The notes below the pieces were generated by a model, which was not told the DNA's origin, made no database searches, and saw nothing but the letters and a program-made list of their open reading frames with translations. From positions 1 through 64,000 of the forward strand of contig JAIQEX010000020.1 in NCBI GenBank assembly GCA_020073615.1: DNA of 64,000 bases, given 5' to 3'. Origin of the DNA: Terriglobia bacterium (lineage in GTDB: Bacteria > Acidobacteriota > Terriglobia > Bryobacterales > Bryobacteraceae). Positions 1 through 64,000 of this stretch are shown here, piece after piece; positions within the stretch are counted from its first letter, which is position 1; the number at the start of each line of letters is the position of its first letter. The position numbers were made by a program, and so were the translations under genes.

Positions 1-160
1 CTCCGCACTACCCTCCCGGAATTTCTCGCAACTCCCGCCAATCCCTCAATCCTCGTGAAATTCATCCGAGACAGGCTTGATCTGTCCAGAACCGAAGGAA
101 CCAGCTTGGCGGCATGAGTCGAAAACCTTCACATATCGGTACTCTCAAGGTTGAACTTGA

Positions 161-544
161 TCAGCTCGATGCGTTGATATTCGAGATCGAGGAGAGCGCC
201 GTCGATGCCGCGCTCGGTGGGGCGAGGTGTCCGGCCTGTTTGACGAACTCCGGCGCCCGCGAGCGCGCATCGCCCGCGCCCCAATAGTTCCCCCAATCGA
301 CCCATGGAGTGGCGCGGAACTGGAGCGCGCCGTCACCGCCGCGGCACAGCGCGGTAAAGGGCTGGACCTTGCCGTTGAATCTCCGGTTGCGCGAAGTGGC
401 GATGGGGCGAAAGCCGCTGCGCAGCAATTCGTCGCAGCCCTTCAACGACGCCAACTCGGCTTTCGCCGCTTCGGGCGGCGTCCGGCTGCACGCGGCAAGG
501 AACAGCGCCGCGGTAAGCAACAGCCGCCACGATGTTCCCCTCAT
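161..544 (-). CDS. Hypothetical lipoprotein
   Basis: ORF with signal peptide and lipobox-like LFLAACS; internal ATG at 544 preferred over 562. Confidence 0.5.
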   Translation of the reverse strand: MRGTSWRLLLTAALFLAACSRTPPEAAKAELASLKGCDELLRSGFRPIATSRNRRFNGKVQPFTALCRGGDGALQFRATPWVDWGNYWGAGDARSRAPEFVKQAGHLAPPSAASTALSSISNINASS

Positions 545-699
545 ACCCCTCCCAGACCCCAATAGCCGGTTCTATTCTCCATCAGGGGCCTATGGCGCGA
601 GTATGTCCGGCAACCCACGGCGGGCAAGCGTAGCTTGGCCCCTGCCGGCACTACTTAACGCCGACTCTGCGGCGGGCGGGTTCCTCCGTGGCGCCGATG

Positions 700-1164
700 C
701 TACGAAGCCGTCGTCTGCTCTACCTTCGCCGCTCCGGGCGTCATAGCCCTCTTCACCGCCGATCTCCTGACTGCCGCCTTCTTCTTCGGCTTCCCGGCCG
801 CTGACAGGGCGGCCGCCTTGGCGGCCCGGTAGGCTATCCATCGTTTCCTGGTGGCCGCAGCGATGCGCTCGCGGGCGGCGGCGCTCATGTGCCGTTTCTT
901 GGCCTTCTTGGCCGGCGCCCCTTTGGCCCGGTGGTACTCGGCCCACCGCTTTCTCTGCGCTGCCGCGATGCGGTTCTTGGCGGCCGCGCTCATCTTCCGC
1001 GGTTTCACGTTGGCAGCCGCCTGGCCGCCGGCACTCTGCGCCGGCACGCTCCCCCCGAGGCGGCTCTTGAGTTCCGCTATGTGACCGTTAATAGTTGTAA
1101 GCTGCGCCTGATACCCAATAAGTGCAGCTTCCAATAGGTCCTGATCGACTAGAGTTTTCGGCAT
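700..1164 (-). CDS. Lys/Arg/Ala-rich protein with two tandem SAAA(K/R)xRIAAAxRKRW motifs (putative DNA-binding)
   Basis: MPKTLVDQDLLEAALIGYQAQL start at 1164; two near-identical basic repeats in C-terminal half. Confidence 0.6.
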   Translation of the reverse strand: MPKTLVDQDLLEAALIGYQAQLTTINGHIAELKSRLGGSVPAQSAGGQAAANVKPRKMSAAAKNRIAAAQRKRWAEYHRAKGAPAKKAKKRHMSAAARERIAAATRKRWIAYRAAKAAALSAAGKPKKKAAVRRSAVKRAMTPGAAKVEQTTAS

Positions 1165-1461
1165 ACACCGACAGTATCGCATGGAGTGAGCCAAAATTAG
1201 CAAGCAAAAAAAGGGGGCGCCGCCTTTTTTCCGCCTGATCGGCCATTCCGAGCCACGCGCCGATGGTTTCATGAGAGTGAGTGGCGCGGCTTTTTGTAGG
1301 GCTACTGCTCGCGTGAATCCGCGATTTTCTTGACCGGCGGGGCCGCCCGCGGCCGGTCTCAGACGCGCCGGTGACGTCGAGGGGCACACGGCCGATTAAT
1401 CGCAGGTATGAAATAGAGTATCCTGACATAGGTTTGTCTGGAGGCGGAGGGCGGAATAGGT

Positions 1462-2103
1462 ATGCGGAAGTCAGCGCCATGGTCTCTCGTTTCGCTCACC
1501 GTGACAGTTCCCGTGCTTCTTCTGGTGGGGCGTGCCCAGGGTCCTTCTGAGGCGCCCACAATTGCTTTCGCGAGTTTTGCTCCCCTCCGACTACCGCCCG
1601 TCATACTCGCCCGGCGGCGCCGGATTGTATTCACTTCGCATCAAGCCGGCTCGGCCCATATCTACCGGGGTGCACCACGATGGCTCCGGCTTCGAGCGTT
1701 TGACCGGCGATCCGGCATTTGAAGATCAAGGCGTGCTTTCTCCGATGGCAGGTCTCTTGCGTTTGTTTCTACGCGCGGGGGCCACACGAATATTTGGCTG
1801 TTAGAGACATCGCGAACCGCAAACTCGGAATGGCCCAGGTGAGACGTCGTTTCCACATTGGGTTACGCCGTGGCCGCCGCTGCAACCGTGGCCGCCGGTT
1901 GCCGGCCGGATCGCGTTCACCAGCGCTGGGACAGGCTTCAAGGATGGGGCGGTACTGCATGCCCATAACAGGCAGCCGGATGGCGAGATGCATGTGATGA
2001 AATCGGACGGCTCCGATATTCGGAGGTTGACCGGGAACCAGTTTGAAGAGGGAACTCCGGCCTGGAGGCCATCGACCGTGGCGGGGCGGCGTGCCCGTAA
2101 CTG
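1462..2103 (+). pseudogene. Degenerate TolB/PD40 beta-propeller-like secreted protein
   Basis: Signal peptide MRKSAPWSLVSLTVTVPVLLLVGRAQ followed by PD40-like blocks (RIVFTSHQAGSAHIYR, HHDGSGFERLTGDPAFEDQ, GRSLAFVSTRGGHTNIWLLE, GRIAFTSAGTG...MHVMKSDGSDIRRLTGNQFEEGTPAWRP) spread over different frames. Confidence 0.75.
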
Positions 2104-2261
2104 AAGCTGGTATGGTCGCCTTGTTCGCTGCGATCGAGACTTGGAAGAAAATCGTTGAATCCCCGCAGCCACTCGGCAACGGCGACGGCCACGCGGCAGG
2201 AAGTGCAATCGGCGATCGACGCCGTGCAGCACCTGCGGTTCAAGTAGGATCGACCGCCCCC

Positions 2262-3506
2262 CTACTCATACCTCAGCGCATCTATCGGATTAATCCGCGA
2301 CGCCTTCACCGCCGGGTACAATCCGAACACCACGCCCACCACCACCGACACCCCGAACGCGATCACCACTGAGGCCGTGGTCACGATCGTCTTCCACTCC
2401 GCCGTGCGCGCGATCAGCCACGCCAGGAAGTAGCCGAAGCCGATCCCCATCAACCCGCCCGTCACCGGGATCAGCACCGACTCCGTCAGGAACTGGCGCA
2501 CAATGTCGAAACGCCGCGCCCCGATCGAGCGCCGTATGCCGATCTCGCGCGTCCGCTCCAGCACCGTCGCCAGCACGATGTTCATGATGCCGATGCCGCC
2601 CACCAGCAGCGAGATCGCCGCAATCGCCACCATTACGTAGGTGAAGATCGTCTGCGTGCGCTGCTGCGCCAGCAGGGCCGCCGGGATCGTCACCGTGAAA
2701 TCCTGCGTGTTGTGGTGCGTCGAGTTCAATACCGCCGTCACCACCTTCGCCGTCTCGATGCTGTCCGCCTTGGCGCTCAGGCGGATGTCGATGCCGTCCA
2801 GGTCGTCCTTCATCCCCGCCGACTGGTCCCAGTAGCGGTACTGAAATGTGTTCAGCGGAATGTACACGATGTTGTTGATGTCCTGCATCGTCCCGCCCGA
2901 CGATTGCGCCCCCGCCATCAACTGCTCGGCCAGCACCCCCACCACTTCCAGCCACGTGTCGTTGGCCTTCACGAATTTGCCCACCGCCGACGCGTACCCC
3001 AGCAGGTTCACCTTGGCCGCTTCCCCCAGCACGCACACTGCCGCGCTCGCCGCGTCGTCCGATTCGTCGAAGAACTTGCCCTCCGCCAGCCGCAAGCTGT
3101 GGATCAGCGCGTACGACGGACGCACCCCGTACAACTCCGGCATGTCGCGCGAGGGCTTGGGCAGCACTCGAGACGGATGCAGCGCGCGCCGCGCCGACAT
3201 GCTTTCCAGCCCCTCGATGTTGGCTTGCAGAATGCGCACGTCGCGGTCCGAGAGGCCCGGCGACGAGCGCCGCCGCTGCTGCAGCGCCTCCTGGCTGGTG
3301 GCCGGACGCGAGTCCACCAGCACGTTGCGCACGCCCAGTTGCTCGATGAAGCGCAGCGACTCCTCCTTCGCCCCCGAGCCGATGGCCAGCATGCCGATCA
3401 CCGAGCCCACTCCGAAGACGATGCCCAGCGCCGTGAGCAGCGTCCGCGTCTTCTGCGCGCGCAGGTTGGAAACCGCCTGGCCGATGTCCGAAAGGTTGAA
3501 GATCAT
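2262..3506 (-). CDS. MacB-like/FtsX-type ABC transporter permease
   Basis: MIFNLSDIGQAVSNLRAQKTRTLLTALGIVFGVGSVIGMLAIGSGA N-terminus and GGIGIMNIVLATVLERTREIGIRRSIGARRFDIVRQFLTESV core typical of MacB permease. Confidence 0.9.
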   Translation of the reverse strand: MIFNLSDIGQAVSNLRAQKTRTLLTALGIVFGVGSVIGMLAIGSGAKEESLRFIEQLGVRNVLVDSRPATSQEALQQRRRSSPGLSDRDVRILQANIEGLESMSARRALHPSRVLPKPSRDMPELYGVRPSYALIHSLRLAEGKFFDESDDAASAAVCVLGEAAKVNLLGYASAVGKFVKANDTWLEVVGVLAEQLMAGAQSSGGTMQDINNIVYIPLNTFQYRYWDQSAGMKDDLDGIDIRLSAKADSIETAKVVTAVLNSTHHNTQDFTVTIPAALLAQQRTQTIFTYVMVAIAAISLLVGGIGIMNIVLATVLERTREIGIRRSIGARRFDIVRQFLTESVLIPVTGGLMGIGFGYFLAWLIARTAEWKTIVTTASVVIAFGVSVVVGVVFGLYPAVKASRINPIDALRYE

Positions 3507-4783
3507 TGCTGGAGCGCCTTCATGGCGCCTTGCTTCTGGTTGGCTGGTTTGTTCTGCTGGTCGGGATTGGACATGGCCACCAGCGCGCCTTCGGGAATGC
3601 CGGTCAGCACCGCCTGGCTCTCGCTGCGCCGCACCAGCGTCACGTCGTGCGGCATGAACCCGTTGGGCGTCTGCCGGTAGACGTAGGTGCGGCCGTCGCT
3701 TTCGAACAGCGCCTGCGAGGGCACCCAGGTCACGTTCTCCAGCGTCTCCACGGTGATCACCATGTTGGAGGTCATGCCCGGACGCAGTTCGGGCCCCGGC
3801 TTGTCGAGCGAGATGCGGCACTCGAAGTGGCGATCCCACGGCGACCCGGTCGTGCCCCCGAGGTTCTTCACGTGCCCCGCGAACGCTTTTCCGGCCAGTG
3901 CCACCACGGCCACGGTCACCGGCTGTCCCACCGAAAGATGCCCGCGGTCCAGCTCCCCGACGTTGGCGCTCACTTCCCAGTTCTTGAGGTCGGGGATCTG
4001 CGCCACCGCCATGCCGGCGCGCGCGTTGTCGCCAAGCTGGAACGGCATCAACTGCATGCCCCAGAACATCATGTTCATGTTGGTGTTCTGCTGCACGTTC
4101 ACATAGCCGCCGGTCTTGGCCTTCAAGGTCATGCTGTCGATGTTTTTCTGCGCCGTCTCGGCCGTGACCTTGGCTTTGTTCTCGGCCGCTTTCTGAATAG
4201 CCACCCCGGCGGACATAGTCGCTTTCTTGTTGGCCACGTCCTGTTGCGCCTGGTGCAGCCGGTTCTGCGCCTGCTCCAGCGCGATTTCGTTCTGGCGCGC
4301 TTTGATGGCCGGCACGGTGGGGTTCTTCTTGACTTCCAGTTCCGCCAGCTTCACGTCGCCGCCCGTGGACAGCAGGGTGTATTGCGTCTCCGCATCGGTG
4401 GCCTCGCTGGTGGCTTCGGCCTGGATCACCTGCTGTTCGGCTTCGGCCAAGTCGGCCTGGGCCTCGCGCAGATTGAACTCCTGGGTCGTGGTGTCGAACT
4501 GCACCACCATGTCGCCCGGCTCCACCACTTCTCCGGGTTCGCGCAGATAGGTGATGGCCATGTCGGTGCCGCCGATCATGGGCGCGGTCAGCATCTCCGA
4601 GTTGCCGCCCTGCAGCTCGCCGCGCGCCGCCACCGTGATGGTCACACTGCCGCGCTTGACGCGCGTCGCGGGAATCTCGGCGCGGGCTTCGGCCGTGGCC
4701 GTCTTCACCAGCCGCGACACGCCCCACGCGCCGGCCCCCAGAATCACGGCCGCGGACACCGCAATCAGAATGCGCTTCTTCAT
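3503..4783 (-). CDS. HlyD/MacA-family periplasmic adaptor subunit
   Basis: N-terminal TM, long coiled-coil, lipoyl/beta-barrel segments; 4-bp overlap with permease gene. Confidence 0.88.
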   Translation of the reverse strand: MKKRILIAVSAAVILGAGAWGVSRLVKTATAEARAEIPATRVKRGSVTITVAARGELQGGNSEMLTAPMIGGTDMAITYLREPGEVVEPGDMVVQFDTTTQEFNLREAQADLAEAEQQVIQAEATSEATDAETQYTLLSTGGDVKLAELEVKKNPTVPAIKARQNEIALEQAQNRLHQAQQDVANKKATMSAGVAIQKAAENKAKVTAETAQKNIDSMTLKAKTGGYVNVQQNTNMNMMFWGMQLMPFQLGDNARAGMAVAQIPDLKNWEVSANVGELDRGHLSVGQPVTVAVVALAGKAFAGHVKNLGGTTGSPWDRHFECRISLDKPGPELRPGMTSNMVITVETLENVTWVPSQALFESDGRTYVYRQTPNGFMPHDVTLVRRSESQAVLTGIPEGALVAMSNPDQQNKPANQKQGAMKALQQ

Positions 4784-6027
4784 TTCTTCTGGTCCTTCTT
4801 CTCCACGTCCACCAGCGCCACCAGCGCACCCGCGGGAACGCCCGTGACCGCCACTTCATCGGGATTGCGGGCCTGCACCTGGACTTCCACCGGCCGGTAA
4901 CGGTTCCCCTGGGAGAGGTACACCACCGGCTTTCCGGCGTGCGTGAACAGCGCCTTGGCGGGAATGCTGATGGCGTTCGGAATGCGGTTGATGATGATAT
5001 CGATGCCGCCGTTCATGCCCGGACGCAGGCGGCTGTCGGGCTTGGGGATGGCGGCATACGCGTGGAAGCTCTTGGTGGGCGGCCACTCGAAACTCAGCTC
5101 GGCCAGGAGCGAGATGTGGCCGATCTTGCCGGGCATGGTCAGCTCGGGCAGCGAGTCGATGCGCACGCGCACATCCTGGTCCATGCCGATGCGGCCGCGG
5201 TCGGTCTCCTCCACTTTGGCGTCCATCTCGAGGGTGGCCAGGTCGGGCATCTCCGCCAGCACGCCGCCCGGCCAGACGTTGTCGCCCACTTTGAACGGCT
5301 TGGCATTCATCCAGCCGTTGGAGTAATTGGGCTCGAAGATCAGAAACCCGGCCAGCGGCGCCTTGATCTCCATCTGCGCGATGCGCGATTTCATGAGGCT
5401 CACGTCGGACTGCGCCTGGTCGCGCACGCGCGTCAGCGAGGCAATCTTCGAGCGGTCGCTGGCCGCGTGGAGATCCACCGTAGCCTGCTCCACCTTCAGC
5501 TTCTGCTCGGCGATGCCCAGGTCCACCTTCGCCTCTTCGCCCTCGATTTTGCTCTTGATCTCGGAAAGCGAAACCTGCAGCTTCGCCTTCTCCAGGGCGA
5601 ACTGCGCGTCCGCCAGGTCGCTCTTATCCTGCTCGGCGGTGATGCGCGCTTGCGCCACCGCCTGGTCGAGTGTGGCCTGCGCCTGCCGCAGCGCCGCATC
5701 CTTCTGCTGTAGTTGCTGTTCCGAGGAGCTGGAATCGAACTTCACGATGGTTTCGCCCGCCTTGATGGCTTCGCCGGCCGCGGCCAGCCAGGCGATGCGC
5801 GGCTGGGGAACCATGGGCACGTAGATTTCCACCGAGCGGCTGGCGCGCAACTCGCCGCGGCAGCGGATGATCACCTGGAAGTCGCCCTTGCGCGCCGGGG
5901 CTACCGGAAACGTGACGCTGGCCTGCACCTTGCTCAGGCGATACACTCCCGCCGAGGCTCCGCCCAGCGCCACCAGCACTCCCAGCAGCGTGAACCAGAA
6001 CCGCACCCTACGCGCCCGTGCGCTCAT
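4780..6027 (-). CDS. HlyD/MacA-family periplasmic adaptor subunit
   Basis: Same architecture as neighbour (SVEIYVPMVPQPRIAWLAAAGEAIKAGETIVKFDSS); 4-bp overlap. Confidence 0.85.
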   Translation of the reverse strand: MSARARRVRFWFTLLGVLVALGGASAGVYRLSKVQASVTFPVAPARKGDFQVIIRCRGELRASRSVEIYVPMVPQPRIAWLAAAGEAIKAGETIVKFDSSSSEQQLQQKDAALRQAQATLDQAVAQARITAEQDKSDLADAQFALEKAKLQVSLSEIKSKIEGEEAKVDLGIAEQKLKVEQATVDLHAASDRSKIASLTRVRDQAQSDVSLMKSRIAQMEIKAPLAGFLIFEPNYSNGWMNAKPFKVGDNVWPGGVLAEMPDLATLEMDAKVEETDRGRIGMDQDVRVRIDSLPELTMPGKIGHISLLAELSFEWPPTKSFHAYAAIPKPDSRLRPGMNGGIDIIINRIPNAISIPAKALFTHAGKPVVYLSQGNRYRPVEVQVQARNPDEVAVTGVPAGALVALVDVEKKDQKK

Positions 6028-7046
6028 TGCTTGCCTCCGGGAGATTCCACCACCACGGCGGCCGAAAGATCGGGCATCACGTGCGGGTCCGCCTTATCCA
6101 GCTTGAAGACCGCGGTGAACGTCTTGATGGGGCTGCCCAGGGCCGACGAGGCCACCGGGCTGGCAAACTCGAAATGCGCGGGCAGCACCAGGTCGGGATA
6201 GGCGTCCAGGTAGACGGTGGCGTGGGTGCCGGGGGTGAGGGCGGCGCCGTCCGGTTCGCCCACCATGCAGCGCACCAGCATTTCGGCGGGGTCGAAGATG
6301 GCCACGATGGGCTGCCCCCGCCAGAGCTGGTCGCCTTCCTGGGGGTGGCCCATGGAGCTGTTGCGAAACACGTTCTGGTGCGCCACCATGCCGGAAAGCG
6401 TGGCGTGGATCTCCAGCCGGCGCATGTTGGATTGCGCGCGCTCGAGGGCCACCCGCTGGCGGTCGCGCTGCAATTCCAGGATGCGCAGGGCGGCCGCATC
6501 GGCTTTGTCGTGCAGGGCGTTGGATTTGGTGAGGCTCTCCACGTGCTGGCGTGCAATTCCCGCCTTGACTTCGTCCTGCTGGCGCTCGATTTCGCTGAGC
6601 ACCGGTCCTTTCTTAAGCTCGATGAGCGCCTTGTCGCGGTCGGCTTCGGCCTGCTTGAGATCGGCGGTGCGCTTCTCGGCGTCGGCGCGGTTCTGGGCGC
6701 GTTTCTGGTCCACCTGGTGTCCCAGATCGTCGAACTTGGCCTGTGCGTCGCGGGCGTTGTCTACCTGCTGGGTATTGTCGAAGGTGGCGATGAGATCTCC
6801 TTCCTTGACGCGCGATCCGTTGGGAATCAGCTTGGTCAGGGTCATGGCGCCGCCCTGTCCCTGGATCTGCGGCACCGTCACCTTGAAGGAGTGGACCGCC
6901 TGCACCGTGCCGGTGACGCGCACTTCGCGCTTGGGGGGCGCCGTTTCCCGCGCCGGAGGCGGGGACGCGGCATGGGTGGTGGAAGGAGTCGAGCGGCTGC
7001 ACGAGACGAGAAGCAGCAGCGGCACCGCCGCCGCGAGTGGACGCAC
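6024..7046 (-). CDS. HlyD-family adaptor, lipoprotein-like N-terminus
   Basis: LLLVSCSRS lipobox; GTVQAVHSFKVTVPQIQGQGG...GSRVKEGDLIATFDNTQQVD adaptor motif; 4-bp overlap. Confidence 0.82.
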   Translation of the reverse strand: MRPLAAAVPLLLLVSCSRSTPSTTHAASPPPARETAPPKREVRVTGTVQAVHSFKVTVPQIQGQGGAMTLTKLIPNGSRVKEGDLIATFDNTQQVDNARDAQAKFDDLGHQVDQKRAQNRADAEKRTADLKQAEADRDKALIELKKGPVLSEIERQQDEVKAGIARQHVESLTKSNALHDKADAAALRILELQRDRQRVALERAQSNMRRLEIHATLSGMVAHQNVFRNSSMGHPQEGDQLWRGQPIVAIFDPAEMLVRCMVGEPDGAALTPGTHATVYLDAYPDLVLPAHFEFASPVASSALGSPIKTFTAVFKLDKADPHVMPDLSAAVVVESPGGKQ

Positions 7047-7165
7047 ACAACACCTCCGTTAGAGATCTCGCAGATTAGACGCCGCTCCCGGCGGAATGGT
7101 TGATAGGAATTGCAGGTGCAAGTGGCGGCGATAGTGCTAGTACTTCCGGCAGTGGAGCATCGGAG

Positions 7166-7181
7166 TTCCAAAATATTGGAA
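7166..7181. promoter_or_regulatory. Palindromic operator-like site TTCCAAAATATTGGAA
   Basis: Inverted repeat TTCCAA-N4-TTGGAA immediately upstream of a TTGGAT-N16-TATATT promoter-like sequence (7190-7217). Confidence 0.45.
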
Positions 7182-7272
7182 TTTGGCTCTTGGATTGGCC
7201 GGGAATTGTGATATATTCAGCACAAATCCATCGCAGAACGGGTGGAGCCGGAAGTACGGGGATTGATCGGAA

Positions 7273-9189
7273 ATGTGTGGTATCGCGGGGTTTACACGCC
7301 TGAACGGGGCGGCTGACAGAGGCGTAGCGCATCGTATCGCCGGGAGCCTGTACCATCGCGGACCCGACCAGCAAGGGGTCTTCGAGGGCAGCGAAGCGAC
7401 GTTGTGCGCCGTGCGGCTGAAGATCATCGACCTCGAGGGCGGCGATCAGCCCATGTCGAGCGACGATGGCGATACCGTCATCGCCTTCAACGGCGAGGTT
7501 TACAATCACCGCGAAATCCGTGCGGAGTTGGAGGAAATGGGCCACCGTTTTCGGTCCAACTGCGACACGGAAACCGTGCTGCGGGCATTCCTCCAGTGGG
7601 ATACGGAATGCTTCTCGCGCATGCGGGGGATGTTCGCCGTGGCGCTGTGGACCGAGTCGCGCAAGCGGCTGGTGCTGGTGCGCGACCGCATGGGGATCAA
7701 GCCGCTGTATTACTGCCGGCGCGGCGGCGACGTCTGTTTTGGCTCGGAGCTGAAGGCCATTCTGGAGCATCCCGGCGTTTCGCGGCAGCTCGACCTGGAG
7801 GCCCTGGATACGTACCTTTCGGTGAACTACGTTCCGGGACCGCACACCCTGATCGAGGGCATCCGCAAAGTCCCGCCGGGGCACCTTCTGGAATGGCGGC
7901 ACGGCCGGCTCTGGATCGAGCGGTGGTGGAAACCGGCGGAGAAGACCGGGCGGCGGCACACCCTCGAATCGGCCAAGGAGGAGCTGGACTGGCTGCTGCG
8001 CGACTCGGTCCGCGAGCACCTGGCGGCCGACGTTCCGCTGGGTGTGTGGGCTTCCGGGGGCCTGGATTCCTCCACGATCCTGCACTACGCCGCCATGGCG
8101 GGCGCCGGGCGGCTGAAGACCTTCTCGGTTTCCTTTGCCGGGCGCAGCTTCGACGAAAGCCGGTACTTTCGCGAGATCGCGCGGTTGTACGGGACGGAGC
8201 ACCACGAGTTCGATCTGAACCCGGATGTGGAACTGCAGAGCGCGATCGAGGATTTCGCCTATTACTCGGATGAGCCAAGCGCCGATGCGGGCGCGCTGCC
8301 GGTGTGGTACCTCTCGCGCATGAGCCGCCGCCACGTCACGGTGGCGCTCTCCGGGGAAGGGGCGGACGAGCTTTTCGGCGGGTATGTCACCTATCTAGCC
8401 GACCGGCTGGCGCGGCCGTTCCGCCTGGTGCCGGGGGGGCTGCGGCGGCTGATGCGGGGCGCGCTAGACCGGTACCTGCCGGTTTCCGACGAGAAGATCA
8501 GCCTGGAGTACAAGCTGAAGCGCTGGATCGAAGGGAGCTGGCTACATCCCGACGAAGCGCACTTCTTCTGGAACGGGACGTTCTCCAATGCACAGCGGCA
8601 GCAGATCCGGCCCGGGGCGAACGGGAACGGGTTGCGCAGGCTGGTGGACCGCTTGGGGCTGGACGCGAGCGGCATCGTGGACCGGTATCTGCAAGTGGAT
8701 CAGAACTACTACCTGCCGGACGACATTCTGTACAAGACGGACCGCATGAGCATGGCGCATTCCCTCGAGGTGCGGCCGCCGTTTCTGGACCACCGCATCG
8801 TGGAGTTCGCCGCTTCCCTGCCCCAGAACCTGAAGATCCGGGGATTCCAGCAGAAGTTCGTCCTGAAGGAACTGATGCGCGGAAAGCTGCCGGAGGCGGT
8901 GCTCGATCGCCAGAAAGCCGGCTTCGATATTCCGACCCACGACTGGTTCCGCGGGACGCTGCGCGGTTTGTTGATGGACACGCTGACGCCGGAAGCGATC
9001 CGGGCGACGGGGATTTTCGACGCGGGCGCAATTCAATCGCTGGTACGCGATCATATGGAGAGGCGCATCAACGCCGGATATCACTTATGGGGCCTGCTGA
9101 CGCTTTTCCTGTGGATGAAGAGGTGGAAGGTGGAGATCGCGCCACCGGAAGCGGCGCGGGAAGCGGCTCGCGCGCTCGCTACCAGATAA
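7273..9189 (+). CDS. asnB: Asparagine synthase (glutamine-hydrolysing)
   Basis: MCGIAGF N-terminal Ntn class II GATase; SGGLDSST PP-loop motif. Confidence 0.95.
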   Translation: MCGIAGFTRLNGAADRGVAHRIAGSLYHRGPDQQGVFEGSEATLCAVRLKIIDLEGGDQPMSSDDGDTVIAFNGEVYNHREIRAELEEMGHRFRSNCDTETVLRAFLQWDTECFSRMRGMFAVALWTESRKRLVLVRDRMGIKPLYYCRRGGDVCFGSELKAILEHPGVSRQLDLEALDTYLSVNYVPGPHTLIEGIRKVPPGHLLEWRHGRLWIERWWKPAEKTGRRHTLESAKEELDWLLRDSVREHLAADVPLGVWASGGLDSSTILHYAAMAGAGRLKTFSVSFAGRSFDESRYFREIARLYGTEHHEFDLNPDVELQSAIEDFAYYSDEPSADAGALPVWYLSRMSRRHVTVALSGEGADELFGGYVTYLADRLARPFRLVPGGLRRLMRGALDRYLPVSDEKISLEYKLKRWIEGSWLHPDEAHFFWNGTFSNAQRQQIRPGANGNGLRRLVDRLGLDASGIVDRYLQVDQNYYLPDDILYKTDRMSMAHSLEVRPPFLDHRIVEFAASLPQNLKIRGFQQKFVLKELMRGKLPEAVLDRQKAGFDIPTHDWFRGTLRGLLMDTLTPEAIRATGIFDAGAIQSLVRDHMERRINAGYHLWGLLTLFLWMKRWKVEIAPPEAAREAARALATR

Positions 9190-10934
9190 TTGTCGTAGCC
9201 GTCGCAGCCCTGATTTTCCTGGGGTGCATCGTAAGTCCTCCGTCGCTGATGGACGACGTGGACGCGGTGCAGGCGCAGATTGCGCGCAACATGTTGCAAT
9301 CGGGCGACTGGGTGACGGCGCACCTGGACGGAATTCCCTACCTGGAAAAATCCCCGTTGAAGTACTGGATGATCGCGGTGTCCTTCATGATCTTCGGGGT
9401 GCACGACTGGGCGGCGCGGATTCCGATCGCGCTGGGGACGGTGCTGTTGTGCTGGACGACGGCGCGGTTCGGCGCGTGGGCGTTCGGGCGGCGGGCGGGC
9501 CTGTATTCGGGCATTGCGCTCGGGACCAGCGTGGGCGTGTTTCTGTTCACGCGGTTCTTGATTCCGGATGTGATTCTGACGCTAGCGATCACGGTGGCGC
9601 TATGGGGCCTGGTGCGCGCGCTGGATGAGGAGGAACGGCATCCGGGGCGGTGGGCGCTGGCGATGTGGGCGGCCATGGGGACGGGCCTGCTGCTGAAGGG
9701 GCTGATCGCCGCGGTGTTTCCCGTGGCGGCGGGGCTGTTGTACCTGTATTTCACACGGCAACTGTTCTTGCGGAAGACGTGGAAGCGGCTGAAACCAGTT
9801 ACCGGGGTGGCGCTGTTCCTGCTGATCGCGGCGCCGTGGCACGTGATGGCCACGCTGCACAATCCACCCTACCTGGATTTCACGATGCACAGCGAGAGGG
9901 GCGCGTATCACGGGTTCTTTTGGTTCTATTTCATCAACGAGCACTTACTGCGCTTTCTGAACCTGCGGTATCCGCGGGACTACAACACGGTTCCGCGGCT
10001 GTACTTCTGGCTGTTTCACCTGCTGTGGCTGTTTCCGTGGAGCGTTTATTTTCCGGCGGCAGTGCGGCTGAGCTACGGGAAGAAGGACCGGGCGTCGAGA
10101 GTGCGGCTGCTGGCGCTGTGCTGGAGCGGCTTCATCCTGGTGTTCTTCACGTTTTCGACGACGCAGGAGTACTATTCGATGCCGTGCTATCCGGCGCTGG
10201 CGCTGCTGCTGGGTGCGGCGATGGCGAGCGGGGACGGCGTGCTGCGCTGGGGCACCAAGGCGATCGCGGTAGTGGCGACGCTGGGGGCGGCAACGGTGGG
10301 AGCGATCCTGTGGATGGTGCGGGGGGTGGCGACGCCGGGGGATATCGCGTCGGCCTTGCGGCAGAATGCGGACGTGTATGCGGTATATACGCTGTCGCTG
10401 GGGCACATGTCGGACCTGACGCTGCGGTCGTTCGCGTATTTGCGGCTGCCGCTGGCGGTGGCGGGGGTGGCGCTGGCCATCGGGGCTATCGGGGCATGGC
10501 GGCACAGGGGGGTGCCGTTGGCCGCGGTGGCGGCGATGATGGTTTTGTTTTTCCATGCGGCGAGGCTGGCGCAAGGAGTGTTCGATCCGTATATGTCGTC
10601 GCGGCCGCTGGCGGAGGCGCTGCTGGAGGCGCCCGCGGGCAAACTGATTGTGGACGACCAGTACTACACGTTTTCGTCGATTTTCTTCTACACGAATCGG
10701 CGCGCGCTGTTACTGAACGGGCGGGTCAACAACCTGGAGTATGGGTCGTATGCGCCGGGCGCTCCGCAGGATGTGTTTATCGACGACCGCGAGCTCGCGC
10801 GATTGTGGGCGGGGCCGGAGCGCTACTACCTGGTAGCGGAAGGACCGAAGCTACTGCGTCTGGAGAAGCTAACCAACAAACCGTTTCACGTGAAACAATC
10901 GAGCGGCGGAAAATTCCTGGTCACCAATCAATAA
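9123..10934 (+). CDS. GT39/ArnT-like membrane glycosyltransferase
   Basis: Multi-TM ORF with DDVDAVQAQIARNML...HLDGIPYLEKSPLKYWMIAVSFMIFG motif; GTG start at 9123 inferred. Confidence 0.8.
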   Translation: MEGGDRATGSGAGSGSRARYQIIVVAVAALIFLGCIVSPPSLMDDVDAVQAQIARNMLQSGDWVTAHLDGIPYLEKSPLKYWMIAVSFMIFGVHDWAARIPIALGTVLLCWTTARFGAWAFGRRAGLYSGIALGTSVGVFLFTRFLIPDVILTLAITVALWGLVRALDEEERHPGRWALAMWAAMGTGLLLKGLIAAVFPVAAGLLYLYFTRQLFLRKTWKRLKPVTGVALFLLIAAPWHVMATLHNPPYLDFTMHSERGAYHGFFWFYFINEHLLRFLNLRYPRDYNTVPRLYFWLFHLLWLFPWSVYFPAAVRLSYGKKDRASRVRLLALCWSGFILVFFTFSTTQEYYSMPCYPALALLLGAAMASGDGVLRWGTKAIAVVATLGAATVGAILWMVRGVATPGDIASALRQNADVYAVYTLSLGHMSDLTLRSFAYLRLPLAVAGVALAIGAIGAWRHRGVPLAAVAAMMVLFFHAARLAQGVFDPYMSSRPLAEALLEAPAGKLIVDDQYYTFSSIFFYTNRRALLLNGRVNNLEYGSYAPGAPQDVFIDDRELARLWAGPERYYLVAEGPKLLRLEKLTNKPFHVKQSSGGKFLVTNQ

Positions 10935-11024
10935 AAAAGTTCTTGCCTCTGTTTTCAATCATTTGAGCAGATAAGTGGGGCATGGCGGGAGAGGGCGGAT
11001 GTTACTCTCAAGTCAGGAGAACAG

Positions 11025-11408
11025 TTGCGCGGCTTCGCGGATTTCGCGAGGCCTTTTTTTATGGGCACAACGACACTGAAATCACAAGAGAAGTCCGAAG
11101 ATAAGGCTTCCAAGAAACCCCGGGAGAGGGCATCAAAACTGACGGCGAAGAAGGCTCCCAGACCTTGCCGGGAGTGCAGCCGCTGGAACGAGATCAAGCA
11201 GAGACTTCGTGTTACCGAAGTGCTAGAGGATTCCATCGAGAAGGTGAAGAAGAAGCTTACGTCGGAGGAGTTCAAGCCGACGGTAGCCGACTATTTGAAG
11301 CTCCTGCAGGTAGAGAAGGATCTGGAGCGCGAGTTCGAGGACGGGAGTCCGAAGGAGATCGAGGTCACATGGGTCGAACCGTTAGTGACGTCCGACCCAA
11401 GCGCGTAG
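11025..11408 (+). CDS. Putative small terminase-like / DNA-packaging protein
   Basis: Small basic/coiled-coil ORF overlapping terL; SD AGGAGA 4 nt before TTG at 11025; alternative ATG at 11061. Confidence 0.55.
   Translation: MRGFADFARPFFMGTTTLKSQEKSEDKASKKPRERASKLTAKKAPRPCRECSRWNEIKQRLRVTEVLEDSIEKVKKKLTSEEFKPTVADYLKLLQVEKDLEREFEDGSPKEIEVTWVEPLVTSDPSA
11031..11060 (+). terminator. Rho-independent terminator-like hairpin in leader of virion cassette
   Basis: GGCTTCGCG-GATTT-CGCGAGGCC followed by T7. Confidence 0.75.
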
Positions 11409-12676
11409 AGATAACTTACCGCCCGTTGCCTTCACAGAAGCGGTTTCATCAACTGGATGGCCGCTTCAAGGGCTTTTCAGGACCGATTGGAAGCGGCAAG
11501 AGCCAGGCGCTCTGCCAGGAGGCTATACGGCTAAGTTACCTGAATCCGGGACGGATGGGGCTGCTGGGCGCGCCAACGTACCCAATGCTGCGAGATGCCA
11601 CGCAAGCAACGCTGTTCGAGATTCTGGAGGGAAGCAGGATCGCGTACGACCACAGTAAGGCAGAGAACGTAGTAGTTATCAAAGACACCCGTTCACGAAT
11701 ACTGTTCAGGCCGGTGGATGAGTTTGAACGGCTGCGCGGGACTAACCTGGCATGGTTCGGGCTGGACGAGTTGACTTACACGCAGGAGGAGGCGTGGCTG
11801 CGGCTGGAGGGGCGGCTGCGCGATCCCAAAGCTACGCGGCTTTGCGGATTCGCGGTGTGGACGCCGAAGGGTTACGACTGGGTGTACCGGAGGTTCATCG
11901 CCGACAAGGTGGGGGGATACCAGACGGTGCTGGCGAGGCCGTTTGAGAACCGGTACCTGCTGGACCGCATACCGGATTTCTACGACCACCTGAAGGACAG
12001 TTACGACCAGAAGTTTTATGAGCAGGAAGCGCTGGGGTCGTATCTGAACATGACCGGCGGGACGGTGTACAGCACATTCTCGCGGGGCACACATATCACG
12101 GAGTTGAGCGTACTGCCGCATTTACCGCTGTTCTGGACGATGGATTTCAACGTGGATCCGATGAGCTCGCTGATTGTGCAGATGGCGTACGGGAAGGTGC
12201 GGGTGCTGGACGAGATCGTGCTGCGGAATGCCACCACGAACGAGGCGTGCGAGGAGTTTCTGAAGCGGTATCCGAAGCACGATGCGGGGGTGGTGGTATA
12301 CGGGGACGCTTCGGGATTCCACAACCAGACGACGGGGGCGTCGGATTACGAGATGGTGCGGGAATACTTTCAGATCCACTCGACGACGCCGGTGCAGTAC
12401 CGGGTACCGAAGTCGAATCCCAGCGTACGGGAGCGCATCAACCTGACCAATGCGAGGCTGCTTTCGGCGGCGGGGGAGGTTGGGCTGGCGGTGGACAAGA
12501 AGTGCAAGGAGCTGATCAAAGACTTCGAGCAGGTGGCCTATAAGGCCGAGACGAACCTGATCGACAAGGACCGGGACCGGCTGCGGACCCATCTGTCGGA
12601 TGCGCTGGGGTATCTGTTGTGGCAGGAGTGCCGGGCGCTTCCGGTGGTGGGGGAGAGGCCGCAGAGGTTGTTCTAG
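11369..12676 (+). CDS. terL: Terminase large subunit
   Basis: Walker A-like GPIGSGKS, Walker B-like LAWFGLDEL, nuclease-like FWTMDFNVDPMSS and GDASG. Confidence 0.9.
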   Translation: MGRTVSDVRPKRVEITYRPLPSQKRFHQLDGRFKGFSGPIGSGKSQALCQEAIRLSYLNPGRMGLLGAPTYPMLRDATQATLFEILEGSRIAYDHSKAENVVVIKDTRSRILFRPVDEFERLRGTNLAWFGLDELTYTQEEAWLRLEGRLRDPKATRLCGFAVWTPKGYDWVYRRFIADKVGGYQTVLARPFENRYLLDRIPDFYDHLKDSYDQKFYEQEALGSYLNMTGGTVYSTFSRGTHITELSVLPHLPLFWTMDFNVDPMSSLIVQMAYGKVRVLDEIVLRNATTNEACEEFLKRYPKHDAGVVVYGDASGFHNQTTGASDYEMVREYFQIHSTTPVQYRVPKSNPSVRERINLTNARLLSAAGEVGLAVDKKCKELIKDFEQVAYKAETNLIDKDRDRLRTHLSDALGYLLWQECRALPVVGERPQRLF

Positions 12677-12709
12677 GGAGCGACCGGGGGCGCGGAGGAG
12701 AAAACATTG

Positions 12710-12795
12710 TTCACCGCCGAGACGCAGAGACGCCGAGGAAAAGCAGGTAAGGCAAGTCACGCCCGTTCTCGGCGCCTCCGCCTCTCGGCGGTGAA
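12710..12795. repeat. Palindromic MITE/REP-like element
   Basis: 28-nt arms TTCACCGCCGAGACGCAGAGACGCCGAG / CTCGGCGCCTCCGCCTCTCGGCGGTGAA with 3 mismatches. Confidence 0.75.
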
Positions 12796-12866
12796 TAAAG
12801 AACGCTGAGGGCGCAGAGGAAGCAGAGAAGGCGGGCGGGGGAGCGAAGGGGACGACGGAATTGAGT

Positions 12867-14243
12867 ATGGAAAACATCAACCGGGAGCATCCGGAGTATG
12901 TCGCGCGCAAGGCGATGTGGAGACAGTACAAAGACCTGTACGCGGGCGGCGAACAGTTGCGGGCGAGTGCCGCGGAATACCTGGTGCGGAGACATAAGGA
13001 GCCGGGGGAGGTGTACCAGGAACGGCTGAACCGGGTGTTCTACCAGAACTACATCGGCTCGATCATCGACTGGTATTCGGCGACACTGATGCGGCGCGAG
13101 CCGGTGCTGCTGTTTGAGGGGAGCGACGCGGCGGCGAAGGGGTTCTACAACGTGCTGGGGGAGGACTGCGACCTGAAAGGGACGAATCTCAGCGAGTTTT
13201 TCCGGCAGCGGTTCGTGGAGATGGCGGTGTGCGGGAGCAGTTACATCGTGGTGGACTTTCCGCGTGGGGGAGGCGGGGACAGGCCGGCGCCGCTGACACG
13301 GGCGGAAGAGGACGCCTCGGGCAGATCGCGGGCGTACCTGGTGGATTACGGGCCGGACGAGGTCATCAACTGGAGCTACGACCAGACGGGCGGGCTGGAA
13401 TGGGCGGTGATCCGGACGTCGTGCCTGCAGCAGTCGAAGGTGACGGACGCGAAGTGGGAGAAGGAGACGCGATGGATTTACTACGATCGCGAAAACTTCC
13501 AGGTATTCCGGAAGAGGCGCGAGGAGAGCGCGATCGAGCTGGTGGACGAAGGGCGGCACGGCCTGGCGGCGCTACGGCGGGTGCCGATGTTTCAGATGAA
13601 GGTGAGCGAGGGGCTGTGGCTGATGAACAAGTCGGCGCTGCTGCAGATGGAGCACTTCAACAAATCGAATGCGCTTTCGTGGGCGCTGACGATGGGGCTG
13701 TTCGCGACCCCGGTCGTATATTCGGACCGCGAATGGAACCAGATTGTGGGCGAATCCTATTACATCCAACTGGGGCCCAACGATAAGTTCGGGTGGACGG
13801 AGCCGGAGGGAAAGGTCTACCAGATCGCGGCGGACAACCTGGTGCAGCTCAAGGACGAGATTTACCGGGTTTGCTACCTGATGAACCAGGCGGGGAGCTC
13901 GAGCGGACTGAACCAGTCGGGGCTGAGCAAGCAGATGGATTTCGCGACGACGCAGGAGGTACTGCGGGCGTACGGCGATGCGGTGAAGGAGAGCCTGAAG
14001 CAGGTGTTGTGGGCGATCGCGGCGGCGCGGCAGGACGGGGTATCGATCGACGTACAGGGGCTGGACGAGTTCGACATCAACGCGCTGGGCGGGGAGTTGG
14101 ACGATGCCAAGAAGCTGCTGGATCTGGGGATCGGGTCGGAGACGCTGAAGAAGCAGGTGTTCAAGAAGCTGGCGTTCAAGTACCTGTGCGACGCACGGCA
14201 GGAGATTAAGAACAGGGTGGCGGAAGAGATCGACGGGGGGTGA
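12867..14243 (+). CDS. Phage portal protein (DUF4055-like)
   Basis: Position after TerL; NYIGSIIDWYSATLMRREPVL and SSGLNQSGLSKQMDFATTQEVLRAYGDAVK regions typical of DUF4055 portals. Confidence 0.75.
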   Translation: MENINREHPEYVARKAMWRQYKDLYAGGEQLRASAAEYLVRRHKEPGEVYQERLNRVFYQNYIGSIIDWYSATLMRREPVLLFEGSDAAAKGFYNVLGEDCDLKGTNLSEFFRQRFVEMAVCGSSYIVVDFPRGGGGDRPAPLTRAEEDASGRSRAYLVDYGPDEVINWSYDQTGGLEWAVIRTSCLQQSKVTDAKWEKETRWIYYDRENFQVFRKRREESAIELVDEGRHGLAALRRVPMFQMKVSEGLWLMNKSALLQMEHFNKSNALSWALTMGLFATPVVYSDREWNQIVGESYYIQLGPNDKFGWTEPEGKVYQIAADNLVQLKDEIYRVCYLMNQAGSSSGLNQSGLSKQMDFATTQEVLRAYGDAVKESLKQVLWAIAAARQDGVSIDVQGLDEFDINALGGELDDAKKLLDLGIGSETLKKQVFKKLAFKYLCDARQEIKNRVAEEIDGG

Positions 14244-14250
14244 GAAGACA

Positions 14251-14372
14251 GGGGCCGGGGGCCAGGGGCCAGGGGCTGGGGGCCAGGGGCCAGGGGCCGG
14301 GGGCCGGGGGCCGGGGGAAGGTGGCCTTCGGCTGCTTTTTTTGGGCTCGCTGCGCTCGCGGGGGGCCGGGTG
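14251..14372 (+). repeat. G-rich heptamer tandem repeat (GGGGCCA/G)n plus TTGGGCTCGCTGCGCTCGCGGGG tail, copy A
   Basis: Directly read; begins just after portal stop codon. Confidence 0.85.
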
Positions 14373-14401
14373 GAATCAAGAGTAGGGAAGACAGGAGAGT
14401 T

Positions 14402-14953
14402 ATGGACGGAATCGACATTCAAGGGATCGTGCGGCAGGCGATCCAGGAGTTCGTGAACAACGAGCAGGCGAAGAATGAGCCGGCGCACAGGGCGGAACTG
14501 GTTGAAGAGCGCAAGCGGAGAGAGCAACTGGAGCGCCGGATGAACGAATTGGTGGCGGAGAACAAGCACAGCCGGCAGGTGGCGGCGGAAGCGGAACGAG
14601 GGTCGGCGGTGAGGGCGGAATTGCAGCGGCTGGGCGTGGCCAAGATCGACCTGGCGTTCAAGGCAGTACAGGACGGGATCGTGCGCACGGAGGATGGGCG
14701 GCTGGTGGCCAAGGGCGAGAGCGGGGAGATGCCGGTGAAGGAATATCTCACGGCGTTCGTCAACGAGAATCCGGAATTTTTGCCGGCGCGCATCGCGGGG
14801 GGGACCGGGATGACGGCGACCCTGAAGGCCCCGGCAACGGGACGGGAGACGGTGAGCATGGAACAGATCCGTCCGGGGATGAGCGCGGAAGAGATGCAGC
14901 GGGTACGAGAGGAAATCGTGCGCGTAGCGTCGCAGACCCTGAAGGGCCTGTAG
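14402..14953 (+). CDS. Putative capsid scaffold protein
   Basis: Charged coiled-coil protein between portal and capsid genes (EERKRREQLERRMNELVAENKH...). Confidence 0.6.
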   Translation: MDGIDIQGIVRQAIQEFVNNEQAKNEPAHRAELVEERKRREQLERRMNELVAENKHSRQVAAEAERGSAVRAELQRLGVAKIDLAFKAVQDGIVRTEDGRLVAKGESGEMPVKEYLTAFVNENPEFLPARIAGGTGMTATLKAPATGRETVSMEQIRPGMSAEEMQRVREEIVRVASQTLKGL

Positions 14954-15040
14954 AGAAGTACCGGCGCTAAGAGGGAACCGGCGGAAGGGCCGCCGGCGCT
15001 AGTGGCGGCGGCAAGAACAACCAAGAAAGAAGGAGAAAAG

Positions 15041-15952
15041 ATGGCAGCAATAACCTCAACAAACGTCGCTAACGCGATCGTGAAGCTGGTGGCGGCGGAC
15101 GCATTGCCGGTGCTGGTAGGAAACCTGGTGATGGGGAACCTGGTGAATCGGGATTACGAGCCGGTGCTGGCGCAGGCCGGCGACACGATAAACGTGCCGA
15201 TTCCGCCCGTGATGGTGGCCAACAACATCCTGGAAGGCGGGACGGTGCAGACGCAGAATCCGAGTCTGGGGAACGCGCAGATCGTGCTGAACACGCACGC
15301 GGAGGCGACGTTCCAGATTCCGGACGTGACCAAGGTGCTGGCGGTTCCGGATCTGTTGAAGATCTACATGCAACCGGCGGTGGCGGCGATCGCGCAGAGA
15401 GTGGAGAGCGATCTACTGAGTCTGTACGCGGGATTCACGGCGAACGCCGCGGTGGGAACGCCGGGGACGCCGATCACGGAAGCGACGATCGACGCGGCGG
15501 AAACGGCGCTGTTTCTGTCGAAGATTCCGCCGAGCGAGCAGAAGTTCATGGTGGTGGATGCGGCGACGTATTCGACGTGGCGGCAGATCCCGCGGTTCAG
15601 CGAATTCCAGACCGCGGGGGACGCGGGGCTACGGGCGATCGTGGACGGGACGGTGGGGAAGGTGAAAGACTTCTTCGTGTTCCGTTCGCAATTCGTGCCG
15701 AAGACGGGGAGCACCCCGGTAACGACGCACAACATTGCGTTCGCGAAGGACGGTCTGGGGCTGGTGATCCGGCGGCTGCCGCAACCGCTGCCGGGGACGG
15801 GCGCCATTGCGGAGTATGCCGAGCTGGGCAACTTCGGGATGCGCGTGGTGATGAGCTACCAGCCGAACACACTGGCCCAACAGTTCACGGTGGATATTCT
15901 GTACGGCTGCGGCGTGCTGCGGAATGCGTCGGGCGTGCAGGTGAATACGTAG
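15041..15952 (+). CDS. Major capsid protein (P22-coat/HK97-fold like)
   Basis: 303-aa structural protein with AGDTINVPIPP and GNFGMRVVMSYQPNTLAQQFTVDILYGCGVLR; strong SD aaggagaa. Confidence 0.75.
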   Translation: MAAITSTNVANAIVKLVAADALPVLVGNLVMGNLVNRDYEPVLAQAGDTINVPIPPVMVANNILEGGTVQTQNPSLGNAQIVLNTHAEATFQIPDVTKVLAVPDLLKIYMQPAVAAIAQRVESDLLSLYAGFTANAAVGTPGTPITEATIDAAETALFLSKIPPSEQKFMVVDAATYSTWRQIPRFSEFQTAGDAGLRAIVDGTVGKVKDFFVFRSQFVPKTGSTPVTTHNIAFAKDGLGLVIRRLPQPLPGTGAIAEYAELGNFGMRVVMSYQPNTLAQQFTVDILYGCGVLRNASGVQVNT

Positions 15953-16063
15953 GGGCCAGGGGCCAGGGGCCGGGGGCCGGGGGCCGGGGGAGTGTTGGGC
16001 CCTTCGGGCCCGGCTTCCTTTGGGCTCGCTGCGCTCGCGGGGTTGGGGGCCGGGCTTCCGGCG
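15952..16063 (+). repeat. G-rich heptamer tandem repeat plus TTTGGGCTCGCTGCGCTCGCGGGG tail, copy B
   Basis: Same composite as 14251-14372; starts within the capsid stop codon; contains GGGCCCTTCGGGCCC hairpin. Confidence 0.85.
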
Positions 16064-16092
16064 CCAAGAGCTCGGACATTTATAGCAGGGGC

Positions 16093-16186
16093 AATTCGGG
16101 GACAGGCAACGAAATTCCGCGGCGCGGGCTTTTTTTGTTTTCTTTTGGATTTCGTGGCGCGGAATTTCGAAGCCAGTCCCCGAATT
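16093..16186. repeat. Long inverted-repeat element (REP/RAYT-hairpin-like)
   Basis: 29-nt arms AATTCGGGGACAGGCAACGAAATTCCGCG / CGCGGAATTTCGAAGCCAGTCCCCGAATT with 3 mismatches. Confidence 0.75.
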
Positions 16187-16205
16187 GAGAAAGAGGAGGA
16201 CGAGG

Positions 16206-16532
16206 ATGGATTTGAAGCTGTATTACCAGAAGATTCGTGACGTGGAAGCGAAGATCGTGGAGGCGTTTCCGGTGGTGGTGAGCCGGGAGACGGGGGACGG
16301 CGGCAAGGAAGGAATGCTGACGGAGACGACGCGGGCGATCGCCGCGAAGATGATCGCGGATGGAGCGGCGCGGCTGGCGAAGCCGGAGGAAGTGAAGGCG
16401 TTTCAGGAAGGGCGGGCGGAGGCGGTGCGGCTGGTGGAAGAGGCGGCAGCCGCGGCGAAGGTGCAGTTCACCATGTTTCCGACGTCGGAACTGAGCAGGC
16501 TGAGAGGCGCATTGCGGCCAGCGAAGGATTAG
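16206..16532 (+). CDS. Small virion-cassette protein (unknown)
   Basis: 108-aa ORF with SD gaggag, collinear with cassette. Confidence 0.6.
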   Translation: MDLKLYYQKIRDVEAKIVEAFPVVVSRETGDGGKEGMLTETTRAIAAKMIADGAARLAKPEEVKAFQEGRAEAVRLVEEAAAAAKVQFTMFPTSELSRLRGALRPAKD

Positions 16533-16540
16533 GCGGGGTC

Positions 16541-17302
16541 ATGGCTCTTTTCACAGACGGAGCGATATCGGGCATAGAAGATCTTACGGCGCAGGACTCG
16601 CAACTACTGAATGTGGCGAGCACGGAGGGGATCGACGTGACGCAGAAGCTGGCGGCGGCGCAAGAGGAGATCGGGCTGGAGATGCACACGCTGCTGACGA
16701 GGCTGAGCGGCATGGACCAACAGTTCTGGCTGGCCGCGCAACCGGACCTGGAGAGCGTGGTGGTGACGCCGGCACTGAGGCTGTGGCACACGTTCCGAGC
16801 TTTGGAGTTGGTGTACAGCGATGCGTACAACAGCCAGTTGAACGACCGGTACGCGGGGAAGCGGGACCAGTTCCACAAGATGGCGAAGTGGGCGTACGAG
16901 AAGCTGGTGGAGACGGGGATCGGGCTGGCATGGCTGCCGGTGGCGCGGGCGGCGACCCCGGTGGTGGCGGCGGCGCCGGGCAGCGTGCCGGACGGGACGT
17001 ACTACGTGAGCATGACGTGGACGAACCGCAACGGCGAAGAAGGGGCGGCGGCGATACCGGCGGCGATCACGGTTGCGGGGAGCACCTTCCTGGTGCAGCC
17101 CGGGGAAGCGCCGCGGAACGCGACCGGATGGAACGTGTACGTGGGCGAGGATCCGGGGGCGATGTCGCTGAAGAGCGAGGCGCCGATGGCACCGGAAGAG
17201 AGCTGGCAGGCGGGCGAATGGAAGACGGGAGGCCGGGCGCCAGGCTGCGGGCAATCGCCGAGCTACATGAAACCGGTGCCGCGGGTGATCCAGAGGGGCT
17301 GA
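16541..17302 (+). CDS. Putative head-tail connector/adaptor with C-terminal Fn3/Ig-like domain
   Basis: N-terminal helical part; C-terminal GTYYVSMTWTNRNGEEGAAAIPAAITV...NATGWNVYVGEDPG beta-domain. Confidence 0.55.
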   Translation: MALFTDGAISGIEDLTAQDSQLLNVASTEGIDVTQKLAAAQEEIGLEMHTLLTRLSGMDQQFWLAAQPDLESVVVTPALRLWHTFRALELVYSDAYNSQLNDRYAGKRDQFHKMAKWAYEKLVETGIGLAWLPVARAATPVVAAAPGSVPDGTYYVSMTWTNRNGEEGAAAIPAAITVAGSTFLVQPGEAPRNATGWNVYVGEDPGAMSLKSEAPMAPEESWQAGEWKTGGRAPGCGQSPSYMKPVPRVIQRG

Positions 17303-17799
17303 TGACGAAAAAGATCGGGAGCGCAATCACGGCCAAGGTCATTCAACGGATTACGGGTCCGGGGGGAGTGAACGCGGGACTGGGGGCACTGGAGCTGCCG
17401 GGGCAGGCGGCGGGCGGGCTGGATGCGGGCCAGGTGCGGTCGCAGAACGTGGCGGCGGACGTGGCGGAGCGCAGCGGGACGGCGCAGTATCCGGCGGCGA
17501 ACGTGTACTGCGAAAAGATCGTGAACAGCCTGGAGGAAAAGTTCCGCACGTTTTCGGGAAGCGTGCAAATGGCGATTGAGGTGCGGCATTCGCAGGACCG
17601 TCTGGAGGGCCTGGAAGACGCCGTGGAGCTATACGCGGACGCGGTGATGCAGGTGCTGAACGCGGGGCGGGGCGATTGGGGCGACGGCATGTTTTACGGC
17701 GGTGAATACCAGGTGTCGTTTGGGGCCGTGAAGCACGGGGGGAAGAACTTCATCCAGGCGGCCAAAATCACATTCGAGATTGGAGTGAGCAGGAACTAG
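17302..17799 (+). CDS. Putative tail completion/terminator protein
   Basis: TGATG overlap with previous gene; FSGSVQMAIEVRHSQDRLEGLEDAVELYADAVMQVL; position before tail tube. Confidence 0.5.
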   Translation: MTKKIGSAITAKVIQRITGPGGVNAGLGALELPGQAAGGLDAGQVRSQNVAADVAERSGTAQYPAANVYCEKIVNSLEEKFRTFSGSVQMAIEVRHSQDRLEGLEDAVELYADAVMQVLNAGRGDWGDGMFYGGEYQVSFGAVKHGGKNFIQAAKITFEIGVSRN

Positions 17800-17800
17800 T

Positions 17801-18973
17801 ATGTCCTCATATATTTCCTCAAACGCAAACCGGTTTTACACGGCGCTGGAGAGCGGGTACGGGAAGGTGCCGGCGATCGGATCGAGCGCAAGGATTCCGG
17901 CCGTGAAACTGACGGTGCGGCAGCAGCAGGAGGCCGCGGAGCGGAAAGACAAGACGGGCAGCCGGACGTTCGCGGGACGGCCGGCGGGAGGCCGGCGGCG
18001 GACGAACTTCGAGCTGAAGACGTACCTGACGACGTGGCAGAAGACGGCGGCGGGTCCGGGATACGGGCCGCTGTTTCAGGCGGCGCTGGGCGGGGCGCCA
18101 CAGTCCTTTGCGGGCGGGGCGGGATCGAGCACGGGCGCCGGGCGGGTCACCTTTGGAGCGGCGCACGGACTGAGCGCGGGACAGGCGGTGGCGTGCGGAG
18201 GGGAAGTGCGGTTTGTGGGAGCGATTGTGGACACGCACACGGTGCAGTTGAATGCGCCGTTTACGGCCGTGGGGAACGTGACCTTGGGGGCGGCGGTGAC
18301 GTACGCTCCGGCGACCGAGCTGGGGAGTGTGAGCGTATTCGACTACTGGAGCCCGGCGACGGCGGTGCAGCGGTTATTGTGCGGCGCGGCGGTGGACCAG
18401 ATGGAGATTGCGGTGAACGGGGACTACCACGAGTTTCAGTTCAGCGGCCTGGCACAGGATGTGCTGGACAGCAGCAGCTTCTCCGGCGGCCAGGCGGCGC
18501 AGCTTCAGAGCTTTCCATTGGAGCCGGCGGTGGACGCGTTCGATTATACGATCGTGCCGGGGAACATGGGGCAGGCGTGGCTGGGGACGTCGCCGACGCA
18601 GTTTTTCACGATCACCTCGGCGACCATCGCGCTGAAGAACGAACTGGACACGCGCTCGCGGGAGTTCGGATCGAACGTGCCGCGGGCGATATCGCCGGGG
18701 CAGCGGTCGGTTACGGCGGCCTTCGAACTGTTCAGCCTGGACGACGACGCGACGAAGGGACTGTACCAGGCGGCGCGGCAACAGTCGCCGATCAGCGTGA
18801 TGCTGCAGTTGTACGTGACGTGGGGGCTGCGGGGGGTTTCGGGGCTCCATGTGGACGGGGCTGAGGCGACGCCCGAGACGCTGGCCGAGGCGGGGCCGGA
18901 AGATCTGTTCCGGGAAGCGCTGGCGGCGGTGCGGGCGGAGACGGGGCTGAGCGGCGAAGAACGAAAAAACTGA
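17801..18973 (+). CDS. Major tail tube-like protein; 0-frame product ending at slippery site
   Basis: 390-aa structural ORF located between tail completion and tape-measure-like genes. Confidence 0.6.
   Translation: MSSYISSNANRFYTALESGYGKVPAIGSSARIPAVKLTVRQQQEAAERKDKTGSRTFAGRPAGGRRRTNFELKTYLTTWQKTAAGPGYGPLFQAALGGAPQSFAGGAGSSTGAGRVTFGAAHGLSAGQAVACGGEVRFVGAIVDTHTVQLNAPFTAVGNVTLGAAVTYAPATELGSVSVFDYWSPATAVQRLLCGAAVDQMEIAVNGDYHEFQFSGLAQDVLDSSSFSGGQAAQLQSFPLEPAVDAFDYTIVPGNMGQAWLGTSPTQFFTITSATIALKNELDTRSREFGSNVPRAISPGQRSVTAAFELFSLDDDATKGLYQAARQQSPISVMLQLYVTWGLRGVSGLHVDGAEATPETLAEAGPEDLFREALAAVRAETGLSGEERKN
18964..18970 (+). promoter_or_regulatory. Predicted programmed -1 ribosomal frameshift site A_AAA_AAC
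   Basis: cgA AAA AAC TGA in tail-tube frame; -1 frame is open from here to 19320; hairpin starts 5 nt downstream. Confidence 0.75.
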
Positions 18974-19320
18974 TAGTCGCCTTCCACTTTCAATTTTCCA
19001 ACCAGGCCGGTTGGAAGTGCGACGTTTGCCGGAAGTCCGGTCTGGAGAAAAAGCGGCGCTGCGGGTGGCTGGCGGGGTTCGAGGATGGGGAGGGACCTCC
19101 GGTGTGGGCAAGGAAGCACGTCGCGCTGACGACTTGTCCGAAATCGTATATCACAGCGGAGAGCGAGTCGCTGGTGGAGGAGTTTTTCGTGAGGCGGCGG
19201 CTGGGTGGGTTCGATATCGAGGGGCTGAGCGCGCGGCAGGTGGAAGCATTCGTGATTCTGGAGAGGGCGCTGGCAGCAGAGAGGAACGATGGGCAGCACG
19301 ACACAAGACAAGCTCTTTGA
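18970..19320 (+). CDS. -1 frame extension / tail-assembly-chaperone-like protein (Cys-rich, no good start codon)
   Basis: Open frame LIVAFHFQFSNQAGWKCDVCRKSGLEKKRRCGWLAGFEDGEGPPVWARKHVALTTCPKSYITAESESLVEEFFVRRRLGG...; only in-frame non-CTG start is GTG 19102, after the Cys motif. Confidence 0.65.
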   Translation: MIVAFHFQFSNQAGWKCDVCRKSGLEKKRRCGWLAGFEDGEGPPVWARKHVALTTCPKSYITAESESLVEEFFVRRRLGGFDIEGLSARQVEAFVILERALAAERNDGQHDTRQAL

Positions 19321-19942
19321 GAATTTCACGGAGGCCTCGGGCGGAGCGACGCAAGGGGCAGATTCGCTGGGCAGCCTGACCGACGAACTGGCAAGTGCGC
19401 TGACGGCGGCGACGCACGCGGCGAGCGCGGCACCGCAGGCCAGGCAGAGCACGAGCGGAACGGCGAGTACGAGCGGAACGGCGAGCACGAGCGGGAGCAG
19501 CGCGGGGAGCAAGGTATTGTCGATCGCGGAGACGGTGCTGGAGAGCGGCTTGGGGCTGGTGCCGCTGATTGGCGGGTTGTTGGGCCTGTTTGGCGGAGGG
19601 GGGCAGGCGGCGCCGCCTCCGCTGGTGAAGTACGCGATGCCGGAGAAGCAGTCCTTCGAGGGCGCGGATACGGGCAGCGGGATGAGCGACGCGGATTACG
19701 ACCAGATGGGGATGGCGCGGGCATACAGCGGCCCGCCGGATGGAGCGAGCGCGGCGCCGGCGAGCGCGGCCGTCTCCACGGGCGGCGGGGCGGCGGCGAG
19801 TGCCGGGGGGCCGCAGATCCACGTGAATGTGCAGACCATGGATGCGCAATCGTTTTTGGACCACAGCAACGAGATCGCGCAGGCGGTGCGGCAGGCGATG
19901 TTGAATTCCAGCTCGATCAACGACGTGGTGAACGACCTCTGA
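19289..19942 (+). CDS. Very short tape-measure-like protein
   Basis: Gly/Ala-rich with hydrophobic GLGLVPLIGGLLGLFGGGG and C-terminal VNVQTMDAQSFLDHSNEIAQAVRQAMLNSSSINDVVNDL typical of tape-measure C-termini. Confidence 0.6.
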   Translation: MGSTTQDKLFENFTEASGGATQGADSLGSLTDELASALTAATHAASAAPQARQSTSGTASTSGTASTSGSSAGSKVLSIAETVLESGLGLVPLIGGLLGLFGGGGQAAPPPLVKYAMPEKQSFEGADTGSGMSDADYDQMGMARAYSGPPDGASAAPASAAVSTGGGAAASAGGPQIHVNVQTMDAQSFLDHSNEIAQAVRQAMLNSSSINDVVNDL

Positions 19943-19943
19943 C

Positions 19944-20303
19944 ATGGCGACCTTTCCGAAGCTAAAGACGAGCGCGGTGGCGCAGTATCCGGCAACGAAG
20001 TCGGTGCGGTTTCAAAACCAGACCTTACGGTTCGTGGACGGCGCGGAGCAGCGCTACCGGGACTCGGCGGGACCGCTGCACCAATGGGAAATCCGGCTGG
20101 AGGAGCTGGACGAGAGCGAGATGGCGGCGATCGAGGAGTTCTTTGCGGCGAACCAAGGGCGGCTCGGGAGCTTCGCGTTCACCGATCCCTGGGACGGCCA
20201 TGCCTACGCAAATTGCAGCCTGGCGAGCGACGAACTGACGCTGCGCGCACTGGCGGAGATGCGGGGTAAGACGTCGCTGATTGTGAGCGAGAACCGGGGA
20301 TAG
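19944..20303 (+). CDS. Distal tail-like protein (DUF2460-like)
   Basis: LEELDESEMAAIEEFFAANQGRLGSFAFTDPWDGHAYANC. Confidence 0.55.
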   Translation: MATFPKLKTSAVAQYPATKSVRFQNQTLRFVDGAEQRYRDSAGPLHQWEIRLEELDESEMAAIEEFFAANQGRLGSFAFTDPWDGHAYANCSLASDELTLRALAEMRGKTSLIVSENRG

Positions 20304-20306
20304 GAC

Positions 20307-21089
20307 ATGCTGGTATACCCACAACTAGCGACCGGGGCGTTGAGCCAGTTTCCGGTCGAGAAGCGGCGGCGCCTGCGCACGGTGGTGAACGCCGCGGCGG
20401 ACGGGAGGTCGATCAGACTGGCGGACCCGGCGGCGGAAGCGACGGAATGGCAGTTGCAATACGCGGGGCTGAGCGACGCGGAGCTAGCGGCATTGCAGCA
20501 GTTCTTCCTGGCCGCGGAGGGCTCGCTGAACGGCTTCACGTTTTTGGATCCGGCGGGCAACCTGTTCGCGTGGAGCGACCACCTGGACAACGCGGTGTGG
20601 GCGCGGGGGCCGTTCCTCGCGGTTTCGGGAGAGGTGGCGGACCCGATGGGCGGGAGCAACGCGTGGCACACGGTGAATTCCGGCGGGGGCGCGCAGAGCA
20701 TTACACAGACGCTGGGCGCGCCGGGTGGATACACGTATTGTCTCAGCGCATACGCCAGAGCGTCACAACCGGCGGTGGCGACTTTGCTGCGCGGCACGGA
20801 TCGCGCGGACCGGCAGGTGGGGACGGAGTGGAAGCGGATTGCGTTCGCGGGAACGGGCGATGCGAAGGCGGCATCGCTGGTGTTTGGCCTGGAGGCGCCG
20901 GCGGGGGCGGCACTCGATATTTTCGGACTGCAAGTAGAGCCGCAGGCCGGAGCATCCGGTTACAAAGCGGCGACCAGCGGCGGCGTGTACGAGAACGCGC
21001 GGTTTGGCGACGATACTTTTCGCTTTACCACGACAGCGCCGGATTGCCATTCGGCCACGGTGAATATTTTCCATGCAAGCCATCTCTGA
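20307..21089 (+). CDS. Distal tail-like domain fused to lectin/CBM-like domain
   Basis: YAGLSDAELAALQQFFLAAEGSLNGFTFLDPAGN parallels previous gene; C-terminal GGYTYCLSAYARA...LDIFGLQVEPQAGASGYKA. Confidence 0.5.
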   Translation: MLVYPQLATGALSQFPVEKRRRLRTVVNAAADGRSIRLADPAAEATEWQLQYAGLSDAELAALQQFFLAAEGSLNGFTFLDPAGNLFAWSDHLDNAVWARGPFLAVSGEVADPMGGSNAWHTVNSGGGAQSITQTLGAPGGYTYCLSAYARASQPAVATLLRGTDRADRQVGTEWKRIAFAGTGDAKAASLVFGLEAPAGAALDIFGLQVEPQAGASGYKAATSGGVYENARFGDDTFRFTTTAPDCHSATVNIFHASHL

Positions 21090-24000
21090 TCTGAAGGAAC
21101 AGGCGGTCACGGACACGCCGCTGCTGGTGTTCGATTGCCTGCTGCCGAACGGGCAGACGGAGCACTGGAGCACGCACCGGGTGACGGTGCCGGGGAAGAC
21201 GTACGAAGCCCGCGTGATGCAGCACAGCGCGTTCGACATACAGACGGCATCGGACCAGGGAATCGACGGGAGCCCGCGAATTTCGGTGGTGCTAGCCAAT
21301 GCGGACTCGCACTTTTCGGAAATCGCGCGAGAGATCGGATGGAAGGGCGCGCGGCTGACGGCGGGGTTCCTGTTTTACGATTTGCGGAACGACGTACCGC
21401 TGACGGATGTGGCGGTGGTATTTCAAGGGACCTGCAACCCGCCGGACGAGATCAAGGAATCGACGTTTCGCGTGACGGCGATCAACCGGATGAACCTGCA
21501 ACGGCTGCTGCTGCCGCAGGTACGGATTCAGCGGCGGTGCCCGTGGGAATTCCCCGCGACGGAAGATCAGAGGACGGAAGCGGTGGACGGCGGAGTGCAC
21601 GGGAAGTATTCGCGGTATTACCGCTGCGGATATTCGGCGGGGGTGAGCGGCGGCACGGGATTGCTGAATGGCGGCGGTCCGTTCACGTCGTGCGGGTACA
21701 CCAGAAGCGACTGCCAGGCGCGGGGGATGCTGAACCGGTTCGGCGGGCTGGAGTTCATTCCGCCGGCGATCGCGGTGCGCAGCTATGGAAAAGACTGGTC
21801 GACATCGGCCGTGGCGGTGAACCAGGCGAGGTACAACGACTTTGTTCCGATGGTGTACGGGACGGCGTGGTACGCGCCGACGGTGGTGTTCGCGCGCAAT
21901 GACGGCAACCTGACGCGGATGGAAGTGCTGCTGGGGATCGGCGAGATGCAGGGCGTGCTGACCGTGCTGGTGAACGACGTGGAGATTCCGATGGGGGTCT
22001 CGGGCACGAACATGACGGGCACGGGTTGGTACAACGTGATGACGCTGGGGACGCGCGACGGCAACTTCGACAACAACTTTCTGGACGCGAGCGGAAAGCC
22101 CGTGGGGGACCCCTACGGCAGCATGGCGTACCTGTCGGTAGTGGTTCCGAACCGGCTGAACAGCGGCACTTCGGCGCCCAGCGTGAAGGTGCTGGCACAG
22201 GGGCTGAAGGTGCCGGTTTACGCGGCGGACGGGACATACCTGGGCGAACAGTTCTCGAGCAATCCGGCGTGGATCCTGCAGGACGTGCTACGGCGGAGCG
22301 GGTGGGAATCGGCGGAGATCGATACCACCAGCTTCGCTGTGGCGGCGGCATACTGCGACGAAGCGATCCAGGCGAAGGACCTGAACGGAAACGCGATTGA
22401 GCTTTCGCGTTTTCAGTGCAACGTGGTGCTGCAAAGCCGGCGCAGCGCCGGGGACCTGGTGCGGGGGATCCGCAACACGGCGCGGCTATTCCTGACGTAC
22501 GGGCCGGGGGGGGCGCTGCAATTGGGCGTGGAGAACACGGCGGCGCTGGAACAGCCAAGCAAGGCGGCGGGGTCGAACAGCAAGGAATCCTTGGACGGGG
22601 GCTGGCCGAGCTACGAATTCGGCGATGGGAGCAACGGCTACTCGGGGATTCTACGGCGGCAGAATGGCGAGCCGAGCATCACGCTGACATCGCGCGGCAT
22701 CGCGGACACGCCGAACCGGCTGACGGTGGAGTTTCAAGATGCGCTGAACGGGTATCAGCAGGACAGTTACTCGATGGTGGACGCAGACGACGTGGCGCTG
22801 GCGGGCCAGGAAGTGTCCAAGACGCTCGCGGCGCTGGGGCTGCCGAACTACGACCAAGCCGCGCGGATTCTGAAATTCAACCTCGACAAAACAGTTCGCG
22901 GAAACACCTATATCGCGTTCGACACGAGCGTGAAAGCCTTTGGCATCCGGCCGGGCGACTTGATTACGGTGACGTACCTAAAGGAAGGCTTCAACCGGCA
23001 GCCGTTTCGCGTGCTGAAGATTTCGCCGGCAACGAACTACCGGACATCCACCATCACGGCGCAGATTCACGACGATGCGTGGTACGCGGACACGAACGGG
23101 CAGACGACGTCGGGCACGGGCGCGGCACAGCAAGGCGGCACCGGGATTGGCGTACCGAAGCCGCTGATGGGCAGCGTGGTGGACGACGACGGGGAGATTG
23201 AGTTCGGGGTGGAGGAGACCTCGGAGGCGAGCGGCGATGGAACGGCGGAAGCGAGCGTGTCGGTGAGTTTCATTCCGCCTGCGATGGCCACGGCGGCAGG
23301 GCCGGGAATCCCACTGATCAGCCTGATCACGAACGTGGGAGCGGGCGGCACGCTGAAGAGCGGCGAGACGCTGTACTACGCGGTGTCGGGGAGCGATGGG
23401 GCGGGGAACGAGAGCGGCCTCTCGTTCATCGTGAGGGCGGTGATTGCGAGCGATGGGAGCGCGGTGACGCTCTCGGGGCTGAGCTTTGCGGCGGGAACGA
23501 GCGCGTTTCAGGTGTATCGCGGGACGACGCCGGCGCAGTTGTTCCGCATTGCTTCGGACCAGGCGGTGGCCAGCGAGTTTACCGATACGGGCCTGGCGAA
23601 GCAGTTGATCGCCCCGCCGGATGCGAGTTTCGATCACGCGAATTTCTATTGGCGGATGGAATTGCAGCCGGAAAGCGGAGTGACGGCACACGCGGCGACA
23701 ATGGTGGGCAACGGGGCGCTGGAGATGACGGCCAACGAATACCGCGGAATGACGGTGCGGATTACACGCGGCAACGGCGCAGGGCAAGAGCGGACGATCG
23801 CGGCGAACGACGCAACGAGCCTGACGATTGCGCCGCCATGGGTGGTGGAGCCCGATGCGGGGAGCTCTTTTGCGGTGGCGGAATCGGGGTGGCACTTCGG
23901 GGCGCTGACGAAGAGCAGCCCGGTGCAGTTTGCGATTCCGAACCGGCCGGGAGAGGTAGTGCAGATTTCGGGCCGCGCGGCCAACGTGAACGACGTGGAA

Positions 24001-24954
24001 TGCTCGCCGGAGCTTTCGACGGTGACGCGGTGGCAGATTGGCGGGGCGGGCGGCGGGGATGCGGACGTTCCGGCGCAACCGTCATTCGGCCTGGGGGCGG
24101 GGCAGAGCGGCGGAACGGTCGAGTTGAGCGGCATCTCGTTTACGGACCTGACGAACACGCGATCGGTTACGTCGGCCACTTTGACGCTGCACTACTGGGA
24201 CGAACTACAGGGAACACCGGCGATCGGTCTGGCGAATGCGATGGGGGCGGGCGACCTATCGCTGAGCCTGAATGCGGCCGGGCCGGGAGCAGTTGGGAGC
24301 ATTCTCCAGATTGAACGCGAGATTCTGCGGGTGGAGGAAGTGACCGACAACGGCACCGGATACCGGGTAACGCGTGGCGTTCATGGCAGCCAGACGGCCG
24401 CGCACGCGGCACAGACGCCGGTCTATCATCTGGCGAGTAAGACGGTCATAACGCCCTTTCCCCAAGAGTTCTTTGGCAGCGCGTACAGCGGAAGTTGGGG
24501 TTATTCCATCCTTCTGCCGGATGTAAGAGTCGGCAGCGCCGAACTGTTCGTTACGAATTCGAAAGGGAACAGCACGGCGGGAAGCATCTTTCTGACACAC
24601 AACGACGACAGCGGGCTGCGGACGCTCTCGGGCGGGCAGTACTCGATCCAGGTGGACGGATATCTGGCGGTGGATCAATCGGTGGCGCCGGCTTTGGTGG
24701 TGGAATCGTCACACGCGGTGCGGGACGTGTTCGCCATTCTCGGGACGGCAGCGGATGCGCCGGTGCAACTAGAGCTGAAGGCCGATGGCGCGCCGTACTG
24801 CACGTTGAGCTTCGCGGCGGGGATGATTGTTTCAAACAGCGTGAGCGGCACGACGCTGGCGCCGCTCACATCGGGGGCGAAGGTGACTTTGTCGGTAGTG
24901 TCGGTGGGCCAGACCTATCCGGGCGCGGACCTCACCGTACTGATCCGACTGTGA
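21073..24954 (+). CDS. Tail hub/tip protein with lambda gpL/GTA gp13-like Cys motif and Phage-tail_3-like region
   Basis: 1293 aa; RRCPWEF...RCGYSAGVSG...TSCGYTRSDCQARG cysteine pattern; FGIRPGDLITVTYLKEGFNRQPFRVLKISPATNYRTSTITAQIHDDAWY. Confidence 0.7.
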   Translation: MQAISDLKEQAVTDTPLLVFDCLLPNGQTEHWSTHRVTVPGKTYEARVMQHSAFDIQTASDQGIDGSPRISVVLANADSHFSEIAREIGWKGARLTAGFLFYDLRNDVPLTDVAVVFQGTCNPPDEIKESTFRVTAINRMNLQRLLLPQVRIQRRCPWEFPATEDQRTEAVDGGVHGKYSRYYRCGYSAGVSGGTGLLNGGGPFTSCGYTRSDCQARGMLNRFGGLEFIPPAIAVRSYGKDWSTSAVAVNQARYNDFVPMVYGTAWYAPTVVFARNDGNLTRMEVLLGIGEMQGVLTVLVNDVEIPMGVSGTNMTGTGWYNVMTLGTRDGNFDNNFLDASGKPVGDPYGSMAYLSVVVPNRLNSGTSAPSVKVLAQGLKVPVYAADGTYLGEQFSSNPAWILQDVLRRSGWESAEIDTTSFAVAAAYCDEAIQAKDLNGNAIELSRFQCNVVLQSRRSAGDLVRGIRNTARLFLTYGPGGALQLGVENTAALEQPSKAAGSNSKESLDGGWPSYEFGDGSNGYSGILRRQNGEPSITLTSRGIADTPNRLTVEFQDALNGYQQDSYSMVDADDVALAGQEVSKTLAALGLPNYDQAARILKFNLDKTVRGNTYIAFDTSVKAFGIRPGDLITVTYLKEGFNRQPFRVLKISPATNYRTSTITAQIHDDAWYADTNGQTTSGTGAAQQGGTGIGVPKPLMGSVVDDDGEIEFGVEETSEASGDGTAEASVSVSFIPPAMATAAGPGIPLISLITNVGAGGTLKSGETLYYAVSGSDGAGNESGLSFIVRAVIASDGSAVTLSGLSFAAGTSAFQVYRGTTPAQLFRIASDQAVASEFTDTGLAKQLIAPPDASFDHANFYWRMELQPESGVTAHAATMVGNGALEMTANEYRGMTVRITRGNGAGQERTIAANDATSLTIAPPWVVEPDAGSSFAVAESGWHFGALTKSSPVQFAIPNRPGEVVQISGRAANVNDVECSPELSTVTRWQIGGAGGGDADVPAQPSFGLGAGQSGGTVELSGISFTDLTNTRSVTSATLTLHYWDELQGTPAIGLANAMGAGDLSLSLNAAGPGAVGSILQIEREILRVEEVTDNGTGYRVTRGVHGSQTAAHAAQTPVYHLASKTVITPFPQEFFGSAYSGSWGYSILLPDVRVGSAELFVTNSKGNSTAGSIFLTHNDDSGLRTLSGGQYSIQVDGYLAVDQSVAPALVVESSHAVRDVFAILGTAADAPVQLELKADGAPYCTLSFAAGMIVSNSVSGTTLAPLTSGAKVTLSVVSVGQTYPGADLTVLIRL

Positions 24955-27650
24955 TGGAACAGCTTACTAAGTTGCGGCCGGACCGCGACCTGCAATGTTA
25001 CTTTCACCGGCCTTCGTCGGCAGCGGCTCTGAGCGAAGCCAGCGCGAGCGGCTTTACGGTGTCGGGATGCTGGCGCCAGCAGTTCGACTGGGCAGTAGTG
25101 GAGTGGAACCGGGACAATGTCTTCGAGCATCCCGCTCTGCGCAACCTGCCCGACGGCGACTTGAGCAGCCTGCATCTCACCTACGAGGAAGCGCGCAGCA
25201 ACTGCGTAGGTCTCGATTCCAATCTTTACCCGACAGTGGAATGGCCGTATCTCAGGATTTGGGCCGATTCGAACGGGGTCGAGGCGCTTTACGAAGTGCC
25301 GCTCAAGAATCACGCGACGGCGACGGGCGGCAGCTACACGGCAGCAACGGCGGAATTCGAACTGGAAGGCACGCCGGCGGCGGGGGATTACATCGAGCTG
25401 GCCTGGCTGGATCAACATTTCAATTACCGGGTCGGGGCGGGCGACACATTGGAAAGCGCTGCCGGCGCGCTGGCGGCCATTATCACGGCCAACCAGGCCG
25501 CCGGCGGAGTCAGCGCATCGGCGGACGGGGCGCGGATTGTGCTGACATACCTCGGGGCGCCGGGCTCGAATGGAAACCGGATCGGCGTGTATGGGACCGT
25601 ACATGGCGTGGCGACCGAGAACTGGGCACCCTGGTGGAACACTTTCAGCGGCGGAACATCGCCCGACCGATGGCGAGTGGATCTGGATTTCAGCAACCTG
25701 CGGGACGTGAATGGGACGCAGGTTCCGACCTCGAGCGTTCGGAAGATGCGATGGACCTGGGCCGCCGATTTACAGACGGGGGACTTCGCGCGTAGCGAGT
25801 TCGCGGTTGTGGTTACGAACTGGACGGTCACGGGGACGAACCTGCTGTACGAGGTGGCGGGTCCGGGCAGCAGGCGGATTGAAGACGATGCGCCGGATGT
25901 CTCGTATGCGGGAGCGTGGACGGAAGAGCGTGGCAATTATTCGGGCGGATCAATCCGCTGGACTGCGACGCCGGGGGCGCAATTGCGCTGCACCTACACG
26001 GCGGGAGCGGCGCATACTTTGTACCTGGGAACACGGCGCGCGGATGCGGGCGGGCGGATCACGGTGCAGGTGGATGCGAATCCGTCGGAGACGGTGGATT
26101 TGAAGCTGAGCGGCGAAGACGTACTGGTGCGAGTTCCATTGGGACAGTTGACGGCACAAAGCCATGCCGTCACGATCACGCACAGCGGCAGCCCGGGATC
26201 GTACTTTTACTTTGACTTCATCGAGGTTGCGATACCGACTAATGTTGTGCCGTCATTCGGCGCGGTGGCGACGACTACGCTGGCTACCGATTGGGACACG
26301 GACCACTCCATTGCGATCGCTCCGCAGAGGACGGCATGGCTGCTCCAGACACTCGGCTTTCATGGCCGAGCCAACCATTACGCGGGGGCGCTGTGGTTTT
26401 ACGAGCTGTGCCGGCCCGGCCAGCAATACGCGGCAGGAACGGTCACGTTCGCGGGTGCCCCGGAATTCGGGAAGACGACGCAGGTTGTCGTGGGGCAATC
26501 CCCAATGACCCATGTAAACCTGATCGGCGACACGGCAGAGAGCGTGGCGAAATGTTTCGAGTTGCTGATCAACGCCGGATCGACCGGCGTGTGGGCAAGA
26601 GTGGAGGGCGCGACGCTCACGATCACGGCGCGCGCCATGGGGACCGAGGGCAACGGCACTGGTCTTTCGGCGAGCACCGGCAGCACGGGGTTCAGCGCCA
26701 TGGCAAGCGGCCCCGTGCTTGCGGGCGGCGTGGACGGGCGGTGGCAGACAGATCTGACTGCCGTGCCGCGCATGAACCGCGCGGCGCGCGACTGGAGTCG
26801 CAGCTATTTTCGGGCGTTGAAGGGCTACGGAATCGGCGTGGCGGCGGGGTTCAGCATGGAATTGCAGCACGGGGACGACAGCGTGGCGGCGGGGATCGCC
26901 CAGAGGTATCCGAATGGCGACGCGGCATGGCTGAATACTCCGGCATTGCAGACGAATTTCGGACCGGCCACCACAGCGTTCTGGAAGCAGGCCTATGCGG
27001 ACATGGCGGGGGTGATGGCGGACGCGGCGGTGCCGCCGTATCTGCAATTCGGCGAGGTGCAGTGGTGGTACTTCGCGGCTGCGTCGGGGATGCCGTTTTA
27101 CGATGCGTACACGACGAGCTCGTTCCAAGCGGCATACGGGCGGCCGATGACGGTCATCACGAGCCAGAACGCGGATCCCGGTCCGCTGGCGCAGGAGTGC
27201 GCGTTGTTGCCGAAGCTCATCGGCGAATTCACGGATGCGATCGCGGATTTCGTGCGGCAGACGTATCCCGACGCACGTTTTGAGGTGCTGTATCCGCCGG
27301 ACGTGAACGACACGCCGCTCAACAAGATCATCAATTTTCCAGCATCCTATTGGACACCGGCGAACCTGGCTTGCCTGAAGACGGAGAACTTTACCTACAC
27401 GGGCGACCGGAACCTGGACAAAGCGCGCGAGTCCATTGTGTTGCCGATGCGTAACGGGTTTCCGCCCTCACAGGCGAGCCACCTGGTAGGGATTGGCGAA
27501 TACACTACGCCGTGGCAGAAGGAACAACGGCTGGCACTCGGCGCGGGAGTGGAATCGATCGTTTTGTTTGCACTGGACCAGTTTTGTTTGATCGGTTACG
27601 ACTTGCCGCTGGATCGCGGTGCCCGCCGGGCCCTATTCATGGGCCGGTAG
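24954..27650 (+). CDS. Large tail-tip protein with TIM-barrel/glycoside-hydrolase-like C-terminal region
   Basis: 898 aa, TGATG overlap with hub gene; PPYLQFGEVQWWYFAA...SHLVGIGEYTTPWQKEQRLALGAGVESIVLFALDQFCLIGYDLPL resembles barrel strands. Confidence 0.6.
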   Translation: MEQLTKLRPDRDLQCYFHRPSSAAALSEASASGFTVSGCWRQQFDWAVVEWNRDNVFEHPALRNLPDGDLSSLHLTYEEARSNCVGLDSNLYPTVEWPYLRIWADSNGVEALYEVPLKNHATATGGSYTAATAEFELEGTPAAGDYIELAWLDQHFNYRVGAGDTLESAAGALAAIITANQAAGGVSASADGARIVLTYLGAPGSNGNRIGVYGTVHGVATENWAPWWNTFSGGTSPDRWRVDLDFSNLRDVNGTQVPTSSVRKMRWTWAADLQTGDFARSEFAVVVTNWTVTGTNLLYEVAGPGSRRIEDDAPDVSYAGAWTEERGNYSGGSIRWTATPGAQLRCTYTAGAAHTLYLGTRRADAGGRITVQVDANPSETVDLKLSGEDVLVRVPLGQLTAQSHAVTITHSGSPGSYFYFDFIEVAIPTNVVPSFGAVATTTLATDWDTDHSIAIAPQRTAWLLQTLGFHGRANHYAGALWFYELCRPGQQYAAGTVTFAGAPEFGKTTQVVVGQSPMTHVNLIGDTAESVAKCFELLINAGSTGVWARVEGATLTITARAMGTEGNGTGLSASTGSTGFSAMASGPVLAGGVDGRWQTDLTAVPRMNRAARDWSRSYFRALKGYGIGVAAGFSMELQHGDDSVAAGIAQRYPNGDAAWLNTPALQTNFGPATTAFWKQAYADMAGVMADAAVPPYLQFGEVQWWYFAAASGMPFYDAYTTSSFQAAYGRPMTVITSQNADPGPLAQECALLPKLIGEFTDAIADFVRQTYPDARFEVLYPPDVNDTPLNKIINFPASYWTPANLACLKTENFTYTGDRNLDKARESIVLPMRNGFPPSQASHLVGIGEYTTPWQKEQRLALGAGVESIVLFALDQFCLIGYDLPLDRGARRALFMGR

Positions 27651-28901
27651 AGCTCCGCGGGCGAAAAGATCCTTTTCCAAGGCCAGATAGCCACACGCCA
27701 CAACCACCAGGAACATGGTGAGCACCTCAGTATCGCCCAAATTGTATTCCACAACGCCTTCACCCATGGTCGCCAGGACAACGGCAATGCCGCCCTGGAG
27801 CAAGAACCGGCGGTCGCTCAGTCCGGGCGGCAGGGCGCGCAGACCTCGCCAGAAATCCACGAGTATCCGGATCAGCATCCACATCATGACCAGCATGGTC
27901 GGGATCCCGCGCTCGGCGGCGTACTGAATATAGATGTTGTGCATGTGTCCGTACCAGCCGCTGGGCAAAGGGCGCGGAATATCGGCGGGGATGTAATCGT
28001 CGAAATGCGGGTTGACCAGCCGGTTGACTTCTTCCGGCCCGAGGCCCAGGAGCGGGTGCTTCTCGATCATCCGAATTCCGGTGCGCCAGGACACAATGCG
28101 GAACCGATTGGAATCGACCTCACGCGGCTGAAGGATGGAGGTAAAGCGCTCACGAATGGCGGGAGGAGACACCACGAACGCCAGGACCACCACCACCGGC
28201 ACGAGGAGCACCAGCCGCCGCTTCCAAAACCAGACAAGATAAAGACCGGCCCCCGCCGTGCATAGCCAAATGGCGCGCGTCTCGCCCAGCAGCACCGCGA
28301 AAGACATGAGCACGGCGGAAAGAATCCAAACCCACGACCTCTTGCGCGCGCCGGGCGCGAAAAACAGAAATGCGCCGAGCATGATCAGGGCGAACATCTC
28401 CTCGGCGGAATAGGTATTCCAATGACTGGTGAAACCTGTTATGCGCTCGGATACGTAGTAGTTATAGAAGTCGCGGCCCAAGCCGTGGACGCCCGACTGA
28501 TGAGCCTGGTGAATTTTGGCGGCGAACTGCACGAACCCACGGACGGCGCTGATGCTGCCGATTCCGGCCCACGTGAGAAACAGCCACCGGACGACCATGA
28601 TGTCCCGCAGCGTGGAGAAGACAATCAGTAGTTCAGAGAAAACGAGAAACTTGCGTACCTGTGGATAGCCCACCATGAGGGGGGCCGGAGAGAACGCCCA
28701 GGAGAGCAGAGTCCCGAGTATGAACAGCGCGAGAGGCAGCTTGATGCGCGGCAGGCGCAGTGGGTCGCCGGAAAAAAAAAGGGCAGCGAGCGCGAGGCCC
28801 AACAGGATCTGGGAGACCGCGATGGAGAACATGATGGAAGCGGCGGAGCCGAACGTCAGCCAACGGGCGGCGCGCGACATCAAGGAATCCGGGGGGGACA
28901 T
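27633..28901 (-). CDS. O-antigen ligase/polymerase family membrane protein
   Basis: Multi-TM; RIVSWRTGIRMIEKHPLLGLGPEEV...HMHNIYIQYAAERGIPTMLVMM (Wzy_C-like). Confidence 0.85.
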   Translation of the reverse strand: MSPPDSLMSRAARWLTFGSAASIMFSIAVSQILLGLALAALFFSGDPLRLPRIKLPLALFILGTLLSWAFSPAPLMVGYPQVRKFLVFSELLIVFSTLRDIMVVRWLFLTWAGIGSISAVRGFVQFAAKIHQAHQSGVHGLGRDFYNYYVSERITGFTSHWNTYSAEEMFALIMLGAFLFFAPGARKRSWVWILSAVLMSFAVLLGETRAIWLCTAGAGLYLVWFWKRRLVLLVPVVVVLAFVVSPPAIRERFTSILQPREVDSNRFRIVSWRTGIRMIEKHPLLGLGPEEVNRLVNPHFDDYIPADIPRPLPSGWYGHMHNIYIQYAAERGIPTMLVMMWMLIRILVDFWRGLRALPPGLSDRRFLLQGGIAVVLATMGEGVVEYNLGDTEVLTMFLVVVACGYLALEKDLFARGALPAHE

Positions 28902-28943
28902 GGAAATAGAACTTCAGTATGCCAGAGCCGGGAGGGGGCCGCG

Positions 28944-31277
28944 ATGAAGGGAAAAATTCTGGGAGCGGTAATCCTCGCGCTGATCGCGATGCCCGCTTTT
29001 GGCCAGGTGCGCGGGCGATTCGACGCGCGGGCCGCCGTGAACATGGACGCCGTGGCGAGGGATGCGGCAAGCCGGCCCCCAGCGGCGCGGGCACGGATGG
29101 AAGTGCACAAGCCGCAACGCGTCACGCGGCCGGCGAATCGAGTAGCCGCCACGGTTACTTCCCACGCGGCGGAAAGTCCCTCGGCGACCGCCGCCAGTGT
29201 GACGCCGAATGTGAGCGGTTTTCAGGGATTGGCGGACAATTTCACGGCCATTCCGCCGGATACCGATGGCGCCGTCAGCCCGCAGTATGTAGTGACGATG
29301 CTGAATACGCAGGTGCTGATTCAAGATCGCAGCGGCGCTACGAGAGAGAACTATCCGATCGACCTCAACAGTTTCTGGTCGGCGCTCGGGACGTTTACCG
29401 ACACCTTCGATCCCCGCATCTACTACGACGCGGCCAGCCAGCGTTGGATCGCATCGGCGGCGGTGAACGGCCAAAGCCAAGCATCGGCGTTACTGGTCGG
29501 CGTATCCCGGACCGACGATCCGGGGGGCAACTGGGACCAGTTCATGATCAACGTAAACGCGACCGGCACGCCTTCCACGTCGGCGGTTTGGGGAGATTAT
29601 CCGGTGTTGGGCTTTAACGGAAATTGGGTGGTGGTCTCGCTGAACCTGTTCCAGGTCCGAGGCCGTGGCGATTACCAGTCCACCAACCTATATGTTTTCG
29701 ATAAGTCCGCGCTCTACCAAGGCGGGCAGGATCCGTTCAAAGTGTTCCCCGACGATCAGGGCGAGTTCATTCCGGCCAGGGATTTCGATGGCCTGCCGAA
29801 CACGCTCTACCTGGTGCAGGCATTTGCGGGGGACGTAGGGTTCGCCGATGGAGCCGGCACCATCCGGATCAGCAAAATCACCGGTGCGGTGGGCGCGGAA
29901 TCGTTCAGCGGTGGCAACGGCGGCACAATCACGATCAACGATCCATGGTCCGACAGCGGCCCCACCGATTCGACCGGCGCTCCGCTTGATTTCGCACCGC
30001 AATTGGGCACGACGGCCAGGATCGACACCGGCGACAGCCGCTTGCAGAACTGTGTGTTGCGCGGCGGCACAATCTGGTGCAGCCACACGATTTTTCTTCC
30101 CCTGACAGGGCCCACGCGCGCGGCGGTGCAATGGTTTCAAATGAACCCGGCGACGGCCGGAATTCTCCAGCGGGGCCGCATCGACGATTCCAGCAGCACC
30201 AACTTTTACGCCTACCCCTCGATCGCCGTGAACAAGAACAACGACGTGCTGATCGGGTACAACCGCTTCAGCGCGAACGACTACCCGAGCGCCGAGTTTT
30301 CTTTCCGCCTGGCCTCCGATGCGCCGAACACGCTGGAGCCGGAGGTGATGGTCAAAGCCGGCGAGGCTCCCTATGTCGTGACCGGCCGGCAATCGGGGAG
30401 CAATCGCTGGGGCGACTATAGCACCACGATGGTCGACCCGGCGGACGATCTCACTTTCTGGACGATTCAGGAATACGCCGCCGCGCCGCCGCAGGGAAGG
30501 AACGGCAGGTTCGGCACGTGGTGGGCGGCGGTGACGGCTCCCTCCGCCGGGATCTCGCTTCCGCAGCCGTTGTTTCCGTCGCAGGGAATTCTCAATGCGG
30601 CCAGCTTCACGGGAGGCGGCGTAGCGCCGGGAGAAGTCATCACGATATTCGGAAGCAACCTGGGACCGATCGTGCTGCAACAGCCCACAGTGAGCGCGTC
30701 GGGCGTGGTCGGGCGGATTGCGGGCGGCACGAGCGTGCTGTTCGACGGTGTGGCGGCCCCAATGATCGGCGCCCTCGCCGGCCAGGTGAGCGCGGTGGTG
30801 CCCTTTGCGGTTCAGGGAAAAGCGAGCACACAGGTGCAGGTTTCGTTTCTGGGGACGGTCTCCAACCCGATCACCATTCCGGTGGTGGGAACGGCTCCCG
30901 GGATATTCACGCTGAATGAGCAGGGGAAGGGTCCGGGGGCGATTCTGAACCAGGACAGCACGGTGAATTCGGCGGCCAATCCGGCGGCACGCGGCTCGAC
31001 CATTCAGATCTTTGCAACTGGCGGGGGCGTGATACCGGGAGTCACGGAAGGGACGCTGGCTCCGCGGCTATCCGCCAGCCAGATCGCCGCCACGGCGCGA
31101 GTCGGCGGTCTGCCGGCGCCGGTGATATATGCCGGCGTGGCGCCGGGCCTGATCGTGGGCGCGCTACAGGTCAACGTCACGATACCCCAGGGCGTTACTC
31201 CGGGCAGTGCGGTATCGGTGGATATCACCATTGGCGGCGTGACCAGCGCTGCCGGCGTGACGGTAGCGGTGCGCTGA
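28944..31277 (+). CDS. Secreted protein with TIGR03437-type C-terminal domain
   Basis: Signal peptide; GGVAPGEVITIFGSNLGP...VLFDGVAAPMIGALAGQVSAVVPFAVQGK...GVAPGLIVGALQVNVTIPQGVTPGSAV. Confidence 0.8.
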   Translation: MKGKILGAVILALIAMPAFGQVRGRFDARAAVNMDAVARDAASRPPAARARMEVHKPQRVTRPANRVAATVTSHAAESPSATAASVTPNVSGFQGLADNFTAIPPDTDGAVSPQYVVTMLNTQVLIQDRSGATRENYPIDLNSFWSALGTFTDTFDPRIYYDAASQRWIASAAVNGQSQASALLVGVSRTDDPGGNWDQFMINVNATGTPSTSAVWGDYPVLGFNGNWVVVSLNLFQVRGRGDYQSTNLYVFDKSALYQGGQDPFKVFPDDQGEFIPARDFDGLPNTLYLVQAFAGDVGFADGAGTIRISKITGAVGAESFSGGNGGTITINDPWSDSGPTDSTGAPLDFAPQLGTTARIDTGDSRLQNCVLRGGTIWCSHTIFLPLTGPTRAAVQWFQMNPATAGILQRGRIDDSSSTNFYAYPSIAVNKNNDVLIGYNRFSANDYPSAEFSFRLASDAPNTLEPEVMVKAGEAPYVVTGRQSGSNRWGDYSTTMVDPADDLTFWTIQEYAAAPPQGRNGRFGTWWAAVTAPSAGISLPQPLFPSQGILNAASFTGGGVAPGEVITIFGSNLGPIVLQQPTVSASGVVGRIAGGTSVLFDGVAAPMIGALAGQVSAVVPFAVQGKASTQVQVSFLGTVSNPITIPVVGTAPGIFTLNEQGKGPGAILNQDSTVNSAANPAARGSTIQIFATGGGVIPGVTEGTLAPRLSASQIAATARVGGLPAPVIYAGVAPGLIVGALQVNVTIPQGVTPGSAVSVDITIGGVTSAAGVTVAVR

Positions 31278-31281
31278 TCGA

Positions 31282-32520
31282 TTATTCGTAGCGCAGGGCC
31301 ACGACGGGATCGAGGCGCGCGGCGCGGCCCGCGGGCCAGATACCGAAGAAGAGGCCCACGCACACGGACACCATGACTCCGGAAACGGCGGCCCACAGCG
31401 GTACGGCCGTCGGCAGATTGGGAAAAATCAAGCCGGCGGCGCGCGAGATGGACCATCCGAGCAGGAGGCCGATGATGCCGCCCAGCGCCGTCAGCACCAC
31501 GGCTTCAGTGAGGAACTGCAGGATGATATCGCCTTTACGTGCGCCCACGGCCTTGCGGATGCCGATTTCGCGGGTGCGTTCGGTGACGCTCATCAGCATG
31601 ATATTCATGACGCCGATGCCGCCCACCAGGAGGCCGATCGAGCTGAGGATCACCATCACCAGCGCCACCGTTGAAGTCACCTGGCGGAATCGTTCGATCA
31701 TCGACTCGGAAGTGGAGATGGAGAAGTTGTCGGGCGCATTAAACGGCACGCGGCGCTCGAGGCGCAACACGGCGCGGATCTCGTCCTGCGCCTGATCCAC
31801 CATGCCGGGGTAGGCGATGACCACCAGCATATGCTCCTTCAAGTTGGGATACAGTTTGCGCATGGTGAAGTACGGGACGAGCACGCGCAAATCCTTCTGG
31901 CCGGGCATGGAAGCGGCGGGGCGATCCATCACGCCGATCACCTCGAGAGAGTGACCGTCCACCTGGATCCACTTCCCGATGGGGTCGGCACTCTCCAGCA
32001 ACTGCCTCTGCACGTCCTCGCCGATGACCGCGACCGGCATGTGATGGGCGCTCTCGGAATCGGTGAAGAAGCGGCCGGCCTTCATGGTAGTGCCGCCGGC
32101 GGCGTAGCCCTCCTCGGTGCCGCCGAGATCGACGTTATAGAGGTCGTTTCCCTTGTAGCGCGCCTTGTGAATGTCGTAGACGGACATGACCATATTCAGG
32201 ATGTAGGGGCTGACATGCTGGACCGAAGGGCAGCGCTCCTGAACGGCGCGCGCATTTTCCAGCGTGAGCGCCTTGCGGCGCAGGATCTCGGGTGTCCAGT
32301 CCGCCATGACGGGCCCTTTCAAGACGATGATGGTGTTCGGGCCGAAGCTGCGCAGCATGCCGGTGATGGCGCCATCCAGGCCGGCGATAATGGAGCCGAC
32401 GCCGATTACCGCGCCGGTGCCGATAATTACTCCCAGCACGGTCAGGAACGAGCGCATCTTGTGCTCGCGCGTGGTGACGAGCGCCAGCCGGATACCGGCA
32501 TTCAACGAAGCTAAGGTCAT
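31282..32520 (-). CDS. MacB-like ABC transporter permease
   Basis: FLTVLGVIIGTGAVIGVGSIIAGLDGAIT; LVGGIGVMNIMLMSVTERTREIGIRKAVGARKGDIILQFLTEAVVLTALGG. Confidence 0.9.
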   Translation of the reverse strand: MTLASLNAGIRLALVTTREHKMRSFLTVLGVIIGTGAVIGVGSIIAGLDGAITGMLRSFGPNTIIVLKGPVMADWTPEILRRKALTLENARAVQERCPSVQHVSPYILNMVMSVYDIHKARYKGNDLYNVDLGGTEEGYAAGGTTMKAGRFFTDSESAHHMPVAVIGEDVQRQLLESADPIGKWIQVDGHSLEVIGVMDRPAASMPGQKDLRVLVPYFTMRKLYPNLKEHMLVVIAYPGMVDQAQDEIRAVLRLERRVPFNAPDNFSISTSESMIERFRQVTSTVALVMVILSSIGLLVGGIGVMNIMLMSVTERTREIGIRKAVGARKGDIILQFLTEAVVLTALGGIIGLLLGWSISRAAGLIFPNLPTAVPLWAAVSGVMVSVCVGLFFGIWPAGRAARLDPVVALRYE

Positions 32521-33758
32521 TTCTCCGCCCTCAGCGCTTCAATGGGGTCTAACCTCGCGGCGCGCTGTGCCGGGTAGATGCCGAAGAACAGGCCCACCAC
32601 GGCCGACAGCGACACCGCCACCACGACCGCGGCGATCGGGACGGAGGTCGGCACCGGCGTAAGGGTGCGAACCATAACCGCCACAAACCATGCCACGGTC
32701 ACGCCGATCAGCCCGCCAATGGCGGCGAGCAGCGAGGACTCCACCAAAAACTGGTTGAGGATGTCCCGATTGCGCGCACCCACGGACTTGCGAATCCCGA
32801 TTTCGTGGGTACGCTCGGTCACTACCGCGAGCATGATGTTCATGATGACGACGCCGCCCACGACCATGAACACCGATACCACCGCCACCGCCGTGGCCGC
32901 GATGGCGCCGGTCAACTGGTTCCAGAAATCCAGCAGCGAGCCGGAGGTCAGGATGGCGAAAGTGTCCTCGGCCTTGGGGCCCAGATGGCGGTAAACGCGC
33001 AGCAGCATGCGGGCCTCTTCCTGCGCTTGCGTGAGATGGTCGTGATCCACCGCCAGCGCCGCATAGCCCATGCCCCCGCGCGACCCCCAGATCTTGAAGT
33101 AGGTCTCGACGGGAATGATGACGAACTTATCCTGCGACTGCCCGAAGACCGAGCCTTTGGCCTTGGCCACGCCCACAATGTCGAAGGGAATGCCCTGCAC
33201 GCTGAGGGACTGTCCCACGGGGCTGGAGTTGGGAAAAAGCTGGTCCTTGATATCTTTGCCGATGAACGCGGCGTTCAGGCGGCGATCGTTCTCGGTGTCC
33301 GACAGGAAGCGCCCGTCGACGGCCTCGTAGTTATTGATCAAGGCGATATTCGGGGAGGCGCCCTGTAACTCGACGCTCTTGATGGTCTCCTTGCCGAAGT
33401 GCACGGAAACGCCGCGGCCGGTGGACATGCCGATTTCGCGAGTGAGCTTCGCTCGCGCACGCAGGAATGCGAACTCCTCCTTGTTCAACTGCGGATTGCG
33501 CCGCAGGGCCTCGAGGAGCTTCTTGACGTCGAACTCCGCCATGGGCTCGCGCTGCACCGCGTAGCCGTCGGCGCCCATATCCGACACCTTGTCGGCGATG
33601 TAGGAGTTCATGCCGGAGATCACGGACATCACGGCGATGAGGGTGGTGGTAGCGAGGATGATGCCCAGCAGGGTGAGGAAACTGCGCAGCTTACTGCCGC
33701 GAAGCGATTGGACGGCGCCGGTAATCGCTTCCCAGAACGACGCGTGCGAGGTGGTCAT
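32517..33758 (-). CDS. MacB-like ABC transporter permease
   Basis: Same family; 4-bp overlap with neighbour. Confidence 0.9.
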   Translation of the reverse strand: MTTSHASFWEAITGAVQSLRGSKLRSFLTLLGIILATTTLIAVMSVISGMNSYIADKVSDMGADGYAVQREPMAEFDVKKLLEALRRNPQLNKEEFAFLRARAKLTREIGMSTGRGVSVHFGKETIKSVELQGASPNIALINNYEAVDGRFLSDTENDRRLNAAFIGKDIKDQLFPNSSPVGQSLSVQGIPFDIVGVAKAKGSVFGQSQDKFVIIPVETYFKIWGSRGGMGYAALAVDHDHLTQAQEEARMLLRVYRHLGPKAEDTFAILTSGSLLDFWNQLTGAIAATAVAVVSVFMVVGGVVIMNIMLAVVTERTHEIGIRKSVGARNRDILNQFLVESSLLAAIGGLIGVTVAWFVAVMVRTLTPVPTSVPIAAVVVAVSLSAVVGLFFGIYPAQRAARLDPIEALRAEK

Positions 33759-34730
33759 TTAAGCCCCAGACGAACGAACTGTATCTTTCCCGCCATGGTG
33801 GACGATCCATTCCATTATCGCCTCATCCGCCCAGAAGCGGTGAGGCCGGCGGCCGATGAACCCCAGGTGGCCGCCGCAACGGGTCGCTAGCAGCTCGATC
33901 CGGGGATTCGCGCGCAGAGCCTCGGACCCGAAAATCGCGAAGGGCACGAAGGTATCGTCCTGCGCCTGAATCAGCAGCGCGGGCACGCGAATGCCGCCCA
34001 GGAACTGCAGGGCGGACTGCGTCCGGTAGTAGTTTTCGGCGTTGCCGAAGGCGAAGGACGGCGCGGTGAAGCGGTCGTCGATATCCATGACGGAGCGCAG
34101 GCCGGCGAAATCCCGCTTCGTGTAACGGCCGGTAGCGCACAAGCGCGCGCGCATGCGGCGCACGAAGCGGCGCTCGTAGAGGCGGTTGTCGGGCTGGGCG
34201 ATGCGGCGCGCGCAGGCGGCCAGGTCGAGCGGCGTGGAGACCCCACAGACGCCGCGGAACAGCGCGCGGGCCGATTCGCCCAGCTCTCCGGCGAGTTTGA
34301 GAACCACGTTGCCGCCCACCGAGAAGCCCACCAGAAACACCGGCGCGCGCCGCTCGCCGCGAAGCAGGCGCAGCACGGCGAGAAGGTCGCTGGTGAGTCC
34401 GGCATGGTAGAGCGTGGGGCACAGCCGCTCCGTGCCGCCGCAGGTGCGCATGTGAAAGCGGTGGGCGGCGAATCCCGCCCGCAGAGCGGCGCCGCTGAGG
34501 CCGCGCATGTAACTGGAATCGCCGGCGCCCTCCAGCCCGTGGACCATGACGATCTCGCCCGCAGCTTCGGCGGCGGGGCGCTGCGATTCCACCAGCACCT
34601 GGACATCGGCCTCGGTGCGGCAGAAGCGGCGCGCGATGGGGAACCGCGCTTCCTCGCCGTTGCGCTTCCAGAGATGGCCGGCGATGGTTTGCCAGTGCGG
34701 ATTGCGGAAGAGAGGGTCGAAGCCATCCAT
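33759..34730 (-). CDS. Alpha/beta hydrolase, YheT family
   Basis: MVHGLEGAGDSSYMRGL; GFSVGGNVVLKLAGE; HCGGHLGF-like motif. Confidence 0.85.
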   Translation of the reverse strand: MDGFDPLFRNPHWQTIAGHLWKRNGEEARFPIARRFCRTEADVQVLVESQRPAAEAAGEIVMVHGLEGAGDSSYMRGLSGAALRAGFAAHRFHMRTCGGTERLCPTLYHAGLTSDLLAVLRLLRGERRAPVFLVGFSVGGNVVLKLAGELGESARALFRGVCGVSTPLDLAACARRIAQPDNRLYERRFVRRMRARLCATGRYTKRDFAGLRSVMDIDDRFTAPSFAFGNAENYYRTQSALQFLGGIRVPALLIQAQDDTFVPFAIFGSEALRANPRIELLATRCGGHLGFIGRRPHRFWADEAIMEWIVHHGGKDTVRSSGA

Positions 34731-34766
34731 GAAAGCGGGCGGAACTTGTAGTATAGGGGTTTGAGT

Positions 34767-35324
34767 ATGCGGACCGCGGCAGTCGCCCTGTCTTCTATGA
34801 TGCTGGCGTCCACCATGGCCGCGGCCGAGCCGGACCGGCCTTCACCGGCGTTTTCCATTCTGCGCGTGGGCGCACCCACTCCGGCGCCGCTCGCACTCAG
34901 CCAGTATCGCGGCAAGATCGTGGCTCTGGTCTTCATCGACACCGGCTGCCCGCACTGCCAGGAGTTGACGGCAATCCTCAAGCCTATTGCGCAAGAATAT
35001 GCGCCGCGCGGGGTGCGGGTATTGGAATGCGCGTTCAACGATAATGCCGAGCGGCTGGTGCCGGAATTCATCGCGCGGTTTCAGCCGCCGTTCCCGGTGG
35101 GTTGGAACAATCGCCTGGCGGTGATGTCGTATTTGCAGCACTCGATCCTGGACCCGCGGCCTCTCTACGTGCCGCACATGGTGTTTCTGGACCGGCGCGG
35201 CGTCATCCGCGGGGATTTCCCGGGCGAGGACAGTTTCTTCAAGGATGCGAATGCCAATGTGCGCGCGGAGCTGGACAAGCTGCTGAAAGCGGGCGCGGAA
35301 AAGACGGCGGCCCGGAAGAAGTAG
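34767..35324 (+). CDS. Thioredoxin-like (TlpA/redoxin) secreted protein
   Basis: Signal peptide; ALVFIDTGCPHCQ active-site-like motif. Confidence 0.8.
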   Translation: MRTAAVALSSMMLASTMAAAEPDRPSPAFSILRVGAPTPAPLALSQYRGKIVALVFIDTGCPHCQELTAILKPIAQEYAPRGVRVLECAFNDNAERLVPEFIARFQPPFPVGWNNRLAVMSYLQHSILDPRPLYVPHMVFLDRRGVIRGDFPGEDSFFKDANANVRAELDKLLKAGAEKTAARKK

Positions 35325-35512
35325 CGGGACGTGTGTCGAGTGCTCCACATCAGTGCCTGGTAAACACAGCCGCAGGGTCCGTCCCCGTTCAGTGGAGACG
35401 TGTTACGCCATGGCATGACGCGTGCCTGCGTGGTGTCCGACAGACCGCTTGCTGACGGAGCGGTGTTGGGTGCGGCGGGAACTGGAAGGCCGCTCATGGA
35501 GTCTACAATCAC

Positions 35513-37546
35513 ATGCCGCGCGCGATTGTTTGCCTGTTTGTTTTTCTGACGGCTGCGGCGCAGGCGCAGCCGGACCCGATGAGCGCCGCCATTCAGCGCT
35601 ACTGGCAGGCCCGCAACGACGGCCGCTTTTCGGAAGCCGCCGCCCGGCGGCAGGAGGCGCGCGATCTTTTGGAACGCGTGCCCGCCGCGGCGCCGCAGTT
35701 CGGCTTCTGGGCGCAACAGGTGGCGCAGTTCTATCAGAATGCGGGAATGACGGCGCAGGCGAGCGCCGTTGCCGAGGAGGCGCTGGCGCGCGCCGGCAGG
35801 CTGGGCGATGCGCATCCGGCGCGCCTCCTGCTGCTCAACACGCTGGCGGATTTCGCGCAGCAGGACCGGAACCTGCTGAAGGCCGTGGGTTACCTGGAGA
35901 AAGCCGCCGCGGCCGTGGAGACCGCGCCGCCGGCGGCCGCGGCGGCAGCGGGCAGCCAAGGGTCTGGCGCGCTACTTGTTGTGTTCAATGGCAGGCTGCC
36001 AACGCATATGCGCATGGGTCCAAACAATAGCTACGCGTATCAGCGGCTGGCCGATCTCTACCAGCAACTCGGGCGGCCGGAGGCCGCCGCAGCGGTCCGC
36101 GCGAAAATGCGCGCGCTGATCCAGGATGACGATGCGGCTCTCGCCGCGTTTTACGCCAACCAGGGGGAGATCGACCAGGCCATCGCGCTGTACCGGAAGC
36201 TGGCGGACCGGCCGGCCGCCGATCCGTTGCAAGCGACCGATCCCCTGCAGTCCCTGGCGGATCTCTATTGGAGGGAAGGACGATACGGTGAGGCGGTGGC
36301 GGCCCTGCAACAGGCAATCGCCATTTGGGAAGCGTCCGATGTATCCGGCGCCCGCGAGCAGACGGTCTGGCAGCGCCTGAACCTGGCCCGAATGCTGGCC
36401 CAGTCGGATCAGCCCCAGGCGGCCGACCAGGTTTATCGGACGCTGGTTGCCGAATCCGCGCATAGCGAGGAATGGAGCGCCAATCAGGTGCTCACGAGTT
36501 TTGCCAACCACCTTGTCACGACCAAACGAAGCGCGGAGGCGATCGGCATTCTGAAGGAATACCTGGCGAACCATCCGGACCTGGCGCCGGTGCTGGAATC
36601 CAATGTTCTGTTCACTCTCGCCAATGCGGCGCGCAACGCGGGAGATGCAGCGCAGGCCGACGAGTATCATCGCGCGGCAATGGAGAAGCAGCGAGCCGCA
36701 CTGGTGGTGCCACCAGAGCGGGTCTCGATCGGCAGCGACCTGGAAAGAGCGGACTCGGCAGCCAACGGACAAAAGGTCGATGAGGCCTTCAGCCTGGCCC
36801 TGGCGGCGCTGGACGCTGCTACTGGGGCGTTCGACCGGGAGCAGGTTGTGTGGCGCGTGCCGTCGATTGTGGCGGCCCTCTCCCGCGACAAGGCGCACGA
36901 TCAGGCCGAACAGCTCTATCAGCGATTGTTCGCCGTGGTCGAGGGCTGGGCGCCGGACAGCCCGCAGCTTCTGGCCACCGTGGCGCAGAGCTACGCGGGG
37001 ATGCTGATGTCGCAGCCGGACCGCCGGGACGCGGTGGCCCCGGCGATCCAGCGATTCCGCGATCTGCTGGTTGCCGCCCGCGGCGCGGACAGTGGGATGC
37101 TGGAGGACGCCCTTCGTATGAGCATCGAGTTCGAGCGCAGCCGCGGCTCGCGCGACGCTGCCATTCTGACGGCGCAGGAGCTGCTCGCTTTCGAAGAGGT
37201 GCACAATGGGAAGACCAGTGAGCCCTACCTCAGCGCGGCCGAGACGCTGGCCCAGGTTTACGAATCGGGCGGCGAGCCGGTGCGCGCGCTGCCCCTGTTC
37301 CGCGAGACGGTGGCCATTGCCGACCTGGTTTACCGCGCGAACGACCCGCGGCGGGTCTATACCCGAATGAGTGCGGCGTTTGCGCTGGCTCGTCAGCGGC
37401 AGTTTGAGGAAGCGGAACGCCTGGCCACCGAAGGCTTGGCCATCGGAGGTTCGCTACGGCCCCCGCAGGCCGAGCACTTTGCGGCGCAAGTGGAGGAGAT
37501 CCGCCGGATGAAAACGGCGGCACAAGCGTCCGCGGGAGTGGGGTAG
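35513..37546 (+). CDS. TPR-repeat secreted protein
   Basis: Multiple TPR-like helices; signal peptide MPRAIVCLFVFLTAAAQAQ. Confidence 0.8.
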   Translation: MPRAIVCLFVFLTAAAQAQPDPMSAAIQRYWQARNDGRFSEAAARRQEARDLLERVPAAAPQFGFWAQQVAQFYQNAGMTAQASAVAEEALARAGRLGDAHPARLLLLNTLADFAQQDRNLLKAVGYLEKAAAAVETAPPAAAAAAGSQGSGALLVVFNGRLPTHMRMGPNNSYAYQRLADLYQQLGRPEAAAAVRAKMRALIQDDDAALAAFYANQGEIDQAIALYRKLADRPAADPLQATDPLQSLADLYWREGRYGEAVAALQQAIAIWEASDVSGAREQTVWQRLNLARMLAQSDQPQAADQVYRTLVAESAHSEEWSANQVLTSFANHLVTTKRSAEAIGILKEYLANHPDLAPVLESNVLFTLANAARNAGDAAQADEYHRAAMEKQRAALVVPPERVSIGSDLERADSAANGQKVDEAFSLALAALDAATGAFDREQVVWRVPSIVAALSRDKAHDQAEQLYQRLFAVVEGWAPDSPQLLATVAQSYAGMLMSQPDRRDAVAPAIQRFRDLLVAARGADSGMLEDALRMSIEFERSRGSRDAAILTAQELLAFEEVHNGKTSEPYLSAAETLAQVYESGGEPVRALPLFRETVAIADLVYRANDPRRVYTRMSAAFALARQRQFEEAERLATEGLAIGGSLRPPQAEHFAAQVEEIRRMKTAAQASAGVG

Positions 37547-37548
37547 AC

Positions 37549-37851
37549 CTACCGCTTGGCCACGACCCTCACGCCGGTGACGTAATACTTATCGCCGTTG
37601 ACGACGACGGACGCTTCGATGCTGTCGCCAACATGGAGCTTGGCGAATTCGCTGTCGGGCTTGACGGGATACTCCATGGTCATGGCGTCCATCCAGTCGC
37701 CGATTTTGCCGGCATCGATGGTGGCGGTCTTCGCGGCCGGGTCGAGCGCCAGGATCCGGCCCTGCATGTCGTAGCGTTTGCCCTGGTCTTTGGCCGCACA
37801 GGACACGAGGGCGAGCGCCAGCAGCAGTGACAGGCAGATGCGAGTAGTCAT
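37549..37851 (-). CDS. CusF-like copper-binding lipoprotein
   Basis: LVSCAAK lipobox; RYDMQGRILALDPAAKTATIDAGKIGDWMDAMTMEYPV. Confidence 0.75.
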   Translation of the reverse strand: MTTRICLSLLLALALVSCAAKDQGKRYDMQGRILALDPAAKTATIDAGKIGDWMDAMTMEYPVKPDSEFAKLHVGDSIEASVVVNGDKYYVTGVRVVAKR

Positions 37852-38276
37852 CGCTTCACATCATCGCAGGAAGGGGCGGGCAGGCGTACTTCGGGCGTCG
37901 TACTGCGAGCGGAAGGAACGGCCGGAATCAGCATGCGATCGTGAGGGACCGAGCGCAGCACGTTCACCAGCGGGATGGCGCAGGGCTGTCCCGGAGCCAA
38001 GGCGCTTTTTTCCTGCACCGCGGCCTTGGCGGGCGGGAGAGCGAAATAGCGGTCCCAGCCCTTTTGCGAGTTCTTCAGAGCATTCTGCAGATTCGGAAAC
38101 CGCAGGTTCAACTCCGGCGGAAGCGGCGTTATCTCGGGTTGCTGCACGGCGTCCGCGGTGCCGGGCGGTGGCGGGGCGGCGGGCGTTTCCGGCTTCGGGG
38201 TCCGATCCGGCGGAGGCGGCGTCTGCGCAAACAGCGGGGCGCCGAGGAAGAGGGCAAGCACAAAAAAGCGCATCAT
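37848..38276 (-). CDS. Secreted proline-rich hypothetical protein
   Basis: Signal peptide MMRFFVLALFLGAPLFA; 4-bp overlap with next gene. Confidence 0.6.
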   Translation of the reverse strand: MMRFFVLALFLGAPLFAQTPPPPDRTPKPETPAAPPPPGTADAVQQPEITPLPPELNLRFPNLQNALKNSQKGWDRYFALPPAKAAVQEKSALAPGQPCAIPLVNVLRSVPHDRMLIPAVPSARSTTPEVRLPAPSCDDVKR

Positions 38277-38830
38277 TCCTCCTGGAAGAATTCTACACCC
38301 CTGCTCCGCCGGGGAAAAGCCCGGGCGTCGCTTGGGAATTGCCGAGCCAATCCCAGGCACGCGGATGGCCGGTTCGTCCCGGTGCGAGTCGCGACTGACG
38401 TAGCAAGTCCCGCAAGGATCGCCGCCGCCGTGGGAAGCAACGTTGCCGGCTCGGGGACGGCACCGTCGGCCGCCGGTGTGATCGAGCCCTGCAAGCCCGT
38501 AACAACGGTGAAATACTGGAGAGGGCTAACGGACTCCCTCGAGGCGCTGGCGAACCCTGAGCGCGAGACCTCACCGATCTCGCCGGCTGCATGCGCTCGT
38601 CAAGTCGCTGCGCGAGATTCAGAAGTCGGTTCCACGCTGGTCCCGGCAGGGGGGCCGCAAAGGATACCTCGACTTCGTCCGCCAGTACCTGCCGTAGACC
38701 TCCACCGGTAGTTGCGCAAAGTGGCCGCCCCGCTCCCCGTGTTAAAATTTGGGCTACGGACCTCTTAAGCGGCGAGCAACCTTGGGCTGCGCGGCGCTTC
38801 CCGGCAGCGCAATCCGATTGCACCGAACCC

Positions 38831-40627
38831 ATGAAAAGCAGCCATACCGGCATTCGCAATATCGCCATCATCGCCCATGTGGACCATGGCAAAACCACGC
38901 TGGTGGACGCCATGCTCAACCAGAGCGGCATCTTCGGCACGCACGAGGAGCACGTGGACCGCGTGATGGATTCCAACGCGCTGGAACGCGAGCGCGGCAT
39001 CACCATCCTGGCCAAGATCACGGGGGTGCGCTACCACGGCATCAAAATCAACATCGTGGACACGCCCGGCCACAGCGATTTCGGCGGCGAAGTGGAGCGC
39101 GCGCTCAAGATCGTCGATGGCGTCATGCTGCTGGTGGATGCCAGCGAGGGCCCGCTGCCGCAAACCCGCTACGTGCTTTCGAAAGCGCTGGAGGCCCATC
39201 TTCCGCCCATCGTGGTGATCAATAAGATCGACCGGCCGGATGCGCGCGTGCCGGAGGTTCTCGACGAGATCTACGACTTGTTCATCGATCTCGACGCCAC
39301 CGAGGACCAGCTCGATTTTCCGGTGCTCTACACGGTGTCGAAGACCGGCGTGGCCAAGCGCTCGCTCGACGATCCTTCGGGCGACCTGCGTCCGCTGTTC
39401 GACGCCATCCTGGAGCACATTCCCGCGCCGGTGGGCGATGCCGAGGGCGTGCTGCAGATGATCATCGCCAACCTGGATTACAGCGATTACCTGGGCCGCC
39501 TGGGGATCGGCCGGGTGTTCAACGGCACTTTGAAGTACGGCGACACGGTGGCCATCGCCAAGCGCGACGGCTCGATGCACAACACGCGCATCACCAAGCT
39601 CTATTCGTTCGAAGGCTTGAAGCGCGTGGATGAGACCATCGGCCGGCCGGGCGACATGCTGGCCATCGCGGGGGTGGAGGGCATCACCATCGGGGAGACG
39701 GTCACCAGCGCGGAGACGCCCCAGCCGCTGCCCATGATCCAGATCGACGAGCCCACCATCGCCATGGCGTTCACCATCAACACATCGCCATTCGCCGGCC
39801 GCGAGGGGCAGTGGGTAACGTCGCGCAACCTGCGCGAGCGGCTCGACAAGGAGCTGCTCACCAACGTATCGATTCGCGTCGAGGAGCTGGGCCACGACAC
39901 CTTCAAGGTGATGGGCCGCGGCGAGCTGCAACTGGCGATCCTGATCGAGATGATGCGCCGCGAGGGCTATGAGCTGATGGTCGGCAAACCCGAGATCCTC
40001 ACGCGCACCATCGACCACAAACTACACGAGCCGGTGGAGCATCTGACCATCGACTGCCCGGAGAGTTTTCTCGGCGTGGTGATCGAAAAACTGGGCCAGC
40101 GCAAGGGCAAGATGATCAAGATGGTCAACCACGGCTCGGGACGCGTGCGCCTGGAGTTCCACGTGCCGTCGCGCGGGCTGATCGGCCTGCGCAGCGAGAT
40201 CCTGACCGACACGCGCGGCACCGCCATCATGAACGCGCTGTTTCACGGCTATATCGAGTGGCAGGGCGAGATCGCCACGCGCCCCACCGGATCGCTGGTG
40301 GCGGACCGCGCCGGCCGCGTCACCGGCTACGCCACGTTCAACCTTCAGGAACGCGGCGAAATCTTCGTGGCCCCGGGCACCGAGGTCTACGGAGGCATGA
40401 TCGTCGGCGAGAACGCCCGCGACGCCGACCTGGACGTGAACATCGTCAAGGAGAAGAAGCTCACCAACATGCGCGCTTCCACCGCCGACGAAGCTATCCG
40501 CCTGGTGCCGCCGCGCCTTTTGAACCTGGAGCAGGCCATCGAATTCATCCGCGACGACGAATACGTGGAAGTGACGCCGCTCTCCATCCGCCTGCGCAAG
40601 AAGGTGCTCAAAGCGAATCAGCGGTGA
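38831..40627 (+). CDS. typA: Ribosome-associated GTPase TypA/BipA
   Basis: [48 protein letters not shown]. Confidence 0.95.
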
Positions 40628-40637
40628 CGGGCGAGGT

Positions 40638-41681
40638 TCAACGCAGCTCATCCATGGCTTCGTCGAGCGCCGCTTTGGGAGGCCGGACCTTGGATTCCGG
40701 AAGCGTGGCGATAGGCGCATCGCCCAGGTTGAGCAGCTCCAGAAAGGTAGGCTTGGAGGTGTTCACATAGAGCACGCCGGTCAGGACTTCCTCCTTCGCT
40801 TCCGCGTCTTCCAGCGCCGCCAGAGTCGCCAGCCGGTCCGTCGGATTGAAATCGCGGTGCAGTTTGCGGATGCGCAGGTGCGACCCGTCGTGCATCTGCA
40901 CGTCCAGCACCTCGCCCTCGGGAATCTCGACCGTGATGTCTTCGAAAGCCGGCACAAAATCCAGCTCCTGGAGGACCTCTTCGTGCTCCTTCATGTAGGC
41001 GTAACTCTTGGTGGAGCCCTCGTGGTCGTTGAAGGTGACGCAGGGCGAAATCACGTCGATGACCGAGAGACCGTGGTGCGCGATGGCCGCTTTGAGGATG
41101 GCTTGAAGCTGCCTCTTGTCGCCGCTGAAGGAGCGGGCCACGAAGGTGGCGCCCCATTTCAAAGCCAGCGCGCAGCAGTCGAACGGCGGCAGCTCGTTAT
41201 GCACCCCGGTCTTGAGCGTCGAGCCGACATCGGCGGTCGCCGAGAACTGGCCCTTCGTGAGGCCATAGACGCCATTGTTTTCGATGACGTAAATCATGGG
41301 CAGATTGCGGCGCACCAGGTGCATGAACTGGCCGATGCCGATGGAGGCCGTGTCGCCGTCGCCGGTGACGCCGATGCCCAGCAGCGTGGCGTTGGCCAGC
41401 AAAGCGCCGGTGGCAATGGACGGCATGCGGCCGTGCACGCTGTTGAACCCGTGCGACAGGCCCAGGAAGTAGGCGGGCGATTTCGACGAGCAGCCGATCC
41501 CCGAGAACTTGGCGACCGTATACGGATTCACGCCCAGCTCGTAGAAGCACTCGACAATGCGCTCGGAAACGGAATTGTGGCCGCAGCCGGCGCACAGCGT
41601 GGTCTTGCTTCCCTTGTATTGCAGCACCTCCAGCCCGAGGCGATTCATTTTCCGGGGTGGCGGCGTTACCGTGGAGCTCAT
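40638..41681 (-). CDS. korB: 2-oxoacid:ferredoxin oxidoreductase beta subunit
   Basis: CAGCGHNSVSERIVE; GDGDTASIGIGQFMHLVRRN TPP motif. Confidence 0.9.
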   Translation of the reverse strand: MSSTVTPPPRKMNRLGLEVLQYKGSKTTLCAGCGHNSVSERIVECFYELGVNPYTVAKFSGIGCSSKSPAYFLGLSHGFNSVHGRMPSIATGALLANATLLGIGVTGDGDTASIGIGQFMHLVRRNLPMIYVIENNGVYGLTKGQFSATADVGSTLKTGVHNELPPFDCCALALKWGATFVARSFSGDKRQLQAILKAAIAHHGLSVIDVISPCVTFNDHEGSTKSYAYMKEHEEVLQELDFVPAFEDITVEIPEGEVLDVQMHDGSHLRIRKLHRDFNPTDRLATLAALEDAEAKEEVLTGVLYVNTSKPTFLELLNLGDAPIATLPESKVRPPKAALDEAMDELR

Positions 41682-43522
41682 TTGCCCTCCTGTTTGAGCA
41701 CTTCGTCGGTGACCGTGCGCGCATCGAGCGGCAGGCCGCCGTAGTACCGCAAGCTGCGCAGCCTCGCGATCAGGTCCGCGTCGAATTCCAGCCGCATCAG
41801 GCCCAGCAACTGGGCGTCGCGGTTCTGGTCCACCACGTACACCCGCTCGTGGCGGCGGATGAAGTCCTGTAAACGATCGGTGAAGGGATACGCCCGGAGG
41901 CGCAGGTAGCTGGCGTCGATATCGTACTCGCTCTTCAGTTGATCGCAGCTTTCGCGCACGGCGTAATCCGAAGTGCCGAGCGCCACGAAGCCGATCCGGG
42001 CCTTCTCCGCCATGCGCACCACCGGCTCGGGCACGTGACGGCGCATGGCTTCGAACTTGTGCGCCAGGCGGTCCATGTTGTGGATGTAATCGTCCTCGCG
42101 CTCGGTGTACTGCGCCTTCTCGTTGTGGCCGCTGCCGCGCGTGAAGTAAGAAGCGGCGGGGTGGTTGGTCCCCGGCAGCGTGCGGTAGCCGACGCCATCG
42201 CCGTCTACATCTTTATAGCGCGCAAAGCCGCCGATCTTGTCCAGGTCTTCGGCGGTCAGCACCTTGCCCCGCCGTATGGGCTTCTCCGGGTAGGGGAAGG
42301 GATCGGCCATCCAGTTGTTCATCCCCAGGTCGAGATCGGTCATCACGAAAACCGGGGTCTGGAAGCGCTCGGCGAAGTCGAAGGCGTCGATGGCCATGGA
42401 AAAACATTCTTCGCACGACGACGGAAAGAACATGGGGTGTTTGGTATCGCCGTGCGAGAGCAGCGCGGTGGAAAGCAGGTCGCCCTGCTGCGTCCTGGTG
42501 GGCAGCCCGGTGGAGGGCCCCACGCGCTCCACGTTGAAAATCACGGCGGGAATCTCCGCGTAGTAGCCCAGGCCCACAAACTCCGACATGAGCGAGATGC
42601 CCGGACCGGCCGTAGCGGTCATGGAGCGCGCGCCCGCCCAGCCGGCGCCCAGCGCCATGCCGATGGAGGCGAGCTCGTCCTCCGCCTGCACGATGGCGTA
42701 CGTGGCCTTGCCCGTTTCCGGATCGTGACGGAACCGCTTCATATAGCCGATGAGCGATTCCACCAGCGACGACGAGGGCGTGATGGGATACCACGTCACC
42801 ACCGTGACGCCCGCGAACATGGCCCCCAGCGCGCAGGCCGAATTGCCGTCGACGATGATCTTGCCCGCGGTTGCGTTCATGCGCGCCACGCGGTAGGGAT
42901 CGCTCTTGGTGAAGCTCCTGGCGGCATAGTCGAAACCCGCTTTGCAGGCGCCCCAGTTCAGTTCGGCCGCCTTCGCCTTGCGCTTGCCGAACTGCTTCAC
43001 CAGCGCCTTGTGGACCTCGTCCATCTCGACGGCGAGCAACTGCGCCACCACGCCGTCGTAGATCATGTTCCGCACCAGCTTGCGCAGCTTGGCCTCGGGA
43101 CACACCGGCGCCACCAGCTTGTCGAACGGGACGGGATAGAAATACACGTCGCTGCGCAGTTCGCTGAGCTTCAACGGCTCGTCATACACCACCGCGGCGC
43201 CGCTCTCCAGGTTCATGACGTCTTCGCGCGCCGTTTCCGGGTTCATGGCCACCAGGAAATCGATCTCCTTGCGGCGCCCGATGTATCCGTGCCGGCTGGC
43301 GCGGATGGTGAACCACGTCGGCAGCCCGGCGATATTCGAGGGGAACATGTTCTTCCCCGAGACCGGAACGCCCATCTGGAAAATGGCGCGCATCAGCACC
43401 GAATTGGCGGTCTGGCTGCCCGATCCGTTGACGGTGGCGACCTGAATGCTGAAATCGTTTACGACCGAATGACCCGATTGGCCGGACAAAGGCTCGTCCG
43501 GCGAGACCTCTAGTGTGGACAT
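41678..43522 (-). CDS. korA: 2-oxoacid:ferredoxin oxidoreductase alpha subunit (gamma-alpha fusion)
   Basis: GAMFAGVTVVTWYPITPSSSLVE; MTATAGPGISLMSEFVGLGYYAEIP. Confidence 0.92.
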   Translation of the reverse strand: MSTLEVSPDEPLSGQSGHSVVNDFSIQVATVNGSGSQTANSVLMRAIFQMGVPVSGKNMFPSNIAGLPTWFTIRASRHGYIGRRKEIDFLVAMNPETAREDVMNLESGAAVVYDEPLKLSELRSDVYFYPVPFDKLVAPVCPEAKLRKLVRNMIYDGVVAQLLAVEMDEVHKALVKQFGKRKAKAAELNWGACKAGFDYAARSFTKSDPYRVARMNATAGKIIVDGNSACALGAMFAGVTVVTWYPITPSSSLVESLIGYMKRFRHDPETGKATYAIVQAEDELASIGMALGAGWAGARSMTATAGPGISLMSEFVGLGYYAEIPAVIFNVERVGPSTGLPTRTQQGDLLSTALLSHGDTKHPMFFPSSCEECFSMAIDAFDFAERFQTPVFVMTDLDLGMNNWMADPFPYPEKPIRRGKVLTAEDLDKIGGFARYKDVDGDGVGYRTLPGTNHPAASYFTRGSGHNEKAQYTEREDDYIHNMDRLAHKFEAMRRHVPEPVVRMAEKARIGFVALGTSDYAVRESCDQLKSEYDIDASYLRLRAYPFTDRLQDFIRRHERVYVVDQNRDAQLLGLMRLEFDADLIARLRSLRYYGGLPLDARTVTDEVLKQEGK

Positions 43523-43629
43523 CGATTAGGATTCCTTGTAGTGAGGAGTGCTGCCCAGTTCACGGTTCTATTTGATTATAGGCACAACGCGGCTCTTGTG
43601 CCGCGGGTCACCAGGAAGACGGACCGCCC

Positions 43630-44298
43630 CTACCCCTCCTTCTTCTCCAGCGCCAGCGCCTCCACTTCCGCCATTTCCTTCACGTAGTGGACCTGCATCT
43701 CGCCGATCTGTTCGCTCTTCAGATCCTCCCGCACGTTCACTTCGGTTTCGAACGGCAGAATCACCTCGCGCACCCCGCTGCGCTTCGCCGCCAGCACCTT
43801 TTCCTTGATGCCACCTACCGGCAACACCTGCCCGGTCAGCGTAATCTCGCCGGTCATGGCCAGGTTCTGCCGCACGCGGCGGTCGGTCAGCATGGAGAGC
43901 AGCGCCGCCGCCATGGTGATGCCCGCCGAGGGGCCGTCCTTGGGGATGGCGCCCGCCGGCACGTGGATATGGATATCGCTGCTGCCGCCCGGCATCCTGC
44001 CCGCCTCGATGAACAGCACGTCGCCCCCACCGGCGTCCACGCCAGGCGCACCGCCACCCCCGGCCGCCGCGTGCGCTCGGCCACTTCCGTGGCGGTGCGG
44101 AAGCGCGGCGCGTCCAGGTCCTTCTCCACCAGCTCCGCGGTCACCTCCGTCTTCTCGCGCGTGCCCTCGGCGATGCGCCGCGCCTGCTTGCGGCAGATGG
44201 TGCCGATCAACCGCTCCAGGTTGCGCATCCCCGCCTCGCGCGTGTAGCGCCGGATGATGAAGCGCACGGCCTCGTCGCTGAAGTGGATTGTCCGTTTC
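43630..44298 (-). pseudogene. lon protease C-terminal remnant, frameshifted
   Basis: [44 protein letters not shown] in one frame, [43 protein letters not shown] in another; frames switch at C-run 44023-44027. Confidence 0.85.
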
Positions 44299-44350
44299 CG
44301 CTTCTTCCGAGAACCATTCATTTGGTAACGTAGTCCATAGCACGACCCAA

Positions 44351-44655
44351 ATGCTCACGCACTTGCGCATCAAGAGCTTCAAATCGTGGCGCGACACAGG
44401 AGCAATCCGTTTAGCGCCCATTACCGTACTGTTCGGAAACAACAGCGCGGGCAAGAGCAGCATCATTTGATTCCTGCTGATGCTGAAGCAGACGGTCGAG
44501 TCGCCCGACCGGCGCCGCGTCCTCCATCCAGGCGACGAACATACGCCGGTTGACCTGGGGACATTTCGCGATCTCGTTCACGACCACGAAGAGACCCAAC
44601 CCGTGGCCTTCGAAGTGCAATGGACGCTGCCCGAATCCCTGTCGTTCCTGGGCCA
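44351..44655 (+). pseudogene. AAA-family ATPase N-terminal remnant
   Basis: [83 protein letters not shown] at 44468, C-terminus absent. Confidence 0.8.
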
Positions 44656-44775
44656 CAATATAATACTTGGATTCGGCGCATCCTGGCGTCCCGAGAGGCT
44701 GCCAAACGCTGTGTCGACAGGCTTGGGGTGCATGTTGCAGAGTTTCACCAATTCCCAACCATCGGTTAGGAATTC

Positions 44776-45030
44776 GTGAAAATGCCGTATTCGCCTCGGA
44801 ATGTTAGAATCGCCTGTAATCATGCGGGTCTGACGCATTATTGCGGTGTTTACTTCTTCCATGAATTTCTGCGAGCGCTGCATCTCCGCCATTTCCTGGC
44901 CACGCATCTGACCTACCCCAGGCGCAACAGCCGATATCACTTGTCCCAAATGGTATTGGCCCTGATGTACCCCATCGTCCTGGGGTTGGATACGGGCTTG
45001 CCGAGCTTTCCCGATCCACAGACTTTGTGC
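44776..45030 (+). mobile_element. IS1380-like transposase N-terminal remnant
   Basis: YSPRNVRIACNHAGLTHYCGVYFFHEFLRALHLRHFLATHLTYPRRNSRYHLSQMVLALMYPIVLGLD..TGLPSFPDPQTLCR. Confidence 0.65.
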
Positions 45031-45541
45031 CGAAACGATGGCGTATACCATCGCCGCAACCGAGCTGGGGGCGTCCACCGCCGGGTCAGCACGCCGTGTT
45101 TTGGCTGCCGGGCCCGCAGGCTGGGGCATACATCGCCGTTTCAAAATACGTCGGCGGCCACGCTGCACATTTCCGTCTCCTTCGAAAGCACCGGGCCTCC
45201 TGCGCCGTTCATTTCACCCCCTCAGCCCTAAGGCGTCGCAGGCAATTGAAGTGTCCCTCGCAAATCTATGGAAAGGGCACGGAAACAGCTCCGGCGTTTT
45301 CGGCGCTGTCGTGCTCGCACACGATGGGCCCGATGGCTCTCTGAACGCCTCGGGCTGGATAGACCAGCCTGTTCGGCACCCAGGTGTACATCGGCCAGCG
45401 GGACGATTTACTGGCCAGCGGGCCGCACGCCGTTCTCGATCCGGCCGGGGAGCCTGTGGCCCTGGATCGGATCGAGCGGCGCCAGCAGGCGATCATGCAG
45501 CGTCATGGTTCGCCTCCGGTTCGGTGCCGCGCCGCGGCCTG

Positions 45542-45802
45542 CTACTTCTTCTTCTCCAGGTTCCACAGTTCCCGCGACAGCACGCGGCCGCAGAAAGGGC
45601 AGTAGTGGAGGCCCACAAACTGGTGGCGTTCGGTTCCGAACACCAGGAAATATTCGGTGTCGATCTCGGTGATGATGGTTCCGTTGGTGAGTTGATACGG
45701 CTGCGCGTGGCGCGCCAGGCCGCGGTCTATCAGCCGCTCGAATTGCGGGCAGCAGCTCATCGGGGGGCCGCCGCGATCGACGCCGGGGGGTGCATAGGTC
45801 AT
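45542..45802 (-). CDS. Small protein with zinc-ribbon-like YCPFCGR motif
   Basis: 86-aa ORF with CC...CPFCG. Confidence 0.5.
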   Translation of the reverse strand: MTYAPPGVDRGGPPMSCCPQFERLIDRGLARHAQPYQLTNGTIITEIDTEYFLVFGTERHQFVGLHYCPFCGRVLSRELWNLEKKK

Positions 45803-45865
45803 CAGGATACCAGGAGCGGCGAGCGGCGTGATAGGATATGAGTTCCTGCATGATCTGAGGTTTTC

Positions 45866-46567
45866 GTGGCAAGAATCACCCGCAAAGAGCTAAAAGCAGA
45901 CAAGTTCGCCCAGGAAGTCGGACTGACCGTAACGTTTTTCGAAGAGCATCGCAAGGAGATCGTCCGCTACGGTTCGATCGCCCTGGTGGTCGCTCTGTTC
46001 ATCGTCGGCTATGTGATTTACCAGCGCCGCGAGCAGACCGCGCGGCAGGAGGTGCTGGCCGCGGCGATTCGCGTCCAGGAAACGCCGGTGGCGACCGTAT
46101 CCGCCACCGGGAGCCCCATTTTCCCCACGCAGCAGGCCAAGGACCAGGCGGCCATCAAAGCGTTCTCCGACCTCGCCGCCAAATACTCCGGCAGCAGCGA
46201 AGCGGCCATCGCACAGTACTACCTGGGGGCCATCCTGGCCGACGCGGGTAAGCTGGCAGAAGCCGAAAAGAACTTTTTCCAGGTGGCTGAGAAAGGCGAC
46301 GCGCGCTACGCCTCGCTGGCCAAGCTCTCGCTGGCGCAAATCTATTTCGCCGATGGCCGCGGGGCGCAGGGTGAGAAGGTGCTGCGCGATCTGATGGCCC
46401 ATCCTACGGTTTTCGTTTCCAAGGAGCAGGCCACGCTGGCCCTGGCGCGCTACTTTGTGACGGCGAACCCCGCCGAGGCGCGCAAGCTGCTCGATCCCAT
46501 CAAATTCCAGAGAGGCGCCACCGGGCAGGCCGCCCTCAGCATGTACGGCGAGCTGCCTCCGCAGTAA
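45866..46567 (+). CDS. Membrane-anchored TPR protein (YfgM-like)
   Basis: GTG start; single TM then TPR-like repeats. Confidence 0.75.
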   Translation: MARITRKELKADKFAQEVGLTVTFFEEHRKEIVRYGSIALVVALFIVGYVIYQRREQTARQEVLAAAIRVQETPVATVSATGSPIFPTQQAKDQAAIKAFSDLAAKYSGSSEAAIAQYYLGAILADAGKLAEAEKNFFQVAEKGDARYASLAKLSLAQIYFADGRGAQGEKVLRDLMAHPTVFVSKEQATLALARYFVTANPAEARKLLDPIKFQRGATGQAALSMYGELPPQ

Positions 46568-46578
46568 GCCGGCTCGGC

Positions 46579-47721
46579 ATGTTGGCCCATCTGCGGTTTC
46601 CCGTGGAACGAAGCCGGGGCAGAACCTGGCCGGAGCCGGATCATCCCTACCGCAACGCCTTCCAGCGCGATCGCGACCGGGTGGTCCATTCCCGCGCCTT
46701 CCGGCGGCTGGAAGCCAAGACCCAGGTTTTCACGCCGGGGCTGTCGGACCATTTCCGGAACCGCCTTACCCATACGATTGAGGTGGCGCAAATCGCGCGC
46801 ACGATGGCCAGTGCGCTCGGTTTGGACGAGGATTTGACCGAAGCGCTGGCGCTGGCGCACGATATCGGACATCCGCCCTTCGCGCACGCGGGCGAGGAGG
46901 AATTGAACCGGCAGATGGCGCCTTTTGGCGAGGGGTTCGACCACAACGTGCACGCGCTGCGGATCGTGGAGAGCTTCGAGCAGCCGTATGCCCGTTTCCC
47001 GGGGCTGAACCTGAGCTTCGAAGTCCGCGAGGGCATGGTCAAGCATTCGCACGATTTCGCGGCCGGCGAGCGGCCCGAGCTGGATGCCTATCTGCCCGGC
47101 CTCCGGCCCCCGCTCGAAGCGCAATTGATCGATCTGGCCGACGAGATCGCCTACAACACGGCCGACCTGGACGATGCCTTTTCCGCGGGGTTGCTGGCGG
47201 CCGGGGATGTGGCCGCCTGCGTCCCGCAATACCGCGAGATCTACCAGGCCGTGGAAGCGCAGTTTCCGGCCGCCACCGCACGGCAGCGATTCCACGAGGC
47301 TCTCAGACAGTTGATCGATCGGCTGGTCTCGGGGCTGCTCGAAGGCACCGTCCGGCGCGCGCGCGAGACCGGCGCCGGCGATGCGGAGGAAGTACGCGCG
47401 GCGCCGTACCGCCTGGCTGCTTTCACTCCGGAGGCGGCCGAAACCAGCCGCGACCTGAAGCGCTTCCTGCATCGGACCGTGTATGCTTCCTCCGCTTTGG
47501 GCGAGGATCGCCATCGCTCCATGGCCCGGATCGGAGAGCTGTTTCACTTTTTCCTGGAACATTCCGATCGGCTGCCGCAGCCGTACCGCGAGCAGGCGGC
47601 CGCCGAGCCCGCCCATCGCGTGGTGTGCGATTACATCGCCGGCATGACCGATGCCTTCTTCCACCGCACCTATGAACAGACGGTCGGCCTAGCCGCTACC
47701 GGGCTGATCGCCGGTCGCTGA
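46579..47721 (+). CDS. dgt: Deoxyguanosinetriphosphate triphosphohydrolase-like protein
   Basis: HSRAFRRLEAKTQVF, RNRLTHTIEVAQIAR, LAHDIGHPPFAHAGEE HD motifs. Confidence 0.93.
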   Translation: MLAHLRFPVERSRGRTWPEPDHPYRNAFQRDRDRVVHSRAFRRLEAKTQVFTPGLSDHFRNRLTHTIEVAQIARTMASALGLDEDLTEALALAHDIGHPPFAHAGEEELNRQMAPFGEGFDHNVHALRIVESFEQPYARFPGLNLSFEVREGMVKHSHDFAAGERPELDAYLPGLRPPLEAQLIDLADEIAYNTADLDDAFSAGLLAAGDVAACVPQYREIYQAVEAQFPAATARQRFHEALRQLIDRLVSGLLEGTVRRARETGAGDAEEVRAAPYRLAAFTPEAAETSRDLKRFLHRTVYASSALGEDRHRSMARIGELFHFFLEHSDRLPQPYREQAAAEPAHRVVCDYIAGMTDAFFHRTYEQTVGLAATGLIAGR

Positions 47722-47731
47722 CAGCTATACT

Positions 47732-48379
47732 ATGGGCATGGATTGCGCCATTTGCCATACCCGCCGCGCCCGGCGCTTCTGTCCGGGAGTGCGGGGCGAC
47801 ATCTGCAGCATCTGTTGCGGCACCGAACGCGAGGTCACGGTCAACTGCCCGCTGGACTGCGAATTCCTCCAGGCGGCGCGCAAGCAGCCCCAGGCGCGGC
47901 CGGAAGGCGAAATCCCCAATCGGGACATCCAAGTCACGGAAAACCTGCTGCAGAACAACCAGGATCTTCTCGTCTGCCTCGCCAGCATCCTCACCCGTTC
48001 CGCCCTGCAGGACTCCAGAGTCGTGGACAGCGACGTGCGCGAGGCGCTGGACGCGCTGATCCGCACCTATCGCACGCTCGAGAGCGGCATATATTATGAG
48101 AGCCGCCCCGACAACCTGCCGGCGGCGCGGCTGTACAGCGCCGTACAGGACGGTGTCGCCCGGTTCCGGCGGGAGGAGACCGAGCACCTGGGCATGTCCA
48201 AGACGCGCGACGCCGATGTTCTGGGGCTGCTGGCATTCGTGCGCCGCATCGAATTCGAGCGCAACAATCGGCGGCCGCTGGGACGCGCCTTCCTCGACGC
48301 TTTGCTCGGCCTCTACTCCGCCGGCCCGGCTTTGCCCGCGGCCCCGGCCCCCCCGGGCTCCTCGCTGCTGCTCCCGTGA
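47732..48379 (+). CDS. Conserved hypothetical protein with N-terminal Cys cluster
   Basis: CAICHTRRARRFCPGVRGDICSICCGTEREVTVNCPLDCEFL. Confidence 0.7.
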   Translation: MGMDCAICHTRRARRFCPGVRGDICSICCGTEREVTVNCPLDCEFLQAARKQPQARPEGEIPNRDIQVTENLLQNNQDLLVCLASILTRSALQDSRVVDSDVREALDALIRTYRTLESGIYYESRPDNLPAARLYSAVQDGVARFRREETEHLGMSKTRDADVLGLLAFVRRIEFERNNRRPLGRAFLDALLGLYSAGPALPAAPAPPGSSLLLP

Positions 48380-49326
48380 GCCGGGACCGGTCGGATTCTT
48401 TCGATCAGGCTGGCCCGCTTCTTCCCCGTGCTTACCACCTGCCCGGTGAATCTCGGGGAGCCGTTCACCAACAGCTCGATCGGCCGCTCCACCGGGTAAT
48501 CGAAGGTGAGCAGGTGGCCTTCCCTCAGTCCCAGCAGATCCCGGACCTTGAGCGATGGACCGTCCAGGCGCGCCTCAACGGTCAGCGTGGCTTCGCGCAA
48601 CCGCCGCAGTAAGCGCATCTGCTCGCCGGGGCTGGCATGGGTTTTGCGCACCGACCACTGCTGGTCGAACTTCTGGCGCATCATCTTAACCACGATCGAG
48701 GGCATGGCGATGTTCATCATGCCCACCGTCTCGCCCACGCGCAGTTCGACGGCGCTCGAGACCACGGCCTCGTTGGCCGCCAGCAGATGCAGCAGCTGCG
48801 GTTCCGTTTCCATCGATTCGATGGTGAAATCGACCGGCGTCACGCCCTTCCACGCTTCCCGCAAATCGTGCAGGATGATGCGGAACAGCCCGTCGAGCAG
48901 CTTCTGTTCGATTTCCGTGAGATCGCGCTTGATGGCCGCGGAGGATTTCCCGTTGCCGCCCAGCAGCATCTCCAGTATGGGGAAGGCCAGCGAAGGATTC
49001 AGCTCCAGCACGCCGCTGCCGTCATACGGGCTCAAGCCGAGCGAGACCATGCAGGTGGGAGAAGGCAAGCCATCCAGAAACTCGGCATAGGAAAGCTGCT
49101 CCACGCTCACCAGGTTGACCGTCAGGTAGGACCGCAGATAGGCCGACAGGCTGGACACCAGGTTGCGCACGAACGTGTCGTGCAGCAGGTGGATGGCCCG
49201 GACCTGCGACTTGGGGATCCGGTCCGGACGCCGAAAATCGAACTTCACGGCGGGGGACTCCCGCTTGCGGTCCTGCGTGTTTTCGAAGACTGCGTCGATT
49301 TCCGTCTGGGTCAGTTGTCGGCTCAA
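48313..49326 (-). CDS. fliM: Flagellar motor switch protein FliM
   Basis: LTQTEIDAVF EIDALL-like start; PTCMVSLGLSPYDGSGVLELNPSLAFPILEMLLGG; C-terminal SPOA-like domain. Confidence 0.9.
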   Translation of the reverse strand: MSRQLTQTEIDAVFENTQDRKRESPAVKFDFRRPDRIPKSQVRAIHLLHDTFVRNLVSSLSAYLRSYLTVNLVSVEQLSYAEFLDGLPSPTCMVSLGLSPYDGSGVLELNPSLAFPILEMLLGGNGKSSAAIKRDLTEIEQKLLDGLFRIILHDLREAWKGVTPVDFTIESMETEPQLLHLLAANEAVVSSAVELRVGETVGMMNIAMPSIVVKMMRQKFDQQWSVRKTHASPGEQMRLLRRLREATLTVEARLDGPSLKVRDLLGLREGHLLTFDYPVERPIELLVNGSPRFTGQVVSTGKKRASLIERIRPVPAHGSSSEEPGGAGAAGKAGPAE

Positions 49327-49500
49327 ATTTCCGGCTCCTGGTCTTCATATCGGTCTGCGGGAGGAGAACATTAGCCGTTGGCCCGAAAAATTTGGGGACC
49401 GCTCGCGCTCGCCGCTGGATCGAAAAAAAAACTGTTCGCGGCCGTTTCCCAGCTAATGGAACGCGGCCTTCGCTCCGATGAATAGGATGTAAGGAGTCTA

Positions 49501-49890
49501 ATGGGGTCGGACATATTGGTAGTCGATGATTCCGCTGCGATCCGGAAAATCCTGCAGCGCGTCTTGCGCCAGACTGGCGTGGTGATCGATAACATCCTGG
49601 AAGCGGGTGACGGGCAAGAGGCTCTGGAAGCGCTGAAGAGCCGGAAGATCGATTTGGTGCTCTCGGACATTAACATGCCCAAAATGGACGGCCTCCAGTT
49701 TCTGGCTGCCATGAAGGCCTCCGTTCAATGGCGCCATATCCCGGTGGTGATGATCACCACCGAAGGCGGCGAAACCAAGGTGGCCGAAGCGGTAAGACTG
49801 GGGGCCGCCGGCTACGTCCGCAAACCGTTCACCGCCGATCAAATTAAGGAGAAGCTAACCGGGCTGATCGAGCCCGCGCTGCCGTTATGA
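49501..49890 (+). CDS. cheY: CheY-like response regulator
   Basis: ILVVDDSAAIRKIL; LVLSDINMPKMDG; VRKPFTADQIKEKL. Confidence 0.88.
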   Translation: MGSDILVVDDSAAIRKILQRVLRQTGVVIDNILEAGDGQEALEALKSRKIDLVLSDINMPKMDGLQFLAAMKASVQWRHIPVVMITTEGGETKVAEAVRLGAAGYVRKPFTADQIKEKLTGLIEPALPL

Positions 49891-50417
49891 ACATGCACGA
49901 TACCATTGTGAAGGCCCTCCGCGAAGCCACCATCAATGTTTTCTCCACCATGCTCGGCGTGGAAATCGATTGTGGCCCGGGGTGCGTGGAAACCAGCTCG
50001 CCGGAAACCAACGACGGCATAGTGTCATTCATCGGCGTGGCCGGTCCGTGGACCGGGACGGGAAGCTTGACCTGCTCCCCCCTCATGGCCTGCCGCATCT
50101 CTTCCCAGATGCTGATGTCCGAATTCGAGTCCGTCAACGAGGATGTCCTCGATGCCGTCGCCGAAGTGACCAATATGATCATCGGCAACGTCAAGACCGA
50201 TCTCGAACCACACCTCGGTGCACTGGGTCTGAGTATCCCCACCGTGGTCTACGGCCGGAATTTCAAAACCAGAAACGCCGGCAACATCGAGTGGATCGTC
50301 GTCAGGGCGACGTGGCAGGAGGAGGTCATGTCGGTCAAGATGCGCCTCGCTCCCGGCGACCGGGCGTCTCATGCCGCCTACCATCTGGCGGGTACCGCCT
50401 GCGCTCTGGAGGTTTGA
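49887..50417 (+). CDS. cheX: CheX-like chemotaxis protein
   Basis: VNEDVLDAVAEVTNMIIGNVKTDLE motif; 4-bp overlap with cheY. Confidence 0.8.
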   Translation: MNMHDTIVKALREATINVFSTMLGVEIDCGPGCVETSSPETNDGIVSFIGVAGPWTGTGSLTCSPLMACRISSQMLMSEFESVNEDVLDAVAEVTNMIIGNVKTDLEPHLGALGLSIPTVVYGRNFKTRNAGNIEWIVVRATWQEEVMSVKMRLAPGDRASHAAYHLAGTACALEV

Positions 50418-50433
50418 ACCGGAGGCTGAATCC

Positions 50434-50904
50434 ATGAAGAATAACAACGGCTCCAGCAATAGGATTGCGGACATCTTACGGGTAATCGATGAAATCGGTT
50501 TTCAGACCAGCGTGCTGGCGCTGACCGCGGCCGTCGATGCCGCGCGGGCCATCGAAGCCGGCTTGGAAATCGCCGGCGGCGAGGCGTCGCAGCCAGCCTC
50601 CCATAGCGCCGCCGATGGAGACGATGGCGCCGCCGTCAAAGAGACGCTGGCCGCACACGCGCGCGACCTGTACGGCATAGTCGAGCGGATCCGCGCGATG
50701 GCCCTGGACCGGGGCCAGACTTTACCCGCCGCGGCTGCCGGCCAAAACACCGGCGCAATCGAGCACTCTCCCCCTTCCACCGCGGCCATCGCCGCCCTGG
50801 CCAATTCCCTGCAGTCCGCCGGCACAACTGCGCCGACGCCGGACCTGGTCCCCGTTTTGCTGAAATCTGCGCTGCCCGGCTCGTCCGGCCCGGCGCCAAG
50901 TTGA
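50434..50904 (+). CDS. Soluble protein with chemoreceptor-tip-like segment
   Basis: RIADILRVIDEIGFQTSVLALTAAVDAARAIEAGLE mimics MCP IDxIAxQTNLLALNAAVEAARA. Confidence 0.65.
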   Translation: MKNNNGSSNRIADILRVIDEIGFQTSVLALTAAVDAARAIEAGLEIAGGEASQPASHSAADGDDGAAVKETLAAHARDLYGIVERIRAMALDRGQTLPAAAAGQNTGAIEHSPPSTAAIAALANSLQSAGTTAPTPDLVPVLLKSALPGSSGPAPS

Positions 50905-50958
50905 CGGTCCGCCGCTCCGGCAGTTACAGTAGAATTGTTCATCTCCACCCGGCAGCAA

Positions 50959-51036
50959 GTCCCCATCGTCTAGCCCGGCCTAGGACATCGCCCTTTCACG
51001 GCGGTAACGGGGGTTCGAATCCCCCTGGGGACGCCA
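50959..51036 (+). tRNA. tRNA-Glu (anticodon TTC), CCA encoded
   Basis: GTCCCCATCGTCTAG...CGCCCTTTCACGGCGGTAACGGGGGTTCGAATCCCCCTGGGGACGCCA. Confidence 0.95.
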
Positions 51037-51222
51037 TTCCTGGCACCCAAGGACGCCGCGTTGTCGGTCAGACGTCCGGCGCGGACACGATGACCCCGAG
51101 AACAACGGCAGTACTGTAGAACAATTCTACGGCTAGTACACTCGGGATTTTAAGGTCCTTGACTCGCATAACCAATTCGCGCAGAATGGGCGTGGGAGGT
51201 TAATACGACAAAAACACTCGGA

Positions 51223-51945
51223 TTGGCAATCAAAACCACGTTGCGCGTCGTGTGCTTGGGTGTGGCTTCGTTGGCTATTGCCTCTGCTACCGTGATTGAC
51301 GTCAGCACCTGCCTTAGCAACGCGCCCAATTGGCTCGTGACCGGTGCGGGAGCTATCAACGCACCCTCGATAGCGCTTAACAATGGCGGCATTGGCCTCA
51401 CCAACAACGCCGGCATTCTGGCAAACATGGTTTACGCTGCGGGCGGCACGGCCAACAGGTTTGATGGATTCTGGATGGCCAACCTTACCTTCTTTGTGCC
51501 GGCGGGCGCCACCAACGTCTCGTTAACCTTCAGCGGCTTGCATGCGGACGACCGCGCCGTCGTGGAGCTGAACGACCGGGTTCTGGCCGACTACATGTTG
51601 AATCCCGGACATCCCGGCAGTCAGGCTGGCCCTGGAACAATGGCTCTCTCGGATGGCTTCGGCGGCCCTAACGATCAACCTTGGACATTTGCAGGCAACA
51701 CGTCGGGCACCGTCACTACCGGCTTCCTGACGGGAGTAAATATACTGACGTTGATCGTGAACAATACCGGATTCGCGCTACTCAACTCCCCCACCGAATA
51801 CTTCGGCGGCAACGGGGATGTGACCGGCGTGATTATGAATGCCAGCGTGACGTTCCAAGACGTCCCCGAGCCGGCGTCCCTGTCCCTGCTCGCAATCGGC
51901 TTGGCGCCGCTTGCCTGGTGGCTGAAGCGCCGAACCTCGCGTTAG
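51223..51945 (+). CDS. PEP-CTERM sorting-signal protein
   Basis: Signal peptide and C-terminal VPEPASLSLLAIGLAPLAWWLKRR; TTG start uncertain. Confidence 0.8.
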   Translation: MAIKTTLRVVCLGVASLAIASATVIDVSTCLSNAPNWLVTGAGAINAPSIALNNGGIGLTNNAGILANMVYAAGGTANRFDGFWMANLTFFVPAGATNVSLTFSGLHADDRAVVELNDRVLADYMLNPGHPGSQAGPGTMALSDGFGGPNDQPWTFAGNTSGTVTTGFLTGVNILTLIVNNTGFALLNSPTEYFGGNGDVTGVIMNASVTFQDVPEPASLSLLAIGLAPLAWWLKRRTSR

Positions 51946-52175
51946 AGTCTCTTTCACAAACTGCTCGCGCGGGCATCCACGGGGCTCCAATCCTCGTGGG
52001 TGCCCTTCGTCTCTATAACAGCCGGAACTCCCTCCTGCCATCTGAACCAAGCGGTGCATGATCATACATCGCGAGCCTGCGCCCCCGTGCAAAACCAACC
52101 CCGTGTGCTTACCATAACGAGTGGAGAACCCACCGGCCGCGGTTGGTATACCGCTTGCTGCGTGGCGGGTGCGAG

Positions 52176-54329
52176 ATGCCACGAACTGTATTGCCGGGTA
52201 AACCCTACCCGCAAGGCGCCACTTGGGACGGTACTGGGGTAAATTTCTCGCTCTACTCGGAGAATGCCACCGGGGTGGAATTGTGTCTTTTCGACGAGGT
52301 CGACTCCTCCGAGACCGAAACCGTGCCCTTCCGGGAGTGTACCGGATATGTCTGGCACGGGTACCTGCCCGGAATCAAGCTGGGCCAACTGTACGGTTAC
52401 CGGGTCCATGGCCCCTACCAGCCGGAACAGGGCCACCGCTTCAATCCCGCCAAACTGCTGATTGATCCCTATGCCACGGCGCTGGCGGGCGCGTTGAACT
52501 GGGACGCGCCGGTTTTCGGATACCGCATGGGCGACCCCGCCGCGGACCTCTCCTGCGACGCCGGCGACGACGGTTGGGGCGTTCCCAAGAGCGTGGTCAC
52601 CACGTCCCATTTCGATTGGGAAAACGACCGGCCGCCGCTGACCCCGCTGCACGATTCCATCGTGTACGAACTGCACGTCAAGGGCTTCACCGCCACGCAT
52701 CCCGAGATTCCCCAGGAACTGCGCGGCACCTATGCCGGCCTGGCACACCCGGTAGCCATCGACTATCTGAAGAAGCTCGGCATCACCGCGGTCGAGCTGA
52801 TGCCGGTGCACGAATTCGTGGACGACAAGCATCTGCTCGATCTCGGCCTGCGGAATTATTGGGGCTACAACTCGATCAACTTCTTCTCGCCGGAGGCGCG
52901 CTACTGCGCGGCGGGCGAAGGCGGAGAGCAGATTGGCGAATTCAAAGCCATGGTCAAGGCGCTGCATCGCGCCGGTATCGAGGTGATCCTCGACGTGGTC
53001 TACAATCACACCGCCGAAGGCAACCAGTTGGGCCCCACGCTGAGCTTCCGCGGCATCGACAACGCCACCTATTACCGCCTGGTCAAGGAACAGCCGCGCT
53101 ACTACCAGGATTACACCGGCACCGGCAACACGCTCAACGTGCGCCATCCGCAAATGCTCAAGCTGCTTATGGACAGCCTCCGCTACTGGGTGCAGCAGAT
53201 GCACGTGGACGGGTTCCGGTTCGACCTGGCGGCGGCGCTGGCGCGCGAGTTGCACGACGTGGACCGCCTTTCCGCGTTCTTCGACATCATCAATCAGGAC
53301 CCGGTGATTTCGCAGGTCAAGCTGATCGCCGAACCATGGGACGTGGGCGAAGGGGGCTACCAGGTGGGCAAATTCCCGCCGTTGTGGGCGGAGTGGAACG
53401 GCCGCTACCGCGACGTGGTGCGGCGCTACTGGAAGGGCGACGACGGGCAACTGGCGGAGCTCGGCTACCGCCTGACCGGATCGAGCGACCTGTACCAGCG
53501 CGACGGCCGCCACCCCACCGCCAGCATCAATTTCGTAACTTCGCACGACGGCTTCACGCTGGACGACATGGTGAGCTATAACGGGAAGCACAACGAGGCC
53601 AACGGCGAAGAGAGCCGCGACGGAACCAACGACAATCACTCGTACAATTACGGCGCCGAAGGGCCCACCGGAGACCCGGAGATCGTAGGCGTGCGCGAGC
53701 GCCAGAAGCGAAACTTCCTGGCGACCCTGCTGTTTTCGCAAGGCGTCCCCATGATCTGCGGCGGCGACGAAATCGGCCGCACGCAGCAGGGCAACAACAA
53801 TGCGTATGCGCAGGACAGCGAGGTCAGTTGGTACGACTGGAACCTGGACGAGCGCCGCCAGTCGCTGCTGGAGTTCACACGGCGGCTGGTGGAACTGCGG
53901 CGGCGACACCCCAACCTGCACCGCCGGAAGTTTTTTCAGGACCGCAGCATTGGCCCGGGCACGCCGCAACGCGAGGTCGACGGCCGGAGCGAGCAGGATA
54001 TTACGTGGCTGCGGCCCGATGGCGGCGAAATGACCCCGGAGGAGTGGAATGCCGGCTGGGTGCGATGCATCGGCTTGCAATTGAACGGCCGCACCCTCGA
54101 CGACCTGAATGGCGTGGGCGAGCCGATTACCGACGAGACCTTCATGATTCTCTTCAATCCGCATCACGAGCCGATCCAGTTCTTCATGCCTCCGGTCCCA
54201 GGCACGGCGTGGGAGTTGCTGCTCGATTCCGGATTCCCCGACAAACAGGACAAGCCCGTGATCGCGTCCGGGGAGCCCTATGAGTTGATCGCACGCAGCA
54301 CGGCCCTGCTGCGGGAACTGACCGATTAG
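52176..54329 (+). CDS. glgX: Glycogen debranching protein GlgX
   Basis: [59 protein letters not shown]. Confidence 0.93.
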
Positions 54330-54330
54330 T

Positions 54331-56187
54331 TTGCGGCGATATCCCATCGGCGCCGAAATCATGCCCGCGGGCGGCGTGCATTTTCGCGTGTGGGCGCCAC
54401 GGCGCAAGAAGGTGGAGGTGACGCTCGATTCGGGCGCCGCGATCGCGCTCGAACGCGACGCCGAAGGCTATTTCGCCGGCCTTGCTCCCCAGGCCGGCGA
54501 CGGCTCGCGCTACCGTTTTCGCCTGGATGGCGGCGATGCGTTTCCCGATCCGGCCTCGCGATTCCAGCCGGATGGCCCGCACGGGCCCTCGCAGGTGGTG
54601 GACCCCGCGCGCTTCCCTTGGACCGATTTCGCGTGGCGAGGCGTGGCCCTCGAGGGCCAGGTAATTTATGAAATGCACATCGGCACCTTCACTCGCGAAG
54701 GGACCTGGGCGGCCGCAGCGCGGGAAGTGGCGGAGCTGGCCGCGGCCGGCATCACCGCCGTCGAGGTCATGCCCGTGGCCGATTTTCCGGGCCGCTTCGG
54801 TTGGGGCTACGACGGCGTGGGCCTGTTCGCTCCGGTGGCCATCTACGGCGAGCCGGACGATTTCCGCCGCTTTGTCGATGAGGCGCACCGCGCCGGGCTG
54901 GGCGTGATCCTGGACGTGGTCTACAACCACATCGGCCCCGACGGCAATTATCTCAAGCAGTTTTCCGAGGACTACTTCACCAGCCGCTACGAAAACGAAT
55001 GGGGCGAAGCCATCAACTACGACGGCGAAAACTCGGCGCCGGTGCGCGAATGGGTCGCCTCGAACGCGGCCTACTGGGCGCACGAGTATCATCTCGACGG
55101 CCTGCGCCTGGATGCCACGCAGCAGATCTGCGACGCCTCGGCGGAACACATCATGGCCGCGCTTACCAGGAGCATGCGCGCAGCCGCCCGCGGGCGCGGC
55201 GTCATTGTGGTGGCGGAAAACGAGCGGCAGGAGACCGTGCTGGCGCGGCCGGTGGAGCGGGGCGGCTACGGCCTCGACGCCCTGTGGAACGACGATTTCC
55301 ATCACAGCACCCGCGCGGCGCTGACCGGCCGTCACGAGGCGTACTACAGCGACTACCGGGGCAAGCCACAGGAGTTCATTTCGGCCGTAAAGTACGGCTA
55401 TCTCTACCAGGGCCAGAGTTACTCGTGGCAGAAGCAGCGGCGCGGCACGCCAGCCTGGGGTCTGCGGCCGGCCCAGTTCGTCGCCTATATCCAGAACCAC
55501 GATCAAATCTCCAACTCGGGGCGCGGCGAGCGCCTGCACCAGATCGCCAGCCCGGGCCGCTACCGCGCCATGACCGCACTGCTGCTGCTCGGGCCCGCCA
55601 CGCCGATGCTGTTTCAAGGGCAGGAATTCGCCGCCTCCAGCCCTTTTCACTTCTTCGCCGACCATCGCTCCGAGCTCGCAGAGCTGGTGCGCCAGGGGAG
55701 GGCGCAGTTTCTCTCCCAGTTTCCCAGCCTGGCGCAGCCGGAGATGCGCGCGTATCTGTTCGATCCCAGCGACATCGCCACCTTCGAGCGGGCCAAGCTG
55801 GATTTCGAGGAGCGCAAGAGCCACGCACCCATATACGAGATGCACAAGGACCTGTTGCGGCTGCGGCGCGAGGAGCCCGTCTTTCGCGCGCAGCGGCCGG
55901 GCGGGCTCGATGGCGCGGTGCTCTCGGACGAAGCTTTCGTGCTGCGCTTTTTCGGCGAAGACGGCGACGATCGTCTTCTGCTGGTCAACCTGGGAGGCGA
56001 CCTGCACTGCAATCCGGCCCCGGAACCGCTGCTGGCGCCGCCCGAGAACCGGCTCTGGGAGTTGCTCTGGTCGAGCGAAGATCCGCGCTACGGAGGCAGC
56101 GGCACCCCACCGGTGGACGGAGAGGAAAACTGGCGCTTGCCCGGTTTCGCGGCCGTGGCGATGCGTCCTCGGGAGCGGCATGACTGA
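54331..56187 (+). CDS. treZ: Malto-oligosyltrehalose trehalohydrolase
   Basis: [54 protein letters not shown]. Confidence 0.9.
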   Translation: MRRYPIGAEIMPAGGVHFRVWAPRRKKVEVTLDSGAAIALERDAEGYFAGLAPQAGDGSRYRFRLDGGDAFPDPASRFQPDGPHGPSQVVDPARFPWTDFAWRGVALEGQVIYEMHIGTFTREGTWAAAAREVAELAAAGITAVEVMPVADFPGRFGWGYDGVGLFAPVAIYGEPDDFRRFVDEAHRAGLGVILDVVYNHIGPDGNYLKQFSEDYFTSRYENEWGEAINYDGENSAPVREWVASNAAYWAHEYHLDGLRLDATQQICDASAEHIMAALTRSMRAAARGRGVIVVAENERQETVLARPVERGGYGLDALWNDDFHHSTRAALTGRHEAYYSDYRGKPQEFISAVKYGYLYQGQSYSWQKQRRGTPAWGLRPAQFVAYIQNHDQISNSGRGERLHQIASPGRYRAMTALLLLGPATPMLFQGQEFAASSPFHFFADHRSELAELVRQGRAQFLSQFPSLAQPEMRAYLFDPSDIATFERAKLDFEERKSHAPIYEMHKDLLRLRREEPVFRAQRPGGLDGAVLSDEAFVLRFFGEDGDDRLLLVNLGGDLHCNPAPEPLLAPPENRLWELLWSSEDPRYGGSGTPPVDGEENWRLPGFAAVAMRPRERHD

Positions 56188-58213
56188 CCTGGTGCGCATT
56201 CTGCCGCGGCGAGAGCTGCTTGACCCGGAAGCGGACCCGCACCTCGGGGAAGAGTGGCTGGTCACCAACGGGCTGGGCGGTTACGCCTCGGGCACCGTGT
56301 CGGGCGCCATCACCAGGCGCTATCACGGGCTGCTCATCGCCGCGCTGCCCAATCCGCTGGGCCGCATGATGATGTTGAACGGCCTTTCCGAGCGCCTGCG
56401 CCTGCCGGACCGGCGCGTGGTCTACACCGGCGCCGAGGAACTGGCCGACGTCACGCCCGAGAACACCCTGCCGGCCGCCGAGTTTCGTCTCGAAGCCGGC
56501 CTGCCCGTGTGGCGCTATGAGCTGGAGGGCTTCGTGCTCGAGAAACGGCTGCTGCTGCCCTACCGGCAGAACACCGTGCATCTCACCTATCATCTGCTCT
56601 CCGGCGAAGGACGATTGCGGCTCGGGCTGCGCCCCGCTATCCACTTCCGGGCGCACGAAGCGGCGGTCTCTTCCGGGGAGCCGCGCAAGTACGTTTTGAC
56701 GGCCAGCGACGACCAGTTCGAAATCACCTCCGGGCAAGAACTGCCCACCCTGCGGCTGCTGATTCACGGCCCATCGGCGGCGTTCACATTCGACCGCAAG
56801 GAGACCGGCGCCATACCCTATCGCACGGAGCGCAGCCGCGGCTACGAGTGGCGCGGCTCGCTGTGGAGTCCCGGCTATTTTCGCTCCGACCTGGCCGAAG
56901 GAGACCGCACCACGCTCATCGCGTCCACCGAATCGTGGGAGACGGTGCGCGTGCTTTCAACCGACCAGGCCTTCCGGGTGGAGCTGGACCGGCGCCGGCT
57001 GCTGCTCTCCGCCGCGCCCGCGGCGGCGCACACCGGGCCGGCCGCCGAGTTCGCCCTGGCCGCCAACCAGTTCCTGATCACCCCGGTGGGCCGCACCGAG
57101 GATGCCGCGCGGGCGCGCGCCGTGGGCGACGAGGTCCGCACCGTCATCGCCGGCTACCACTGGTTCACCGACTGGGGCCGCGACACCATGATCGGCCTGG
57201 AGGGCCTGACCCTCGCCACCGGGCGCCACATGGAAGCGGGATGGATACTGCGCACGTTCGCCTTCTATGTGCGCGACGGGCTCATCCCCAACCTTTTTCC
57301 GGAAGGCGAGAAGGAGGGCCTCTACCATACCGCCGACGCCACGCTATGGTTCTTCCATGCCATTCACCGCTACGTCGAGCTGACCGGGGACCGCACCACG
57401 CTCAACCTGATCCTTCCCAAGCTGCGGGAGATCGTCGACCGCCACATCGCGGGCACGCGCTTCGGCATCGCTATGGACCCGGAGGATGCGCTGCTGCGCC
57501 AGGGCCAGCAAGGCTACGCGCTCACCTGGATGGACGCCAAGGTGGACGATTGGGTGGTGACGCCGCGGCGCGGCAAGTGCGTGGAGATTAATGCGCTGTG
57601 GTACAACGCCCTGTGCCTCATGGAAGGATGGCTTAGCGAGATTCACGACGATGCGCTTGCGCGGCGGGTGGGCGAAATCCGCGCGCGCGTCCGCGAATCG
57701 TTCAACCGCCGCTTCTGGTACGAGGAGGGCGGCTATCTGTACGACATCGTGGACGCCGAGAGCGGCGGCAACGACGACGCCTGCCGGCCCAACCAGGTGC
57801 TGGCCATCTCGCTCGATCATCCGGTGCTCGAGGAAGCGCGCTGGCGCCCGGTGATGGACGTGGTGACGGAACGGCTGCTGACCCCGGCCGGCCTGCGTTC
57901 GCTCGCGCCCGGCCACCCCGATTACAAGCCGAAATATTACGGCGATCTGCGGGCGCGCGACGCCGCCTATCACCAGGGCACGGTGTGGGCCTGGCTGATC
58001 GGCCCTTACATAGACGCCTGGCTGAAGCTCCATCCCGGCGCCCGCGGCGAGGCGCGCCGCTTCCTGATGGGGTTCGTGCCGCACCTGGACCAGGCCTGCA
58101 TCGGCTCCATCAGCGAAGTGTTCGACGCCGAACCGCCCTACACTCCGCGCGGCTGCATTGCCCAGGCCTGGAGCGTGGCGGAGGTGCTGCGCTCGTGGAT
58201 CAACACGGCGTAG
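56180..58213 (+). CDS. Amylo-alpha-1,6-glucosidase (GDE-type debranching enzyme)
   Basis: LVTNGLGGYASGTVSGAITRRYHGLLIAALPNPLGRMMML; FTDWGRDTMIGLEGLTL. Confidence 0.9.
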   Translation: MTDLVRILPRRELLDPEADPHLGEEWLVTNGLGGYASGTVSGAITRRYHGLLIAALPNPLGRMMMLNGLSERLRLPDRRVVYTGAEELADVTPENTLPAAEFRLEAGLPVWRYELEGFVLEKRLLLPYRQNTVHLTYHLLSGEGRLRLGLRPAIHFRAHEAAVSSGEPRKYVLTASDDQFEITSGQELPTLRLLIHGPSAAFTFDRKETGAIPYRTERSRGYEWRGSLWSPGYFRSDLAEGDRTTLIASTESWETVRVLSTDQAFRVELDRRRLLLSAAPAAAHTGPAAEFALAANQFLITPVGRTEDAARARAVGDEVRTVIAGYHWFTDWGRDTMIGLEGLTLATGRHMEAGWILRTFAFYVRDGLIPNLFPEGEKEGLYHTADATLWFFHAIHRYVELTGDRTTLNLILPKLREIVDRHIAGTRFGIAMDPEDALLRQGQQGYALTWMDAKVDDWVVTPRRGKCVEINALWYNALCLMEGWLSEIHDDALARRVGEIRARVRESFNRRFWYEEGGYLYDIVDAESGGNDDACRPNQVLAISLDHPVLEEARWRPVMDVVTERLLTPAGLRSLAPGHPDYKPKYYGDLRARDAAYHQGTVWAWLIGPYIDAWLKLHPGARGEARRFLMGFVPHLDQACIGSISEVFDAEPPYTPRGCIAQAWSVAEVLRSWINTA

Positions 58214-58282
58214 CCCGGCCTGACTCGACCGCAAGATGCGGATTGCTCCCGCGGCGCAACGCTGAAATAATAGCTGCATACC

Positions 58283-60043
58283 GTGTCCCAGGCGAAGCAG
58301 GCTCCCATCTCCCACTCCGCAGTCCGCCGGCAACTGGAAAAGATTCTGGCGCACCAGCTCTTCGTGCGCTCGGCGCGCATGGAGCGCTTTCTGCGGCTGG
58401 CCGTGGAGCACACGCTCGAAGGAAAGGCCGATGAGCTGAAGGAGTACCTGATCGGGGTGGACGTATTCGACCGGCCGCCGTTGTACGATCCGCGTGTCGA
58501 CCCCATCGTGCGCGTGGAGGCGCGGCGCCTGCGGCAAAAGCTGAAGGCATACTACGAGGGCGACGGCCGCGCCGACGCCATCGCCATCGAATTCACGGCG
58601 GGCAGTTATGCGCCGCGGATTGGCGCGAGGGGGAATGCGCCCATCCCCGCCGCGGCGCCCGAGCCCGCCATCAACACCATCGCCGTGCTCCCCCTGGCAA
58701 ACCTCAGCGCCGGCAAGGAGAGCGAATATTTCAGCGACGGATTGACCGAGGAGCTAATCCACGCGCTCACCAAGGGCATGCGCGTGGTGGCGTGGAACTC
58801 GGCCGAGCAGTTGCGCGGGCGGCAGCAGGACCTCGCCGCCATTCGGCAACAGTTGAACGTGGGCACGGCGCTCACCGGCAGCGTGCGCATGGCGGGGCCG
58901 GAGCTGCGCGTGCGCGCCCAGCTCATCGATACCGAGAGCGGCGTCTACCTGTGGTCGGAAACCTTCGACCGCCGGGTGGAGGACGTATTCGCGATCGAGG
59001 AAGAGATCGCGCGGGCCATCGTCCGCACTTTGCGTGTGCGCCTGACCGGAGGAAGGGAAGATGCCCCCGTGGGCCGCGGCCGCTCCACCATCAGCTCCTA
59101 CGATTGGTATCTCAAGGGACGCCATCACTGGCGCCGCCGCACCCCGGAGGACCTGAAGCGCAGCGTGGGCTGTTTTGAAAGCGCGGTGGACGCCGATGAA
59201 AGCTCCGCGCTGGCGCACTCCGGGCTCGCCGATGCCTACACCCTGCTGGTGGACTACGGCCTGATGAGCCCCGCCGATGGCATGCCCAAGGCCAAGGCCG
59301 CGGCCTCCCGCGCCATTGCGCTCGACCCGCAACTGGGCGAGGCCCATGCGTCGCTGGCGCTCATCCGCGGCCTCTACGACTGGGAGTGGGAGGACGCCGA
59401 GCTCCTTTACCAGAGCGCCATTGCGCTCAACCCGGGCTACGCCACGGTGCACCAGTGGCTGGCGGTCGATCATTATGCCATGCTCGGCCGCTTTGACGAG
59501 GCGCGCGTGGAAGTCGATCTCTCCCTGCAACTGGACCCGCTCTCCGGCATTCTCCGCGAAGGGCGCGCGTATCTCCTGATGCTCGAACGGCGGTATGAAG
59601 AGGCCGCCCTCCGGCTCCGCGAGTTGATCGGCGACGATCCCTCGTTCTACAAGGCGTACACATCCCTGGGCAGGGTCTATGCGCAGACGGGCCAATATCG
59701 GGAGGCCCTGGCCATGCTGCAAAAGGGGCGCTCGCTGGCGGGCGACGTCCCCAATATTCTGGCCGCCATGGGGCAGGTCCATGGTCTGGCCGGCGATGCG
59801 CCGCGCGCTCGTGGACTGCTGGCGGAATTGGAGGCCATGGCGAAGCGAATCTATGTTCCGTCCACCTGCTTCGCCGTTGTGCACCTCGGATTGCAGGACC
59901 ACGGCCGCGCCCTGGAGTGGCTGGAGACGGGTTGCCGGCAGAGGGATCTGCCCCTGGCCGGCCTGAAGGTCCACCCGCTATACGATCCGCTACGCGCGGA
60001 ACCGAGGTTCCAGGCACTCCTCGGACGGCTGCGCTTCGCTTGA
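58283..60043 (+). CDS. TPR protein with FlgO/TolB-like adenylate-cyclase-associated domain
   Basis: IAVLPLANLSAGKESEYFSDGLTEELIHALTK...TALTGSVRMAGPELRVRAQLIDTESGVYLWSETFDR; TPRs. Confidence 0.85.
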   Translation: MSQAKQAPISHSAVRRQLEKILAHQLFVRSARMERFLRLAVEHTLEGKADELKEYLIGVDVFDRPPLYDPRVDPIVRVEARRLRQKLKAYYEGDGRADAIAIEFTAGSYAPRIGARGNAPIPAAAPEPAINTIAVLPLANLSAGKESEYFSDGLTEELIHALTKGMRVVAWNSAEQLRGRQQDLAAIRQQLNVGTALTGSVRMAGPELRVRAQLIDTESGVYLWSETFDRRVEDVFAIEEEIARAIVRTLRVRLTGGREDAPVGRGRSTISSYDWYLKGRHHWRRRTPEDLKRSVGCFESAVDADESSALAHSGLADAYTLLVDYGLMSPADGMPKAKAAASRAIALDPQLGEAHASLALIRGLYDWEWEDAELLYQSAIALNPGYATVHQWLAVDHYAMLGRFDEARVEVDLSLQLDPLSGILREGRAYLLMLERRYEEAALRLRELIGDDPSFYKAYTSLGRVYAQTGQYREALAMLQKGRSLAGDVPNILAAMGQVHGLAGDAPRARGLLAELEAMAKRIYVPSTCFAVVHLGLQDHGRALEWLETGCRQRDLPLAGLKVHPLYDPLRAEPRFQALLGRLRFA

Positions 60044-60059
60044 GCTAAACTGGACGGCC

Positions 60060-60452
60060 ATGAGGGCTCTCTTCGTCGCGTTCCTGAGTGTGGCGCTGTG
60101 CGCCTCCGCGGCGTACCAGAAGGACCACAAGAAGCCGCCCGACGTGCAGATCTTGGAGGCGAAGGTGCGGCGTATAGAGCAAAAGATCACACTCGACGGG
60201 CGCCTGCGCGCCACGGGAGAGAAGCCGGTGCAGGGGCTGGTGATCTTCTTCGACTTCCTGTCGGCGGAAGGCCAGCCGCTCACCTCGCAAAGGACGGGAA
60301 TCGACGAAGAGGTTCTCGCCTCCGGCGAAGAAGCGGCATTTCACGCGGAGACGGCGGCTCCCCCGGGCGCCGTGAAATGCCGCATCCGTGCGTTCGACGA
60401 GCATGAGCGAGAGCTGCGCGTGGCCAATTCCGGACCCTTTATTATCGAATAG
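60060..60452 (+). CDS. Secreted hypothetical protein (FxLYD-like)
   Basis: Signal peptide; beta-rich EKPVQGLVIFFDFLSAEGQPL. Confidence 0.55.
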   Translation: MRALFVAFLSVALCASAAYQKDHKKPPDVQILEAKVRRIEQKITLDGRLRATGEKPVQGLVIFFDFLSAEGQPLTSQRTGIDEEVLASGEEAAFHAETAAPPGAVKCRIRAFDEHERELRVANSGPFIIE

Positions 60453-60471
60453 CAAGCCCCTTAAGCCGCTT

Positions 60472-60488
60472 TTTACAAACTATTTACA
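60472..60488 (+). promoter_or_regulatory. Direct repeat TTTACA-N5-TTTACA
   Basis: Two identical hexamers with 11-bp periodicity upstream of wHTH regulator gene. Confidence 0.4.
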
Positions 60489-60550
60489 CGTCCGCCATCA
60501 CCCCCGGGCGTTACACCCGTAGCATGGATTCAGGGGGAAAAGGAGGGCTA

Positions 60551-60937
60551 ATGGGGCCGAGCGCAGTGAGTAGTGACCGGGTGCTACCGTATCGGGACGA
60601 GCACCTGTCCATCGATTTCGACCAGCAGGTCGCGATCCTCGATGCCGAGCGTATGATCTTGACCCGCAAGGAGTACGATCTGCTGTCCTTGCTCGTACAA
60701 CATGCCGGAGAGATCATCCCGCGCGAGGCGTTGCTGATGCGCGTCTGGGGCTACGGGGCGGAAATCCGGACCCGGACGCTGGACGTCCACGTGCGGCGCC
60801 TGCGCAAGAAGCTGGGCAACTATGCGGACCAGTACATCGAGACCATCTTCGGCATCGGTTACCGGTTCCAACCGTTTCACGCGCCGCGTTTTTTTCAGCA
60901 CCCGTCAGGTAAGCCCGCAGAGGCACTTTGGGCGTAG
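60551..60937 (+). CDS. OmpR/PhoB-type winged-helix regulator lacking receiver domain
   Basis: LTRKEYDLLSLLVQHAGEIIPREALLMRVWGYGAEIRTRTLDVHVRRLRKKLG; SD AGGAGGG before ATG 60551. Confidence 0.85.
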   Translation: MGPSAVSSDRVLPYRDEHLSIDFDQQVAILDAERMILTRKEYDLLSLLVQHAGEIIPREALLMRVWGYGAEIRTRTLDVHVRRLRKKLGNYADQYIETIFGIGYRFQPFHAPRFFQHPSGKPAEALWA

Positions 60938-61049
60938 CGGTTTTTCGCTCGTCCGCTCCCTGACGGGAGCGCCCCCTTGGGGGCCGCCGGCATCTACCTG
61001 TCATGAAGCGTGACGGTAGCTGTGCGGCATCTTCCTTTCTTCCCCAACC

Positions 61050-61078
61050 AGCCGGCCCACTTGCGGCCGGCTTTTTTT
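61050..61078 (+). terminator. Rho-independent terminator
   Basis: AGCCGGCC-cacttgc-GGCCGGCT followed by T run. Confidence 0.8.
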
Positions 61079-61201
61079 CGTGTGGGTTTGCCGCAACGCT
61101 GGATCGGCAGGCATGACCGTTCAACCCCGGTTAAGAACCAATCGGGCGGCAGCCCTCGGCAAACCACCAGGATTATGCTGTAATAAAAGCACTTTAGCCG
61201 T

Positions 61202-62215
61202 ATGCTGGATTCTGTCAAGCGTCTCAGGAGGGCCCGGAAACGCCTGCTTCTCCGTCTGCGCGAGGTGCGCATGATCGCGCGCGGGCTGGCCTCCACCGGC
61301 CACCCCATACTGGCGCACATCATCCCCATGCGCCGGTGCAATCTCTCGTGCGCCTACTGCAACGAATACGACGATCACTCCAAGCCCGTGCCCCTGGCGG
61401 TGATGTACCAGCGGCTCGGGCACCTGGCCGCGCTGGGCACCACCATCGTCACCATTTCGGGCGGCGAGCCACTGCTGCATCCGGACCTGGACCCGATCGT
61501 GGCGCGCATACGAAAGCATGGCGCCATCGCCGGCATGATCTCCAACGGCTACCTGCTGACCGCCGAACGAATCCAACGGCTCAACCGGGCCGGGCTCGAT
61601 CACCTGCAGATCTCGATCGACAACGTGATGCCCGACGAGGTTTCGAAGAAGAGCCTGAAGGTGCTCGACCGCAAGCTGCAGTTGCTGGCGGAGCACGCGG
61701 ATTTCCACGTGAACATCAATTCGGTGGTGGGCGGCGGCATCCATACGCCGCAGGACGCACTGGCCATAGGGCGGCGCGCGTTGGAGCTGGGGTTCACTTC
61801 CACGGTGGGAATCATCCACGATGGCGGCGGCCAGTTGCAGCCCTTGCGCGACGAGGAGCGCGCGGTCTACACGGCCATGCGCGCCATGGAGAAGAGCAGC
61901 TACGCGCGCATCAACTATTTTCAGGACAACATCGCGCACGGCCGGGAAAATGACTGGCGATGCCGCGCCGGCTCGCGCTACCTGTACATCTGCGAGGATG
62001 GGCTGGTGCATTACTGCTCGCAGCAGCGCGGCTACCCGGCCAAGCCGCTGGAGGAGTACACGCGCGCGGACATCCGCCGCGAATACCGCACGGTGAAAAG
62101 CTGCGCGCCGCGCTGCACGGTAGCGTGCGTGCACCAGATCTCGTACCTGGATTTCTGGCGCGGCCCGCAGGACCTGGCGCCGGAACCTTCTGGAGAACTC
62201 GTGCAGCTTCAATAG
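61202..62215 (+). CDS. Radical SAM protein
   Basis: [15 protein letters not shown] CxxxCxxC-type motif; [15 protein letters not shown]-terminal Cys cluster. Confidence 0.9.
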
Positions 62216-62667
62216 GGGTGTGGCCGCTTCGCTTCCACACCCTCCTCGAGCAGCAGGCAACGTGCACCGCGCGCGGCCAGCGCACGGTCGAAAGTGATCA
62301 GCGTTCCCTCGGCGGAGCGCGCGAAGGCCAGCAGCCAGGCATCGGCCCATAGTTTGGGCGAGGCCGTCCGCCCGGCCGCGTGTTGGCGGAAGTGCGTTTC
62401 CACCTGCGCCGGCTCAGTAACAAACTCCACCCGATCATCCTCATAGAACCGGTCATGCACGCGCCACGCCGCGGTCATCGTCAGGGGCTTACCGCCCATG
62501 GCCGCCGCCGTGGTCATCAGCCGCAGAAAGCCCACCTGCGAGATCCGGGAAAACGCGATACGGCCGGTTTCCCGCTCCCACCAGCGCCGCGCCAGGGCGG
62601 CATGGACGTGTTCCGGGGCGGCCAGAGCCAGCCAGACATTGACGTCAGGGAAGCTCAATGAGCTCAT
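62209..62667 (-). CDS. VapC-like PIN-domain toxin
   Basis: [50 protein letters not shown]. Confidence 0.88.
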
Positions 62668-62896
62668 AGATCTGTTCGTTGGTTAGGTCGATGCGGCGGC
62701 CGGCGGGCCGAATCAGAGGCCGATCGAGGCTGAGGCGCCGGCGCGGCCGGGCCGGTTCGGTCTGTTCGACGGCACGCTCGATGCTGGCGAGGACGAGTTG
62801 ACGCGCGGAGCAGCCCTTGCGGGCCGCGGCCTCGCGCAGGCGGCGGTGCAGATCCCGCGGCAGATCGATCGACGTGCGGACGGACCCAGCCTTCAT
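62645..62896 (-). CDS. Ribbon-helix-helix antitoxin
   Basis: RTSIDLPRDLHRRLREAAARKGCSARQLVLASIERAV; overlaps PIN gene. Confidence 0.8.
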   Translation of the reverse strand: MKAGSVRTSIDLPRDLHRRLREAAARKGCSARQLVLASIERAVEQTEPARPRRRLSLDRPLIRPAGRRIDLTNEQIYELIELP

Positions 62897-63016
62897 AGAG
62901 ATATTTTCCGCCCTGCGACTTAAATAAGTCAACCGGCCCTCAGAGGCCGAGAGCCTGGCGGTAAGTGCGCGGCCGCGCAGTAGTGGCGCATGCCCCTTGT
63001 GCTACCGTGAAATTTC

Positions 63017-64000
63017 ATGCCCATCGAGAACGCCGCGGAGGTGTCGTCCTGGAGCCCCGATTCCTGGCGCCGCCGCCCCGCTTTGCAGCAGCCCGAGTAT
63101 CCCGACCGGGCGGCGCTCGAGGGCGTGTTGGCGGAATTGCGCCAACTGCCTCCGCTGGTGACCAGTTGGGAGATCGTGCTGCTGCGGCAGCAGCTCGCCG
63201 AAGCGGCCGGCGGGGCGCGATTTGTGCTCCAGGCGGGCGACTGCGCCGAGCGCTTCGTCGATTGCCGGTCCGCGCGCATCGCCAACATGCTCAAGGTCCT
63301 GCTGCAAATGAGCCTGGTGCTGGTGGCGGGCGCGCAGAAGCCGGTGATCCGCATCGGCCGGTTCGCGGGGCAATACGCCAAGCCGCGCTCCGCCGGGGAG
63401 GAGACGCGGGACGGGCTGGAGCTGCCCTCGTATCGCGGTGACATCATCAACCGGCCGGAGTTCACCGCCGCGGCGCGCGCCGCCGATCCGCAGCTTCTGC
63501 TGCGCGGCTATGAGCGCTCTGCTCTCACCCTGAATTTCATCCGTGCGCTGGTCAAAGGCGGGTTCGCCGACCTGCACCATCCCGAGTATTTCGACCTCGA
63601 CTGGGTGGAGCATTCGCCGCTGGCCGACGAATATCACCGCATGGCCGCGAGCATCGGCGAATCGCTGCGTTTCATGGAGCACGTGCTCGGCGTGCGCGCC
63701 GGAGAGACCGACCGCATCGATTTTTTCACCACCCACGAGGCCCTGCATCTGGCTTACGAAGAGGCGCAGACCCGCCGCGTGCCGCGCCGTCCCGGCTGGT
63801 TCAATCTGACCACGCATTTTCCGTGGGTGGGCCTGCGCACCAACGACGCCGCGGGCGCGCACATCGAGTACCTGCGCGGCATCGAGAATCCGGTGGGCGT
63901 GAAGGTGGGTCCCGGCTTCACGGCGGAACAGGTGGCGCGGTGGATGGAGGCGCTCGACCCGGAACGCCAGCCGGGCAGGCTGACGCTGATCCACCGCTTC
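63017..64000 (+). CDS. Class II DAHP synthase (partial, runs off window)
   Basis: SWSPDSWRRRPALQQPEYPD; FVLQAGDCAERFVDC; IRIGRFAGQYAKPRS. Confidence 0.93.
   Translation, partial: MPIENAAEVSSWSPDSWRRRPALQQPEYPDRAALEGVLAELRQLPPLVTSWEIVLLRQQLAEAAGGARFVLQAGDCAERFVDCRSARIANMLKVLLQMSLVLVAGAQKPVIRIGRFAGQYAKPRSAGEETRDGLELPSYRGDIINRPEFTAAARAADPQLLLRGYERSALTLNFIRALVKGGFADLHHPEYFDLDWVEHSPLADEYHRMAASIGESLRFMEHVLGVRAGETDRIDFFTTHEALHLAYEEAQTRRVPRRPGWFNLTTHFPWVGLRTNDAAGAHIEYLRGIENPVGVKVGPGFTAEQVARWMEALDPERQPGRLTLIHRF

Follow-up and report, generated by a model that had tools for sequence, protein, structure and literature searches.

Gene transfer agents (GTAs) are tamed virus particles that move random host DNA between cells. 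To our knowledge only a few lineages have a known genetic basis, and most of these are found in Alphaproteobacteria. RcGTA and its relatives (Rhodogtaviriformidae, Alphaproteobacteria) are encoded by a single virion operon, which is vertically inherited and contains no autonomy genes. The tape measure of RcGTA is about 220 aa long, and its tip contains DUF2460/Phage-tail_3 modules. BhGTA of Brachyspira and BaGTA of Bartonella are viriforms that each represent an independently domesticated phage particle co-diversifying with its host; the BhGTA cluster carries an endolysin gene and is without synteny within the genus (PMC9662315). The recently proposed FpGTA operon is found in all examined genomes of Faecalibacterium; it is podovirus-like, spans 10.5 kb and is backed by packaged-DNA reads (PMC12946183). 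No GTA in Acidobacteriota was found in the open-access literature searched.

The locus described here lies in a stretch of 64,000 nucleotides from a Terriglobia bacterium of the Bryobacteraceae, and the whole of this stretch is referred to as the window. The cassette resembles the RcGTA cluster in being a single virion operon comparable in length and gene order, including the short tape measure and the DUF2460 tip modules. It differs in having a P22-coat-like capsid, a separate TIM-barrel tip protein, an acidobacterial host and an independent origin. RcGTA structures are present in PDB, and PDB profile searches with the portal, capsid, TerL and tube of the cassette listed no RcGTA chain; the first three listed other phages, while the tail-tube profile gave no match. 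The likeness to RcGTA proposed in an earlier reading made from the sequence alone thus stands for the plan and the small terminase (TerS) design, but for portal, capsid, TerL and tube no homology shows at the sequence level. The cassette does not qualify for Rhodogtaviriformidae, since these searches detect no homology to the TerL, portal or capsid of RcGTA. Like BaGTA and BhGTA, the cassette appears to stem from a domestication of its own and to have diversified along with its host, but it differs from BhGTA in its rigid synteny and lack of a lysis gene. With FpGTA it shares a position outside Alphaproteobacteria; it is, however, siphovirus-like and not yet supported by packaged-DNA reads.

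Gene content and borders of the cassette

Between 11061 (or 11025) and 27650, about 16.6 kb, the + strand carries one run of genes for packaging, head, connector, tail and tip (Table 1). Searches against Pfam, PHROGs and PDB profiles identify packaging, head, tail and tip genes and show that the virion genes are derived from tailed phages, while host genes border them, a PMT_2 mannosyltransferase upstream and an O-antigen ligase downstream. The base composition of the cassette equals that of the host. The uninterrupted run with host flanks seen by the sequence-only reading is thereby borne out, and so is its failure to see integrase, repressor, replication or lysis genes or an att repeat. No phage early, lysogeny or lysis genes are recognisable in 11061-27650, the contig of the window gives no Phage_integrase match, and no direct repeat of at least 12 bp joins the two borders. 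Neither lysis nor regulatory genes for the cassette were identified. Autonomous integration and replication functions were not found in the cluster as judged from its ORF content; replication and repressor genes were not profile-searched in every genome. The genome of the window also encodes ComEC, which says little, since most bacteria do so.

Table 1. Features of the virion cassette, with positions in the window
Feature	Position	Strand	Basis or remark
Small terminase (TerS), 115 aa	11061..11408; alternative start 11025	+	precedes TerL; no DNA-binding domain predicted
Large terminase (TerL), 435 aa	11369..12676	+	PF03237 2.8e-7; phrog_2 5e-33
Portal protein, 458 aa	12867..14243	+	phrog_145 2.4e-49; PDB portal 8ts6 2.7e-20
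Probable scaffold protein, 183 aa	14402..14953	+	precedes capsid gene; equivalent place in relatives
Major capsid protein, P22-coat-like, 303 aa	15041..15952	+	PF11651 1.9e-12; phrog_283 3.8e-39
Small head/connector protein (orf6), 108 aa	16206..16532	+	position kept in relatives
Head-closure-like connector, 253 aa	16541..17302	+	phrog_8040 7.9e-6
Probable tail terminator, 165 aa	17302..17799	+	position; length steady, 156-168 aa, in cassettes
Tail tube (residues 1 to ~337) fused in frame to tail chaperone C-terminus	17801..18973	+	phrog_290 2.1e-10; alignment of relatives
Programmed -1 frameshift site, slippery heptamer A AAA AAC before TGA	18964..18970	+	found with matching downstream frame in 36/36 loci checked
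-1 frame extension of tail assembly chaperone (gpGT-type)	18970..19320	+	no start codon near its beginning here
Short tape-measure-like protein, 217 aa	19289..19942	+	phrog_3779 C-terminus 0.0021; TMP_C 0.05
DUF2460 distal tail protein, 119 aa	19944..20303	+	PF09343 8.5e-12
DUF2460 distal tail protein with C-terminal extension, 260 aa	20307..21089	+	PF09343 8.2e-8
Tail hub/tip protein, J-like, 1293 aa	21073..24954	+	PF13550 2.3e-8; phrog_31 5.6e-24
Tail-tip protein, TIM barrel and carbohydrate-binding-like modules, 898 aa	24954..27650	+	PF23845 9.4e-17

Several known types of element can be set aside on gene content. A functional temperate prophage is rejected, as no integrase, att sites, lysogeny or lysis genes lie beside the virion genes. 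Tailocins do not fit, given the presence of TerL, portal and capsid. Capsid-forming phage satellites (cf-PICIs) have their own integrase and borrow their tails from a helper, whereas the cassette has no integrase near it and a complete set of tail genes of its own.

Neither Pfam nor PHROGs gives a name for the scaffold or orf6, and the terminator candidate yields only a weak match to an unknown family in these collections. The capsid protein keeps its length in nearly all relatives. The chaperone extension and its slippery site were overlooked in the sequence-only reading. For the 898-aa tip protein the AlphaFold model (pLDDT 89) has its closest folds in the phage N4 tail, GH26/PgaB hydrolases and a xylan-binding module.

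By prediction only, and in the absence of a binding assay, the TerS of the cassette is without the DNA-binding domain that related phages retain. The model is a two-helix hairpin (pLDDT 75) with a disordered N-terminus, and the hairpin together with an EIxVxWVEP tail is conserved across 14 loci. A fold search with the model gave no match, the hairpin being too small to place. The TerS of RcGTA has been reported to lack a DNA-binding domain as well, and this has been proposed as a GTA-type trait (PMC6854486). The tape measure is short, 153-271 aa in the cassettes.

Inheritance and selection in the host family

Of 201 genomes examined in the host family, 170 have the portal gene, mostly as one copy, and it occurs in 71 of 76 genera; about 10-15% of the genomes are without the cassette. 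Most of the genomes compared are MAGs, and the species tree was built on a single marker (rpoB). In 28 loci the order of the 14-15 genes is constant and the protein lengths nearly so. Distances between cassettes correlate with those between the rpoB genes (Mantel r 0.60, reached in 0 of 5000 permutations), and the two trees have 12 of 26 splits in common, against a maximum of three with shuffled labels. All cassette TerL proteins form one clade separate from those of phages (support 98). Genomes of the clade to which the window belongs share host flanking genes, and a search of 18 genomes turned up no integrase closer than 15 kb to the cassette. Values of dN/dS are 0.01-0.13 for the capsid, mostly 0.05-0.20 for TerL and 0.09-0.30 for the tip; wherever dS was usable, almost all genes and pairs lie far below one, which means purifying selection on all genes tested and speaks against a relaxed one. 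No cultivated phage has a portal with more than 27% full-length identity. A prophage confined to one strain and matched by free phages, which the sequence-only reading had named as fatal to its inference, is thus not what is found.

The family-wide picture does not apply to every copy. In the window the tail-tube and tail-chaperone genes have been joined into one by a deletion of about 0.37 kb, such that the resulting ORF ends with the last ~56 chaperone residues. Among the genomes compared the deletion is confined to this one; in a relative of the same genus (G001) the two genes are separate. Three close relatives have frameshifts or an insertion in the tip or capsid genes, and because of these lesions it is possible that some copies no longer work or were wrongly assembled. 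The intact reading frames noted earlier therefore hold for the family, but not fully for the copy of the window. The fused gene of that copy, together with the absence of the cassette from some relatives and one genome (G118) in which TerL is cut down to residues up to ~59 and joined to the tip protein, is what would be expected of an old prophage remnant without function that slowly decays. Against this, the low dN/dS, the protein lengths and frameshift site maintained in divergent genera, and vertical retention in nearly all genera make decay strongly disfavoured for the family, and there is very little to recommend it.

That the cassette is a vertically inherited domesticated particle can be regarded as nearly certain. 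A GTA-like domesticated particle, as the sequence-only reading inferred, is favoured because of the synteny, the congruence with the host tree, the low dN/dS, and the lack of integrases and att repeats in the vicinity and of cultivated phages that match. We put the probability that it works as a GTA at roughly 0.7; neither packaging nor transfer has been observed.

Resident phages and the role of the particle

Prophages and phages resident in the same hosts (G041 contig 156, G099 contig 1 and IMG/VR L387-L398) have an ancestral gene order like that of the cassette. Their capsids are 52-78% identical to that of the window and their TerL up to 48%, but portal identity is only 29-35% and the prophage tape measures are 999 and 1145 aa long. 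For their TerS the matches are to phage TerS families and, in two cases, to HTH as well, and the G099 prophage has an integrase about 20 kb away. The capsid genes of the resident phages nest among those of the cassettes, and the capsid tree does not support a single cassette clade (AU p 0.00018). As TerL does yield one clade, this conflict is read as an exchange of the capsid gene between cassette and phages.

Hundreds of IMG/VR contigs carry the cassette and are filed as viruses. Along with the prophages of the same ancestral plan in two hosts, they could suggest a functional temperate phage or satellite that spreads horizontally with its other genes scattered. On the IMG/VR contigs, however, the plan is equally short, without an integrase match, and several of them include the host genes that flank the cassette; the tree of the cassettes agrees with that of the hosts, and the true phage relatives differ in portal, tape measure and a DNA-binding TerS. 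Of the readings considered, this has the least in its favour.

A domesticated and selected particle might also serve another role, either as a PBSX-like DNA-filled killer or in interference with related phages. The same anatomy would serve, the tip is well conserved, and interference at the level of the capsid is conceivable, as the hosts also harbour circulating related phages whose capsid genes are shared with the cassette. A killer device made of tails only, on the other hand, has no need for a terminase and capsid maintained by purifying selection, the domain loss in TerS is a GTA-type signature, and PADLOC gives no match for TerL, capsid or tip that would indicate defence. Such a role is considered unlikely, although this evidence leaves room for a PBSX-like DNA-filled killer.

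For the preferred GTA reading, it is proposed that a siphovirus-like phage ancestor became domesticated a single time, ahead of the radiation of this acidobacterial order, and was reduced to the single virion operon, inherited vertically as a chromosomal gene set. The cell would make short-tailed particles, and a TerS without sequence-recognition domain would let TerL fill the capsid with host DNA non-specifically. The particles would exit by means of lysis functions encoded elsewhere, and the TIM-barrel/carbohydrate-binding tip would engage the polysaccharide coat of kin cells and deliver the DNA. Particle production, random packaging, lysis in trans and delivery are all inferred.

Many of the IMG/VR 'viruses' in question are host chromosome. 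Non-viral DNA has been seen in CsCl-purified peat viromes (PMC6172770), and the cassette is a candidate source of it. The widest form of the proposal is an independent GTA as old as the acidobacterial order, active family-wide in soils, repeatedly exchanging its capsid gene with phages that infect the same hosts and supplying some of the bacterial DNA that viromes of peat and soil contain; its chances of being right or wrong are about equal. If the cassette is a family-wide GTA in this very common soil group, it would add an independent domestication, and the loss of sequence recognition by TerS and a short tape measure would be two features that recur across GTAs. Gene transfer in soil would then become testable in culture.

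Anatomy of the cassette and lesions in single copies

Profile searches of the window cassette name the large terminase TerL, a portal, a P22-coat-like capsid, a head-closure-like protein, a tail-tube-like protein, a short tape-measure-like protein, two DUF2460 proteins, a J-like tip protein of 1293 aa (tip1) and a TIM-barrel tip protein (tip2). The G+C content of the cassette (63.8%) is not different from that of the flanks (64.1% and 64.4%). The sequence-only reading had noticed neither an integrase nor an att-like repeat. Indeed, no direct repeat of at least 12 bp joins the two borders, and the window's contig has no Phage_integrase match, all matches of this genome lying on other contigs. 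Some intergenic gaps of the cassette contain GC-rich short repeats (GGCCGGGGGCC units) together with ACGCCGAGACGC-like units, possibly small mobile repeats.

The anatomy of the cassette is rigid. The 28 loci compared, drawn from many genera, display the order terS-terL-portal-scaffold-capsid-orf6-orf7-orf8-tube-chaperone-tape measure-DUF2460-DUF2460-tip1, and tip2 is recognisable in many of them. The lengths are nearly constant: the capsid has 303 aa, and TerL, the tube and tip1 have about 434, 390 and 1300 aa. The interval between tube and tape measure resembles the layout of the lambda G/GT-type tail chaperone: in the relatives a gene of about 122 aa ending in ...ERKN is followed by a -1 frame that opens at A AAA AAC, and all 36 loci checked keep both this site and the downstream frame.

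The earlier claim of intact reading frames fails for the window's own copy, where about 0.37 kb is absent and residues 1 to about 337 of the tube are joined to the C-terminal ~56 residues encoded by the chaperone gene. This junction was found in no other genome compared. Since the two genes are separate in G001, a genome of the same genus, and no second chaperone copy was found in the window's genome, the copy is either damaged or misassembled. Frame breaks are also found in the cassettes of G020 and G086, and in G060 about 12 kb of inserted DNA splits the tip2 gene. In G118 only a stub of TerL remains (to residue ~59), fused in frame to tip2, while TerS is kept; the usual downstream neighbours are present, and the fusion is an in-place deletion scar.

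Coordinates of the cassette, its repeats and the lesions
Feature	Sequence	Position	Strand	Remark
Cassette	window	11061-27650	+	flanked by PMT_2 mannosyltransferase gene and opposite-strand O-antigen ligase gene
Intergenic repeats	window	12690-12860, 14240-14350, 15955-16010		
Tube/chaperone fusion ORF	window	17801-18973		
Deletion junction	window	18780-18830		
Insertion in tip2	G060, contig 138	about 17801-29612		
TerL stub-tip2 fusion	G118, L095	9800-12369		

Distribution, inheritance and selection

The portal is found in 170 of the 201 genomes of the window's family (71 of 76 genera), usually as a single copy and, among the full-length matches listed, with 54-83% identity to that of the window. 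At least five more genomes have the tip protein without a portal match, among them the one additional genome sampled from the window's genus, whose tip protein has 91% identity. Within the order, the capsid gene is present in both genomes of a second family and in one of 18 from a third. Elsewhere in the class, two genomes that belong to other families have TerL at 53-55% identity, and the portal is essentially absent from the rest of the phylum. Named public carriers are Bryobacterales, Candidatus Solibacter, Candidatus Sulfopaludibacter and similar MAGs. Genomes of the window clade share the same upstream genes, as well as the O-antigen ligase where the contig reaches it; the location varies across the wider family. 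Across 18 carrier genomes, no Phage_integrase match among those listed, the weakest being left out, lies nearer to a cassette than 19 kb.

A concatenate of seven cassette proteins was compared with rpoB in 29 genomes. The Mantel r was 0.60, a value reached in none of 5000 permutations, and the two trees have 12 of 26 splits in common (maximum 3 with shuffled labels), including deep ones and the grouping of the three genomes from outside the family. Where synonymous divergence is usable, nearly every pair has a dN/dS far below 1 (0.01-0.13 for the capsid); the maximum of 0.83 was obtained for the tape measure in a single distant pair near saturation. The sequence-only reading had proposed a domesticated particle, with synteny and dN/dS as checks. 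Given the single gene order, the agreement with rpoB and the low dN/dS, it is strongly supported that the cassette is a domesticated, vertically inherited and selected head-and-tail particle.

Phage relatives and entries filed as viruses

No close cultivated phage was found, the best portal being 26.9% identical over its full length and capsid matches not exceeding 27%. True prophage relatives are present in two host genomes (G041 contig 156, loci L091/L092; G099 contig 1, loci L074/L075), and more are found in IMG/VR. Portals of the prophage and phage relatives are 29-35% identical to the window's, and two measured prophage tape measures have 999 and 1145 aa. Of five TerS (small terminase) candidates from phage relatives, four have matches in phage TerS families, and two of these also have HTH matches. 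In the TerL tree the cassettes fall into a single clade separate from the phages (support 98). In the capsid tree, unlike that of TerL, several phages are nested among the cassettes (L091/L092, L074/L075 and the IMG/VR phages L389, L396 and L398), and a single cassette capsid clade was rejected (AU p 0.00018). Several nested capsids adjoin cassettes of the same or a close host genus; that of the G041 prophage is nearest the capsids of cassettes from its own host genus (84% and 81%), and those of L389/L398 are nearest G007 (85%). Read together, the two trees point to capsid genes having been exchanged repeatedly between the domesticated element and phages resident in its hosts. Transfer from cassettes to phages is the simpler direction since the cassettes follow the host tree, though with caution because of the long phage branches.

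At least 581 and at least 589 IMG/VR stretches, in two scans, encode a window-type portal or capsid. The short layout is shared by all 54 fetched stretches in which capsid, DUF2460 and tip genes occur together, and none of these has a match to host integrases; about 17 fetched stretches carry a host gene that precedes the cassette in genomes of the window clade. Judged from sequence, hundreds of these contigs (including L254-L386) are best regarded as chromosomal cassettes catalogued as viruses. One entry of 16,365 bp (IMGVR_UViG_639633060), presumably Solibacter, seems to derive from the record of an isolate. Predicted prophages of Solibacter and Bryobacter were tallied in an earlier survey, which regarded them as probably active (PMC5900883). 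CsCl-purified virome particles from peat contained much non-viral bacterial DNA, which the authors ascribed to possible gene transfer agents (GTAs) (PMC6172770). Peat habitats are also the source of some Bryobacterales MAGs with the cassette.

Tip protein, small terminase and proposed activity

The predicted model of tip2 (898 aa) is confident (pLDDT 89). Because its nearest folds are a phage N4 tail protein, GH26/PgaB-type hydrolases and a xylan-binding module, the model suggests that tip2 may contact polysaccharide; catalysis has not been shown.

In cassette TerS proteins (75-147 aa) the basic N-terminus varies; a helix hairpin follows, and the tail reads EIxVxWVEP. No HTH was found in them by Pfam or PHROGs. 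An AlphaFold model of modest confidence displays two helices and a disordered N-terminus. Sherlock and colleagues reported that TerS of RcGTA, a GTA of Alphaproteobacteria, likewise lacks its DNA-binding domain, and they proposed this loss as the GTA-type trait permitting non-specific packaging (PMC6854486). No GTA report from Acidobacteriota was found in the open-access literature searched, and the sequence-only reading had been aware of none. The retention of the packaging genes, combined with the changed TerS, is best explained by GTA activity, which is itself inferred. The cassette is best explained as working like RcGTA, yet it lies outside the RcGTA lineage.

Follow-up and report, generated by a model that had tools for sequence, protein, structure and literature searches.

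The closest described system is the G/GT tail assembly chaperone cassette of phage lambda (PMC5009743), in which, as in similar cassettes of other tailed phages, two overlapping ORFs lie between the tail tube and tape measure genes, a -1 slip occurs near the end of the first ORF (at G_GGA_AAG in lambda), and the extension is reached only through this slip. A different arrangement is known from the Listeria phages A118, A500 and PSA, where a tail protein itself receives a C-terminal extension, through a +1 slip (PMC5009743). The tail assembly chaperone of phage HK97 (gp13; PDB entry 2OB9) is a further point of reference, both for its fold and for its position in the tail module. Among elements that are no longer ordinary phages, the Rhodobacter-type gene transfer agent RcGTA is a single-copy, largely vertically inherited head-tail cluster with a DUF2460 protein, a Phage-tail_3 hub and a short tape measure.

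The window, i.e., the whole 64-kb stretch of DNA analysed here, contains a head-tail cluster (Table 1) that very probably includes a G/GT tail assembly chaperone cassette worked by -1 ribosomal frameshifting, of which the copy in the window itself is damaged or misassembled. The relatives of this cassette show overlapping ORFs between the tail tube and the tape measure, a slippery heptamer in register, and a second ORF (hereafter T) without a start of its own, as in lambda. In contrast to lambda, the slip site is A_AAA_AAC, it is followed by a conserved two-part stem, the first ORF (hereafter G) and T are unrecognizable by sequence, T contains a four-cysteine segment and has no fold match, and the cassette is part of a chromosomal single-copy cluster. 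Frameshifting of this kind is well understood; what the present locus adds is a T product that was missing, along with two protein families outside Pfam and PHROGs.

Table 1. Coordinates of the features of the head-tail cluster and the G-T junction in the window
Feature	Coordinates	Strand	Evidence or remarks
Whole head-tail cluster	11165..27650	+	Terminase large subunit, portal, P22-type coat protein, connectors, tube, G/T, tape measure, DUF2460 proteins, tail hub, non-contractile-sheath-like protein
Tail-tube gene, truncated (last ~50 residues of relatives missing)	17801..18811	+	PHROG tail family 290, E 2e-10; congener alignment ends at 18811
Putative deletion junction, 2-nt microhomology	18810..18811	+	Two blastn blocks overlapping by 2 nt
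C-terminal part of G, fused in frame to the tube fragment; TGA 18971-18973	18812..18973	+	
Slippery heptamer A_AAA_AAC	18964..18970	+	In-register conservation among relatives
T, -1 frame extension, 116 residues, with four-cysteine (zinc-ribbon-like) segment	18970..19320	+	
Conserved outer stem, 5' arm GTCGC, 5 nt after the heptamer	18976..18980	+	Pairing compared with synonymous null; compensatory changes
Second conserved helix, 5' arm TTCCA	18982..18986	+	Pairing compared with null
Inner hairpin (18996-19003/19009-19016) of the preliminary description	18996..19016	+	Clade-specific alternative to the second helix
Second conserved helix, 3' arm TGGAA, shared with the clade-specific inner stem	19012..19016	+	
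Conserved outer stem, 3' arm GCGAC	19019..19023	+	Pairing and compensatory changes
Short tape-measure-like gene, 217 aa, overlapping the end of T	19289..19942	+	Weak C-terminal match, PHROG 3779, E 0.002

The G gene and its apparent fusion to the tail tube in the window

In the relatives, a tail tube gene with its own stop codon is followed by a separate G ORF of about 121 codons (the protein begins with M.YES and ends with ERKN), the heptamer, and the -1 ORF encoding T, so that G and T occupy the interval between the tail tube and the tape measure, with the ORFs overlapping. The corresponding 390-aa ORF of the window, seen only in this assembly, consists of a tail tube fragment and the C-terminal ~54 residues of G. 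An alignment of the window with the congener G001 (locus L002) yields two blocks, 17995-18811 and 18810-19353. About 508 nt of the congener sequence are absent from the window; they encode the last ~50 residues of the tube and, past a spacer of GC-rich repeats, the first ~69 residues of G. The segment immediately downstream of the junction encodes a product that shares 91% identity with the last 55 residues of the separate G of the congener. The missing N-terminal segment of G is not found elsewhere in the genome to which the window belongs. A search of IMG/VR provides no independent support for the fusion junction, and is uninformative in this respect because the T junction of the window is itself absent from that collection. 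The gap might reflect either a real deletion or an assembly error; with the sequence as it stands, a slip in the window would yield a 506-aa tube-G-T hybrid that is probably non-functional. GGGGCC-type 7-nt tandem repeats are present between other genes of the cluster (14249-14326 and 15951-15990), and a repeat of this type also occurs in the congener, within the spacer between tube and G that is absent from the window.

These comparisons bear on the proposal of the preliminary description of a slip-dependent extension of the tail tube itself, in which case the tube and the tube-T product would both be tail subunits. The tube and the slip site indeed share one ORF in the window, a layout superficially similar to that of the Listeria phages, for which frameshift products of major tail proteins are documented (PMC5009743). 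However, in the congener and in the relatives with readable upstream sequence, the tube and G are separate, and the slip site ends G; furthermore, ~50 residues at the end of the tube and the first half of G are absent from the fused ORF, so that the extension is not joined to an intact tube. Thus, the probability that the tail tube is the frameshifted gene appears to be very small. The part of the proposal that concerns frameshifting stands, with the heptamer, the stem and the start codon evidence from about 150 relatives behind it, but the gene that ends at the slip site is G.

Searches of Pfam, PHROGs and the sequences of solved structures started with G detect no meaningful match, and no homologs of G are found in deposited phages. 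The structural model of G is confident (mean pLDDT of 88), and its best match in the PDB is the HK97 tail assembly chaperone, although the similarity is weak (E 0.78, TM 0.44-0.49) and unaccompanied by detectable sequence similarity; several of the viral models that match G carry the name tail assembly chaperone, with E-values that do not fall below 0.1. A chaperone fold is possible for G, and its position between the tube and a short tape measure supports the assignment of the G/GT type. The points against a G/GT cassette are the weakness of this fold match, the lack of sequence matches to chaperone families, a junction that reads GAGAAAC, and the lower shiftiness of A_AAA_AAC in Escherichia coli (see below for the latter two).

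The slippery heptamer and the -1 reading frame

The 0 frame that starts at 17801 ends with cgA AAA AAC TGA, and the -1 frame is open from the heptamer to the TGA at 19318-19320; both coordinates and frames agree exactly with the preliminary description. The heptamer alone is unremarkable because AAAAAAC occurs 4 times on both strands of the whole 64 kb, compared to 3.0 occurrences expected by chance (only one occurrence falls within the phage ORFs of the window); its conservation, in contrast, is remarkable. Examination of 137 distinct junctions identifies A_AAA_AAC in 133, A_AAA_AAT in 2, and GAGAAAC and AAGAATC in one each; the last of these (L139) was left out given that the sequence upstream is not G, so that the heptamer is found in the exact register at 135 of the 136 valid junctions, which share kinship and are not independent draws. 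The identity between T sequences drops to ~40% and below, and at this distance, synonymous sites at the junctions should be saturated. The codon usage of the same G genes (AAA in 63 of 285 Lys codons, AAC in 71 of 90 Asn codons, and A in the third position of 136 of 1062 Arg codons) gives a joint expectation of ~2% for the heptamer. All 20 further genomes, picked as divergent or finished (one of them, G044, had been counted already), keep the heptamer, 17 as AAC and 3 as AAT, and two of the 20 genomes belong to other families of the class. The conservation of the heptamer in homologous cassettes, suggested earlier as a check, is thereby confirmed, and the relatives contradict the converse expectation of homologs that lack the heptamer and have a normal start codon for the downstream ORF.

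The sole valid junction without the heptamer (L011 in genome G017), which reads GAGAAAC, is otherwise intact in G, T and the stem; it might be due to an error in the sequence, to decay, or to the use of another slip site. E. coli, an organism with a single lysine tRNA, shows much more slipping on A_AAA_AAG than on A_AAA_AAC (review, PMC5009743). The genome of the window encodes tRNA-Lys for both anticodons, CUU and UUU (L248 and L260), and the dedicated CUU tRNA may be a reason for the use of A_AAA_AAC instead of A_AAA_AAG.

In the window, T contains no ATG, GTG or TTG between the preceding stop and a conserved tryptophan (Trp15), and the same holds for 54 of the 137 junctions with respect to the preceding in-frame stop. 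The first codon of T after the slip encodes leucine in all 137 cases, through six different codons (CTG, CTA, CTC, CTT, TTA and TTG). Given these two features, T is most simply read through from upstream. The alternative, independent initiation of T in coupling with the end of G, would involve re-initiation at a CTG that overlaps the stop codon (CTGA) or at a different unusual start codon. Such a CTG is present in many genomes, and some have a GTG or TTG further upstream in the frame of T; nevertheless, the first codon of T is not CTG at 52 of the 137 junctions while the residue is always leucine, the heptamer and the stem are left unexplained, and the upstream sequence pairs less well with the anti-Shine-Dalgarno than expected from the synonymous null (mean z +0.59). 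This scenario likewise appears to be very improbable. By the same measure, an upstream Shine-Dalgarno-like stimulator of frameshifting is not enriched.

As with G, searches of Pfam, PHROGs and the sequences of solved structures started with T yield no meaningful match, and although the model of T is confident (mean pLDDT of 87), it has no match in a viral fold library. By sequence comparison, then, G and T appear to represent protein families that are unrecognized in Pfam and PHROGs.

The RNA stem downstream of the heptamer

The consensus fold GUCGC-UUCCA ... UGGAA-GCGAC begins 5 nt past the heptamer; its outer part corresponds to the stem noticed originally in the window and is conserved in the relatives. 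Across a diverse set of 63 sequences, the five outer pairs are formed in 98.4% of the cells, compared to 84.0 +/- 1.2% in a null where codons are redrawn synonymously for the same proteins, and the second helix is formed in 99.4% of the cells compared to 96.8 +/- 0.5%; when either pairing partner is slid by 1-3 nt, pairing in this set is at most 64%. Pairing thus exceeds what the protein sequence and codon usage require. The wobble base of Val3 is C in 131 of 132 sequences, against a background of 16%, and the wobble bases of Cys17 and Asp18 are similarly skewed. Divergent genomes contain compensatory sets (GTCGC/GCGAC, CTCGC/GCGAG or GCGGG, GCCGC/GCGGC, and ATCGC/GCGAT), with the changes in the stem accompanied by coupled residue changes, from Val-Asp to Leu-Glu or Ala-Gly, for which there is not obviously a good explanation at the protein level. 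Global folding energy is weak (mean z -0.63, compared to -0.41 and -0.56 in control windows), so the case for the stem rests on pairing and covariation.

The inner stem of the preliminary description is present in the window, but as a general conserved element it is rejected: only 60.5% of its pairs form in the diverse set and 73% over all distinct sequences, and it is clade-specific, the conserved inner helix being 18982-18986/19012-19016. One divergent lineage (L282, L283 and L285) combines A_AAA_AAT with a shorter T loop and a GCCGC/GCGGC stem in place of GTCGC/GCGAC.

A mixed population of mRNAs produced by transcriptional slippage on the six-A run, with no ribosomal slip, is as improbable as independent initiation: an A run is present at every site and reaches ten A in one genome (L162), but in nearly all cases it has a length of exactly six, with C or T next and in a single register, runs as short as six slip little in bacterial transcription, and a conserved RNA stem 5 nt downstream is typical of ribosomal frameshifting.

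Taken as sequence evidence, these features strongly support programmed -1 ribosomal frameshifting at the G-T junction. Most ribosomes would stop just past the heptamer and release G. When A_AAA_AAC is occupied by tRNA-Lys in the P site and by tRNA-Asn in the A site, a minority of ribosomes would re-pair one base back on AAA_AAA, aided by the stem-loop and possibly also by the adjacent stop codon, and would go on with CTG into T to produce GT. The analogy with lambda suggests that G and GT coat the tape measure and that the T part recruits tail tube subunits.

The head-tail cluster and its inheritance

Of 61 related genomes searched with the -1 product, 34 contain one match each. A scan of a genome collection finds 53 loci, all labelled Acidobacteria at some level, many of them Bryobacterales or Solibacter-type, and a scan of IMG/VR identifies 551 confirmed relatives, 80 of which were kept. 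T is carried, as a rule in one copy per genome, by 84 of the 102 sampled members of the family to which the window belongs, and by 3 other genomes of the class sample. Gene order is conserved from the terminase through to the tail hub in 20 other genomes. The coat protein is 70-90% identical among 20 genomes; in deposited phages, this protein has only distant relatives, in Streptomyces and Corynebacterium phages. The tape measure is 182-246 aa long in most relatives. The long tail protein encoded at 24495-27650 matches Pfam PF23845, the TIM barrel of non-contractile tail sheath proteins (E 9e-17), and is an unusual component beside a short tape measure; it is present in most of the syntenic genomes.

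The tree of the concatenated cluster genes shares 8 of 18 splits with the rpoB tree (random mean of 0.3, maximum of 3), with one conflict at 95% support. Single-copy, largely vertical inheritance across genera is a feature of gene transfer agents (GTAs), and a domesticated particle fits better than an active prophage because the cluster is single-copy and its tree largely follows that of rpoB. Like RcGTA, the cluster combines this mode of inheritance with a DUF2460 protein, a Phage-tail_3 hub and a short tape measure; unlike RcGTA, it has a P22-type coat protein and the G/T frameshift cassette, and belongs to a different phylum. The acidobacterial cluster resembles the GTAs of Alphaproteobacteria that are reported to co-evolve, and a limited literature search finds no published GTA in this acidobacterial group.

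These observations suggest a domesticated, GTA-like element. The near-invariant frameshift in a single-copy chromosomal cluster suggests, in addition, that the tail genes are selected as a working machine, rather than being part of a decaying prophage. The chances seem about even that this is a family-wide GTA-like particle of Bryobacteraceae, selected across many genera, with the chaperone ratio set by a conserved frameshift with a covarying stem and with a new cysteine-rich T domain, and hundreds of "viral" soil contigs in IMG/VR that carry a relative of T may represent the same chromosomal cluster. The findings point to a GTA-like element in Acidobacteria, with relatives that abound in public collections of viral contigs, and the question of GTAs outside Alphaproteobacteria could be put to a direct test in soil bacteria that are abundant.

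A scan of the adjacent genes shows that those adjoining the cluster are of host type (glycosyltransferase, O-antigen ligase). The genes that flank the cluster in the window are unmatched in 19 other regions. In a genome from another genus (locus L231 in genome G020), both are present, the glycosyltransferase upstream and the O-antigen ligase downstream, and the cluster is probably located at the same chromosomal site as in the window.
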